Below, in pieces: positions 1 to 64,000 of a DNA stretch of 64,000 bases. Source of the DNA: Sorghum bicolor. Its lineage: Eukaryota > Streptophyta > Magnoliopsida > Poales > Poaceae. The notes beneath the pieces are model-generated. The model had not been told where the DNA came from and made no database searches. It saw nothing but the letters and a program-made list of their open reading frames with translations. The stretch is from assembly GCF_000003195.3 (NCBI RefSeq), contig NC_012870.2:33128706-33192705 (forward strand), read 5' to 3'. The translations under genes and the position numbers were made by a program. Numbering within the stretch: the first letter of the stretch is position 1; every line of letters begins with the position of its first letter.

Positions 1-196
1 GTGCATTGATATCTCTATGTAATCCCGACATGTGGGCCTTTCTTCCTTATTTCCTGATAACCCCCTGCAGAAATAGACAAACACCAAAACTCGTGGAATT
101 CTGTCAGATAAAACCCTAAGTCTAGATGTTGATTTCATTTGGATCCTTTTCTTTGTTTATTTGATAATTAAATTTGATACTTAAGGACCGTCAACA
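1..196 (-). repeat. Partial B-family LTR (5' end of LTR, minus strand)
   Basis: On the minus strand this is the first 196 bases of a B-family LTR, starting TGTTGACGGTCC at 196 and cut off by the window edge. It is nearly identical to the same part of the minus-strand LTR at 12440-14099. The rest of its element lies to the left of the window. Confidence 0.85.
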
Positions 197-640
197 ATGG
201 CATGTTGGTCGGCGTAGATTTCTCCGGGATTGACGACCTAGAGACTCTTCTCTGGTTCCTTGTTGACATTTATTGCCGTCATTACTAAAAATAGAGATAA
301 ACCCTACCTCTAGCAACAATGCCAGAAATGCACAGTATATAATTAACTTGTCAATTAGCAACTAACCACCCTAATATTCGTAAGCATTAAATAGGATGTC
401 ATCCCTAATTATATTGCTAGGAATTTAATATAGATTCACATGTTCTATTGCAACTATACAGAGAATAAAAGATATGAATATAATTATAAACTAAATGGGT
501 TCTGCAAGCAGACAGATAATTATACCGTTCTAGCATTTTACCTAGGGAAGTATCCAGGTTGTCAATTTATATTTATACCACTCAGAAGGCTATGGTTTAA
601 ACTACAATCTATTACACTGATAATTAACTATATTGGATGA
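197..640 (-). repeat. Decayed Athila-like LTR 3' end, primer site and leader
   Basis: Read on the minus strand, 333-640 resembles the 3' part of the Athila-like LTRs (compare 12600-12720). It is followed by a degraded primer-binding site at 307-324 that differs from the tRNA-Asp type site mainly at CpG positions. The leader after it ends where the B-type LTR at 1-196 begins. Strong C-to-T decay suggests an old copy. Limits are approximate. Confidence 0.5.
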
Positions 641-1240
641 ATAAATAATATTTCCCAAGTCATAAAATCTACTCAGAACAGGCAGATATTTACCCTTCTG
701 ATTCAAGTAAGCAACTTGTTTGTATTTGTTCTTTGGTTTGCAACTCATATTATATTGAGTACTACGATTTGGGTAGCTCCTAGGTCGGAGTAGTGATTCG
801 TAGTGTAGACAGCTATGGTTGCTTGTGAATGTCCCCTGATCAGCCGGACAGTGGTAGTTCACGTAGGTGACTTTATAGCTGCCTTGATTCCTCTGTAGTC
901 CACTTCCCGTTGGTAGGATTAATAGGCTTATAGGTGCCTGGTAGGGGAATACTCTGATTCTTCCCCTATTTGGGTTACTTGCCCGATAAGACGATACTAT
1001 ACATAGTTTACCGGTTATTAGAACCAGAGTACATTAGTATTTCCTCATCATGAATAGTTTCTAGATTGTTTGTGCCCCCTTAGATTAAGAACTTATTAGC
1101 TAATTCATAAATCACCTACTGTTCCTTTGGGTTTGATATTAAAACCGGGTTAATCTTGGTGAAGTGCTGATTAGTATATATCTGTGCGCTTGCGGATAAT
1201 CTGATTATAATCATTATTTGGGTGCAGTTAATTTATACCA
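641..1240 (+). repeat. Diverged C-like LTR fragment, plus orientation
   Basis: This stretch reads in the plus direction like the 3' half of the C-family LTR at 56037-57271. It includes a block matching the region near 56890-56990 and the LTR-end motif CTGTGCGCTTGCGGAT near 1181. It stands head-to-head with the minus-strand remnant to its left, so a rearrangement or two independent insertions are needed. No primer site follows it. Confidence 0.45.
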
Positions 1241-2340
1241 ACAGTCATACAATAGCTAATAATGTAAATTTTTGGGTTTTGAAAATAAATCTCCAGAACT
1301 CAATAATGCTAGGAATAAGATAATAGCAGCTCAGATGTTCAATGATCATATCAACCAACTACCTAGACTTAGCTCAAACTTATGCCTCCACAAGTTGCAG
1401 GTTCAGAGTAAGCCTTCAAATTAAACAGTAATGTCCAAAACTCGGGAAAATCTAACGTTGGAATCTACGTACTTGTAAAGAATTATAATAGAGAAACTAT
1501 TCATCATTTCCAAGATAAAATTTTAATGTTCATCAATTTTTATTTAGTTCTAGTTTAGACTGACTCTAAAAAAACTCTAACGCTTAACTAACTATAAACT
1601 CACAAAAAGACTCTATGACTTGTGGACCTTCATGTGCCCACATATTTTTGGTATTTTTATAACTATGTGGACTCGATAATCGCTTAGGTATAATTACCTG
1701 ATAACTAGGGGATGCTCCTCCCCCAAGCTAGATGGTTGCAATACTTGGCGTAGATGTCGTTTATAGCGAGCTAGCCACTAGGGGAACCCGGTGGATGCCA
1801 CTGATAGACTACCTCCATCTCCTTGTTATGATGTTATTCCTGCATAGTCATACTCCAACAATAAAACCAAAACTCGAGGCTTAAATTTAATAATGGGTTA
1901 GCGGTCACCCAATGAGCAATTGATTATTCTTATGAGCTAGTATTGATGTTGTCTAACTTAAATAGGATTTTACTTTTCTCTTCTTTTTTTGAATTTTCTA
2001 TTTATGATGCATGAAATAAATATGAATGTTGTGTAAATTTTTTTATGCCACCACAGTAAATATTCCTAAGGGGTTACCATAAGTTTATTCACATGGGGCT
2101 TTGGTATTTATGATGCAGTAATTAAAGCAATAAATATTTGTTTGTATTTTGTATTAATATGCCAAGAGAAATAAATATGCTACTAAATGTATTAAAGCTA
2201 AATTACTAATGCATGCTTGACGTAACTAGACAACTACTATTCTGACCTCATGGCTAGGGTACGGAATTTAAAGTCTACTGCCACGACTAAGATAGCGGAG
2301 ATGACTTACTCAGTGGGTTCATTGTCTCAATAACCTTAGT
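1241..2340 (-). other. 3' non-coding region of element F
   Basis: Minus-strand sequence matching the region between gag-pro and the 3' LTR in the other Athila-like elements. Recognisable blocks are a G-tract (AGCTTGGGGGAG on the minus strand, 1718-1729) followed by a C-tract, and a block near 2040-2110 that corresponds to 45700-45800 in the B element. No coding potential is seen. The 3' LTR of F is missing; the block ends against the LTR fragment at 641-1240. Confidence 0.6.
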
Positions 2341-3119
2341 CAACTCCCCGTCTTGTGGTGATGCGGTACGTGCGTCTTCCTTCCTTTTTGCTTCTATCTC
2401 TTTTGCTTCTTCCTTCTCTAGCTCCAACTCTTCATCTCTGTTCTCCTTCTCCCATGCTTCTAATCAGGCTAAGATCTCCTCTTTCTCTTTCTTGGCAATT
2501 CGGTCTATCCTTTCAGCTTCTACCCACTCACTCCATCGGGTTGCTCGTGTGTTCTCTTCTTGCTCCGTGAAGCGATCTTCATATTTCACAATCTTGCTAG
2601 GAAAGTCTTCCCATCCATAGTGAGACTAGGCAGGCTGACGGTGGGCTTGGCGTCTTCTCCTGTTGCGTTGCTTCCTGATCTGCTCATGGTTAACTTGTGT
2701 TCTAAATTGACAGCGTACCTTTCCGGCAGGTAGGTTGAAGTGGATATGCCCTGATCCGATGTTTGAATTCTTACCATTACATCCTTGATCACTCCTTCCG
2801 GGAACCTTAGTGATTGATCCACCATCTGCAACTGAATATATGTTGGATATAAAAATAAATCAAATAATTCATCATATACCTATTTTGACATTACGTTGCA
2901 GCCTGATCCACTGTCACAGACGGTGTGGGGGAAGGTGGTGTTTTTGATTGTGCATTCGATGATTGGAACTTCTGGATCACCTCTCTTGATTGGAAATAGC
3001 TTGGGTAGCATATGATCATTCACTGTGTTGAGAGTGGTAATCAATTGAGTTGTCTCTGCAGGTGCATGCTTGGTCCTCCTCCATCTTCTGTTGTTTCTAT
3101 TGTTCTTCTTTTTCGACAT
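2341..3119 (-). pseudogene. F gag-pro, second retropepsin-like domain and charged tail (broken)
   Basis: Minus-strand remnant of the second of two tandem protease-like domains. The N-terminal side has a basic linker (KKKNNRNNRRWRR), then a domain start (KRGDPEVPIIECTI) and the active-site motif CDSGSGCN with its Asp codon at 2913-2915. A TAG follows soon after, and the same frame then continues into a strand like the B element's (QMVDQSLRFPEGVIKDVMV). Downstream, 2341-2585 would encode a Glu/Lys-rich tail. The family role is cleavage of Gag-Pol in the particle. The order PR1-PR2 matches the B elements at 44289-45440 and 54300-55409, so the pair is not a private duplication of one copy. Confidence 0.7.
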
Positions 3120-3125
3120 CGGTTG

Positions 3126-3625
3126 CTATTCTTGCTCTTCTTGTTGGTAGAATTGCTTTGGGGCTGTAGGAGCTTTCAGGACACAGTTCTTGAATGTGAA
3201 TCTCTCTTTCTTTTCCTTCATGGATAAGACAATCTTGGTGTACTCCGCATAGATGATGGCTTTTGTTGCGCACACAAATGGTCTACCCAAAATGATGGGT
3301 GCCTTCTCATCTACTCCTGTCTCCATGACCACGAAGTCAACTGGGACATATGATTGCCCCACTCTAATGATAACTTCTTCTAGTACTCCCTCAGGGTAGC
3401 GAATGGACTGATCTACAAGCTGCAAACGCATATTTGTGTACAACAAGGGATCATTTAATATTTTCTCATAATTACCTTAGGCATGATGTTGACACTTGCA
3501 CTGAAGTCATAGATAGCCTCTGCAAAGCTGTGGCATCCTATAGAGATAGGAGTGATAGGTCTTCCAGGTTCTCCCATCTTCTCTGGTAGAGAGTGGTCAA
3601 TCCAGTATACATCTTGGTTGTTACC
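3126..3625 (-). pseudogene. F gag-pro, first retropepsin-like domain (broken)
   Basis: Minus-strand remnant of the first protease-like domain. It begins GEPGRPITPISIG, has DFSAS at the active-site position (Asp codon 3506-3508, Ser in place of the usual Gly), and then carries the flap-side and C-terminal motif APIILGRPF near 3290. The reading is interrupted near 3450-3480. It is joined through a charged Gln/Glu linker to the second domain at 2341-3119. Its N-terminal side is cut by the solo LTR at 3626. Relative to the B elements it is clearly diverged, which suggests an older subfamily. Confidence 0.7.
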
Positions 3626-4341
3626 TGTTGACACCATTTTTGGACACGTATCTGGGAGTTAATGAAATGTTGATCAGCAGGCGAAAGAGTGGTGACTGGT
3701 TATCAGAGGAGTTGCCGATGGGTTATGATGCCGATGATGAAACAGCAGAATGTGGCCAAGTCTAGGGATGATGGTTAATCTGTGCTGATGGCCGATATTA
3801 ATGGTTGTCGATGCCGATGAAAGATAGTTTGCCGATGATAGCAGAAGGGGGCATGGGACTTGCCGAGAAAAGGATGACGGTGCACCAACCGCCTAGGATG
3901 GATAAATTAATGTTTTCCACAGTTATTAGAATTTGTTTTGTATGCGGATTTCATCTAGTTTGGAATTAGAATCCTAGTCGTGTCTGATTGTAACTCTTGT
4001 AGATAGGATATAAATATAAACCCAGTAGCAATGTAAGGAAAACACAATCAATCAAACACAAGTTTTTACATCTATTCTAGCATCTACTTCTCGACGACTT
4101 CGTCACCTCGCATATTTTCTTTTTACTTATGAGTTCTTAGGAATTCATCGAGTCAAACTCAGCGAGTTCTCATGTTCCGCATGAATACCTCTTGGCCGTG
4201 GCATCCGGACGCATCGCTGTTGTCGGGACTAAAGTATTCGAGTTATCACCTTTGTCAGTTGTAAGGTCAAATCGGCTGGCACGCCTTAACATTGAATCGG
4301 GAATTAGCCCTTTTGTTTGCAGATCCACTTTTGCATCAACA
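3626..4341 (+). mobile_element. Solo LTR with perfect 5-bp target duplication
   Basis: A 716-bp sequence starting TGTTGACACC and ending GCATCAACA, flanked on both sides by TTACC (3621-3625 and 4342-4346). Terminal inverted repeats and a 5-bp duplication identify a solo LTR, the usual product of recombination between the two LTRs of one element. A TATA-like stretch, GGATATAAATATAAAC, near 4007-4022 suggests plus orientation. It is unlike the other LTRs here, so its family is not assigned. It splits the gag-pro remnant of F. Confidence 0.9.
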
Positions 4342-4346
4342 TTACC

Positions 4347-5043
4347 TTGGTAATTACCTTGTCAAGGTTGTTGGTTCCACCCTTGATTTTGTTGAGGACG
4401 ATAGTAGGTGTTATTGTTGATGAAGTTCACATCCTCTTGTAGTGTAGGGCAACTGACAGCTAAGTGCCTATAGTCTCAACATTCTTCACATGTTATGTGG
4501 GAGTCATTGATGTGCAAGAGTTCCTTCTTCTCTATGTTGAGCTTCTTCATGATGAGGTCTAGCTTGGCAATGACCATGCCAGCTTCCTTGAGATGATAGG
4601 TTCCTCCTCCTTTCTTCCGAGGTTGAGTACGTTCTTCATTGCATGTTGAATTTGAAGCCATCTTCTGAGAGCTTAAGTGATAGGAAAGCTCCCCCAGCTA
4701 CAACATCAATAGACTCATGGGTACTAGAGATCAGCCCTTGATAGAAAGTCTACATTAACAGCCACTCCTCTATCCCATGATGAGGACAGTCTTCAATGTA
4801 ATTCTGGAATCTTTCCCATGCTTCAGTGAATGATTCATCATGTTGTTGTTGGAAACTAGAAATCTTCCCACACAGAGCATTGGTCTTGGCAGTAGATTTT
4901 GCCAGGAAAATAGTTAAGCAAAGGTCCCATGTATTGTGTTTGTCCTTGTTGGTGTAGAACCACTGCTTGGCTTTCCCCAATAGTGAGAACGGGGAAAGAT
5001 GGAGTAAGATAGCCTCTTTTGGTACTCCTCTGATCGTGAAGGT
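4347..5043 (-). pseudogene. F gag fragment (Athila-like, broken)
   Basis: Minus-strand Gag remnant. The part at 4750-5043 carries the capsid-like core also seen in B3 (PFSLLGKAKQWFYTNK, KTNALCGKISSFQQQHDES, ERFQNYIEDCPHHGIEEWLL). The part at 4476-4661 carries the segment leading to the zinc knuckle, ending HITCEEC. The knuckle itself and the Asn-rich spacer are disturbed near 4350-4480. Its N-terminal end is cut by the LTR of element E at 5044. The five bases to the left of that LTR are AAGGT; their partner would lie beyond the window. Confidence 0.75.
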
Positions 5044-6281
5044 TGTTGGGTATTTTAAACGCAAACAGAAAAAATCCGCAAGCGCACGGATACCGATGTA
5101 GCTTTCACCCGGGAGTGTTCTAGAGTATCGATTTTCCATAGGGAACGTGAGTGTACTAATTAAGATTCAAGATCGCGCAAGGATAACTATATAATTATTT
5201 TTGGTGGGAAGACAGGAAGTTTCCTGAGAGTTCTCTAGTTGATCTAAGAATCAAGAATTACTTCAAAGATTATTTATTTTAGGACATCAGAACACTAACC
5301 ATAGAAAGAGATAAGAAGGGGGCTAGGAAGCTCCGACTATGGTCCTACAAACACCGATCTGAACGAGGTGGAATACGTCGACCGTTGGGGCTGTCACTAC
5401 CCTAGGGCTACCACAACAATCCGCAGGATTGGGTGCAATTCCAGGTAATTGCAAGACTAAACACCACGTCTAATCTATTAATTACTACTCTAGCGTTATA
5501 AGGACTAAAGCACTTGATGCAAGCGGGAATCCAATAAATAACTTGAATGTAAATAAAAGTAATTAAAGAACTCAGGAATTATGAATTGAAGAACATGGAG
5601 AACGACGAAGAACGAACCAGTTGCTGCAAAAGTACAGTGTTGAGGAACATCCGATAGATCCGGCTCATCTCCTCTCTCCTCTTCTCTCTCCCTATTTTCT
5701 AGATTACAACTAGAACTAACTAGAACTAGAACTAGATGAACTAGAACTAGAACTGGATGAACTAGAGGGATCCTCTCTACTTGGATGAATAATTGAAACC
5801 CTAGCTTTGATTCTATAGAAGAGGTATGTTCTCCAGGGGCCAGGGGGTCTGCTTATATAGTCCTTCCAAATGAATGTGGGCCGTCGGATCAAACCGACAT
5901 TAATCGCACAGTTTTCCTTGATCCCTTAGGTCGGTGGAGCATGATCCGCAAAGTTGACCCTGATTGGGCACTACAGGAGGGCGGGCGCCCTGGTCCCTAG
6001 GGCGGGCGCCCTGGGCCAGGCCCCGTTCTACCTCTGCTTCGTTCCCATGGCTTCTAGAGTCTTCGAGATGATAGAAAATTGGCGCACACGTTAATATCTC
6101 TATGTAAACCCAACATGTGGGCCTTTCCTCCATATTTCCTGATAACCCCCTGTAGAAATAGACAAACACCAAAACTCGTGGAATTCTATCAGATAAAACC
6201 CTAAGTCTAGGTGTTGGTTGCATATAGGTCCTTTTCCATGATTAGTTGACGGTTAAATATGAGCATTAAGGACCGTCAACA
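5044..6281 (-). repeat. 3' LTR of element E (minus strand)
   Basis: A 1238-bp LTR reading on the minus strand from TGTTGACGG (6281) to ATACCCAACA (5044). Its length matches the C LTR (1235 bp). On the minus strand it holds two GC palindromes (5979-5990 and 6000-6011) and then a TATA box (TATATAA at 5853-5859). The polypurine tract of E lies immediately outside it at 6282-6296, which marks this as the 3' LTR. Confidence 0.9.
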
Positions 6282-7512
6282 AGCTCCCCCAAGCTTAACC
6301 TTTGCTCGTCCCTGAGCAAAGCTAAAATCAGCAAGAAAACATGGGTTGCTTTTATGCCTCTTACTACAGGATTTTTAAGTTATCACTAAGGTCTTAAGTG
6401 ATTGAAAAACAGAACAATCAAGTCAAGCACTATGTCTCGAGTTCTTCTGTCTTACCTTTGTTCTGGAGTTTTTTGTAAGTTTCCAAAATAAAACTGAGGC
6501 ATTTGCCTTCTTCTCGAAAGATATATAAGTAGAGCTTTAAAAGTTTTAGCATACTTACTTTGCATTTTGCTATGTCAATGCTCGGAGCAAGGGAGAGGAA
6601 TGTCATACTCCTAGATCAAGACCTTTGACCTTTTTTGAAACGTTTGTCATCTCTTACTGGCATATTGCTTATTAGAGGGACCATGGGCTATCATTTTTTT
6701 TCTTTCTTTTTTCAAGTGGGCACCAAGTACCCCTAATTCTACTATCGGACACGTGTCCTTTTTTTCCACTCAGGTGGGTATCTTTGTACCCCTAATTCTA
6801 CTTCGGACACTTGTCCATTTTTACCTCTCGTCTCACCCTTTTTTTTGAATCAAATTTTTGCATAGTCCCATGCCTCTAACGCAATAATACTTTGGAAGAG
6901 TGAATCTTTTATATTTTTAAAATAAAAAGATCATGATCTTTGAAGCATGATAATTCTCTCAACCAAAACTACAAGAATTAACAATGGCTTGAACAAAGCA
7001 AGTGCCCATAGTTTTAATATTTATATCTTATAAGACTCTAGGTATTATGTCAAATAGGATCTCATTTTTTTTAGATTTTCAAAAGATAAAATCTCCAGAA
7101 CTCTAGCGAAACTTGGAACAAGTTAAATAGTAGCTCAAACATTCTCATATCATGTTTGTCAATTACCTAGACTTGGATCAAACTTTCTTTTTATTTTATT
7201 TAATACTTAGGATTATACAAAACTATTGTATATTACTCAAAAGAAAAACTTTGTTTGGTTTAATGGTTATGCATTTTTTTATTTATTTATTTCCAAATAC
7301 TAGTAAATAAAACCAAGAAAGAAAAGTAATAGTTATCTAGATACATGTGGGGGTGCCTCCCCCAAGCTCAATGTTGACATAGTCGTTCACTCTTGTGGAC
7401 TGCATGTTTGGTCTCACTCTTCTTAAGCCTCAAAATCCTGCACAACCCAAATGGACAACAAAACTCGTGGAGCATGTTAAGGGTTAGGTAATTCTCTAGA
7501 GCTTATGAGAGC
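6282..7512 (-). other. 3' non-coding region of element E with polypurine tract and hairpins
   Basis: Between integrase and the 3' LTR on the minus strand. It holds the polypurine tract AGCTTGGGGGAGCT next to the LTR. Two hairpin palindromes lie at 6747-6758 (GGACACGTGTCC) and 6805-6816 (read on minus as GGACAAGTGTCC), with a GGGTA/TACCC stem at 6776-6791. An internal G-tract at 7357-7369 is followed on the minus strand by a C-tract. No extra ORF is present, unlike A and C. Confidence 0.7.
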
Positions 7513-8790
7513 TTAATGTGAGAATTCTATGAACTCATTCACATCAAGTTCCTCTACCAGGTTGTTTTGTGGCTCGAGATAGATTTTTAAGCGTTGACCA
7601 TTTACCTTAAAAGTGTTACCTATGTCGTCTTGGATGGTAATGGCTCCATGAGTTGAAGTGTCAATAACCTTGTATGGTCCATCCCACTTACTTCGTAGCT
7701 TACCATGCCCAAAGAGCTTAACTCTTGAATTGAATAGTAGAACCTTATCTCCAGGCTTAAACTCCTTGTGCTTGATTCTCTTATCATGCCATCGTTTTGT
7801 TCTCTCTTTATAGATCCTTGAATTGTGGTAGGCTTTCTCTCTCCATTCTTCTAGCTCAGATAGTTGCATCAGACGATTCTCGCTAGCGAGGTGGAGATTC
7901 ATGTTCCATTTCTTGAGTGCCCAATGAGCCTTAAACTCTACTTCCACAGGCAAATGACAAGTTTTTCCATATACAAGTTGATAAGGTAACATGCCTATGG
8001 GTGTTTTGAATGCAGTTCTATATGCCCAAAGTGCATCAGGAAGATTGTCCTTCCACCCCTTACCCATCTCATCTACGGTCTTTTGTAAAATATTTTTGAT
8101 TTGTTTGTTAGATGTTTCGGCTTGACCGCTAGTCTAAGGATGGTATGGTGTTGCGACGTTGTGTCGAACTCCATGATCGGCTAGGTACTTTCTGAAGATT
8201 TTGTCGATGAAGTGGGAACCTCCATCGCTTATAAGTGTCCGGGGTATACCAAAGCGAGGAAAGATTACTTCATGGAACATTCTCTTGGCATGTTTTGAAT
8301 CAGCTGATCAACAAGGTAGGGCTTCTACCCATTTGGACACGTAGTCCACAGCTACTAAGATATACTCGCAATTCCTGGACATAGGGAATGGCCCCATGAA
8401 ATCAATGCCCCATTCATCGAAAAGTTCTACTTGAAGATTATTTGTGAGAGCCATTTCATTTCGTGAGTTGATATTCCCATGTTTTTGACATCAGTGGCAT
8501 CTCCTGACAAAGTCCTTTGTATCTTCATACATCGTTGGCTAGAAAAAACCACTTTGCCAACTTTTAGCATGTGTCTGAAATGCTCCGTAGTGTCCTCCAT
8601 ATGGCGAGGCATGGCATCTTTCCATAATTTGAGTAGCCTCAGCCATAGGAACACACCTTCTCAAAAGTCCATCAGCACAGACTCAGAAAAGATATGGCTC
8701 ATCCCAAAGGTGGAAACGACTATCATGAAGCAACTTCCTTTTGTTTGTACCCGGTGGGACATAGCCTTTTACTATAAAGTTTACGATGTC
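7513..8790 (-). pseudogene. Element E integrase (C-terminal part of Athila-like pol, broken)
   Basis: Minus-strand integrase homologous to 60700-61797 of element C. The zinc-binding region, the WGIDFMGP first catalytic Asp and the ISDGG second Asp can be read between about 8650 and 8190. HP-stop-TSGQAE carries the third catalytic residue near 8120. The C-terminal part at 7513-8067 is open for 184 residues and ends in a DNA-binding-like region ([25 protein letters not shown]). Nonsense codons are TAG at the position of TGG near 8537, TGA at the position of CGA near 8310, and TAG at 8134-8136. The last is shared with element C. Upstream RT would lie right of element A, outside the window, because A inserted at 8791. 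Confidence 0.85.
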
Positions 8791-10296
8791 TGTTGACGGT
8801 CCTTAAGTACTAAATTTAACTATCAACTAAATATGGAAAAGGATCAATATGCACCAAATATCTAGACTTAGGGTTTTATCTGATAGAATTCCACGAGCTT
8901 TGGTGTTTATCTATTTCTGCAGGGGGTTACCAGAAAATATGGAGAGAATGCCCACATGTCATGTTTACAATGAGATAATTATGTGCTGTGCAATTTTCCT
9001 TAATCTAGAAGAGTCCAGAAGCCACGAGAACGAACGGGAGACCAGACAGGCTCGGGGGCAGGGCACCCACCCTCCCCCCTTGGGCGCCCGCCCTGGCCTG
9101 GGGGCCAATCACAGCCAACCTCGCGGATTATGCTCCACCGACCTAAAGGATCAAGGAAAACCGTGCGATCAATGTCGGTTTGATCTGACGGCCCAAATTC
9201 ACTTGAAAGGACTATATAATCAAGGCCTCTCCACCCCAGGGGGAGAGAGGAGAAATCATTATCAGAGGTTGCCATCAAAGTTAGGGTTTAGAACTTCTCT
9301 CCCACGGAGAATTAGAATTAGCTACTCCCTAATCCTTCAAGCTTAGTGGATTGATTAAATAGAATTAGAGAAGTAGAGCCTAGCGCTCTGGATTCGGATC
9401 TTCGTTAATAAAGATTGGTATTATTTCATATCTTTCTCTACTACTTTATTCTAATTGCATTATGTCTCTATTTATTATGCTCTTAGTTTGCTCTAGTTCT
9501 ATATTTGATATAGTTATGATTGATAATGAGTTTATGTATAAGTTTGCAAAGCGCTTAGCTCTTGACACGTGGGAGTTAAGTGGTAGATCACATGTAGGCG
9601 TGGTGCTTAGATGTTATTTACCTGCAAATGTAGCCTATTGGCCGAGTTGTATGGTAGTTTGCGATAGTGATAGCTTCGTTGATTCTTATATAGTCCACCC
9701 TCCGTTGATAGGACAGGCAGAATTTGTATTGCGGAGTAAGTCTTGCGATGCTCTGATTTACTTTAGCAATGTTCCTTATACATGAATGAAGAGTCTTTTA
9801 TGCTATATATGATCTTGTAGATAACTAGAGTAGATTGTGACTTAGTAGATAGTAGAAAACTTAGAATCCATTCTCTAGCTAATCCGACGTCACCTTACAT
9901 ATATGAGGAGTAGTCTATATTCTAATCGCTGTGTTATTTACCCATGAACTTACAATTCATTATCATTATCTTTATGGTTTACCCCCTGCCAAAGTAAGTG
10001 ACTGTGTGATGAGTTCCTCATTAGTAATCATGTTCTTGCAAGTTTATCTCTAGTCTTTGCCTTGATAGATTTTATCCTTATCTTCATCTCCACTATTCTC
10101 CTGAGTAGAATTATAAATAACGATACCTGGAATACTTTCCTGGTGAAATGCTACAATGAGGTGTTTTATCTGTGCGCTTGCGGATAGAATAGATTATTTT
10201 CTAGAGAGCCTTTACATTCATAAATACCTTTGTACACTCTGGCACCATGCTGGGGATGACAACCTAGTATTCAAGTGGTGTTAGTAAGTGTCAACA
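8791..10296 (+). repeat. 5' LTR of element A
   Basis: A 1506-bp LTR with ends TGTTGAC...GTCAACA. The promoter region shows a GC palindrome at 9082-9093 preceded by a degraded copy at 9061, a CCAAT box at 9105-9109 and TATATAAT at 9213-9220. A reading frame of 107 codons (9462-9785) aligns with one in the B LTRs but is not called as a gene. The preceding five bases are ATGTC, the expected target duplication; its partner lies outside the window. Confidence 0.92.
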
Positions 10297-10304
10297 AGCA
10301 TTTC

Positions 10305-10322
10305 TGGTGCCGTTGCCGGGGA
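10305..10322 (+). other. Primer-binding site of element A (tRNA-Asp type)
   Basis: TGGTGCCGTTGCCGGGGA lies 8 bases after the LTR. It is complementary to the 3' end of plant tRNA-Asp(GUC) with one mismatch (T for C at the fourth base). Confidence 0.85.
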
Positions 10323-10422
10323 AGAAGGGAGACGGTAAGGAAAGTCAGGAAGTCAATCAAGGTTATTCACATAAAATATTAGACTAGACTATAGAGAAAT
10401 AATTGCATAAAACAGCTACTAA

Positions 10423-11648
10423 GTGAGAAATCATAACAAGGCCCCTCTGTTTTGGCAGGTTCACCCTATTGTTTTTCTATGTTTATATTTTTATACAGGG
10501 TATATCAGGATTGACTTTGGTGCATTCAACTCTTCATCATCAGAACCAAAGCAATCAAGAAAGAAAGAAGAAGCTAGCTACCAATTGCTGAAGCTATGGC
10601 ACAGAAGACCCTACGAGAATTCTCTACTCCAAGTCTTGAGAACATTCCAACTGGTCCAAGATTTGCAGTAGAAGGAGCACCTGAGTTCGAGCTCAAGTCA
10701 AGCCTAATCAATTTGGTACAAGCTACACAATTCAGTGGAAAGGCACATGAAGATGCTAGTGCACACTTGCAGAATTTCTGAGATTCGAAGCACAATCCAC
10801 GTCAACGGAGTCAACAAAGACGTCATATTGTTCGCCTCTTTCCATTCTCACTAGAAGGGAAGGCGAGGAAGTGGTTCTACACTCATTGAGATAACATCAA
10901 CAACTGGATGAACTTGTCAGATGCCTTTCTATCAATGTTTTTCCCAATGGGCAAGACAGCTGCCTTAAGAGGAAATATTGTCAGTTTCCAACAGCAGAAG
11001 ACATAAACCATTTCAGAAGCATGGGAGCGTTTTCAAGGATACATATCAAATTGTCCTCACCATGGAATGGCCAGATGGTTACTTATGCAGACCTTCTACC
11101 ATGGATTAACCTAGAAGGCTCGTGAGTGCCTAGATGCATCTGCTAAAGGAACATTCTTGGAGCTTACAATTGGAAAAGCAGAGATACTTATGGATAGGAT
11201 AGCAGAAAACCAAAGCTGGTTCCAAGATAAAGCTCAACAATGTCATCAAACTGAAGAGATACCAGAAGAAGTAAATGCATTATCAACCAAGATGGAAAAT
11301 TTGCTCCATTGGATTGACCAGAGGGCCAAGTTCCAAGAAGATCAGAGGGCCATTGACACAGCATACAAATATCAACCTACTTCGAGTCAACCAAATAGCA
11401 AAGTATGAATTCAGGTAACACTCTCAAGCAATTTTCATTAAAAGAGATAATTGCTCAACAAACAAAAACTAATGACAAAGTTAAACAAAGGCTAGACACA
11501 AATAAATCATCTCTAAAAGATATACACAATAAAATGGATTTTCTATTAATTGCCTTTGATGAGCAAAACACTCTCAATAAAAGGGTAGAGCTTAAATTAA
11601 TAAAGCTAGCTGCTGCACTGCCTGTTGCTACTAACATGAGCAGGTAAA
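10423..11648 (+). pseudogene. Element A gag (Athila-like, broken)
   Basis: Gag remnant starting near the ATG at 10596 (MAQKTLREFSTPSLENIPTG). The capsid-like core can be followed through ELKSSLINLVQATQFSGKAH, then, after a stop near 10780 and a small frame change, PFSLEGKARKWFYTH and later FFPMGKTAALRGNIVSFQQQ. It resumes as an open stretch 11157-11408 and a helical linker 11405-11647. At least four nonsense codons interrupt it. The zinc knuckle seen in B is not recognised here. Gag of this lineage forms the virus-like particle and binds the element RNA. It is followed by the inserted fragment B'. Confidence 0.75.
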
Positions 11649-11740
11649 GAACATAACTACTAGATTAGGCAAAGCCACCAGGGACCCCCATACCCAAAAG
11701 AGAAACAAAGAACATCAGCACTAGTGCAACCAGCAGTGAC

Positions 11741-12279
11741 AGATTCATCATTTTGTTGCTGAAAACTTGTAATCTTCCCATGGAGAGCATTGGTCTTGCC
11801 CATGGGAAAGAATTTAGCGAGGAAGTTTGTTGAGCAGAGTGCCCACGTAGTATTCTTCTCCTTTGTAGCGTAGAACCACTGCTTCGCTCTCCCTAACAGT
11901 GAGAATGGGAAGAGGCGAAGTAGTATAGCATCTCTGGGGACTCCTGATATGGTTGTAGATGAGCACTCTCATCTTCATGTGCCTTCCCATAGAACTGGTT
12001 GGATTGCACCATGTTGATAAGTCCAGGCTTGAGCTCAAAGTTGCCATCGATCTCTGTAGCAGGTCCAGTGCGGATGTTGTCCGTAGTGGGAGCTGAAAAC
12101 TCGCGGATTGATTTGTTCGCCATGGCTTCGAACTCTAAAGACAAGTTCTGGTGATCTTCTTGATTGGATGAAGCTTCTTGCTGAAGTGTTGATGATCCCT
12201 TCTTGAGCTTGGCTCTTGTCTTCTTGAATAATGCTTCGGGATTGTCAACAAAATTTCCTGGAAGATGTCTTCTATTCAT
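11741..12279 (-). pseudogene. B' gag N-terminal fragment (broken)
   Basis: The minus-strand ATG at 12279 starts MNRRHLPGNFVDNPEALFKK, as in the B1 and B3 genes. The frame is open to about 11960, where roughly 28 bases are missing compared with B3. The reading shifts there and ends at 11893. Further capsid-like sequence continues in another frame to 11741 and then stops at the junction with element A. Confidence 0.85.
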
Positions 12280-12414
12280 ACATTCCCCTGCATAAGATAA
12301 AATGAAATAATATTGGGGTAAAACTGTACGAGAGAATAGATAAGCTCAATCATATTAGTGATGTGAATGATAACTCAAAATCCTTTATTCCATTCCTGAT
12401 TAATAATCAACCTC

Positions 12415-12431
12415 TCCCGGCAACGGGGCCA
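12415..12431 (-). other. Primer-binding site of B' (tRNA-Asp type)
   Basis: On the minus strand TGGCCCCGTTGCCGGGA follows the LTR after a short spacer. It is the tRNA-Asp(GUC)-type site with one change (C for G at the fifth base). On the plus strand it superficially looks like a tRNA 3' end. Confidence 0.8.
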
Positions 12432-12439
12432 AAAATGCT

Positions 12440-14099
12440 TGTTGGGTATTCTTAACATCATTACCAAAAGTAGACTTAGTTTTCTAATTCTAGTAATGAT
12501 GCCAAAAATGCCAAACCTATCCCTCATACCACTTAAGCCAAGTTGTCATCCCCAGCATGACATGAGAGACGCGGTATTGAAATATGCAATTGCTCTTCTA
12601 AATAAATAATGAATGGGATCTGCAAGCGCACAGATTAATACCGATGTAGCATTTTAACCGGGAAGTATTCCAGGTATCGTTATTTATATTTTTACCACTG
12701 GGAAGGGATTAACAATCATCACTATTGATTACAGAATATAATATGAGATTGAGTATCTATCATTGCATGTACAATTGAGAACATTTATCTAACACTTTCA
12801 TACAGGGATAAGTGTCATATAAAAGATACATGAAATAATGAATAGCGACAAAGATAATTAATCTGATCTTAACTTAGCCACATATAAATATGATAAGCAC
12901 CTCAATTAGATACTCTAGAAAGTCATTAGCATGAAATTAGAACGAACTACAAGAATGTTTCCTGAGTTATTCTCAACTATATAGTCTAGCATTATCATAG
13001 TTAGTGCAAGCATACTTAGCAATCATTGCGAGACAACACTACGCCCATGCATAGTGATATTAGCAAGGTAAATGAGAAACATAGCAATCACTCCCCTGTA
13101 ATAATATTGCTCTGCCAGCCCAATACACGAGAGGGGGACTATATAAGAATCAATGAAGCTGTCACTATCACGAATTACCCCACGATCTGGCATATTGGGT
13201 ACAATCGTAGATAAATACGTTATAAGCACACGCCTACACAATATCTATCATTTACCCATGGATCCGATGGATAAATGCTATACGATCCTAAGCATGTATA
13301 TAGATCCAATCTAACTAAGCCAAGTATATAACTATGATAAACTAAGAACAATATAATCTTGAATATAAGCAAGTAGAGCAAAGTCATAAGCAATATATTG
13401 AAGTAGAACAAAGTCATATTCATAATATTGAAGAACAAAGATATTTAGAAGAACAATTAGAAGCACAATTAGAGAATTACCAAGAATCCTCTTGACAGAT
13501 CTGGAAACCAATCGAAGATTGACTCCTTCTAGTTCTAATTCTATGTAGCTATGCTAATCTAGATATCTAATTGATGTGGTGGCTCTAATCTTGATCAGAG
13601 GCTTCTTCTCCCTTAAAGAACAATGAATTAGGGTTGAGAGGCTCTCTCCTCCAGGGGCCAGGGGGTCTGGTTTTATAGTGCCTTCAAATGAATATGGGCC
13701 GTTGGATCAAACCGACATTGATTGAACGGTTATCCTTGATCCTTTAGGTCGGTGGAGATCTCCTACAAAACAGAGTCCTGTTTGGACTCCAAGTCAGGGC
13801 GGGCGCCCAGGGCAGGAGGGCGGGCGCCATGCCTCTGGCCCCGTTCGGCCTCCGCTTTCTTCCCGTGGCTTCTGGAGTCTTCTAGATGTAAGATAATTGC
13901 GCGGCACGTTAATATCTCTATGTAATCCCGACATGTGGGCCTTTCTTCCGTATTTCCTGATAACCCCTTGTAGAAATAGACAAACACCAAAACTCGTGGA
14001 ATTCTGTCAGATAAAACCCTAAGTCTAGATGTTGATTTCATTTGGATCCTTTTCTTTATTTATTTGATAATTAAATTTGATACTTAAGGACCATCAACA
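12440..14099 (-). repeat. 5' LTR of B' (minus strand)
   Basis: A 1660-bp B-family LTR. On the minus strand it holds a GC palindrome at 13797-13808 and a second imperfect one at 13818-13829, then a TATAAAA box at 13671-13677. The long LTR reading frame seen in B1-B3 is split by a frameshift here (13023-13438). Confidence 0.9.
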
Positions 14100-14104
14100 G
14101 AGAC

Positions 14105-14601
14105 CACTGCCCACCACTAAGGTTATCATGCTGACAGAAGGATGTAGTGCGGCCATCCTCAACAAACCACCGAGGAAGAAGGAGGATCCCGGATGTCCCA
14201 CTATTGATTGCTCGATCAGAAACCAACACTTCAACAATGCAATTTGTGATCTCGGAGCAAGTGTCAGTGTGATGCCAGCATTAGTCTATGAGAAGCTTGA
14301 GCATACGACCCTAGAACCAACATCATTGTGCCTGCAACTAGCAGATCAATCAGTTCGACACCCGTTGGGTATCGCCGAAAACATTCGAGTCAAGATAAGA
14401 AACTTCCTTGTGTCAGTAGACTTCATGGTACTGGACATGAGTCCCGACTCAAAAGTATCCATCATCCTTGGAAGGCTATTTCTGAGCACTATCAATGCCC
14501 ACATTGATGTCGGGAAAGGAGAAATCAAGTTCAACATAAACGAAAAAGAAGAACACTTCACATTCAAGCCCAGACCAGAGACAGAATCTACAGTGAAATA
14601 A
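14105..14601 (+). pseudogene. Element A protease domain (end of gag-pro)
   Basis: Open frame ending at the TAA at 14599-14601. It contains one retropepsin-like domain: KKEDPGCPTIDCSI at the start, the active site CDLGASVS (Asp codon 14248-14250), then QLADQSVRHPLGIAENI and the C-terminal motif SIILGRLFLS. The residue after the catalytic Asp is Leu, as in other Athila-type proteases. Only one domain is present, in contrast to B and F. The 5' side of the gene is cut by the insertion of B', so the original start is not visible. The domain itself shows no stop, but the gene as a whole is broken. Confidence 0.8.
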
Positions 14602-15557
14602 GTTCATGAAGAAGAACCACTGGAGACACCATCTCTGGAGGAAGGTAATTCGGAAGATTAAAAGATTTGGAGGTCCAGCTTGGGGGACCCAAAAATCCCA
14701 AACCCTTGCCGGGAGGTAAATTGGTATTTATCCACATTGTTTAAATTCTTGCATAATTAATTCTTGCATTAGTCATATTTATTCATAGCATTATAATAAT
14801 AATGAAAAGCCCCATATAAATAATATTTATGGTGTGTAACAACCCATATTTATTAATTATTGTGGAGGCACAAAAATATTTTTTCCATTATCATTTCAAT
14901 AATTTCAGTTCTCATAGATTTTCCTGCATTATATTTAATTATAGCAACCTTCTAGAAGCATGACCCACACTCCTTGGGTCCCACATGTCATACACCACAC
15001 CTCACATACATCCCATCACATTATTTGATCCACCAACATATCTCCACTCACCAGCACTTTTCCACCGACCAACCACTACCCATGAATTAGTTTTTGGCTT
15101 AAAGATTAAGCAAAGGAGGGAATAGAAAAGTTGCAGCCAGGATGGGCACCAAAGGTGGGCGCCCGCCCACCTACAGAGGGCGCCCGCCCTGTCCCTGTTT
15201 CCTCCTATAAATTGCCACTTCCTGCCTCCAACTTCTTCACACAAGCATTCCAGAAAACCACGCAAGTTTCAGTTTCCAGAGAAGGAGCTCTTGTAGTGAA
15301 GTAAGAAGAGAGTAGAGAGGAAAAGAAGAGTGGAAGAGAGGTTGGTAGTCTTTGAGTGAGAGAGTAAGGTTCACCTAGTAAGAAGTGATCCCGCTGTCCA
15401 GAGCGGAAGTAAAAGTTGTTTAGAGGGAGGTGCTGCCAGAATAAAAACTTGTCTTGAACGACTAACCCCTGGACTACTGACATTTCGGACAGCTTACCAC
15501 TAACATTTTCTCTCACATTTTCCACTAGTCGTGTGTGTGTCAACTTTTGTCTATAGG
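14602..15557 (+). other. Non-coding region of A between protease and extra ORF
   Basis: No RT or integrase sequence occurs here. Visible elements are a G-tract with a complementary arm (TTGGG and CCCAA, 14681-14693) and a splice-donor-like AG|GTAAAT at 14714-14721 that corresponds to a site in B3 at 55583-55590. After these come the promoter-like block at 15157-15212, then purine-rich leader-like sequence with several GTAAG motifs near 15300-15380. A polypyrimidine-AG (TTTTGTCTATAG) ends at 15557, directly before GATG of the extra ORF. Confidence 0.55.
15157..15212 (+). promoter_or_regulatory. Internal promoter-like block of element A
   Basis: Two copies of GGGCGCCCGCCC (15157-15168 and 15178-15189) are followed by TATAAAT at 15206-15212. 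The same palindrome pair lies upstream of the TATA box in the LTRs. The sequence after it looks like a plant leader. Inferred role: separate transcription of the extra ORF starting at 15558. Confidence 0.5.
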
Positions 15558-15957
15558 ATGTTCAAGAAGGTGAAGAACGCAGGGAAGGCCCTCAAGAACA
15601 TTGGTACGAGGAGCTCGTCCCGACAATCCTCGCACCAGTCAGAGATGAGCATTGACCCAACGCCCCCGCAAGCTCCGTCATCTTCATCTGATCAGCAAGT
15701 CAAAGTCCTCCTCAAGACAGGAGACCTTGGACTAAAGACGCGCAGGGAAAAGGAAGTTTACCAGCAGCTAAAGAACAAAGATTTCATTCACACCCCCACT
15801 CTTGATCCTATCTTGTTACAAGAAACAGGTATGGTGGGATGGACAAATTTTTGGAACATAACTGAGCTAGGTTCCCGTCTTCTCACCCTTGAATTTCTTT
15901 GCACTTTACAATATTATGAGGGGGAATTGTTTTTCGGATGTTCAAACAGGACATTAT
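15558..15957 (+). pseudogene. Element A extra ORF, 5' part (env position, ATHILA ORF1-like)
   Basis: The ATG at 15558 starts MFKKVKNAGKALKNIG, followed by a Ser/Gln/Pro-rich segment and then a folded-looking region with MVGWTNFWNITELGSRLL and EFLCTLQYYEGELFFG. This resembles the accessory ORF of plant Athila-like elements that lies after pol, in the env position; its function is not known. Element T inserted at 15958 and separates it from the 3' part at 30124. Without T and one ATTAT the frames on the two sides still differ by one, so a small indel lies near 15940-15957. The assignment to the ATHILA ORF1 family is from memory of its pattern and is tentative. Confidence 0.6.
15953..15957. repeat. 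Target site duplication of T (left)
   Basis: ATTAT directly before the 5' LTR of T; the same five bases follow its 3' LTR at 30121-30125. Confidence 0.95.
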
Positions 15958-16947
15958 TGTCGAGGGTATCAACGAGGGGTACCCTCACCAATGCGTATAA
16001 CGAGACCATCCGTACACACGCGCGGCCATCGACGGCCGCAGCCTCGAAGACGGAAATAGCGTCGAGCGAATCGGTCAGGGCTCGAGCGACAACTGCCGTC
16101 GAATACGGAAGCGGGCTCGAGCGAACCGAGAGGCGTCGAGCGCAAGGACACTGTCCGCCGCCTGACGCGCGCACGAGAGCCTGGGCATTTAATGCACCTG
16201 ACGCTTCCCCACCTAACACACGGGTCACGGGAGGCTTCTGTCCCATCGTTCTTTTTGCAGCCTTCCCACCGAACGACCCAGGGCGTGTCAGGACGCGGGA
16301 AACAAGGATGGAACGTCTAATCGGGATCCCCTCGAGACACCCAAGGTCAGCGCTCCAGATATCGACACCTCGTACGGCGTCCGACCCTCGACTTCACTAG
16401 GCTCCTTCCTGGAGACGAGTCGGGCGTCGACTGACCACGCCGTAACCGCTCCGCCGAATTTGCCGCCGAGCCATATAAGCGTGCATCCGCCGAACCAATC
16501 CAAGACGGCGCGCAGAGCAGAATGCAGGGGCACGCGTGATCATCACCAGGCTATTAAGACGGGACGGCTCGAGGGCATGCCGGTACGGAAACCTCGAGTA
16601 GGTCAGCGATCCGTGCTGCTATCGACTCCAATTCCTACACCTATACATGTACCCTAGGCCCTTCCTTGGAACTATAAAAGGAGGGACTCAGGAATAGAAC
16701 AGCAGATCACGACACAAGACCACGCTCATACGTAGTAGAGCTCCACACTTCATACCACGCTTGTATTCGCCCCTGTACAAGCACTTAGCTGCAAGATAAT
16801 ACAAACTCTCTCCCCCCCGCTGGACGTAGGGCCTTCTCTTGCCCGAACCAGGATAAATCTCTGTGTCTTCTTGCATCACCATCCGGGAAAGGGAGCACGC
16901 ATACAAATTTACTCGTTGGTGTGACCCCCAGGGAAAAAACACCGACA
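15958..16947 (+). repeat. 5' LTR of T
   Basis: A 990-bp LTR with ends TGTCG...CGACA. A TATA box, TATAAAA, lies at 16673-16679, about 275 bases before the LTR end. Confidence 0.97.
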
Positions 16948-16949
16948 GT

Positions 16950-16969
16950 TGGCGCGCCAGGTAGGGGTC
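16950..16969 (+). other. Primer-binding site of T (tRNA-Arg)
   Basis: TGGCGCGCCAGGTAGGGGTC starts two bases after the LTR. It is an exact complement of the 3' end of plant tRNA-Arg(CCU) including CCA, as known for Tat/RIRE2-type elements. Confidence 0.92.
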
Positions 16970-17005
16970 CTGCGTGTTTTTCATCGATTCCCCACTCCTT
17001 TCCGG

Positions 17006-20000
17006 ATGGCTACTCTTGCCTCGCCGTTTCCACGCTCCACGGTGATTTGGTTTGGGAGTCTCGAGTTCATGTCTACGGGCTCCGGCTACGACATGATCTT
17101 GCTCTCAGTCAAAGGACCAGGAGGAGCCCGCGTTACGCCAGCACGGTTGAAGGCCCCGAGACGCCCTCACCATCACGCCTCCCCGCCTAAGAAGAGGCGC
17201 GGACAGCACCACCGCGGCCCCTCTGCTTCAGCACGACCAACAACTCGTGCGAGGCAGGACGTAGGCCACAAGTCGGCAGCACCGTGTGACGGAGCAACAA
17301 GCGCGACGACTCAGCACCGCGCGACGACGGGAGGGGACGCGTCTCGCGCGCTCTCCCCCACCGCAGCTAGGCTACTTCCACACGGGTTGTTCTCTCCAAG
17401 AGCGGCACTGCCGTTCGGATTGGACAACGCCGCGGCGTCGCTCGCCAGGGCGATATGCCCAAACGCCCAGACGTACATAGAAAGCCCGATGGTCCTCCCA
17501 CGTAGTTCTGAAGCGCGGCGGCCGGCGTCCGAGCTGCCGGACCTTTCCCGAGTACAAGGCCTCCGTCGTCTAGGCCCCGGACGATACTCGATCACCTCCC
17601 TCAGGCAACGATTGCTGGAGGAAGGACGTGGGTGTTTCTACGCCGCCGAACCGGACTCCGACTCCGAGACAGATAGCTATGACCCTACGAGGGAATGCTA
17701 TCACATCGACGGGGCGGTAGAAGCTACTGACGAGACACGGGATGCTGCTGCGGGTGGTCGAGCCCCCGCGGCGCGAGAAGACCCCAGGACGCCTGGGAAC
17801 GACGGACAGGTCGACCCACCTCCTCAGGAAGACAGAACCGCGCAGCTCGCGCAGCTGCGGGAGCTCAAGATGAAGCTCGACGAAGACCGCGAGCGCCTCG
17901 TCCTGCTCGAGCAAATCCTCGAGCAAGACCTGCCCTACCCGCCGGGCGGAAGTGTCCGCAGACGCGCTCGAGAGGTACATCGACAGATCGTCGGCGACGC
18001 AGAGCCAGAGCAACCTGTCAGCCGTTTCCCTCGAGTAGGCCAGAATGTAGTGGCAGCGACGATGCTGCTACGTAACATGCCAGAGCCGTCGAATTCCCAG
18101 GCCCGACGCATTCGAGATGAAGTACAGACATTGCTCCAGGTGGCGGCGGTTCAACAGGCCGAAAGTTCGGCGTCTCGACGACGAGGAGCTGCCACAGAAA
18201 AGCGCGACGAACAGCCTCTAAACGAAGAAGAGGTGTCAGTCCATCAACAACCTCCCCCTCGAGGTAGAAAGACCGCTCTCACCCTCCCCGTCGACAATCA
18301 ACGTCGACACGACGCGCGGCACAACATCAAAGAAAATCGACGCCGCCGGCACGGAGACGCGGAAGAGCGCGGTAATAGCGCGCATCGCGGTGGGAGATAC
18401 GACACCGACGAGGACCGGGTGGCCCCCGAGCCACCAGGCCCACGGGTGTTCAGCAGGGCGATCCGTAGCACGCCCCTGCCCAATCCGTTTCGACCCCCGA
18501 CCAGCATCGCGAAGTACAATGGAGAGACCAAACCAGAGTTGTGGCTGGCCGACTTCAGGCTGGCCTGTCAGCTAGGTGGCGCTCGAGGTGATGATCGAGC
18601 CATCATCAGACAGCTACCCCTTTTCCTCTCCGACACCGCCCGTCGATGGCTCGAGGAACTCCCTGCCAATCAGATCCACAACTGGGTTGATCTGGTCAGA
18701 GTCTTCGAGGGTAACTTCAAAGGGACCTACATACGGCCAGGGAACTCGTGGGACCTCAGCAAGTGCAAGCAGAAGTCAAGAGAAACTCTTCAGGAGTATG
18801 CTCGACGCTTCTCGAAGCAGCGCACTGAGCTGCCGCACATCCCTGACCACGACGTCATCTTGGCGTTTGTCTCAGGCACCACCAGTCGAGACTTGGTGCG
18901 AGAATTAGGTCGCAACCGACCTCAGACCGTCGACGAGCTGATGGACGTAGTAGCCAACTACGCGGCAGGGGAGGAGGCAGTCGGCGCCTTCTTTAGCTCA
19001 AAAGGAAGAAAAGGCAAGCAGCCCGTCGACGAAGATGGGACCCCCAGTCGAGGCCTCAAGACAAATAAAAAGAAGCATAAAGTGCGGCAGTTCCACCAGG
19101 AAGATTCCGATGACAACCTTGTCGCCGCCATGGATCGAAAGAAGCCTCGAGGCCCTCCGGATGGAGGCATCTTTGACAAGATGTTGGAGGAGCCGTGCCC
19201 TTACCATAAGGGAGGCGCCAACCACAAACTCATGGACTGTCGTATGCTGAGAAAGCATTTCGACGGTCTGGGGTTCAAAAAAGATACGCGCGATGACTCC
19301 AAGAAAGAGAAGGGTGGCAGCAAGGAGGACAACAAAGATGATGACGGCTTCCCCGCCGTCCACGACTGCTACATGATCTATGGCGGGCCCTCGACTCAAT
19401 TAACCACGAGGCAGCGCAAAAGGGAGCGTCGCGAAGTCTTTGCGGCAAGAATGGCGGTGCCCCAGTACCTTAGCTGGTCAAGCACTCCTATCACTTTCGA
19501 CCGAGAGGACCACCCCGACAAGGTAGTCGCCCCAGGCGTCTACCCGCTCGTCGTCGACCCCATCATCGTCAACACCCGACTCTCGAAAGTGCTGATGGAT
19601 GGTGGCAGCAGCCTCAACATCATCTACCTCGAGACCCTCGACCTCCTCGGCATCGATAGAGGACGCCTCCAGCCAAGCGCCGGCGGTCTCCATGGCGTCG
19701 TGCCAGGGAAAAAGGCACTGCCAGTAGGTCGAATTGACCTACCGGTCTGCTTCGGCACAGCGGCCAACTTCAGGAAGGAGACCCTCACTTTTGAGGTGGT
19801 TGGGTTCCGAGGCACGTACCACGCCATCATCGGGCGCTCGGGCTACACCAAGTTCATGGCTATACCCAACTACACCTACTTGAAGCTGAAGATGCCTGGT
19901 CCCAAAGGCGTCATCACTGTCAGTTCCTCCTTCGAGCACGCGTACGAGTGCGACGTCGAGTGCGTCGAGTACGGGGAGGCGGTCGAGAGCTCCACCGAGC

Positions 20001-20158
20001 TCGTTGCAAAGCTCGAGGCCATGGCCGCTGAGGCTCCAGAGCCTAAGCGTCATGCGGGCAGCTTCGAGGCGGCGGAAGGAACCAAGAAGATCCCGCTCGA
20101 CCCCAACAACTCCGACGGCAAAGTGATGACGATCAGCGCCGACCTCGACCCCAAATAG
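17006..20158 (+). pseudogene. gag: T gag-protease (open to a TAG at 20156)
   Basis: The frame is open from before the ATG at 17006 (MATLASPFPRSTVIW), the first ATG after the primer site, giving about 1050 residues. The N-terminal half is Arg/Pro-rich with a coiled-coil-like stretch (LREL...LEQILEQDLP near residue 300). The capsid-like domain (KPELWLADFRLACQLGG to about residue 650) is followed by a zinc-finger-like CPYHKGGANHKLMDC and by the protease with VLMDGGSSLNIIY. The TAG at 20156-20158 most likely replaces CAG, because RT continues in the same frame. The product would form the particle and process it. Confidence 0.85.
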
Positions 20159-22093
20159 GAAGCCGTGCTCGTCGACTTTCTCCGTGCAAATGCCGATATG
20201 TTTGCATGGAGTCCCTCGGACATGCCAGGCATACTGAGGGAAGTCGCCGAGCACTCCTTGGAGATTCGAGCCGGTTCCAAGCCAGTGAAGCAGCGGTTGC
20301 GCCGATTCGATGAGGAGAAGCGCAAGATCATTGGCGAGGAAGTCCACAAGCTTTTGACGGCCGGATTCATCAAGGAGGTTCATCATCCTGACTGGTTAGC
20401 AAACCCTGTATTAGTTAAGAAAAAGAATGGGAAAATGAGGATGTGTGTCGATTATACTAGTCTGAATAAAGCATGTCCAAAAGTTCCCTTTCCATTGCCA
20501 CGCATTGATCAGATTGTCGATTCTACCGCGGGATGTGAAACCCTTTCTTTCCTTGATGCATATTCTGGTTACCACCAAATAAAAATGAAGGAGTCCGACC
20601 AGCTCGCGACCTCTTTCATCACGCCTTTTGGGATGTATTGCTACGTGACCATGCCATTTGGGCTTCGAAACGCGGGAGCCACGTATCAACGTTGCATGCT
20701 CCACGTATTTGGCAAACATATAGGGTCAACGGTCGAAGCCTACGTCGACGACATTGTCGTCAAGTCAAAGCGACGAGGAGACCTGATCCAGGACCTCGAG
20801 ATTGCCTTCAGCTGCCTACGCACCAGCCGGATCAAGCTCAATCCCGAGAAGTGCGTTTTCGGCGTGCCTCGAGGCATGCTCCTAGGATACATCGTTTCGC
20901 AGCGCGGCATCGAGGCCAACCCCGAGAAAGTCTCGGCCATCACGAAAATGGGGCCGATCTGAGACATCAAGGGTGTACAGAGAGTCACGGGGTGCCTGGC
21001 GGCTCTGAGCCGTTTCATCTCGAGTCTAGGAGAAAAGGCATTACCATTATATCGACTCCTAAAGAAGGTCGAGCGCTTTTCCTGGACCCCTGAGGCCGAG
21101 GAAGCACTCGAAAGGCTGAAGAAGACGCTGACCTCGGCACCAGTCCTGGTTCCACCTCAACCTGCAGAGCCGCTGCTCCTCTACGTCGCGTCGACGACCC
21201 AGGTCGTCAGCGCGGCGGTGGTGGTCGAGAGGCAGGAGGACGGACATGCGTTACCGGTTCAGAGGCCAGTATATTTCGTCAGCGAGGTGCTTTCGGAGAC
21301 CAAAGCACGTTATCCCCAAATCGAGAAGCTGATTTATGCCATAATCCTTGCCCGTCGCAAGCTGCAGCATTACTTCCTTGGCCACCCCATCACGGTGGTC
21401 TCGTCTTTTCCTTTAGGCGAAATAATCCAGAGCAAAGAAGCCACGGGAAGAATAGCAAAATGGTCGGTCGAGCTCATGAGTGAGACTCTCACTTATGCGC
21501 CTCGCAAGGCCATCAAATCGCAGGCCTTGGTAGACTTCATCGCAGAATGGACGGACACCCAGCTCCCCCCGACCCAGGTCCAGGCGGAATTATGGACGAT
21601 ATATTTCGATGGGTCACTCATGAAAACTGGAGCCGGAGCCGGCCTGCTGTTCATCTCACCCTTGGGCGTCCACATGAGGTACGTAATCAGGATTCATTTT
21701 GCCGCATCTAACAATGTCGCAGAATATGAGGCCCTCGTCAACGGTCTCAAGATCGCTATCGAGTTAGGAGTCCGACGCCTCGACGTCCGAGGTGACTCCC
21801 AACTTGTCATCGACCAAGTAATGAAAACCTCGAGCTGCCACGACCCAAAAATGGAAGCGTACTGCAAGGAGGTCCGTCGACTCGAGGACAGGTTCCACGG
21901 TCTCGAGCTTGTCCATATCGCTCGACGCTACAACGAAACAGCCGATGAACTCGCCAAGATCGCATCGACCAGAGGCACGGTGCCGCCTGATGCATTCTCA
22001 AAAGATCTTCACGAGCCATCCGTCGACCCAGGCACGGGGCTGGCGTCGACGCCACCACCGCCCAACCAACCAATGCTGTCGATACGCTCTTGA
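20159..22093 (+). pseudogene. pol: T reverse transcriptase, RNase H and second RNase H (broken)
   Basis: The frame continues from gag-pro. RT motifs are NPVLVKKKNGKMRMCVDYTS, SFLDAYSGYHQI, TMPFGLRNAGATYQR and the catalytic YVDDIVVKS. A TGA at 20960-20962 (GPI-stop-DIKG) replaces an expected CGA. The first RNase H runs to about 21450; a second, Tat-type RNase H starts WTIYFDGSLMKTGAGAG near 21590 and ends HIARRYNETADELAKIA. The stop at 22091-22093 precedes two frame changes into integrase. RT copies the element RNA and RNase H removes it. The second RNase H is known only from some Ty3/gypsy lineages, chiefly Tat. Confidence 0.88.
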
Positions 22094-23375
22094 TGGTGGA
22101 AGAGATGATGGAGATAGAACGACGACCAGGTCGACCATTCGATTGGCGCACACCGTTCCTCGACTGCCTTATCCGCGGCGAGTTACCAGAAGACAGGTCA
22201 GAAGCTCGTCGTATCGCTCGACGGGCCAAATCATATGCGAAGACAACGAGCTATATCGACGGAGCCCGACGGGGGTCTTACAACGTTGCATCACCGTGGA
22301 AGAAGGCCGAAAACTCCTCGATGACCTGCACTCGTGGGTTTGCGGTCACCACGCCGCTCCACGGACCCTTGTAGGGAACGCTTTTCGACAAGGCTTCTAC
22401 TGGCCAACGGCCGTGGCGGACGCCATCGAGCTCGTACGATCATGTCACGGGTGTCAGTTCTACGCCAAGCAGACGCATCTGCCTGCCCACGCTCTTCAGA
22501 TGATCCCCATTACCTGGCCTTTTGCGGTGTGGGGGCTCGATTTAGTAGGACCTCTACAAAAGGCGAAAGGAGGATTCACCCATTTGCTGGTGGCCATTGA
22601 CAAGTTCTCCAAATGGATCGAGGCTCGACCCATCACCAACATCCGCTTCGAGCAGGCCGTCCTTTTCTTCACCGACATCATCCATCGGTTTGGGATCCCC
22701 AATGTCATCATCACCGACAACGGCACCCAGTTCACCGGCAAAAAGTTCTTGGACTTCTGCGATCAGCATCACATCCGTGTGAACTGGTCTGCAGTAGCCC
22801 ACCCTCGAACTAACGGCCAAGTCGAGCGTGCCAACGGCATGATTTTGCAAGGACTCAAGCCAAGGATCTACAATCGATTGAAGAAATTCGGCAAAAAATG
22901 GGTCGAGGAGCTTTCCTCAGTCCTATGGAGCCTTAGGACAACACCAAGCAGGGCCACAAAATACACCCCGTTCTTCATGATCTACGGCTCTGAGGCTATC
23001 CTCCCCACAGACCTCGAGTATGGGTCACCTCGACTCAAGGCCTACAACGAGCAATCGAACAAAGAGACTCAAGAAAACGCGGTCGACCAACTTGAGGAGG
23101 CTAGAGACATGGCCCTCCTCAACTCTGCCAGATATCAGCAAAGGCTTCGACGCTACCACGACAAGCAAGTGCGCAAGAGGGACCTCAACGTGGGCGACCT
23201 AGTCCTACGACATCAGCAAAGCAATCAGGGACGCCACAAGCTGACTCCGCCTTGGGAAGGTCCGTACGTGGTGGCCGAGGTCCTGAAGCCGGGAACGTAC
23301 AAGCTGGCGGACGAAAAGGGGGCAATTCTCACCAACGCATGGAACATCAAACAGCTACGTCGATTCTACCCCTAG
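22094..23375 (+). pseudogene. int: T integrase (frameshifted at its start)
   Basis: After two small indels (near 22085 and 22230) the frame is open to TAG at 23373. The zinc-binding region reads VCGHHAAPRT ... CHGCQFYAKQTH. The catalytic residues lie in WGLDLVGP, IITDNGTQFTG and RTNGQVERANG. The C-terminal part has NVGDLVLRHQQ and PPWEGPYVVAEV, the usual end of gypsy integrases. It inserts the cDNA into the genome. Apart from the frame changes no internal stop is seen. Confidence 0.88.
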
Positions 23376-23924
23376 AAGTTCTAAACTTATGTTCCTGCTT
23401 ACGTTTTGTACCGAGACTTTGTAAACGAATGAATAAATAAAGTCCTTCCCTCGAAACAATTCTTCTTTCTTTGTGCCGAGAAGATTAATAAGCCACGATC
23501 TCGACGTTAAAAGGGGGCGCCGACTATGACCCATCATAGTCAGCACCCCCTCGGGGGCTACCAGGGGGACGACCCCCCCAAGTATCGAAAAAACCAAGAA
23601 GTTTTCTTTTCTTACGTAGTAAACCTTGCACGGTTCAAGTAGCTAAGGCGCCTCGAGCCCCTCAAAGGCCGAGGGACAACGAGTTGGAGAACTCCTACGC
23701 CCCCGGGCTACGGAAACTCTACTCACCATTGAAGTGATCGAGGTGGTCTTTTATGAAAAATCGAGCAAGGGATACAAACGTAGGCGCAAAGAGAAACGAA
23801 AGCATCAAGCGGAAAGACAAAATAAGCATTTAACAATTACGAAAGTGATACAGCATCAGTTACCCACAGAATTAACAAAGTATCGTACAAGGGGCCTCAG
23901 GCACCCTGAGCAGGCTCGCAGGCC
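23376..23924 (+). other. Intergenic region of T between convergent genes
   Basis: It lies between the end of pol and the end of the antisense gene. Overlapping AATAAA signals (23432-23441) sit 57 bases after the pol stop. A copy of the 12-mer CTCGGGGGCTAC, identical to the polypurine tract of T, lies at 23550-23561. No gene is seen. Confidence 0.6.
23432..23441 (+). terminator. Possible poly(A) signal after T pol
   Basis: Two overlapping AATAAA hexamers in AATAAATAAAG shortly after the pol stop. If used, sense transcripts would end before the antisense gene. Inference only. Confidence 0.4.
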
Positions 23925-26900
23925 TCAGTCCGCGGCACGATCCTCACCGCCCTCGCCTCCGCCCGAGCTAGCCTCAGGAGGGAGCACCTCAGGCTCGAAA
24001 AGCTTGGCCAACCTTTCCCCAGGAGCCTCCGTGTCGTCGATCAAGGCATGGAGCCTCTCCTCGTTCTCCGCATCAGTCTTGGAGATGTCGGTGACGAAGC
24101 CATGGGACACCACCTCCATGTCGTAGGAGAAGCCCGAGCAGACAACCGCCATCGCCCGCTTCACCATGATGTGGAGGGCGTCCCGCACCCGATCTCGCAG
24201 CGTCGCGCCTATGTAGCACAACTGGTCAACCAGGGCGTCGCCTCGAGCGTCCTCCCTCGACTCATCCACAGGCTCGACCTCCCAAGAGGTCGAGAGATCA
24301 CTTATCGCCGTCCGCACTCGACGGTTCAAAGCAACCTCCGCCTCGAGCTGAGCCTTGGCGTTGCGAGCCTCGGCTTGGGCGGCCAGGAGTTCGTCCTTGA
24401 GCCCTGTAAAAGCCAATATAAAGAAACCTTAGGAAAAACTAAGCACACCTCGGAAAAAGAAATCTGATAGAGGAAACATACCGCGTACGGTCTCCTCGAG
24501 GGCCGTGTTCTCGCCGACTAGCCTGGTGTTGGCCCCCTCGATCTCTTTGTTGGAGCGTGCCAGCTCGGTGTTGGCAACGCGGAGATCCTCGATCGCCTTG
24601 CCAGCCTGAGCAATGGCCCCACTCTTCTCCAGCAATTCTCCCTTCAGACGCTCGACGTCGTTAGAGAGACTGTGGGATCGAGCCCGCTCCGCCTCGAGAT
24701 CTTCGAGGGCCTTCTTCTTGGCTTCCTCTGCGGCGCCCCTGGCGACCTCGCCGTTCACATGCTCCACCTTCATCTTTCGGAAGGACTCTCGGAGAGAGTC
24801 CAGGTCGGATTTAAGGAGGCCCTTCTCCTTGTCCAGATCCGCAATAACGCTCTTGTAGGACAGGGCCTCCTCCCGCGCTCTGGACGCGGCCTCCTCGACC
24901 GTAAGAGCCCGCTCCCGTAGCTGCATCGTCTCCTCCTCCGCCTTCTTCGAGGCCTCTCGGGCCTCAGCCAAGGCAGCCTCCCTCGCCTTCTTCTCCTCCT
25001 CGAGTGCTATGAGATCTTTGTAAGCTTTAAGGAGCTTTTCCTGCAACTCGAGGAGTTGATCCTTGAGGAGGGGGAGCTGCTCCCAACCGCCCCTCGTGGC
25101 GTGTATGAAGCTGGACTTGATGCGGGAGGTCTCTTTCATGTCCTGCGAATCAAGGGTCGGATGGATTAGAATACGGAAACCAGAAAGCACCATGAGGATT
25201 GGAGTTCGAGAAACACTTACGAAATAAGCCGGGCCGAGCCCGTTGTTGATAACGTCCGAGAGGAGCCCCACCACATGCTTCATCCAAAGGCGGAGCTCCT
25301 CGATGTGTTCCCACTTCTCCGCCTCCTTCCGATCGTCGAGGAAGGTGTCGGGCTCAGACGGGTCATGGGAGGCCCGGATACGGATGCGGTCGGGGCACCA
25401 GTGCTCCATCTCCCGGTCAGCCCGCGCCTTAACGCCGCGGATGAGGCCCTCGACGGTCTCGAGGGAGCCCCCATGACGCAGGAACAGGTCGATGAGGCAT
25501 GGGAACCGTCCGTCGTCGTCCACCGTCTTCCAGGTTCCATCCTTGGTCCCCGATGCCCCAATTTCATCCTCCTCGGAAGGAAAGCGGTCCTCCCACGCCC
25601 GACGTTCCCGGAGGAACCCTGGGGCGATCCCGTCCATGCCGTAAATTGTCCTCTTGATATCGGACTCAGGCAGGTGAGCGCCACCACTCCATCCGCTCGC
25701 CCCGGCTCTGCCCGGATCGCGGCAGGTGCACCTGGGAGGAGCCACGCCGGGGTTGGGGGGCCGTACACCGGCAGGTCCTCCTCCGGTGGCACTGGCTGGG
25801 CCGAACCTTGGGGCGGAGGCTCGAGCAGTCCCTCCTCTTGGCCCGCCTGCTGCTGCTGCTGTTGCTGCTGCGGTGGTTGCTGCTGCTGCTGCTGCGGTTG
25901 CTGCTGCGGTTGTTGCTGTTGCTGCTGCCGCTGTTGTTGTTGCTGCTGTTGCTGTGCCTCATGCTCCTGTGGCTGCCGCGCCGCCTCGCGCTCCCGCTGT
26001 TCATCCTCCTCCCTCTTCTTTTTCTGCTCCTCGAGGGTGCGGAGGCCGACGGGCCAGGGAGTTGATCCCACGACGTTGGGGGTCGACGCTTCCTCCTCCA
26101 TAGGGCGAGCGCCCCCAGACGCTTCGTTACCATCGGACGTATCGCTGATGGTGATGGGTTCCCCCTCGACCCCCAATCGAGGGGGCTCGGGGGCTCCCTC
26201 TGACGCTTGCGTCTGGGGCGCCTCATCACGAGTCGGCGGCGACGGAGTAGGCGCGGGACGAGACGGAGCCCTCTCGACGCCGGCTGGAGGTTGGGAGCTG
26301 GAGGAGCCTACGAAACGAAGGGTAAGGGTCAGACGTTATGATAACCGACACAAGAACATCGCAACGCCCAGAAATAAACTACGAACCTGGTTCCCTGGAG
26401 GCGGCACCCGTTTTGAGCCTCTTTGCCATGGATGGTTGGGCCTGCTCAAGGGTCCGCTTTAGCTTGAGAAAAGGTTGGCATATGAGGAAAGGTGGAAGAA
26501 TGGGAAGACAAAAACCGCGACATCAAAAAGGCTTACCCCACAGGGAGAACGGCTCGCCTCCCGCCACCCCGACCAGTGGGCCTCGAGCCACCCCGCGTCA
26601 GGGCTCCAGGCCCCTCGAGGGCAGGCACTGGCCTCGGCGCGTCGGTCCCCGCCTGGCGGGCGCCGGGACTAGCGCTCCTACGGCTGGCATCTCCTTTCTC
26701 AGAGGCCGCGGCGCGACCACGAGTTAGTGGCCCCGACGCCTGGGGCCTAGCCAGACGGCTCTCCCTGGGCACCGGGGGAGGGCGCGGTGCGTCCTGGCCC
26801 GCCTTGGGCGCGGGAGGGGTGTCGGCCCGGGGGCGACGAGATCCGCTTGGACCCTCCTCTGGCGCCTCCGTCCGGGGGGCGTCGACGTCACCTCGAGGCG

Positions 26901-28200
26901 GGCCCTCGAGAATCCGATCTCGGCGCGACGCCATCCCCTTAGAGTCGTCGCTGTCCTCGTCGTCATCGTCATCATTGTTAGGGGATTCCTCCTCAGGCTC
27001 CCCCCTCTGCCTGGATTTGGCTCGACGCACCTCTAATGCTTGGCGGTCGAGGTTCTTCTTCTTCTCCCCCTTCTTTGCAGAGTCCTTGGCAGACTTTAGC
27101 TTTTCGGCAGATTGGCGCCGTTTGTCACGATCGACCTCGTCCTCCTTTACCGGAGGCCTCGAGGACCGGACATCAATCCGACCCTGCCAAAACAAAGGTA
27201 GACTTAGAAAAAAGAGAGGGGAGAAAGGAAACCCAGAATCGAGGCTGCGCGCAAGAAGAAAGCGTACCAGATCGATCGAGCCTGCGTCTGGTCTCATGGG
27301 GAAGCCGTTAACGTGCTCCGGCTGAAAATCACCGGCAATTGCAGCCCTGACTCAGGCCGCGACTTCGTCGTCCGCCGGAGCCTCGTTGGACATCCGACAC
27401 GCCTCGAGGTCCCGAGATGAGACGCCAGGGCCCATCTCGTCCATCCTCAACGGTCGAGACATCAAAGGGAGAACTCTCCGGTGATGGGCGGCCGAGAGGA
27501 CGAGAGCGGCGGTCAAACCCTCCTGGCGAAGCTTCTTCAGGGCGTCGAGGAGGGGGTCCTACCGAGATTGATGAGCTTGGACGACGCCGTATGTCCAGTC
27601 CGCTGGACGCTCCATGATCAGACGGCCCGAGTAGGAAGGCAGGAGGTTGTCATCGTTCCGCAGGTAAAACCACTGGGAGTCCCAGCCGGCGTGGTTGGTC
27701 GATAACCCTACCAGGATGTACTCCCGCGGCCTGTCTGTCTTCCCCGTCTTCTGCACCAGATTGAGGCATCCCGCCCGCACGGGCTTCCTTACGCCCGTGG
27801 TTCCGGTGGGGGCATGGAAAAGCTCGCCCCTGTAGAGGTGGAGCCACAGCTCCCAGTGCGGCATCATCCCCAAGTAGCCCTCACACACGGCGGCGAAGAC
27901 CGCCGCTACGGTGATGGCGTTCGGAGAGAAGTGCTGGAGCTCCACCCCTTAATGGAAGCAGAGGGCCCGCATGAAGCGGCTCGGGGGCTCGCCCAGACCG
28001 TGGTGGTGGAACTTGGCGAACGACACCACGTAGCCCTCGGGCGGCTGAGGCCCCCTGTGACTCGCCGGCGGCGCGATCCACTCTGGCGACGATAGCGAGG
28101 TACGGCGGCGCAGCAGTCCCTCTTTCTCAAGATCTAACAACCGGCGCTCTGTCATCGACGACGGGCGCCAGTCGTCGGCGGCGACGAGTCTTACAGGCAT
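23925..28200 (-). pseudogene. T antisense accessory gene, six exons ('putative gypsy-type transposon' family)
   Basis: Minus-strand gene starting ATG at 28200 (MPVRLVAADDWRPSS). Exon 1 (28200-27268) holds a conserved domain, PPEGYVVSFAKFHHHGLGEP ... CEGYLGMMPHWELWLHLY, that I recognise as the plant 'putative gypsy-type transposon' domain. Introns with GT/AG ends are inferred at 27267-27184, 26536-26442, 26386-26308, 25220-25143 and 24481-24404 (78-95 bases). Exon 2 is acidic then Pro-rich, exon 4 has a long Gln tract, and exon 5 is a long coiled coil that continues into exon 6, ending at the stop at 23925-23927. Nonsense codons lie at 27949-27951, 27559-27561 and 27352-27354; one-base frame changes lie at intron 2 and near 25680. 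The function is unknown. Confidence 0.75.
25847..25960 (-). repeat. Gln-codon (CAG/CAA) repeat tract
   Basis: Impure trinucleotide repeat of CTG/TTG on the plus strand, read as CAG/CAA on the minus strand. It encodes a long polyglutamine stretch with occasional Pro and Arg in exon 4 of the antisense gene. The plus-strand Leu, Ala or Cys repeats are artefacts of this tract. Confidence 0.9.
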
Positions 28201-28332
28201 CTCGGCTGGAGGGATGGTGGATTCACTACAGCTCGAGGAGGCGTGTGCGCGTGAGACGGTGAGAAAGCAAAGGCAACGAGAGAATAAAAGCGAGAAGGCG
28301 GAAGGGAGAGGAACGGTGGCGACGCCACGACG

Positions 28333-28340
28333 TATTTATA
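28333..28340 (-). promoter_or_regulatory. TATA box of the T antisense gene
   Basis: On the minus strand TATAAATA within CCTATAAATACG, 133 bases upstream of the ATG at 28200. Spacing and context suit a plant core promoter. It shares nothing obvious with the LTR promoter of T. Confidence 0.6.
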
Positions 28341-29117
28341 GGCAGCAGTCCGCCAACGGACAGATCCGAGAAATAAGGTAACTCCCTCCCTTAAATGCGC
28401 CACCTAATCGTCCTTTCTCTCCTCACATGCCGGACGCTCCGAATTCCCCGCCGATACAGTGTCGCAACGTCACTTACCTCAAAAGGTGCGCCCAACGGGC
28501 AGAAAGACGAACCGGCACGGCAGCTTCCTTACTTCGTAAGCCAAGGTATGCGCCCACGATAGTCTCGAGAGGTCGATGGCTGGCCCGTCGAAAGGGTTCG
28601 ACAGCCGATCTCGAGCACCAGGAGTCAGGGATCCCCAGCGAGTGGTCGAAAATCGAGGCCCGCCTCGAGGACTCGCTGGCGATGTCCAAGGTAGGGTCGA
28701 GACAGTCGAGAGGAATCCCCCCGAAGGGAGGCATCGAGCCGCTGGACTCTATCAAATGAGACCGGTATCCCCGACCACGTCGACCCTGCTTTATGAGGAC
28801 GCCTCCGGGCTACAGCTGACCCCCTCGAAAGGGGCACAGGTTCTCACTTGGACTACCCGCTAGGAACTCAATCTAGGGTGGAAGACGCTCGCTCTATCGA
28901 GAGTACGTCGAAACCTCCACGCAAGGCAAAGCCGAACAGAACCTTCCACCACGGGTGTTGACAGCATTTCTGCAAATTTGGCAAAATAACCCTCGAAGGA
29001 GTTAAATACTCCCTCGAGGGCTCGGGGGCTACCCCCGCGGGGTCGCTCGCGCGCCCCCGTGGAAGCTCGACCGTAAAAACGAAAGTCTCCACTCGAGCGC
29101 CAGTGCTCGAATGAAGA

Positions 29118-29129
29118 CTCGGGGGCTAC
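29118..29129 (+). other. Polypurine tract of T
   Basis: CTCGGGGGCTAC directly precedes the 3' LTR, where plus-strand DNA synthesis is primed. Confidence 0.8.
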
Positions 29130-30120
29130 TGTCGAGGGTATCAACGAGGGGTACCCTCACCAATGCGTATAACGAGACCATCCGTACACACGCGCGGCCA
29201 TCGACGGCCGCAGCCTCGAAGACGGAAATAGCGTCGAGCGAATCGGTCAGGGCTCGAGCGACAACTGCCGTCGAATACGGAAGCGGGCTCGAGCGAACCG
29301 AGAGGCGTCGAGCGCAAGGACACTGTCCGCCGCCTGACGCGCGCACGAGAGCCAGGGCATTTAATGCACCTGACGCTTCCCCACCTAACACACGGGTCAC
29401 GGGAGGCTTCTGTCCCATCGTTCTTTTTGCAGCCTTCCCACCGAACGACCCAGGGCGTCTCAGGACGCGGGAAACAAGGATGGAACGTCTAATCGGGATC
29501 CCCTCGAGACACCCAAGGTCAGCGCTCCAGATATCGACACCTCGTACGGCGTCCGACCCTTGACTTCACCAGGCTCCTTCCTGGAGACGAGTCGGGCGTC
29601 GACTGACCACGCCGTAACCGCTCCGCCGGATTTGCCGCCGAGCCATATAAGCGTGCATCCGCCGAACCAATCCAAGACGGCGCGCAGAGCAGAATGCAGG
29701 GGCACGCGTGATCATCACCAGGCTATTAAGACGGGACGGCTCGAGGGCATGCCGGTACGGAAACCTCGAGTAGGTCAGCGATCCATGCTGCTATCGACTC
29801 CAATTCCTACGCCTATACATGTACCCTAAGCCCTTCCTTGGAACTATAAGAGGAGGGACTTAGGAATAGAACAGCAGATCACGACACAAGACCACGCTCA
29901 TACGTAGTAAAGCTCCACACTTCATACCATGCTTGTATTCGCTCTTGTACAAGCACTTAGGTGCAAGATAATACAAACTCTCTCCCCCCCGCTGGACGTA
30001 GGGCCTTCTCTTGCCCGAACCAGGATAAATCTCTGTGTCTTCTTGCATCACCATCCGGGAAAGGGAGCACGCATACAAATTTACTCGTTGGTGTGACCCC
30101 CCGGGGGAAAAACACCGACA
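29130..30120 (+). repeat. 3' LTR of T
   Basis: 991-bp copy of the LTR at 15958-16947. The TATA box has changed to TATAAGA (29845-29851). It is followed by the right target duplication ATTAT at 30121-30125. Confidence 0.97.
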
Positions 30121-31241
30121 ATTATGTTTTCTTGGAGAGAATTGAGCGACCATCTCGGTTTCTCTTCAAGATGCATCTTGAACATTGACTCCGACTTACC
30201 TAATTTTGAGAGACACCAGTTCTGGAGAGAGATATCTAGAGATGAGTTTTATAGCCAAGCCCGAACCAGCGACATGGAACACCCCACTCTTAGGATGTTC
30301 CACAAATGGCTCGGGTACAACCTTTTCCATTGTGATGATATTAGAAAAGTAAGAGTAGGAGATTTACAACTTCTATATGCTGCTATAAATAAAGTACCCA
30401 CTTCACCTGTTACACTTTTGGTTTCTCATTGGCTTAGTATACCTAGTCTTCAGGGACATGTCGGTTGTACTTCACTTATCACTCGTCTAGCCCCTAGTCT
30501 TCATTTGCTAGAAAACTCATCATTGGAATTCATAGATGAGTTACGGATTTATCATGGCTATGACACATTTAGACAAGCTCGGATGTTGAAAAAAGAGGGG
30601 AACATAATGTATATGTTATATGATAATAAAGGCAAGATTCAGTTACCTAACCCGAACCTTGGCCTCTATGTTGTTCAAAATTACTTGATTGAGATTGTAG
30701 TGACACCGGTAAACCAGAGAGCTCCACAACGAGTGGCATGACCACCCATCAAGAACGCACCTCGTATGGAGCTGATCCTGGGCCAGAAGATGCAACGCAC
30801 CTGCATTATTGTGACTACAACCCCTGAGTCCTTCGGGACCCATGGGTTCGACATGCTCAACCACAAGAGCCAACACAGGAAACATGGCCGGACAACAAAT
30901 ATCACCAGTGGACAAACCCGCCTTTCCATACAGGCAGGCACTCCGCTGATCCATATGGAGCTTCAGGATCCAGACCCCCGCCCCAATTCGATGCAGAACG
31001 ATACTCCGACGCCTCTTATGCTTTCACGAACGACTACTACCAAGAGGCCAGCGCTTTCTTCACCCGTACCAACAACACCCTCCTCGCCATCCAAGATACG
31101 CAAGCGGAACATAGACGACTCCTGGAACAGCAACAAAAATGGAACTAGGACCACGCTACTGCAGTACAAGAACTGAGACAAGACACCATGACAATGAACG
31201 ACAACATCACCACCATGATGCGATTTTGGAACATTGGGTAA
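30121..31241 (+). pseudogene. Element A extra ORF, 3' part (broken)
   Basis: Continuation of the ORF begun at 15558, after T. The frame starting MFSWRELSDHLGF at 30124 is open to 30741 and contains a compact region rich in Leu and aromatic residues (YNLFHCDDIRKVRVGDLQLL, LVSHWLSIPSLQGHVG). At about 30738 the frame changes by one base. The rest, starting MTTHQERTSYG, has TGA at 30825-30827 in place of an expected CGA and TAG at 31146-31148. It then reads a charged, probably coiled-coil tail with a Met-rich end, finishing TAA at 31239-31241. No transmembrane segment is evident in this half. Function unknown; it sits in the env position of Athila-like elements. Confidence 0.6.
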
Positions 31242-32792
31242 GACCGACAACCACATCCAGCTTGGGGGAGTTCCTCCCCGTTTTATCAAGTAAGTTTTTA
31301 TTTGCACTTCTTATTTATTCTTTTCTATTTTAGTGTTTTGTTTATCTTAAAGAGAAAAAACTTAAGAAAACCCAATAAATATTTTATTGCTTTAAATTAC
31401 TGCATTTTATAAACATGAAAACAAAATAAAAAGAGTGTGCAGATAAGTGTGCTTTATTTTTCCTGCTACAATTAATCTCTAAAAAGAAAAAATAAAAGAC
31501 CAAAAAGATACATGATGGAGATGATGAACAGTTGCTTTGTTTGCTTACTTTCAAGTACCTAGATTTTATATTAGAGTTCTTCCAGGAATTACTAAAAACT
31601 GAAATTTACTATCTATCGGAAACATAAAAGTAAAGTCTAGGTAAGAAAAAGGCATGATACAAAGTTTGAGCTACTATTTATCTTGTTCCTACTACACTAA
31701 GTTGTGGAGATTTATTTTGAAAACTTACAAATCACATGATGAGTTCCTAGCATAACAAAAATTCCTGCCACAGCCATACTTGCTATAACATCTTTTACTA
31801 TATTCACATTGAGTTTGATCGAGCTGTGTAGACCCTTAGGAGCTTTTCATGTGGTTAAATTATGATAATCACTTGCACACATCCATTATACCATCCACCA
31901 CAAATCATTAAAATTGCTAAAAATATTATTACTATTATCACTCACTGTCCCAAGTGTTGTTATTCTCTCTCTCTAAAAAGATTTAATGTAGAAGGGGCAA
32001 GGGTTATGCAAAAATATGCGAGGAAATAAAAAGGGGCAAGTGCTCAGAACCTCGAAAAAGAAAGAAAAAGAGTGAGACGAGAGGTATAAATGGACAAGTG
32101 TCCGGAGTAGAATTAGGGGTACAAAGATGCCCACTTGAGCAGAAAAAATGGACAAGTGTCCGAAAGTAGAATTAGGGGTGTCTACTACCAACCTAAAAAA
32201 AGAGAGATAGCCCATGTTTTCCCAAAGCAAAGATCAAAGAAGAGGAGAGATAGCAATACGAGGAGCAATGAGAAGTAAGTTTTATTATCACTTATACATT
32301 TTTACCATCACTATCATTTACTCCACCACACATGCACATCTTGATTTAATTATACGCTGAGTTCCTTTGGATCCATGGCTCGATTAGACAACATATGTAT
32401 GAGCTGTTTTTCACTCCTATGAGCTCCACTTAAATATTCCATTAGCTATAGGAAAGTGACATTCTGGTAAGGATCCACAAATACTACATATAGAGAGACT
32501 TGAGAGAATCATTGTTGGGAACTCTGAGTTTTATTTTGAAAACTTATGAAAAACTCTAGAACAAAGGTGAAGTATAGATAGGAGGAATAGTGCTTGACTT
32601 AATTATTTTGTCCTTCGATTACTTACGACTTAAGTGCAGGTACTAAGCTCTGTGACACTTCACTATAATTTGGAAGAATTTTTTTGTGAAAGCATGTGTG
32701 CCTGTCAGGAAAGAAAACATCGAAGCAACTCCTGATCCATCTGAGTTTAGCTGTTTGCTCAAGGACGAGCAAAGGGTAAGCTTGGGGGAGTT
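31242..32792 (+). other. 3' non-coding region of element A with hairpins and polypurine tract
   Basis: It starts with an internal G-tract, CCAGCTTGGGGGAG (31257-31270), which pairs with CTCCCC just downstream. Hairpin SL1 lies at 32019-32054, with an outer CGAGG/CCTCG stem and an inner GGGC-AAGT-GCTC. Two SL2 copies of GGACAAGTGTCC lie at 32092-32103 and 32150-32161. SL3, GGGTA/TGCCC, lies at 32117-32132. The polypurine tract AAGCTTGGGGGAG (32778-32790) abuts the 3' LTR. No coding region is seen. Confidence 0.7.
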
Positions 32793-33406
32793 TGTAGACG
32801 GTCCTTAAGTACTAAATTTAACCATCAACTAAACATGGAAACGGATCAATATGCACCAAATATCTAGAATTAGGATTTTTTCTGATTGAATTTCATGAGC
32901 TTTGGTGTTTATCTGTTTCTGCAGGGGGTTATCAGAAAATATGGAGAGAAGGACCACATGTCATGTTTACAACGAGATAATTACGTGCCGCGTAATTTTC
33001 CTTAATCTAGAAGATTATAAAAGCCATGGGAACGAATGAGAGACCGGACGGGCTCGGGGGCAGGGCACCCGCCCTGGCCTCGGGGCCAATCACAGCCAAC
33101 CTCGCGGATTATGCTCCACCGACCTAAAGGATCAAGGAAAACCATGTGATCAATGTCGGTTTGATCCGACGGCCCAAATTCACTTGAAAGGACTATATAA
33201 TCAAGGCCTCTCCACCCCAGGGGGAGAGATGAGAAATCATTATCAGAGGTAGCCATCAAAGTTAGGGTTTAGAACTTCACTCCCACAGAGAATTAGAATT
33301 AGCTACTCCCTAATCCTTCAAGTTTAGAGGATTGATTAGATAGAATTAGAGAAGTAGAGCCTAGCGCTCTAGATTCGGATCTTCGTTAATAAAGATTGGT
33401 ATTATT
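32793..33406 (+). repeat. 3' LTR of element A, first part
   Basis: Starts TGTAGACGG (TGTTGACGG mutated) and matches 8791 onward. Between the GC motifs a segment is missing, leaving one degraded copy. It is cut at 33406 by element D, whose insertion site corresponds to about 9428 in the 5' LTR. The remainder lies outside the window. Confidence 0.9.
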
Positions 33407-36400
33407 TGTAACACCCCAGTGTTATGGTTGCATAAATGACATGCATAACATGAGCATCGTCATCTACTCAAGCATATCATGATCATCATCTACCTTGAGC
33501 CATGTCATTTTATGCTTAAGTGTGCTTTAACTTGATTAATTATGCTTCCTATGCTTGTGTTTATGTGAACCATGCTCATGCTTGTGTGTTATGCCTTGGT
33601 AAAAAGTTTATCTATGCTTAACTCAACCTTAGGAACAATGTTCATGTTGATCACTTCTACAAAATAATCACTTAAGTTATACTTACATGTATAGATAACA
33701 GTTTGCGTGATCGATTTTGGAAACTTCATATCTCTCAATCTAGGCCGATCTGGCTTTTGCTCTAGTTGACAATGTTGTAGAACTCAGCTAGTACTTCAAC
33801 TTTGTCAACTACACCATCTCCTAATTCGCTTTGGTTTGGAAGATAATCGTCGTTGAAGTTGCTCTGTCTTGCTCCTTGCTGCGTTGCTGCTCACCAAAAT
33901 TCGTCCACAGCTCCGCTGTGAACCGCTCTCCACCCTCCACCTGCAAACTCGCCGTGAAACCCTCCGGTGAGCCGACATTTCCAACTTCCCCTAAATCGGG
34001 TCACCGTGACCTTCTTCTCCGGCGAACTCAATGCCGAGCTCCTCAGAGCCTCTCGTCTTCTCTAGTTAGGTCCTAGAGGTAGCTTAGGTCCTTAGCGAAC
34101 GTTTGCACCGCTTGGTGGACGCTCTACCGCGCTCACCGTCGCCGGACACGACGCGCAGCGCCGCCGTGTTTCCACCGGAGTTTGGCTCTCTCGTGGCCAG
34201 CTCAGTCCACACCGTCTCAAGCCATGTCGGCTACCTAGGAAGCTTCGCCGTAGTCCGCTGGTGCTGTAGGAAACCCTAGGTCGTGCTCTACCAGCCTGAG
34301 AGCTCCGGCGTAACGCCGAGCACCTCCGCCGAGCCGCCATGGTCGAGGGGAAGCCATTTCTAGTGGCTCCGCCGCGAGGAAAAGGGGGTCAATCGGTTCG
34401 CAAGGGTCTGGGGATCACGTTCGTGCCCTTGGTTTGGCCGGAGACCTCGCCGTCGCGGAGAAATCACCGGTGAGAGTCGCCTCGGCCGTGAGGAAGACGA
34501 CCTGACATGCGGGTTGTCAGTGACATTTAGTTTCCCTCCTTTTCTTTTATTCAAATCCAGGTTTTTGGCTTTCTTGCAAAAATCATATCTTCTGTTTCTG
34601 AGATCCAAAAATTGTGAAACAAATTTTGTTAGATTCTTTGAGATGGCTAGTTTTTATTAAAAATATAAAATGTACCATGTTTTCTGGGATAAATAATTAT
34701 TAGGATTTAATCTTGTTATTCATGTGTAAATTCATATCTCTTGTTATATTGCTCATTTTGCTATTAAATTTTTATGGTAGTCTCTGAGTGTCATTGGAAT
34801 GCTATGATAAATAGTTCATGATTTTTGGAGTACTATATCTGTGATATGTAATTTATGTTGATTCTATGGCTTGTTTTCTTATTTAAATCATAGTAAATAA
34901 TTAGTGCTTATGCTGGTGCCCTACTCTGGTGTCAAACTTGCTTATGGTATTAGTAACATGTAAATAATCGGAAATCTGTTGTTTGACACTATATAAGCCA
35001 TGTTTCTTAATTTGTGAAATAAGCACCTTGTTACATGTTAAATATTTATCTTAAGTTTGGCATGCGCAATTGCTCTGAAATATTTAGGGTAATGTCTAGA
35101 TGCCATGCTTGTGCTTATGTAATTTTTGTAGATTTTTCTGAGCACTTTTGCAGGTATCTTATAATTATGTCCCTTTATAGAATTAAATTAATAAATGCCT
35201 TGTTATTGAATGTTTTTGTGTTAACATATGTTGTTCTGGTAATCTCATAGTATGTTTGTGCTTATAAGTTGTGTGGTTGACACTGAGTATGTTTTGGCTA
35301 TGTCATTAAATAATTAATTGAAGGTTTCTAGCTGTTCTGGACAGCAAGGAAGTAATTCAACCATTGCTTATTCATAACTTGCTTTTCTGGAAGACTTGTC
35401 TAAATCAAAGTTGTTGTAAACTTTATGAACTAGCTGTGGTTCAGATTTTGGATAAATTGGTCCAATAGTTTAAAAGTTATGGCTTTTCCAAGTTGGGTTC
35501 CAGAAATAGGTGTTCTCTGTTTTTCTGGGACAGAACCTGAAACTTTGTTTAAATGACTTGTTTAACTTATGAATCTTGTTGTGATGTTTAAAGATGAAAT
35601 GTAGACAATTTTATGAGCTTTCCAGAATGTCCTCATTTATGTTTGTTGGATCTTTATAACAATAGTTATGTCCTGTTTACTGAGATGTTCTGTTATGTGA
35701 TGCTTGCTGTTTATAGTTTGACTTGCTAAGTCTTGCTAGGTTAATTAGTTATCCTTTGTGAGTTTACCTTAGAAGTTTACTCAGTAAATTAGTGTCCAGT
35801 GAAGTTCTAATTGCATTGTCAAGCATTCATTCCCATCCTGTATGCACCCATTCTTACTTATCATACATGCAATAGGTGCACCGGATGCGACAGCTTCTTT
35901 CGAGCTCCAGGTGAACCCCGAAGGCCAGGAGGGCAATCCGGAGGTGGAGGTCCAGCAAGCCGGACATGAGGAGCCCGAAGAGGAGGTTGAGTGCCCGAAT
36001 CACGAGCCGGCATCGTTCATGAAAGGCAAGCCCCGGAGCATCTTAAGTCTCCCACTTAAATTTCGAAAGCTTATTTGATTATGTTACATCTATTGATGCA
36101 TTACGTATAGGAGTTGTGATGAAATCCTTGCTGCATTTTATTCAATCCTTGTCTAGATATCTTACCACTACCTGGGTATAGAGTTAGGATGGAGTAGTGG
36201 CTTAGACATGCTTTAATCGGTAGCAGTCGGGTGATATCCTGTCACCTGCGCGAGATAGGGTTGGGTCGGATCACGATTGTCTATATGTGTTATCGTGGAA
36301 GGAACCTGATTAAAATGACTTAAGCCGGGCGGAGTTTTGCAAGGTTGTAGTAACTCCATCTGTGGCAACTAAGGACCGATCGTTGTACGTCCTCTTGTCA

Positions 36401-37532
36401 TGTTGAACACATGCCTAACACTTAGTTGACCGGATAACTCGTTCCGACCGCGAAGCCTAGTAGTATGACTCAGGCCGGAAGACCGGCAAGTATAAAGTGC
36501 GCACTACCGGAGGAAGTATGGTGTGTGGGGGACCATTGGCATCAGACCAAAGACAGGTGAGTTAAAATTCCTGACCTCTCTGGCAGAGTGGTAGCCCTGG
36601 GAGTGCGGCACTGATCGGAGCCGCGATTTCTGAGTCGTACCAAAGGTGACCCGCTGGCTCTCCGACGGGAGATGCTTGGGTGAGTGCTAGGAATAACCCT
36701 CCAGCTGGATAGGAATCGATTTGAATCGCCGTCTCTCCCGGACAGTGAGAACTTGACAGAGCAGCGGCAAACGTAGCATCCACTAATGAACATTGGTTCG
36801 TGATAATGATGATAGAAAGAAAGAGCATATGATGAACTTGACATGGTTATTATTGCTTGTAATAATCAAGTGATGTGTTTTAGTACAGGTGCCAATCTAG
36901 TGGTAGGCTAATGTTAATTAATATGATGCTTTTACAAGAATGTAGCTACCAACTAAACTTTTGGCAACTGTTGAGTCAACCAGCTCCGCTTTATACTTAG
37001 CCTTGCATGATCCTTGGTGTCTTTTATGTTTTACTAGACGGGTAAATCTAGCTGAGTACATCCTCGTACTCAGGGTTTATTCCCCACCTGTTGCAGATGA
37101 TATATTTTATGATGGCTTCTGCAAGACCTGTCTCCATCCCGCTGGGGACGAGGACTAAACCGTTGGGCACGGTTCTCTAACTACTTCGTACCTGTTGCTT
37201 TTGGATGGATGGCATAAGACTCTGGCTATAACAAGAACTTGTGAACTAAACTTTGGAACGTGTGTTGTAAACTAATTTGCTTCCGCTACTACAAACATGT
37301 GTTGTAATAACTAAGTAACTCCGATGTGGTGCCACTTCGACGGCAATGAATGACTATGTAACATTCGCTGTGTTATGTTGAACAATTACGATCTTGGTTT
37401 GTTGCAAGTTGGTTTGAAGTCCTTCGTGATTTCAGTTGACTACCGGGATTGTATGGGCTCAAGTTTGGAAACTTGATTGCTTGTCTATCGTTTCTAAACT
37501 TGAACTCTTATAATTTGGTCGGTTCTGTGACA
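33407..37532 (+). repeat. 5' LTR of element D
   Basis: 4126-bp LTR with ends TGTAACA...TGTGACA. Within it, 33830-34510 is unusually GC-rich. A 213-bp stretch at 35866-36078 is acidic-coding in one frame, ending GKPRSILSLPLKFRKLI, and sits just behind an AG. No gene is called. Confidence 0.88.
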
Positions 37533-37534
37533 AC

Positions 37535-37546
37535 TGGCATCGGAGC
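37535..37546 (+). other. Primer-binding site of D (degraded initiator Met type)
   Basis: TGGCATCGGAGC two bases after the LTR. The expected sequence complementary to initiator tRNA-Met is TGGTATCAGAGC, so two of twelve bases differ. Confidence 0.65.
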
Positions 37547-38351
37547 AAGTTCATCATTATAAATGCAGCGTTTGTGTATTTAAAAACAAAAAGAGTTTTT
37601 AAATAAAATTGTGAAAATCAACACTTAATTATGCCAGTGGTCGAATCCTCCTTGCCCATATAAGGACTATAGGTGGCTATTTAAGTACTGACTTGGGGGA
37701 TTTTATTTATGCATCTCCGGCAATACTCAAGTATGGATGTGTGATAACTGCACTATGCTACCCTGTGGTCTAATGGTAGAGGTAGCCTTCATATGTGAAT
37801 TAGCCACATATGTCGCTAGATTTAAATTATGCAACGTCGCACCTACGCTCTAGTAAGTGTGAGCTGTGAGAGCATGATCGTCCAAACGATGGTCTAGGGG
37901 AGTGTTCGCGGTGGTTTTCTGGAGTGGTTACGTGTCAAAACCATGGAACCACGAAAGAAACTTAATTTGGGAGTATTTAATTTCTTGGGTAGCTGTGGTG
38001 TCATGGTCTGTGCATGTTGGGCATGTGCAAGCGATGTGCACTTAGTTTACTGCTTTCTTGAGTGATATATTGGGAATTGTTGGGCTGCAATGAAGATTTC
38101 TGCAGGTACTCTATAACAGCGCACGTGTAAATTGCTAGTTATCGTATCGAGAGACAAATGTATGCCACCGTATATCCATTAGAATATTAATTTTCTAAGT
38201 TTGCGAGGACGTACGGTTAGTGCATGCATCATGTCGCATTCATACATACATTCTGTTTACTCCTTCCCTTACAATGTCGTCCCTTTTAATTAAATAAATG
38301 TTGTTTAAATTAATCCTCTCTTACCCATGGTATTCCTATTCCTTTCCACAG
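37547..38351 (+). other. Leader of element D
   Basis: No coding region is seen. A good splice donor, AGTAAGTGT, lies at 37852-37860. The leader ends in TTCCTTTCCACAG, a splice-acceptor-like sequence directly before the ATG of ORF0. Confidence 0.5.
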
Positions 38352-39430
38352 ATGGACGTGCCCGCTTCACCTCGCCCCAGTGACACCTTCTTGAGCGAGT
38401 TTGGCACTCCTACTTTGCTATGGAGGGTGCTGCAGTCTGTAGGATATACTGAGCCACCTCAGTATTCTTGGTGGGAGGTGGATATGACAGGAGAGTTGCA
38501 GTGGTTTGCGGTGCAGGGAGTTGTCCCTCCACAAGGGGGCAGGCCAGCATGGACTGGGTGGACCTGTAACTCAGATGGGCAACATCATGGGAAGCACCTC
38601 AAGTTGCAGCCCATGCTATGCTGCTCAACATCTGTCAGAGGTTTGGTGATGAGTTAACAGGAGGGCCAGCGGCCTCCATTCCCCATGCTAACCCAGCAGC
38701 AGCAGATTGGAAGCAGGCTGATGTTTGTGCGTTGGTCCGAGGTAGAGGAGAGCGAGCTGAGAGTACCAGTCCTGCTATGAGTGCTATGATGGCTGTGCTC
38801 GAGCTGTTCAGTCAGCGAGAGGACACCTATGCACAGGTGATGGTGGCTGTTCGCCAGGCTCAGGAGATGCAACAGAAGGCTGAAAAGCATGGTCGCAAGT
38901 TTCGCAAGCAAGCTAGACTCCTGGAGCAAGCTCAGAAGGACCGCAATGACTGGGAAGACATTGCGGAATACCGTAGACAGCAGTGGGTGAAGGCCATTAG
39001 AGAGAGAGATCATAAGCAGGATCAGATGAGTCAGTTAGCTAGAGAGAGGGAGACAGTGCAGGAGCGCTTGGTGCAGATCACTCGTGAGAGGGATACTGCG
39101 CTTCGTGTGTCGGAGAACAGGCGCCGGGCTTGGGAGATGCACAGGATCCAGTTGCTTGAGCAGGAGAACTATCTACAGGATCAGATTGAGGCTGGTCTTG
39201 TGGAGATTCACCGTCTCAACAACTTACTACACCCTCGCCCTATACCCGTGTATCTGGAGGTGGGATCTCAGGTGATTATGGCCGATGATGATGGTATGGA
39301 GGTCGACGGACCAGCAGCGGCTGCACCACCCTTGCACGAGGACGTGGAGGACGAGGAGATTGAGACAGTTAGCGACGAGGATGGAGAGGCGATCTTCGAC
39401 GCTGACTCGGGCGACGAGCCTGGAGTATAG
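38352..39430 (+). pseudogene. D ORF0 (extra ORF upstream of gag, one frameshift)
   Basis: The ATG at 38352 starts MDVPASPRPSDTFLSEFGTP. The first frame has a Trp-rich segment and ends at 38657. The second frame takes over near 38570-38650 and runs to TAG at 39428. The middle third is a strongly predicted coiled coil rich in Arg, Glu and Gln, and the end is acidic (EDEEIETVSDEDGEAIFDAD). An ORF before gag is known from the rice elements RIRE3 and RIRE8; its role is unknown. Coiled coil and acidic tail suggest an oligomeric, non-enzymatic protein. The start directly behind CAG suggests expression from a spliced mRNA. Confidence 0.7.
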
Positions 39431-39794
39431 TGGGTAGTGGATAGTTGTTATGTAAGGATCTTTTGTAGTATGGGCAGTCAGCAGTGGTGCTTTTGTAATC
39501 ATGTTGTAATCCGGAACCTTGATCTTTGACTCATGTCATGTACTGTGATGGTGTAATAACTTTATGGACCCAATGTGTAACCTTAACATGTTCGATCGGT
39601 TATGACGATATTTTTCTATGTTGTGCATATTATGGATATCTTTGTCATGTTTTGGATTGGTGATGTTGTTTTGTGGAATTGAATTATTGTGCCTTTTCTG
39701 TAAAGCTATTCTCTCGAATACTTTCAGGCATGAATATAAGTTCTTCTACGGCAAATCTTGTCATCATCAATACTCACTGACTGTATTTTTACAG
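39431..39794 (+). other. Spacer between ORF0 and gag in D
   Basis: 364 bases, with a donor-like ATGTAAGGAT near 39451-39460. The end is CTGTATTTTTACAG immediately before the gag ATG, a strong splice-acceptor-like sequence. No gene is seen. Confidence 0.5.
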
Positions 39795-40841
39795 ATGTCT
39801 CGTGGCACTCGAGGTGTGGAACAACGTGCGAACATGAACCCACCGCCTCCTCCTCCACCACCAAATCCAGCTGAGCTGATGCAAATGATGGTGGAAAACC
39901 AGAGGATGCTTACTGAAACCATCAATCGGATGGCAAATCAGGGTGGTTGGAATGTACAAGAAGGGCCAGCACCTAATCAGTACAGTAGCTTCAAGGATTT
40001 CATGGACACAAAGCCCCCATCTTTCAGGGAGGCTGAAGAACCCCTTCAAGCTGAGGAGTGGCTGAACACGGTGGAGCAAAAGTTCCGCTTGCTTCGGCTA
40101 ACCGAGGGTTTGAAGGCTGAGTATGCAGCCCACCAACTGCAGGGTCCGGCAGGCATATGGTGGAATCAGTATCAGGAGGCTCTTCCTGATAATACTGTGA
40201 TTGACTGGAATCTCTTCCGTGAAGCTTTCAAGGGGCATTTCATCCCTCCTGGTGTTATCGAGATGAAGCATACTGAGTTTATGTAGTTGACTCAGGGCAA
40301 CAAAACTCTAAAGGAGTACTTGCATAGTTTCAATCACCTGTCAAGGTATGCTCCTGAGTTTGTAAACACTGAGACGAAGAAGATTGCTAGCTTCAAGCGT
40401 GGTCTTGGCCCCAAGTTGCTGAAAACTATGGGCCGCTCTAAGTGTGCAACTTTCAATGAGTTTGTCAGTGATGCTCTCACTCAAGAGAACTATAACACTG
40501 TGTACACTGCGACCAAGACTCGCAAGAGGGCTTTTGAGGCCGGGGCAGGGGCATCTCAGTCCAAGGCTCCAGTGGCAACTAGGCCCCAGTATCGCGCTCC
40601 AACTCCTAACTAGCGTTATCGCCCTCTAGTGAAGAAGAATCAGGCGAAGACGGGTTTCCGCAAGGGGTACTCTATTGCTCTTCCTAGGGGAAACACGGGT
40701 CCCAGCTATGCCATGACTCCACCTGCCAACCGTCCGTGCTGGAACTCCAATCAGACTGGGCACTAGTAGAGCAATTGTCCATCCCTGCCAAAGAAGGGCA
40801 ACCAAGGGAACGTCCGCCAGGGGCGTGTTCACTACACAACT
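39795..40841 (+). pseudogene. gag: D gag (broken by nonsense codons)
   Basis: The ATG at 39795 starts MSRGTRGVEQRANMNP, then a proline run, then a chromovirus-type capsid region (FKDFMDTKPPSF, EEWLNTVEQKFRLLRL, GPAGIWWNQY, LFREAFKGHFIPPGV). In-frame TAG codons at 40284-40286, 40611-40613 and near 40764 and 40767 all stand where CAG or a similar codon is expected. The zinc knuckle region reads CWNSNQTGH then two stops then SNC, so its second Cys has become Ser. The protein would form the particle and bind RNA. The same frame leads into the protease. Confidence 0.85.
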
Positions 40842-41119
40842 GTGGAGGCAATCCCTACTAGTGAGGTAGTTACGGCTAGTAAGTTTCTGGTTAACAAATG
40901 TGATGCACTTGTGCTTTTTGATTCGGGAGCATCGTATTCTTTTGTGAGTTCAGACTTTGTGTCTAAGCATAATCTCAAGGCAATTACACTTGATAAGGGC
41001 AGTTATTGCATTAGTGCTGCTAGGAATGATATTTCTACCAATCAAGTGGTTTTGGGGGCAACTCTGGAAATAGGAGACCGTCAGTTTCTTGCTGATCTGG
41101 TTGTTTTACCCGGTGTGGG
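40842..41119 (+). pseudogene. D protease, N-terminal part (cut by B insertion)
   Basis: In frame with gag. Active site VLFDSGASYSFVS, then LKAITLDKG, LEIGDRQFLADLVVLPGVG. The B element inserted directly after this point; the continuation [12 protein letters not shown] follows at 49421. The product would process Gag and Pol. Confidence 0.88.
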
Positions 41120-42750
41120 TGTTGACGGTCCTTAAGTATCAAATTTAATTATCAAATAAACAAGAAAAGGATCCAAATGAAATCAACATCTAGACTTAGG
41201 GTTTTATCTGACAGAATTCCATGAGTTTTGGTGTTTGTCTATTTCTGGAGGGGGTTATCAGGAAATACGGAAGAAAGGCCCACACGTCGAGATTACATAG
41301 AGATATTAACGTGCAGCACAATTATCTTACATCTAGAAGACTCCAGAAGCCACGAGACCGAAGCGGAGGCGAAACGGGGCCAGAGGTAGGGCGCCCGCCC
41401 CCTCTGGGAGTCCAATCAGGACTCTGCTTCGTGGGAGATCTCCACCGAGCTAAAGGATGAATCTAAACCATACAATCTATGTCGGTTTGATCCAACGGCC
41501 CATATTCACTTGAAGGGACTATAAAACCAGACCCCCTGGCCCCTGGAGGAGAGAGCCTCTCAACCCTAATTCATTGTTCCTCAAGGGAGAAGAAGCCTCT
41601 GATCAAGATTAGAGCCACCACATCAATTAGATATCTAGATTAGCATAGCTACATAGGATTAGAACTAGAAGGAGTCAATCTTCGATTGGTTTCCGGATCT
41701 GTCAGGAGGATTCTTGGTAATTCTCTAATTGTGCTTCTAATTACTTTCTAATTATCTTTGTTCTTCAATATTATGAATATGACTTTGTTCTACTTCAATA
41801 TATTGCTTATGACTTTGCTCTACTTGCTTATATTTAAGATTATATTGTTCTTGGTTTATCATAGTTATGTACTTGGCTTAGTTAGATTGGATCTATATAC
41901 ATGCTTAGGATCGTATAGCGTTTATCCATTGGATCCATGGGTAAATGATAGATATTGTGTAGGCGTGGTGCTTATACCGTATTTATCCGCGATTGTACCC
42001 AATATGCCAGATCGTGGGGTGGTTCGTGATAGTGACAGCTTCATTGATTCTTATATAGTCCCCCTCTCATGTATTGGGCTGGCAGAGCAACATTATTACA
42101 GGGGAGTGATTGCTATGTTTCTCATATTCCTAGCTAATATCACTATGCATGGGCGTAGTCTTGTCTCACAATTATTGCTAAGTATGCTTGCACTAACTAT
42201 GATATGCTAGACTATATAGTTGAGAATAACTTAGAGAATATTCTTGTAGTTCGTTCTAATACCATGCTAATGACTTTCTAGAGTATCTAATTGAGGTGCT
42301 TATCATATTTATTATGTGGCTAGATCAGATTAGTTATCCTTGTCACTATTATTATTTTATATATCTTTTATGTGACACTTATCCCTGTATGAAGAGTTAG
42401 ATATAATGTTCTCAATTATACATGCAACGATAGATGCTCAATCTCATATTCTATTCTATAATCAATATTGATGATTGCTAATCCCTTCCCAGTGGAAAAA
42501 ATATAAATAACGATACCTGGAATACTTCCCGGTTAAAATGCTACATCGGTATTAATTTGTGCGCTTGCAGATCCCATTCATTATTTATTTAGAAGAGCAA
42601 TTGCATATTTGAATACCGCGTCTCTTATATCATGCTGGGGATGACAACTTGGCTTAAGTGGTGTGAGGGATAGGTTTGGCATTTTTGGCACCGTTACTAG
42701 ATTTAGAGAACTTAGTCTACTTTTGGTAATGATGTTAAGAATACCCAACA
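41120..42750 (+). repeat. 5' LTR of the B element
   Basis: 1631 bp, TGTTGACGG...ATACCCAACA. One GC palindrome (41389-41400), CCAAT near 41412, TATAAAA at 41520-41526. It is 22 bases shorter than its partner because one palindrome of the pair is lost. Confidence 0.95.
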
Positions 42751-42758
42751 AGCATTTT

Positions 42759-42776
42759 TGGCGCCGTTGCCAGGGA
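42759..42776 (+). other. Primer-binding site of the B element
   Basis: TGGCGCCGTTGCCAGGGA, complementary to tRNA-Asp(GUC) with one mismatch. Confidence 0.88.
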
Positions 42777-42910
42777 AGGTTGATTACTAATCAGGAATGG
42801 AATAAAGGATTTTGAGTTATCATTCGCATCACTAATATGGTTGAGCTTATCTATTCTCTCATACAGTTTTACCCTGATATTTTTCTATTTTATCTTATGC
42901 AGGGGAATGT

Positions 42911-44288
42911 ATGAATAGAAGACATCTTCCAGGAAATTTTGTTGACAATCCCAAAGCATTATTCAAGAAGACGAGAGCCAAGCTCAAGAAGAGATCATCA
43001 GCACTTCAGCAAGAAGCTTCATCCAATCAAGAAGATCACCGGAATTTGTCTTCAGAGTTCGAGGCCATGGCGAACAAATCAATCCGCGAGTTCTCAGCTC
43101 CCACTATGGATAACATCCGCACTGGACCTGCTGCAGAGATCGACGGCAACTTTGAGCTCAACCCTGGACTTATCAACATGGTGCAATCCAACCAGTTCTG
43201 TGGGAAGGCACACGAAGATGCTAGTGCTCATTTACAACACTTCCTGGAGATTTGCAACACATTCACCATATCAGAAGTTTCCAAAGATGCTATACTACTT
43301 CGTCTCTTCCCATTCTCACTGTTAGGAAGAGCGAAGCAGTGGTTCTACGCTACAAAGGAGAAGAGTACTACGTGAGCACTCTGCTCAACAAACTTCCTGG
43401 CAAAGTTCTTTCCCATGGGCAAGACCAATGCTCTCTGTGGGAAGATTACATGTTTTCAGCAATAAAATGATGAATCTGTTCCAGAAGGATGGGAGCGCTT
43501 CCAAGACTACATCCTAGAATGTCCCCATCTTGGAATGGAGAGTTGGCTATTGATGCAGACATTTTATCATGGGCTCGGCAACAGTGCCCGAGAGACCATG
43601 GATGTTGCAGCTGGAGGAGCATTCTTATCATTTACTATACCACAAGCCACAGCTCTTGTGCAGAAGACGGCGTCCAATCAAAGCTGGAATGAAGAGAGGA
43701 CCCAGACACGCAAGAGAGGTGGAGGTAGCATCAGCTGAAGGAGGTAAACATGCTGTCTGCAAAGCTAGATCTGCTCATGAAGAAGCTCGATGATAGAGCT
43801 AGAGACAAGAAAGAAGTTATGCACATCTACGACTCTCACATGACTTGTGAGGAGTGTGGAGACACTGGACACTCAGGCAACCACTGCCCTGAGATATTTG
43901 AGGATGTGAACTACATCAACAACAAAACAACAACTACTACAACCGTCCTCAACAAAATCAAGGTTGGAATCAACAGAGGCCTAACTACTCAGGTAATTAT
44001 CAAGGTAACAATTCTTACAACAATAGTAATAACTTTGCACCTTTGAGAGAGTTAGTGTCTAATCAAGGAAAGCTAATGGATAACCTATCTAAGAAATTGG
44101 CATCTAATGATAAAATGCTAGAAAATATAAATAATAGAATGGATAATTTCTCTACTGCCATCAAGAATCAAATTAGCTTTAATAAAATGATTGAATCTCA
44201 GTTAAATCAAATAGCTGCTGCTATTCCTGCTACTAACCCCGGTATACCATCATAACCGGAAGGATTAGAATCTGCAAATCTTGTAGAC
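42911..44288 (+). pseudogene. gag: B1 gag with zinc knuckle (broken)
   Basis: The ATG at 42911 (MNRRHLPGNFVDNPKALFKK) is the same start as in B3. The frame is open to TGA at 43373-43375, where B3 has TGG. A TAA follows at CAA near 43465, and one base is missing near 43726 compared with B3. The zinc knuckle CEECGDTGHSGNHC (43850-43891) is intact in another frame. A further frame change in the Asn-rich spacer and a TAA near 44253 (CAA in B3) follow. All single-base stops fit C-to-T or G-to-A change. It would build the particle and bind RNA. Confidence 0.88.
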
Positions 44289-45440
44289 ATGTTTGATGCA
44301 GGTAATAATTGGAGTAACCCCGTCACTGAATTCTCTACTGACCTTCTGCCGGTCAAGAGAGGCGATCCAGGACGCCCCGTCATCCCGATCTCCATCGGCA
44401 TGGTGGACGTTCCAGAAGCACTCTGCGACTTTGGCTCCAGCGTCAACATTATACCTAGGGTACTCTATGAAAAATTCTTTACATATCCTTTTTTAGAGAC
44501 AACCATGTGTTTGCAGTTTGCAGATCAGACGATAACTTTTCCAAAAGGAATATTGAAGAACCTTTGTGTCCGAGTTGGTACCTTATATGCTCTAGCAGAC
44601 TTCGTAGTGGTAGAGACCGGAAATGATGAGAGGGCACCCATCATCTTAGGGAGGCCATTCTTAAACACCACGGGAGCTATCATCTACGCAAGTGTTGCCA
44701 AGATCAGTTTCTACGTCAAAGGGAGGAAGGAGACATTTTTCTTCAAGAACAAGACTACACAAATTCCATATCAATCCAGACGTGAATCAAGGAAGAGGAC
44801 CAACAGGAGGAACAGGAACAAGCAAGTGTGGACCGAGTCAGCTAAGATGGTCACTGCAGTTCATGGAGGCCATGATCACCAACTTAAGTCACCGCTTTTG
44901 ACCAAGAAGGACGACCCAGGAATGCCAAGCATCTACTGCTCCATAAATGGATACAACTTCTACAAGGCAACATGTGACACGGGATCGGGCGTCAACATAA
45001 TGGCCGCAGTCACCTATCGGCTCTTGTTCGGAACCATGCCACTAAGACCAACATACATTCAGCTCCAGATGGCAGATCAGACATTTCGAGAAGTTAAAGG
45101 AATAGTAACTGATGTCCTAGTCAAAATAGACGATCACTTTGTCTACACAGACTTTCAAGTTATTGACATGGGAGAAGACGAGTATGATCCACCCATCATC
45201 CTTGGAAGACTGTTCCTCAGCACCATTAAAGCAATTATCTACATTGGAACTGGAGAAGTCCATATGCACTTCCCCTCAGAAAAGGTACGCCGTTATTTTA
45301 CTTACCCTAGCTATATCATTGAAGAATCTAAGCAGGTAAGAAAGCGACGCAACCGCAACCAGAGGAGGCAAATCATCAAGGACGGATGGGCAGACTATGA
45401 AGGAGAAGTTATAAGGTCAGAAGACGTAGAGTTTAAATAG
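44289..45440 (+). CDS. B1 tandem protease domains (open part of gag-pro)
   Basis: Open for 383 codons; this is the 3' part of a gag-pro gene whose 5' part is broken. Domain 1 starts VKRGDPGRPVIPISIG, has active site CDFGSSVN (Asp codon 44427-44429, Phe where Thr or Ser is usual) and ends with APIILGRPFLN. Domain 2 follows a basic linker (RRESRKRTNRRNRNK), starts KKDDPGMPSIYCSI, has CDTGSGVN (Asp codon 44976-44978, the canonical Asp-Thr-Gly) and ends PPIILGRLFLS. Retropepsins act as dimers of one Asp domain each, so a tandem pair could fold as an intramolecular dimer, as in pepsin. A basic tail ends the gene. Both domains are also present in B3 and F. Confidence 0.82.
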   Translation: MFDAGNNWSNPVTEFSTDLLPVKRGDPGRPVIPISIGMVDVPEALCDFGSSVNIIPRVLYEKFFTYPFLETTMCLQFADQTITFPKGILKNLCVRVGTLYALADFVVVETGNDERAPIILGRPFLNTTGAIIYASVAKISFYVKGRKETFFFKNKTTQIPYQSRRESRKRTNRRNRNKQVWTESAKMVTAVHGGHDHQLKSPLLTKKDDPGMPSIYCSINGYNFYKATCDTGSGVNIMAAVTYRLLFGTMPLRPTYIQLQMADQTFREVKGIVTDVLVKIDDHFVYTDFQVIDMGEDEYDPPIILGRLFLSTIKAIIYIGTGEVHMHFPSEKVRRYFTYPSYIIEESKQVRKRRNRNQRRQIIKDGWADYEGEVIRSEDVEFK

Positions 45441-46095
45441 AATTATCTAGAGGAGATCGAAGCACCGAGTCAGGTATGGAAAATGAAGATAACTATACAT
45501 GAAGAGGAGGCGCTGCCGGAAGTACCGACTACGCCACCCAACGAACCTCAGGACAATTGAGAAAATGGAGAGTCCCGTTCGAAGGACTTAAAAACACCGA
45601 ACGCCTTGCCAAGAGATAAACTTGGTAGTTATCCTTTCCCTTTCAATTATTTTAAACAGTTTGCTTAGTTAATGATGTTCATGCTATCCTAAAAAGAAAA
45701 TAAAAAAAATATGAAAAAACAGTAAGCCCCTGTGATTATACGAGTGTCATAAAACCCATAAGTACATTCATTGTGGTGGCATAAAAATAAAATAAATATT
45801 TTTCTGCTTTATAAAAATGAAAATGAAAAACAGGGAGTAATATTTATTAAGGAGTCTCAACATGATAAAAGCTAGATATTTATGCTAACACTTAACCAGT
45901 TCCACAAGCTTTGGTGTCTATTTGAACTCCACAGAATTTAAGAATCAAGAAGACTGGCAGACGGAGGACATTCTAATCGCTGTCAGAATGCTGCTGACTT
46001 TCAAATACACATCTGCCACCAGCTAGCTACATCAAGAGAAATTACGTCAAAATTCAGCTTGGGGGAGAGCACCCCCATTTATCTCGATAAGTATT

Positions 46096-46118
46096 TCTAT
46101 CTATCTATCTATCTATCT
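46096..46118. repeat. Tetranucleotide microsatellite (CTAT)n
   Basis: About six tandem CTAT/TATC units; a short (AT)n run follows at 46188-46197. Both lie in non-coding sequence of the B element. Confidence 0.85.
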
Positions 46119-46919
46119 TTATACTTATATTATTTTAGAATATAAATATACATAACTATGAAAAACCAAATAAAGAGTTTGTGCTTATATATATATATCT
46201 TTTGCTTAGTGTGTTTAATAAATAAATAAAGTGGCTATGCTAATCTGTATCTTAACAATAAAACTCTAGCATGGATATGATGAATAGTTGCTCTGCCTAA
46301 TTTGCACATTTTAAGTTCTCTCTCAAGTTTAGATATAACTGTTATAATTTAAAGCTTGCTCTAGACCTAAACTTATGGGATGAAAACTTGATCTGAAGTC
46401 TAAGTTGTTAACGGATATGATATGGGAAGGCTGAGCTGCTGTTTATCTGTTTCTAGAGATGCTAGAATTCTGGAGAATTTTATCTTTGAAAATCTTTAAA
46501 ATGTTGCATGATGAGTTCCTGTATGATGAGAGTTTAAATTCATACCACAGCCATATTTACATGCTTGCTAGACTTTGAGCCACACATTTACTATTTACTG
46601 CTTATGAGCATTGAGTGTGGTCAAGCTGTGTAGACCCTTAGGAGCTTGTCATGTGGTTAAATCAAGATTTCACTTGCACGTTCACTCATATATACTACTT
46701 CTATTCCGGAAGTACCATCCACATATATCCACCCATTTCCATCTCCAGAATCACCCTAAAAATATTCTACTCCTAATCCGGGAGAGAATAGCCAAAAATA
46801 TCTCTGTTTTTCCCTTGTGAAATAAATGCTCAAGTTATCTTGTTACTACCACTTGCTATATTATCTCAAGAGATGAGTGCTTATAAAAAAATAAAAAAAA
46901 AAGAGAAAAAAAATAAATA

Positions 46920-46955
46920 CGAGGAAATAAAAAGGAGCAAGTGCTCGGAACCTCG
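46920..46955 (+). other. Conserved RNA hairpin SL1 (B copy)
   Basis: Outer stem CGAGG/CCTCG and inner stem GAGC/GCTC with AAGT loop. Matching structures are at 32019-32054 (A, with a G-U pair in the inner stem) and 63592-63627 (C, outer stem one pair shorter). Confidence 0.6.
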
Positions 46956-47767
46956 AAAGAAAAGAAAAAGTGAGACGAGAGGTAAAATAGACAAGTGTCC
47001 GACAGTAGAATTAGGGGTACAAGATACCCACCTGAGAGGAAAGAAAAAGAAGAGCATCTCATTCTCCTCATAAAGTTTCAAAAAGCAAGGAAGGTATGTA
47101 TCCCCTCAAAGAGCAAAGTAGAATTAGACTTCCACCACCATTGTTTCCACCATTGTTATCACCATTGTCACCATACACCATTCATTCGCCACACATGCAC
47201 ATCTTGATTAAACTTATTGATTTGTTTCTTTGGATCCATGGTTTGACTATGCAATAAATGTCTTGTAAGTATGTATACTTTATCTCCCACCTATGAGCTC
47301 CAGATATTAAAGCCTTATTAGAGTAGGGTGAGAGAGAAGGCAATGTCACTATGCTTTATACCACAAATACTACATATCTTGAGAGAAGGCATATACCATC
47401 ACTGCCTTGGTAAGGATCCAGAAATACCACAAAAGAGAGATCTGAGAGAATCATACAAGGAATCTCTAAGTTTTATTTAAAAATCTGCAAAAACCCCAGA
47501 GCTATAGCTGATCAAGAATAAGAGACATGGCACTTGACTAGACTGTTCTATCTTTTAACTACTCAAGACAGAAGTGACAGTTACAAGTCCCATGGTGAAG
47601 GTAAAGTAAGTAAGTTTTAAGTCTTGACAGTTTACTCTAACTCAGAGATAAGATCTTATTTAAAAAGCATGTGTACCGCCAATTTTTTAAAATATTGTAA
47701 CAACTTATGATCCATAGCTGAGTCTATCCTTGCTTAGGGACGAGCATGAGGTAAGCTTGGGGGAGTT

Positions 47768-49420
47768 TGTTGACGGTCCTTAAGTATCAAATTTAATTAT
47801 CAAATAAACAAAGAAAAGGATCCAAATGAAATCAACATCTAGACTTAGGGTTTTATATGATAGAATTCCACGAGTTTTGGTGTTTGTCTATTTCTGCAGG
47901 GGGTTATCAGGAAATACGGAAGAAAGACCCACACGTCGGGATTACATAGAGATATTAACGTGCAACGCAATTATCTTACATCTAGAAGACTCCAGAAGCC
48001 ACGAGACCGAAGCGGAGGCGAAACGGGGCCAGAGGCAGTGCGCCCGCCCTCCTGCCCTGGGCGCCCGCCCCCTCTAGGAGTCCAATCAGGACTCTACTTC
48101 GTGGGAGATCTCCACCGACCTAAAGGATGAATCTAAACCATACAATCTATGTCGGTTTGATCCAACGGCCCATATTCACTTGAAGGGACTATAAAACCAG
48201 ACCCCCTGGCCCCTGGAGGAGAGAGCCTCTCAACCCTAATTCATTGTTCTTCAAGGGAGAAGAAGCCTCTGATCAAGATTAGAGCCACCACATCAATTAA
48301 ATATCTAGATTAGCATAGCTACATAGGATTAGAACTAGAAGAAGTCAATCTTCGATTGGTTTCCGGATCTGTCAGGAGGATTCTTGGTAATTCTCTAATT
48401 GTGCTCCTAATTGCTTTCTAATTATCTTTGTTCTTCAATATTATGAATATGACTTTGTTCTACTTCAATATATTGCTTATGACTTTGCTCCACTTGCTTA
48501 TATTCAAGATTATATTGTTCTTGGTTTATCATAGTTATGTACTTGGCTTAGTTAGATTAGATCTATATACATGCTTAGGATCGTATAGCGTTTATCCATC
48601 GGATCCATGGGTAAATGATAGATATTGTGTAGGCGTGGTGCTTATACCGTATTTATCTGCGATTGTACCCAATATGCCAGATCGTGGGGTGGTTCGTGAT
48701 AGTGACAGCTTCATTGATTCTTATATAGTCCCCCTCTCGTGTATTGGGCTGGCAGAGCAACATTATTACAGGGGAGTGATTGCTATGTTTCTCATATTCC
48801 TTGCTAATATCACTATGCATGGGCGTAGTCTTGTCTCACAATGATTGCTAAGTATGCTTGCACTAACTATGATATGCTAGACTATATAGTTGAGAATAAC
48901 TTAGGGAATATTCTCGTAGTTCGTTCTTATACCATGCTAATGACTTTCTAGAGTATCTAATTGAGGTGATTATCATATTTATTATGTGGCTAGATCAGAT
49001 TAGTTATCCTTGTCACTATTATTATTTCATATATCTTTTATGTGACACTTATCCCTATATGAAGAGTTAGATATAATGTTCTCAAATATACATGCAATGA
49101 TAGATGCTCAATCTCATATTCTATTCTGTAATCAATATTGATGATTGCTAATCCCTTCCCAGTGGTAAAAATATAAATAACGATACCTGGAATACTTCCC
49201 GGTTAAAATGCTACATCGGTATTAATCTGTGCGCTTGCAGATCCCATTCATTATTTATTTAGAAGAGCAATTGCATATTTGAATACCGCGTCTCTTATAT
49301 CATGCTGGGGATGACAACTTGGCTTAAGTGGTGTGAGGGATAGGTTTGGCATTTTTGGCACCGTTACTAGATTTAGAGTACTTAGTCTACTTTTGGTAAT
49401 GATGTTAAGAATACCCAACA
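47768..49420 (+). repeat. 3' LTR of the B element
   Basis: 1653 bp. Both GC motifs are present (a degraded one near 48038 and GGGCGCCCGCCC at 48059-48070); TATAAAA lies at 48190-48196. It is followed by the right target duplication GTGGG and the rest of element D. Confidence 0.95.
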
Positions 49421-51013
49421 GTGGGTATAGATGTAATTCTAGGTATGAAGTGGATGAGTGGCAACGGAGTTCTTATCGACACCACCACTCGTGTAGTGAT
49501 GTTGAGAGACCCGAATACCAAAGAGGCGTTCTTAGTGCAACTTCCTTGGGATATTCATATCCATAGCACGATGAATGCAGTTACATCTAGGACCATCAAG
49601 GATATTCCAGTGGTGTGTGAGTTCCTGGATGTATTCCCTGATGATTTACCCGGGCTTCCTCCAGATCGGGATGTGGAGTTCAAAATTGAATTGATCCCAG
49701 GTACCGCTCCTATCTCTAGAAGACCATATAGAATGCCACCAAATGAGCTAGCTGAGCTTAAGACCTAGTTGAATGAGTTGTTGAAGAAGGGTCTTATCCG
49801 TCCTAGTTCTTCTCCTTGGGGTTGTCCGGCTATCTTTGTGAAGAAGAAGGATCAGGCCTTGCGCATGTGTGTGGACTATCGTCCCCTGAATGCGGTGACC
49901 ATCAAGAATAAATACCCTCTTCCTCGCATTGATATCTTGTTTGATCAGTTGTCTAAAGCTAAGGTATTCTCCAAGATTGATTTACGATCTGGGTACCATC
50001 AGATCAAGATCCGTCCTGAAGATGTACCTAAGATAGCTTTCTCGACGAGGTATGGGTTGTATGAGTATCTCGTCATGTCCTTCGGTCTTACAAATGCACC
50101 TGCTCACTTCATGTATCTCATGAATTCGGTGCTCATCCCCGAATTGGACAAGTTTGTGGTGGTCTTCATTGATGATATCCTGGTATATTCTTGCAATGAA
50201 GAGGAGCATGCAGAGCATCTGCGTGTGGTGTTGTCACGTTTGCGTGAGCATCAGCTTTATGCTAAGTTCAGCAAATGAGAGTTTTGGCTGAAGAAAGTAC
50301 CTTTCTTGGGCCATGTCTTATCTGAAGAAGGCATATCGTTAGATCCAGCTAAGGTGCAAGAAGTGCTGGATTGGAAAGTTCCAACTTCGGTGCACGAGGT
50401 TAGGAGTTTTCTGGGGTTGGCAGGGTATTATCGTCGATTCATTCCGGAATTCTCAAAGATATCCAAGCCTATGACTCGCCTACTCTAGAAAGATTTGTAG
50501 TTTGTGTGGACGCCGGAGTGTGAAGAGGCATTCCACAAGTTGAGGACACTGCTAACATCGGCTCCTGTCCTAGCTCAACCTGATATCGGAAAGCCCGATG
50601 TCTTCTGTGACGCGTCAGGTATTGGTCTGGGCTGTGTGCTGATGCAGGAAGGTCGTGTTATCGCATATGCCTCGCGCCAACTTCGAAAGCATGAGGTAAA
50701 TTACCCTACTCATGACTTAGAATTGGCTGCAGTTGTTCATGCTTTGAAAATCTGGAAGCACTATTTGTTGGGTAATCTGTGCAATATTTACACGGATCAT
50801 AAGAGTCTCAAGTACATCTTCACTCAACCCGAATTGAACATGCCGCAACGAAGGTGGCTTGAGTTGATTAAAGATTATAATCTACAAGTGCACTACCATC
50901 CGGGCAAGGCAAACGTGGTTGCAGACGCCTTAAGACGGAAAGCGCACTGTCACGCAGTTCAGGTGGAAGATCCATTATTGTCACATCTTATGCACCCACT
51001 TGTGCTCAGCTAG
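49421..51013 (+). pseudogene. pol: D protease end, reverse transcriptase and RNase H (broken)
   Basis: One frame throughout, with TAG at 49766, TGA at 50276, TAG at 50486 and 50498, and TAG at 51011. RT motifs are [52 protein letters not shown] and the catalytic FIDDILVYS. The segment [18 protein letters not shown] and the thumb [19 protein letters not shown] follow. RNase H has [37 protein letters not shown] and [11 protein letters not shown]. Most stops stand where CAG, TGC or AAG is expected. Integrase should follow, but B3 inserted at 51073. It shows no chromodomain because the C-terminus is absent. Confidence 0.9.
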
Positions 51014-51072
51014 ATTTCTCTGGAGAGTACTCTTCGCAATCGAGTCATCAAATTGCAGCAAACCGATGTGGG

Positions 51073-52726
51073 TGTTGACGGTCCTTAAGTTTCAAATTTA
51101 ATTATCAAATAAATAAAGAAAAGGATCCAAATGAAATCAAGATCTAGACTTAGGGTTTTATCTGACAGAATTCCACGAGTTTTGGTGTTTGTCTATTTCT
51201 GCAGGGGGTTATCAGGAAATATGGAAGAAAGGCCCACATGTCGGGATTACGTAAAGATATTAACGTGCTGTGCAATTATCTTACATCTAGAAGACTCCAG
51301 AAGCCACGAGACCGAAGCGGAGGCGAAACGGGGCCAGAGGCAGGGCGCCCGCCCTGTCCTACTGGGCGCCCGCCCCCTCCCTGAGTCCAATCAGTACTCT
51401 GCTTTGCGGGAGATCTCCACCGACCTAAAGGATGAATCTAAACCATACAATCTATGTCGGTTTGATCCAATGGCCCATATTCACTTGGAGGGACTATAAA
51501 ACCAGACCCCCTGGCCCCTGGAGGAGAGAGCCTCTCAACCCTAATTCAATGTTCCATCAAGGGAGAAGAAGCCTCTGATCAAGATTAGAGCCACCACATC
51601 AATTAGACATCTAGATTAGCATAGCTACATAGAATTAGAACTAGAAGGAGTCAATCTTCGATTGGTTTCCAGATCTGTCAAGAGGATTCTTGGTAATTCT
51701 CTAATTGTGCTTCTAATTACTTTCTAATTATCTTTGTTCTTCAATATTATGAATATGACTTTGTTCTACTTCAATATATTGCTTATGACTTTGCTCTACT
51801 TGCTTATATTCAAGATTATATTGTTCTTGGTTTATCATAGTTATGTACTTGGCTTAGTTAGATTGGATCTATATACATGGTTAGGATCGTATAGCGTTTA
51901 TCCATCGGATCCATGGGTAAATGATAGATATTGTGTAGGCGTGGTGCTTATAACGTATTTATCTGCGATTGTACCCAATATGCCAGATCGTGGGGTGGTT
52001 CGTGATAGTGATAGCTTCATTGATTCTTATATAGTCCCCCTCTCGTGTATTGGGCTGGCAGAGCAACATTGTTACAGGGGAGTGATTGCTATGTTTCTCA
52101 TATTCCTTGATAATATCACTATGCGTGGGCGTAGTCTTGTCTCACAATGATTGCTAAGTATGCTTGCACTAACTATGATATGCTAGACTATATAGTTAAG
52201 AATAACTTAGGGAATATTCTTGTAGTTCGTTCTAATACCATGCTAATGACTTTCTAGAGTATCTAATTGAGGTGCTTATCATATTTATTATGTGGCTAGA
52301 TCAGATTAGTTATCCTTGTCACTATTATTATTTCATATATCTTTTATGTGACACTTATCCCTGTATGAAGAGTTAGATATAATGTTCTCAATTATGCATG
52401 CAATGATAAATGCTCAATCTTATATTCTATTCTGTAATCAATAGTGATGATTGCTAATCCCTTCCCAGTGGTAAAAATATAAATAACGATACCTGGAATA
52501 CTTCCCGGTTAAAATGCTGCATCGGTATTAATCTGTGCGCTTGCAGATCCCATTCATTATTTATTTAGAAGAGCAATTGCATATTTCAATACTGTGTCTC
52601 TCATGTCATGCTGGGGATGACAACTTGGCTTAAGTGGTGTGAGGGATAGGTTTGGCATTTTTGGCACCGTTACTAGATTTAGAGAACTTAGTCTACTTTT
52701 GGTAATGATGTTAAGAATACCCAACA
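51073..52726 (+). repeat. 5' LTR of B3
   Basis: 1654 bp. Two complete GC palindromes (51343-51354 and 51364-51375) and TATAAAA at 51495-51501. A 138-codon frame lies at 51734-52150, also open in the LTR at 47768. Confidence 0.95.
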
Positions 52727-52734
52727 AGAATTTT

Positions 52735-52752
52735 TGGCGCCGTTGCCGGGGA
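52735..52752 (+). other. Primer-binding site of B3
   Basis: TGGCGCCGTTGCCGGGGA, an exact complement to the 3' end of plant tRNA-Asp(GUC). Confidence 0.93.
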
Positions 52753-52886
52753 AGGTTGATTACTAATCAGGAATAGAATAAAAGATTTTGAGCTATCATT
52801 CGCATCACTAATATGATTGAGCTTATCTATTCTCTCATACAGTTTTACCCCGATATTTTTCTATTTTATCTTATGCAGGGGAATGT

Positions 52887-55409
52887 ATGAATAGAAGACA
52901 TCTTCTAGGAAATTTTGTTGACAATCCCAAAGCATTATTCAAGAAGACGAGAGCCAAGAAGAGATCATCAACACTTCATGAAGAAGCTTCATCCAATCAA
53001 GAAGATCACCGGAACTTGTCTTCAGAGTTCGAGGCCATGGCGAACAAATCAATCCGCGAGTTCTCAGCTCCCACTACGGACAACATCCGCACTGGACCTG
53101 CTGCAGAGATCGATGGAAACTTTGAGCTCAAGCCTGGACTTATCAACATGGTGCAATCCAATCAGTTCTGTGGGAAGGCACACGAAGATGCTAGTGCTCA
53201 TTTACAACACTTCCTAGAGATTTGCAACACATTCACCATATCAGGAGTTTCCAAAGATGCTATACTACTTCGCCTCTTCCCATTTTCACTGTTAGGAAGA
53301 GCGAAGCAGTGGTTCTACGCTACAAAGGAGAAGAATACTACGTGGGCACTCTGCTCAACAAACTTCCTGGTAATGTTCTTTCCCATGGGCAAGACCAATG
53401 CTCTCTGTGGGAAGATTACATGTTTTCAGCAACAAAATGATGAATCTGTTCCAGAAGTATGGGAGCGCTTTCAAGACTACATCCTAGAATGTCCCCATCA
53501 TGGAATGGAGAGTTGGCTATTGATGCAGACATTTTATCATGGGCTCAGCAACAGTGCCCGAGAGACCATGGATGCTGCAGCTGGAGGAGCATTCTTATCA
53601 CTTACTATACCACAAGCCACAGCTCTTGTGGAGAAGATGGCGTCCAACCAAAGCTGGAATGAAGAGAGGACCCAGACACGCAAGAGAGGTGGAGGTATGC
53701 ATCAGCTGAAGGAGGTAGACATGCTGTCTGCAAAGCTAGACCTGCTCATGAAGAAGCTCGACGATAGAGCTGGAGACAAGAAAGAAGTTATGCACATCTA
53801 CGACTCTCACATGACTTGTAAGGAGTGTGGAGACACTGGACACTCAGGCAACCACTGCCCTGAGATACTTGAGGATGTGAACTACATCAACAACAACAAC
53901 AATAACTACTACAACCATCCTCAACAAAATCAAGGTTGGAATCAACACAGGCCTAACTACTCAGGTAATTATCAAGGTAATAATTCTTACAACAATAATA
54001 ATAATTTTCCACCTCTGAGAGAGTTAGTGTCTAATCAAGGAAAGCTAATGGATAACCTATCTAAGAAATTGGCATCTAATGATAAAATGCTAGAAAATAT
54101 AAATAATAGAATGGATAATTTCTCTACTGCCATCAAGAATCAAATTAGCTTTAATAAAATGATTGAATCTCAATTAAATCAAATAGCTGCTGCTGTTCCT
54201 ACTACTAACCCCGGTACACCATCACAACCGGAAGGATTAGAATCTGCAAATCTTGTAGACATGTTTGATGCAGGTAATTGGAGTAACCCCGTCACTGAAT
54301 TCTCTACTGACCTTATGCCGGTCAAGAGAGGCGATCCAGGACGCCCCGTCATCCCGATCTCCATCGGCATGGTGGACGTTCCGGAAGCACTCTGCGACTT
54401 TGGCTCCAGCGTCAACATTATACCCAGGGTACTCTATGAAAAATTCTTTACATATCCTTTATTAGAGACAACCATGTGTTTGCAGTTTGCAGATCAGACG
54501 ATAACTTTTCCAAAAGGAATAGTGAGGAACCTTTGTGTCCGAGTTGGTACCTTATATGCCCCAGCAGACTTCGTAGTGGTAGAGACCGGAAATGATGAGA
54601 GAGCACCTATCATCTTAGGGAGGCCATTCTTGAACACCACGGGAGCTATCATCTACGCCAGTGCTGCCATGATCAGTTTCTACGTCAAAGGGAAAAAGGA
54701 GACATTTTTCTTCAAGAACAAGACTACACAAATTCCAGATCAATCCAGACGTAAATCAAGGAAGAGGACCAACAGGAGAAACAGGAACAAGCAAGTGTGG
54801 ACCGAGTCAGCTAAGATGGTCACTGTAGTCCATGGAGGCCAAGGTCATCAACTTAAGTCACCGTTTTTGACCAAGAAGGACGACCCAGGAATGCCAAGCA
54901 TTTACTGCTCCATACATGGATATAGCTTCTACAAGACGATTTGTGACACCAGATCGGGCGTCAACATAATGGCCGCAGTCACCTATCGGCTCTTGTTTGG
55001 AACCATGCCACTAAGACCAACATACATTCAGCTCTAGATGGCAGATCAGACATTTCGAGAAGTTAAAGGAATAGTAACTGATGTCTCAGTCAAAATAGAT
55101 GATCACTTTGTCTGCACAGACTTTCAAGTTGTTGACATGGGAGAAGATGAATACGATCCACCCATCATCCTTGGAAGACCGTTCCTCAGCACCGTTAAAG
55201 CAATTATCTACATTGGAACCGGAGAAGTCCATATGCACTTCCCCTCAAAGAAGGTACGCCGTTATTTTATTGACCCTGATTATATCGTTGAAGAATCTAA
55301 GCAGGTAAGGAAAAGACGCAACCGCAACCAGAGGAGGCAGATCATCAAGGACGGATGGGCAGACTATGACGGAGAAGTTGTAAGGTCAGAAGACGTTGAG
55401 TTTAAATAG
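52887..55409 (+). pseudogene. gag-pro: B3 gag with zinc knuckle and two protease domains (one TAG)
   Basis: The best copy of the B gene: the ATG at 52887 to TAG at 55407 is one frame of 840 codons with a single stop at 55035-55037, where B1 has CAG. Order by residue: Gag core about 80-250 (ELKPGLINMVQSNQFCGKAH, FPFSLLGRAKQWFYATKE); zinc knuckle C311-x2-C314-x4-H319-x4-C324; Asn-rich spacer about 335-375; heptad-like helix about 380-440; protease 1 about 480-600 with CDFGSSVN (Asp 504); basic linker; protease 2 about 650-800 with CDTRSGVN (Asp 687). The Gly of the second Asp-Thr-Gly is Arg here, probably damage, because B1 has Gly. No RT follows. Predicted role: particle formation and processing. 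Confidence 0.9.
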
Positions 55410-56036
55410 AATTATCCAGAGGAGATTGGAGCACCGAGTCAGGTATGGAAAATGAAGATAACTATACAAGAAGAGGAGGCGCTGCCGGAAGTACCGACTA
55501 CGCCACCCAACGAACCTCAGGACGATTAAGAAAATGGAGAGTCCCGTTCGGAGGACTTAAAAACACCGAACGCCTTGCCAAGAGGTAAACTTGGTAGTTA
55601 TCCTTTCCCTTTCAATTATTTCAACTAGTTTACTTAGTTAATCATGTTCGTACTATCTTAAAAAGAAAATAAAAATGTGAAAAACAGTAAGCCCCATGTG
55701 AGTAGACGAGTGGCATAAAACCCATAAGTACATTCACTGTGGTGGCATAAAAATAAAATAAATATTTTTCTGCTTTATAAAAACAAAAATATAAAAACAG
55801 GGAGTAATATTTATTAAGGAGTCTCAACACGATAAAGGCTAGATATTTATGCTAACACTTAATCATTTCCACAAGCTTTGTTGTCTATTTGAGCTCCACA
55901 GAATTTAAGAATCAAGAAGACTAGCAGACGGAGGGCATTCTAATCGCTGTCAGAATGCTGCTGACTTTCAAATACACCTCTGCCACCTGCTAGCTACATT
56001 AAGAGAAATTACGTCAAAATTCAGCTTGGGGGAGAG
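55410..56036 (+). other. 3' non-coding region of B3 (truncated)
   Basis: It matches 45441-46068 of the B element. A splice-donor-like AG|GTAAAC lies at 55583-55590. It ends in the internal G-tract CAGCTTGGGGGAGAG (56022-56036). The hairpins SL1-SL3 are missing from this copy. Confidence 0.75.
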
Positions 56037-57271
56037 TGTTGACGGTTCTTAAGTATCAATTTTAATTATCAAATAAACAAGAGAAAGGACCAATATGCAA
56101 CCAACACCTAGAATTAGGGTTTGATCTGACAGAATTCCACGAGTTTTGTTGTTTATCTGTTTCTGCAGGGGGTTATCAGGAAATAAGGAAGAAAGGCCCA
56201 CATGTCGGGATTACATAGAGATATCAACGCACCGCATGATTTTAGATCATCTAGAAGACTCCAGAAGCCATGAGACCGAAGCGGAGGCGAAACAGGGCCA
56301 GGCCCAGGGCGCCCGCCCTGGTAGCCTGGGCGCCCGCCCCCCTCTGGAGCCAGATCAGGACTCTTTTCGCTCGGGATATTCCACCGACCTATTGGATCAA
56401 GAAAAACATAGTACCACCTCGCCTATCGACCCAAAAACGCATAGAAGGGGAGAACTATATAAGCAAGGCCCCCCTGGCCCCTGGAGAAGACATGAAGAAA
56501 TTATCATAGAGACTGAGGGGTGCCCTCGAAGGAAAACCTCTTCTCTAATTAATATTTCTTTTCAGGCTTAGCAATCAATGTAAGGTAGAATTAGATCTTC
56601 TAGTTTCTACTAGATTGAGAGAGATAGAGTGGAGGTGTAGAGTGGATGAAGCCCGGCCTGTCGGTGTCTACTCCAAGCTTGTACCTGCGGGATCAAGTTC
56701 TCCTAACCCGAAGCTTGCTCCTAGGATTCTTGAGTAATTCGACTTCTAAATTCTAGTAAGTTCTTGTTTTATTGTTCTTATGGTTTATGAGTTTACTTTA
56801 ATCTCTTCGCGTAGAGTTTAGAGTAATCATTGCTGGCGTAAACGTGGTGTTTAGGCTGGGGTACTCATAGATATTCCTTGACTAGCTGGACCGTGGTAGT
56901 AGTGAGGAACGTGACAATTCCAAGCTACCTTTGTAGATCACATCTCGTTAGCAGGAAGGATAGGGTTTATAGGTGCGGGTCGAACATCCTTTGTGTTGTC
57001 TAGATTCCGTTAGCCTCCCCATTAGAACAGTAGATCATCCTTACCAAGGTTAGAAGGAGACTACGGTTGCAGTCTTCTCTATTTATCACTCACATCGAAA
57101 GACATTCTTTGTGCCTAAAGGTTAGTAGTAATAGACCGGTTAGTCAGATGCACTCTTTCTCCTAGTGGTAAAAAAATAAATACGATACTCTGGATAATTT
57201 CCCGGGTGAAGTGCTCACCGATATCCGTGCGCTTGCGGATCAATTCCTTATTGCGTTCCCAAATATCAACA
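56037..57271 (+). repeat. 5' LTR of C
   Basis: 1235 bp, TGTTGACGG...TATCAACA. GC palindromes at 56308-56319 and 56328-56339; TATATAAG at 56456-56463. Confidence 0.93.
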
Positions 57272-57279
57272 AGCATTTC

Positions 57280-57297
57280 TGGCGCCGTTGCCGGGGA
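57280..57297 (+). other. Primer-binding site of C
   Basis: TGGCGCCGTTGCCGGGGA, exact tRNA-Asp(GUC) type, 8 bases after the LTR as in A and B. Confidence 0.93.
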
Positions 57298-57403
57298 GAA
57301 AGACGGTTGCTGAGATAACCTGTGTCTTACTATTAGCTTGTATCTATACTTTTATCTTTTCTTATCTTTTATATTCTTTATTTATTTTCTTTACTCTTAC
57401 CTT

Positions 57404-58132
57404 ATGGAAAACCAAAATTCTAAATCGATCCATGAGTCTGCAATCCCTTTAGCAACTGACCTTTTACCATGGGAATCATCACAGCCTATCCAAACATCCC
57501 AGTATAAGTTAAGTTCTAGGTTGATTGCCATGATTCAAAACCTATCTTTTTCGGGAAAGGAAGACGAAAACTCTTACCTTCATATTAGAGATTTTGAGCA
57601 AACATGTGATTGTCTTCGCATTGAAGGCATTTCTGATAAGACTTTATGTTGGAAGCTTTTTCCTTTTTCTTTAAGGGGAGAAGCTAGACAATGGTACAGT
57701 CAGAAGGTAAGTCAACAACAAGGTGAATGGGGAGTTTTACGAGCCAACTTTTGTCTAGATTTCTATTCCCTTGACCGTATAGCCGACCTTAGACTCGAAG
57801 TCCTATCTTTTAAACAAAAAGATAATGAAACTTTGGGAAAATCCTGGAAACGTTTTTCTAATCTTTTAGAATTTGGTCCAAACCTTAATCTTGAAGACCC
57901 TGTTCTTTTATTTCACTTTTTTCGAGGTCTTCAGAAAAATCACAAACAAATGCTTCACACAATGTCTAGAGGTTCTTTCTTTCGCATCCCTGCTGATGAA
58001 GCTAGAGTGATCCTAGATAGAATCCTAGAAGCTGAGATGGATAATACCCTTCATGATCAAACCTACGAAGCCGAAGTAGACACTCTGCCAAATTCTTCAT
58101 CTACTTTAGCTATTCCAAGTTTTGAGCCATAA
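57404..58132 (+). pseudogene. gag: C gag (short, no zinc knuckle seen)
   Basis: The frame opens at 57338, but the first 22 codons are translated AT-rich leader; the ATG at 57404 (MENQNSKSIHESAIPL) is the likely start and gives 242 residues. The capsid-like core runs YKLSSRLIAMIQNLSFSG, CWKLFPFSLRGEARQWYSQK, VLLFHFFRGLQKNHKQML. TAA at 58130 is followed in frame by acidic coding-like sequence to about 58240 (EEEIPLPDFMLDIESDLFAD), so the stop may be a mutation. A frame change near 58335 then leads into pol. No CCHC knuckle is found before pol, in contrast to B. Confidence 0.8.
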
Positions 58133-58335
58133 GAGGAAGAAATTCCACTACCGGACTTCATGCTGGATATAGAATCCGATCTTTTTGCCGATTTTGGAAA
58201 TATTACAAACTACCATTCTATTGACAAACCCCAAAACGGCTAGTTTAGCATTTATTTACCAAGTGAATATCAATTGAGAGAGCTTATCTCAGTAATGAGT
58301 AGCGAATGGTTGGAGGAATCAGAGCTTTCCTCTGA

Positions 58336-61300
58336 TGTGATCCGTTTGACACACCCTCTATAACTATACGTTGTGCTTATAATTCTGATCGATTTAATGC
58401 TCTCTATAATCCTGTCGTGGGGATCAACATTATGTCTGAATCCTTTGCACTTAAACTATTTAAAAATCTTGTCTTAACCCCCACAACAAAGGTCATAAAG
58501 GAATCTTCAGGACGATTAGTCCCCAGTCTTGGAATTATTAATGTCCTACCTCTTACGGTAGAAGGCTCCATGGTTCATTTGAACTTCTATATCTTTGATA
58601 CATGGGACTTCGACCTGTTGATAGGACAACCTTTTAGAAGACTCCTTTATGAAGGTCATACTGGAAAGCTACACATTTCTTTTGGAAAAACCTTTAAATT
58701 CCCAATAATAATTTCACACTCCTTAAACAATAAGGCTGAGTCATATCTTTTGCCTGATCCTATGGAGGAAGTAAAGGCTGCATCTCTAGAGCTTTTAGAT
58801 GAACCAGACTTAGAAGACGAAACTCCTTTCTTCAGAGAAGAAGAAGACGAACCTTCCGAGCCTGAACCCTTAGATGAGTTTGCAGAAACACCTAGACCTC
58901 CCATAGAGCTTAAAACTTTACCACCCGGTCTTACCTATGCTTTCTTAAACAATAATCCAGAGTTCCCTGTGATCATTAGCGATAAACTCACTCAGGATCA
59001 AACTCTGCGATTAATGACCATTCTTGAGAAACATCACTCGGTTTTTGGCTACTCACTTCAAGATCTTATAGGAATCAGTCCTATGATTTGTACCCATCGT
59101 ATTCCAACAGATCCTTCTGTTACACCCTCTCGAGAACCCCAACGTAGACTTAACAACACTATGAGAGAGGTAGTTAAAAAGGAAGTTATAAAGTTGCTGC
59201 ATGCAGGGATTATATATCCTGTGCCGCACAGTGAGTGGGTAAGCCCAGTGCAAGTTGTGCCTAAAAAGGGAGGCATGACAGTTATTATGAATGAAAAGAA
59301 CGAGCTAATTCTGCAACGCACCGTCACAGGATGGCAGATGTGCATAGATTATAGAAAACTAAACAAAGCCACGAGAAAGGATCACTTTCCTTTACCTTTT
59401 ATAGATGAGATGCTAGAGCGGTTAGCAAACCATTCGTTCTTCTGTTTCTTAGATGGATACTCAGGGTATCATCAAATCCCGATCCATCCTGATGATCAAA
59501 GCAAAACCACTTTTACATGCCCATATGGAACTTATGCTTACTGTAGAATGTCTTTTGGGTTATGTAATGCACCAGCTTCTTTTCAAAGATGCATGATGTC
59601 TATATTTTCTGATATGATTGAAGAGATTATGGAAGTTTTCATGGATGATTTCTCTGTTTATAGAAAAACTTTTGATAGTTATCTTGAAAACTTAGACAAG
59701 GTTTTGCAAAGATGTGAAGAAAAGCACTTAATCCTTAATTGGGAAAAATGTCATTTTATGGTTAGGGAAGGAATAGTGCTAGGACACTTAGTGTCTGAAA
59801 GAGGTATTGAGGTAGACAAAGCTAAAATTGAAGTAATTGAACAACTACCTCCACCTGTGAATATAAAAGGAATTCGAAGCTTTCTTGGCCATGCTGGTTT
59901 TTATCGTAGATTCATAAAAGATTTTTCATTTATTGCTAGACCACTTACTCTTTTGCTAGCCAAGGATGCTCCTTTTGAATTTAATGATGCATGTCTAACA
60001 TCTTTCAGTTTATTAAAGAAAGCACTCATCTCTGCACCAATCATTCAACCCCCTGATTGGTCGTTGCCTTTTGAAATTATGTGTGATGCTAGTGATTATG
60101 CTGTGGGGGCAGTATTGGGACAAACTAAAGATAAGAAGCATCATGCAATTGCTTATGCCAGTAAAACTTTGACAGGAGCTCAACTTAACTATGCAACCAC
60201 TGAAAAAGAGCTCCTGGCTGTTGTCTTTGCCATTGATAAATTTAGATCTTATTTAGTTGGAGCTAAAATAATTGTTTACACTGATCATGCTGCACTAAAA
60301 TATTTGCTCACTAAAAAAGATGCTAAACCTCGCCTGATTAGATGGATCTTATTACTCCAAGAATTTGACTTAGAAATAAAAGATAAAAAGGGAGTAGAAA
60401 ATTCTGTTGCTGATCACTTGTCTAGAATGTATTTTAAGAATCCACAGAAAACCCCCATCAATGATTCACTCCGGGACGACATGCTCTACGGGATTAACAG
60501 GTCTGACCCCTGGTATGCAGATATTGTTAATTTTATGGTTTCAGGGTATGTATCACCAGGAGCAAACAAGAAGAAGCTTATTCAAGAAAGTCGTTCACAT
60601 ATATGGGATGAGCCATACCTCTTCCGAGTATGCTCTGATGGCTTACTCAGGAGATGTGTGACCACTGAGGAAGGATGGAAGATCATCGACAAATGTCATT
60701 CATCACCATATGGAGGTCACTATGGAGCATTCCGTACACATTCAAAGATCTGGCAGTGTGGATTCTATTGGCCTACAATGTATGAAGACAAGAAGCAATA
60801 TATCAGAAGATGTGGGCCATGTCAAAGGCACGGAAACATAAATACAAGGGATGCAATGCCACTCACCAACAACCTTCAGATTGAGCTCTTTGATGTTTGG
60901 GGAATAGACTACATGGGTCCATTTCCTCCATCAAAGAAGTGTGAGTACATCTTGGTGGCAGATGACTATGTCTCCAAGTGGGTAGAAGCATTACCTTGTA
61001 AGCATGCCGACAACGTCAGTTCAAAGAGGATGTTTGAAGAAATTATATTTCCAAGATTTGGAGTCCCCAGAGTAGTGATAAGTGATGGAGGAGCACACTT
61101 CATCGACAAACGCTTCAAGCAATATCTATCAAGACATGGAATCCGTCACAACGTCGCTACCCCCTATCATCCTTAGACAAGTGGCCAAGCAGAGACTTCC
61201 AACAAACAAATCAAGAATATTCTTCAGAAGACAGTAAATGAAATGGGAACGACATGGAAAGACAAGTTACCCGATGCACTCTGGGCATATCGGACAGCAT

Positions 61301-61797
61301 ACAAGACCCCAATTGGAATGTCTCCATACCAATTGGTGTACGGGAAGACTTGCCATCTACCTGTTGAACTAGAGTTCAAAGCACACTGGGCCATAAAGAG
61401 ATGGAATATGGACCTAGATGTTGCTGGAGATTATAGAAGAATGCAACTATCAGAATTGGAAGAATGGCGAGAGAAGGCATATCACAATTCAAAGATCTAC
61501 AAAGAAGGAGTCAAAAGGTGGCATGACAAGAGAATCAAGAAGAAGGAGTTCACACCCGGAGATAAGGTATTACTTTTTAATTCCAGGGTGAAGCTTTTCG
61601 GGCATGGAAAACTCCGGAGCAAATGGGAAGGACCATTCAAGGTAATCAATTCATCATCCCACGGAGCTATCACACTTCAAAACAGCGAATGTACGTTATT
61701 CAAGGTAAATGGTCAACGTCTTAAATTATTTTTAGAGCCCAATGAGGAATTTGAAGAAATAGACGTAGTCCATTTTTACCTTCCCATGGAGAATTAG
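58336..61797 (+). pseudogene. pol: C pol: degenerate protease, RT, RNase H, integrase (one TAG)
   Basis: One frame from about 58336 to TAG at 61795, with a single stop at 61174-61176. Protease-like part: [12 protein letters not shown], then [13 protein letters not shown] where CDLGASVNIM-like sequence is expected, so the catalytic Asp position is Asn (58408-58410); DLLIGQPF follows. [37 protein letters not shown] and catalytic FMDDFSVY. RNase [18 protein letters not shown] and [11 protein letters not shown]. Integrase: [10 protein letters not shown]...CGPCQRH zinc site, [16 protein letters not shown], then HP-stop-TSGQAE and 184 more residues ending [19 protein letters not shown]. The stop replaces an expected CAG directly before the third catalytic residue and is shared with E. 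It is otherwise full length. Confidence 0.92.
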
Positions 61798-62227
61798 AGC
61801 CCGACACTTTTGGTCTGATGGTTTTGGGTGATATATATATTTTTCTAAATAATTTCGCATCTAGAAACGCGCTCGGAGAAGTGGGCCCATAGAGGGGCCA
61901 TAGAGAGGGCGGGCGCCCAGCTCAGGTGGGCGGGCGCCCAGCCCCTGTTCCCCCTCGGTCCCGACTTACTCTGTTATGGAAAATGCAATTATGGTAATTT
62001 GAATAATCCCTCGGATAGAAAGTTTCGCACATACATCGACGGGAGCAACCCGAACAACCCATAGAGGCACCCTTTTGACCCCTAAATAAACAGACCCCTG
62101 ACCTCAGTTTTCAAACACCAAGCCACCATGCTTTCTCTCCTTCAACTAGAGCTTGATTAGCTCTCCTTCAATTAGAGCTTGATTAGCTCTACTTCAATTA
62201 AAGTTTTATTAGTTCCTTGCTGTTCCA
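61798..62227 (+). other. Spacer of C with internal promoter-like block
   Basis: Two GC palindromes GGGCGGGCGCCC (61907-61918 and 61928-61939), reversed relative to the LTR copies, are followed by a TATA-like TAAATAAA at 62083-62090, 138 bases before the ATG of the extra ORF. Three short direct repeats (AGCTTGATTAGCTCT-like) lie at 62150-62210. Confidence 0.5.
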
Positions 62228-62855
62228 ATGGCCGAGAAGTACCACGATGATTGGGAAGTCGTCCCCTTCAACCTCAACATGAAGCCTGTGGAAGACTCCG
62301 ATGCCCATGCTCTCGTCCTGGCCAACACAGAAAGACAGCTAGAAGCCATGCATTATGCCAACGCAGCTCCGCCCAATCTTACCATGCTCAACCAGTTCTC
62401 ACCGCACCGCCACAACCCCTACTCCTCAAAGGATCATCATCCAAGACGAAGACCACTATCAAGGTGCCAATCGGCACAAGGATCCTTCCACCTAGACCCG
62501 ATGAGAGGGTCGTTGGAGTCAAGACGAACCAAAGCGGCGAGATCAGCAGCGTACGCTACACTACGGAGGAGGAAAGACCTTACTTTGAAGGGATTAGAGC
62601 AGCCAAAGTCTGTTTCATCCCTCCAAAGGCAGCCCCGAAGCACTCTCTCAATGCTTTTGAGACACCTCCCAAGTGTCGCAAGACTATAATGGATATTGAT
62701 GAGGAAGTTCGCAGGCTAGATAGAGTTATCATAGACCTCCAGTCCTCGATTAATTCACTCACTAAGCAGCTCTCTAACCACAACACCATTATACTAGGCC
62801 TTAGGCAGGATCTTGCCAGTTCCAGTAAGAAGATCTAGGAATTAGAGCGCCGCTA
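62228..62855 (+). pseudogene. C extra ORF (env position, function unknown, one frameshift)
   Basis: The ATG at 62228 starts MAEKYHDDWEVVPFNLNMKP; after about 60 codons the sense frame moves by one near 62400 and continues GSSSKTKTTIKVPIGTRILP to a TAG at 62836. The same frame reads on for five more codons (ELERR) to TAA at 62853. The predicted protein is about 200 residues. The last third is helical with regular Ile/Leu spacing (EEVRRLDRVIIDLQSSINSL), likely a coiled coil. No signal peptide or membrane segment is seen. It does not resemble the larger extra ORF of A. It sits where Athila elements carry their accessory or env-like gene; I do not recognise a family. Confidence 0.55.
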
Positions 62856-64000
62856 AGTTATCTAGATTAGACCTTGAGGAAATGCATTTTAGTTATCTAT
62901 CTTTAAATTTGGTTTAGGTTTACTATTATTATCAGTTTGCTATCAATCTTTTGTAATAAATGCCTCAAGAGCAATAAAGAGTATTATTATTATTATTATG
63001 TCTTGTGTGTCTCTACTTTATTTTTGTGCAAGAAAGCAGAAAACAAGTATGGGGGAGATCCCTCGACATGCCAAACACACTCCGACTACACCACTCCACG
63101 ATTCAGGTACACACTCTGCACACTTTACTTTAAACATACATTTTGGATTATGCAGAATATTGTTTCCGACATGATAAATTAAAAAGATTAAAATATTTCT
63201 TATCATGGTTAATCTCAATCTATGATATTTCCTGAAAACTTGCAACTATTATAAAATCATTTTAAAACCCTGTGTTACTTAAGTCAATATGGAATATGTG
63301 ATGGTAGAGTATGAGTTTCTTATTCTTGATATCATTGTTGCTTGGAGAATTTATTTCAAAATATTCAAATTTCTAGCTACCATCCTTAGTGTTTTATATG
63401 CCTAATAAAACTAAAAATATTAATAATGATTATAAAAGCTATCTGCTCTGTATTGAGTTTGTTCAAAATGAGTTAGACCCTTGTTGAGAGATTTATCATG
63501 CTCCTAAGATCAAGACATTATTTTAGTAAGATTCACTCTTCCGAAGTATTATTGCATTAGAGGCATGGGCTATGCAAAAATAGAAATATTTCGAGGAAAT
63601 AAAAAGGAGCAAGTGCTCGATAACCTCACAGAAAAAAATGGACAAGTGTCCGGCAGTAGAATTAGAGGTACCTCAGTATCCACTTTAAAAAAAAGAAGAA
63701 GAAAAGAGAAAAAAATGATAGCCCATGGTCCCTCTAATAAGCAATATGCCAGCAAGAGTTGACAAAGTTTTTAATTTTCAAAGTCTTTGATCTAAGAGTA
63801 TGACATTTCCCTCCTCGGATCCCGTTTTTATCAGGCAATAAATGCAAAGTCAGAATGCTTGAGAATTTTTGCAAAATAAAACAACCTCAGTGAGATATAT
63901 AAAAGATAATGAGTGATCTGAGAGAACCTATGAGGATAAAAAGGTATGCTAACTTTCTTTCAAAAATACACAAAAGCTCCAAGTGACAGGATTGAGAAGA
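62856..64000 (+). other. 3' non-coding region of C
   Basis: A (TTA)n microsatellite at 62982-62999 and a G-tract TATGGGGGAGATCCC at 63048-63062, comparable to the internal G-tracts of A, B and E. Hairpin SL1 lies at 63592-63627 and SL2 (GGACAAGTGTCC) at 63640-63651. No gene is seen. The polypurine tract and 3' LTR lie beyond the window. Confidence 0.7.

Follow-up and report, generated by a model that had tools for sequence, protein, structure and literature searches.

Four nested LTR retrotransposons in a 64-kb window of the Sorghum bicolor genome (the whole stretch of 64,000 nucleotides that was analysed, numbered from its first letter) have in common an island of small hairpins with AAGU loops, which in three of them lies within long complementary arms. 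The repeated hairpins, the complementarity of the arms in elements A, B and E, the family specificity and the sharing of the island by pol-bearing and pol-less elements follow directly from the computations. We propose tentatively, with slightly less than even confidence, that the hairpins lie at the heart of a non-coding RNA domain acting in cis, which would serve the post-transcriptional routing of long genomic RNA. Support for the predicted structure is good in A, B and E but only partial in C.

Nested elements in the window

Self-comparison of the window resolved nested LTR elements, four of which (A, B, C and E) carry the island and are probably Athila-like Ty3 elements.

Element A: plus strand, 5' LTR from 8791, 3' LTR from 32793, with large insertions inside
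Element B: minus strand, 3' LTR start at about 6281, interrupted by A at 8791
Element C: plus strand, LTRs from 41120 and 47768
Element D: from 51073, 95% like C as far as 56036, where the LTR of E starts
Element E: plus strand, from 56037, continuing beyond the window end
Fifth element with an internal polypurine tract: minus strand, tract at 1726, 3' region broken by another insertion

The single reading frame of E at 58417-61176 matches the Pfam families RVT_1, RT_RNaseH, Integrase_H2C2 and rve in that order, B retains an integrase end recognised by its likeness to E, and the list of open reading frames contains no reverse transcriptase or integrase frame of at least 150 amino acids in the own DNA of A and C. 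The claim of a first-pass annotation of this DNA that elements with different genes share the segment is thereby borne out. Gag-like DNA is present in the pol-less A and C, in C by way of D, an ORF of which matches Retrotrans_gag. The ORF of A at 30124-30738 gives a sub-threshold match to PF03078 (ATHILA ORF-1), with an E-value of 0.0038 and 16.5 bits against a cut-off of 20.2.

Several further features of these elements were observed. The open frame of C at 44289-45440 appears to contain two protease-like motifs in tandem (ILGRPFLNT.., ILGRLFLST..), as judged by eye, and no Pfam match was obtained for the frame at 44289-45437. Additional sense-strand frames with a coiled-coil-like end lie downstream of the integrase of E (62228-62838), likewise without a Pfam match at 0.001. 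On the minus strand, the 3' part of an element inserted at 15955-30123 contains antisense frames (24429-27297) that include a long run rich in glutamine; frames of such a type have been described for Retand-type elements (PMC11963269). The 3' region of D is out of view, as the LTR of E takes over at 56037 right after the internal polypurine tract of D (56026-56037, GGGGGAGAG then TGTTGACGG), where an insertion and a chimeric product look the same because the other end lies outside the window.

Hairpins of the island

The AAGU-loop hairpins reported by the first-pass annotation in the 3' region of four elements are real and far above chance, both by shuffling and by covariance model. With at most one mismatch, GGACAAGTGTCC gives seven matches at six sites (the palindromic site at 6747 being counted on both strands) versus 0.34 expected, and none of 100 shuffles reaches seven. 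With at most two mismatches, TAGAATTAGGGGT occurs 17 times in the window versus 1.93 expected; all five exact matches are inside islands, the copy in E has one mismatch, and the remaining 11 are elsewhere. A covariance model of the SL2-SL3 unit finds six units in the window, the same six from which it was made, with E-values of 7.7e-16 to 6.3e-14, the next match having an E-value of 1.1.

A, 32019-32054, plus strand: SL1 (outer CGAGG/CCTCG, inner GGGC-AAGT-GCTC)
A, 32091-32138, plus strand: unit 1 (SL2 32091-32104, SL3 32113-32138)
A, 32149-32196, plus strand: unit 2 (SL2 32149-32162, SL3 32172-32196)
B, 6770-6817, minus strand: unit 1, SL2 and SL3
B, 6712-6759, minus strand: unit 2, SL2 with ACGU loop (palindrome GGACACGTGTCC) and SL3
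C, 46920-46955, plus strand: SL1
C, 46988-47035, plus strand: SL2-SL3 unit
E, 63592-63628, plus strand: SL1
E, 63639-63688, plus strand: SL2-SL3 unit, the outer SL3 stem pairing if shifted by one

SL1 is found at the three sites originally given, ending in E at 63628 instead of 63627, and is absent in B. SL1 and SL2 have the same AAGU loop on different stems. In the alignment of units, SL2 (GGAC-AAGU-GUCC) is followed by a short spacer and by SL3, which consists of nine pairs and a CA bulge (UUAGG-GGUA-loop-UACC-CA-CCUGA). The GGGTA/TACCC stem first assigned to SL3 is present but too short, and since the real hairpin is longer, the text UUAGGGGUA, rightly said to be kept, is not a flank but the 5' arm of SL3. 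All six SL2 sites were recovered, with two amendments: the minus-strand copy at 6747 has an ACGU loop and is fully palindromic, and in the window the C copy at 46989 has AGAC/GTCC, with G at this position in 17 and A in 4 of 21 aligned C copies (window copy included). Two elements do carry SL2 twice, as had been stated; they are A and B in our lettering (A and E in the earlier one), and C and E have one unit each.

Among the aligned units 95.2% of 84 cells pair, against 31.7-56.0% with partners slid by one to three positions, and no pair is changed on both sides. A MAFFT alignment in which the SL1 hairpins of C and E are wrongly matched to the SL2 hairpins of A and B was left out of the pair counts. 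In the predicted folds the SL1 outer stem (A, E), SL3 (A, E) and SL2 (B, C) are non-preferred states, imposing the common model costs 5.9-10.2 kcal/mol, and in B the SL2 of unit 1 is paired with that of unit 2.

The second inner pair of SL1 differs between families: it is G-C in 29 and G-U in one of 30 A copies, A-U in all 30 E copies, and, at 46936-46945 in C, A-U in 16, G-C in 4 and G-U in one of 21 copies. It is a two-sided change together with its G-U intermediate. The compensating G-U changes pointed out earlier are likewise real, but one-sided changes prove little, a control with slid partners being almost alike. Covariation is on the whole thin, comprising this one clear double-changed hairpin pair and the family-specific long-range arms.

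Predicted long closing helices

The hairpins are the core of a larger structure whose long closing helices the first-pass annotation had missed. Compared with dinucleotide shuffles, whole islands with their flanks have fold-energy z-scores of -5.2 (E), -4.6 (B), -4.1 (A) and -2.7 (C), with 0/200, 0/200, 0/100 and 1/200 shuffles, respectively, folding as well. In the folds of E, B and A the flanks pair with each other, and a long predicted helix of 36-42 pairs, P1, encloses the hairpins; the domain measures about 225-315 nt from P1 arm to P1 arm. The arms, located by the duplex test, are as follows.

A, plus strand: 5' arm 31950-32007, 42 pairs with 3' arm 32207-32263
B, minus strand: 5' arm 6862-6903 (43/45 identical to E), 3' arm 6647-6691 (44/46 identical to E)
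C, plus strand, uncertain candidates: 5' arm 46852-46882, 3' arm 47052-47089
E, plus strand: 5' arm 63535-63576, 3' arm 63716-63759

Taken alone (70-base flanks), the P1 duplex has z-scores of -6.3 in A, -5.7 in B and -6.5 in E, unequalled in 1000 shuffles each; the candidate in C has -3.6, with 3/1000 shuffles as good. Among GC-matched window pairs of the same geometry, those as good as P1 number 0/1520 for A, 3/1047 for B (two being the E site), 4/1059 for E (two being E itself) and 16/160 for C, where P1 does not pass this control. In C, moreover, P1 has an ensemble probability of 0.00, and a competing helix is equally kept among the C copies. A geometry scan without GC matching, which placed P1 behind many GC-rich windows (ranks 195/6370 in A, 719/6374 in B, 4186/6374 in C and 559/6378 in E), was superseded by the matched one. 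On these predictions we take P1 to be real in A, B and E and consider it uncertain in C.

The arms are also specific to their families. Mean P1 energies over 30 (A), 30 (B), 21 (C) and 30 (E) copies were:

A arms: own family -44.8, versus -29.4 (B), -16.3 (C), -23.0 (E)
B arms: own family -37.1, versus -29.8 (A), -22.0 (C), -35.6 (E)
C arms: own family -21.2, versus -18.7 (A), -13.1 (B), -13.7 (E)
E arms: own family -39.1, versus -34.3 (A), -40.2 (B), -21.7 (C)

Arms of A, B and C thus pair best within their own family; those of E pair equally well with its close relative B. The arms of A are longer and mostly different in sequence, yet best paired with each other.

Two further blocks common to A, B and C, which flank P1 at a distance, are complementary and would form an outer helix, P0, bringing the length of the domain to about 750-1150 nt from arm to arm.

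A, plus strand: 5' arm 31650-31749 (conserved block i), 3' arm 32526-32625 (conserved block iii), duplex -44.4
B, minus strand: 5' arm 7071-7170, paired with 3' arm 6395-6494
C, plus strand: 5' arm 46412-46511 (weak in the window copy), 3' arm 47468-47567
E, plus strand: 5' arm 63290-63389, with its partner at 63946-64045 extending beyond the window end (63946-64000 within the window)

In the duplex test on 100-nt blocks, P0 has z-scores of -4.3 (A), -3.8 (B), -1.3 (C) and -3.3 (E), with 0, 2, 53 and 4 of 500 shuffles as good; on 60-nt blocks it failed in C (z 0.1). Three other C copies have duplexes of -38.8 to -44.1, better than the window copy. GC-matched windows were as good in 1/115 cases for A (its own site), 5/277 for B, 20/366 for C and 9/292 for E, and the P0 5' arms of the window copies of B and C pair more strongly with the 3' arm of A than with their own. 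Family means, over 26/30 (A), 29/30 (B), 4 (C) and 30/30 (E) copies, those dropped being under the likeness limit, were:

A: own family -48.8, versus -38.8 (B), -41.2 (C), -25.1 (E)
B: own family -52.6, versus -52.0 (A), -37.0 (C), -27.1 (E)
C: own family -40.3, versus -32.6 (A), -36.6 (B), -31.0 (E)
E: own family -43.7, versus -32.0 (A), -34.1 (B), -43.6 (C)

In its commonest forms (13 copies each), the core of P0 is GUUCUGGAG/CUCCAGAAC for B and GUUGCUUGGAG/CUCCAAGUGAC for E; as these differ, several neighbouring positions are changed on both sides with pairing kept. P0 is likely, though not settled, and less secure than P1. The P0 blocks of A also contain a direct repeat of 21 bases (31707-31727 and 32526-32546, 95% identity), so that an old duplication is possible besides complementary arms.

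These arms bear on the idea that the element acts as DNA, either as palindromic transcription-factor sites or as an inverted-repeat insertion with ends that imitate P1. SL2 is indeed palindromic, its CAAGTG being an E-box and the CACGTG of B unit 2 a G-box, and in B and E the P1 arms form an almost perfect inverted repeat. The CAAGTG centre is nevertheless asymmetric between paired flanks. SL3 and P1 are long stems interrupted by bulges and containing G-U, a combination accepted as a base pair only in RNA, and in A the arms still pair although their sequence is not that of B and E. An action at the DNA level is accordingly very improbable in our view.

Variation and descent

Copies were sought in 709,120,108 bases of the genome (846 contigs) by likeness to the island; per query 40 of 1644-3258 first-look candidates were scored, and 30 or 20 of these were read. 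Variants shared between copies keep a pair in 24 cases and break it in 8 (75%), singletons in 20 and 68. Slid partners (-3 to +3, pooled) give 65:27 (71%) for shared variants, an almost equal ratio, and the kept-pair test was therefore dropped as support for the helices. Watson-Crick transitions alone stand at 17:4 at the true register versus 62:39 pooled over slides of 1-6, a contrast in raw counts, and double changes number two at the true register, two at slide +2 and one at slide -6. Variants within families thus add little and lend no specific support to the structure. An oriented diversity profile across the copies dips at the island, which was rejected as evidence because the copies had been picked by island likeness.

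Island identity is 92% for A-C, 86% for A-B and 88% for C-E, with 78%, 82% and 89% at the LTR starts; the island thus exceeds the LTR starts in A-C and A-B, though not in C-E. Between B and E the P1 arms are 96% identical versus 78-79% in the gap-rich flanks, and the integrase-end DNA and the LTR start are 77% and 85% identical. The first-pass annotation had named recent recombination of one segment among families as an explanation that would undo its proposal. Because island identities broadly follow the divergence of the elements and the B-E arms stand out from their flanks, one recent exchange is disfavoured on these sequences, while older exchanges would be compatible with them.

A functionless island, handed down by common ancestry or exchanged between families and with hairpins arisen by chance, could draw on the exchange between Athila families documented in Arabidopsis (PMC2410132) and on kept-pair variants that are not clearly above the slid control. 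It would have to accommodate an arm complementarity in A, B and E far beyond that of shuffles, island identities too uneven for one recent exchange, and the excess over the LTR starts in A-C and A-B, and we regard it as distinctly improbable.

Relatives were absent from the searched collections of viral contigs and genome contigs. A protein search returned 7957 relatives, at the protein level only. An integrase family at 72% identity was also met.

Position and proposed function

The polypurine tract AGCTTGGGGGAG stands before the 3' LTR in A (32779-32790, plus strand), B and C, and a second, upstream copy is found in A, B, C, D and the minus-strand element.

Internal tract copies, plus strand: 31259-31270 (element A), 46056-46067 and 56023-56034
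Internal tract copies, minus strand: 7356-7367 and 1717-1728

In A, B and C, where both are visible, the internal tract lies 1.1-1.7 kb upstream of the terminal one; a C-rich run follows it in four of the five elements, A included, and together they might act as a second plus-strand start or fold into a hairpin. In E, TATGGGGGAG is found near 63050. The islands of A, B, C and E are situated between internal and terminal tracts, in the non-coding 3' region, with stop codons in the kept text. In the comparisons A-E and C-E, the island and the purine tracts are the sole similar stretch of the 3' region at an E-value of 0.01 (E being seen as far as 64000), and A-B, A-C and B-C have additional blocks in common. 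The domain is 3' of the genes, and in A, B and C some 105-200 bases separate its end from the terminal tract. Of 38 B-type islands, ten are 885-1168 bases from an Athila-type integrase end on the same strand, these ten integrase places having been chosen by eye.

Folding and duplex tests revealed in A, B and E, and partly in C, a structured cis element apart from coding DNA, as expected of a transport element. In the routing domain that we propose, P1, and probably P0, would bring the distant flanks together, and the closed domain would contain, beside the SL3 hairpins, between one and three others (SL1, SL2) that share the AAGU loop. A protein may recognise the repeated loops, and the RNA-protein complex would then determine what becomes of the long unspliced RNA, the most probable outcome being nuclear export and delivery to the particle pathway, as with retroviral transport elements. 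Pol-less elements might keep the domain because the same route would be required for their being copied in trans.

The function that we infer is argued from position and anatomy. Constitutive transport elements lie 3' of genes and are retained in spliced and unspliced RNA, whereas known retroelement packaging signals are near the 5' end, in a part that is lost on splicing. By its 3' position, in spliced and unspliced RNA alike, and its branched fold with a long stem, the domain resembles transport elements more than a 5' packaging signal. Since proof of export is a matter for experiments in cells, the domain is not classed as a transport element, though its action may be like that of one. The fuller reading, a plant LTR-retrotransposon RNA transport element whose nested long-range fold would be a common pass for export and trans-mobilisation of pol-bearing and pol-less Athila families, is possible, though we place it on the doubtful side. 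The shared RNA signal suggested by the first-pass annotation fits the evidence, but packaging, dimerisation and export, the roles it offered, are not separable by sequence.

The main rival, which we judge unlikely, is that the same domain is chiefly a packaging or dimerisation signal, with Gag binding the AAGU loops and SL2 stems pairing between two RNAs. One loop on different stems would suit it, as would an SL2 that is self-complementary but for its loop (wholly so in B unit 2), the pairing of the two SL2 units in the fold of B, and retention in pol-less elements that rely on foreign enzymes. Its difficulties are the location of the domain 3' of the genes and away from the 5' end of genomic RNA, a search for AAGT loops on stems of at least four pairs, which detected no further such hairpin near the 5' ends, and the gag-like DNA that pol-less A and C themselves possess.

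The location within a long untranslated 3' region would also agree with a domain that shields the RNA or tunes decay or silencing, either by protecting a transcript with a long 3' UTR from nonsense-mediated decay or as a source or decoy of small RNAs, and the long stem could feed Dicer-like enzymes. A silencing trigger would be selected against, yet the B-E arms are 96% identical; we think this explanation improbable and retain routing of the genomic RNA as the preferred one.

Relation to known systems

The MPMV CTE and the IAP RTE and MusD MTE are mammalian RNA transport elements of the type considered here. The RTE and MTE are, like our domain, cis-acting, structured elements of full-length LTR-element RNA; they have a splicing-independent role for that RNA, long-range contacts matter in the MTE, and the type is kept in mobile elements of other host groups (PMC12786077, PMC5767303). 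The sorghum domain differs from RTE, MTE and CTE in its plant hosts and in its AAGU-loop hairpins inside a long closing stem, and the sequence comparison by way of Rfam gave no match. In the HIV-1 RRE, too, a long stem closes a branched multi-hairpin region of a few hundred nucleotides, which binds an export adaptor, but the RRE lies inside env and requires a viral protein (PMC4488727, PMC5767303).

Among plant LTR elements, Sireviruses likewise combine well-conserved non-coding motifs close to the 3' LTR with several polypurine tracts and with inverted repeats; they belong to Ty1/copia, their inverted repeat spans the junction of polypurine tract and LTR, and a hairpin array between two tracts is not among the features given in the parts of that description consulted (PMC2829016). 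Non-autonomous Athila families of Arabidopsis similarly persist without pol beside pol-bearing ones and recombine with them; that work differs in dealing with coding genes and trees, and its consulted parts do not mention a shared RNA element (PMC2410132). Within the terms used, a search of the open-access literature retrieved no such element in Athila or other plant Ty3 elements. According to a 2025 review, direct studies on the nuclear exit of plant LTR-element RNA have not yet been conducted (PMC12786077). A compact, family-specific RNA fold common to pol-bearing and pol-less elements is a concrete test object for RNA export, and it could explain how the pol-less families that fill grass genomes retain access to the machinery of others. 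The many first-look candidates obtained for each island query offer ample material for studies of covariation and transcripts.

An Rfam scan of the window at gathering scores found, outside one plant snoRNA family, zero matches, and hence no described transport-element family. The exception is snoR71, with four matches (4772-4880 on the plus strand; 10961-11067, 43430-43536 and 53400-53506 on the minus strand), which sit in gag regions, three of the four on the strand opposite gag.
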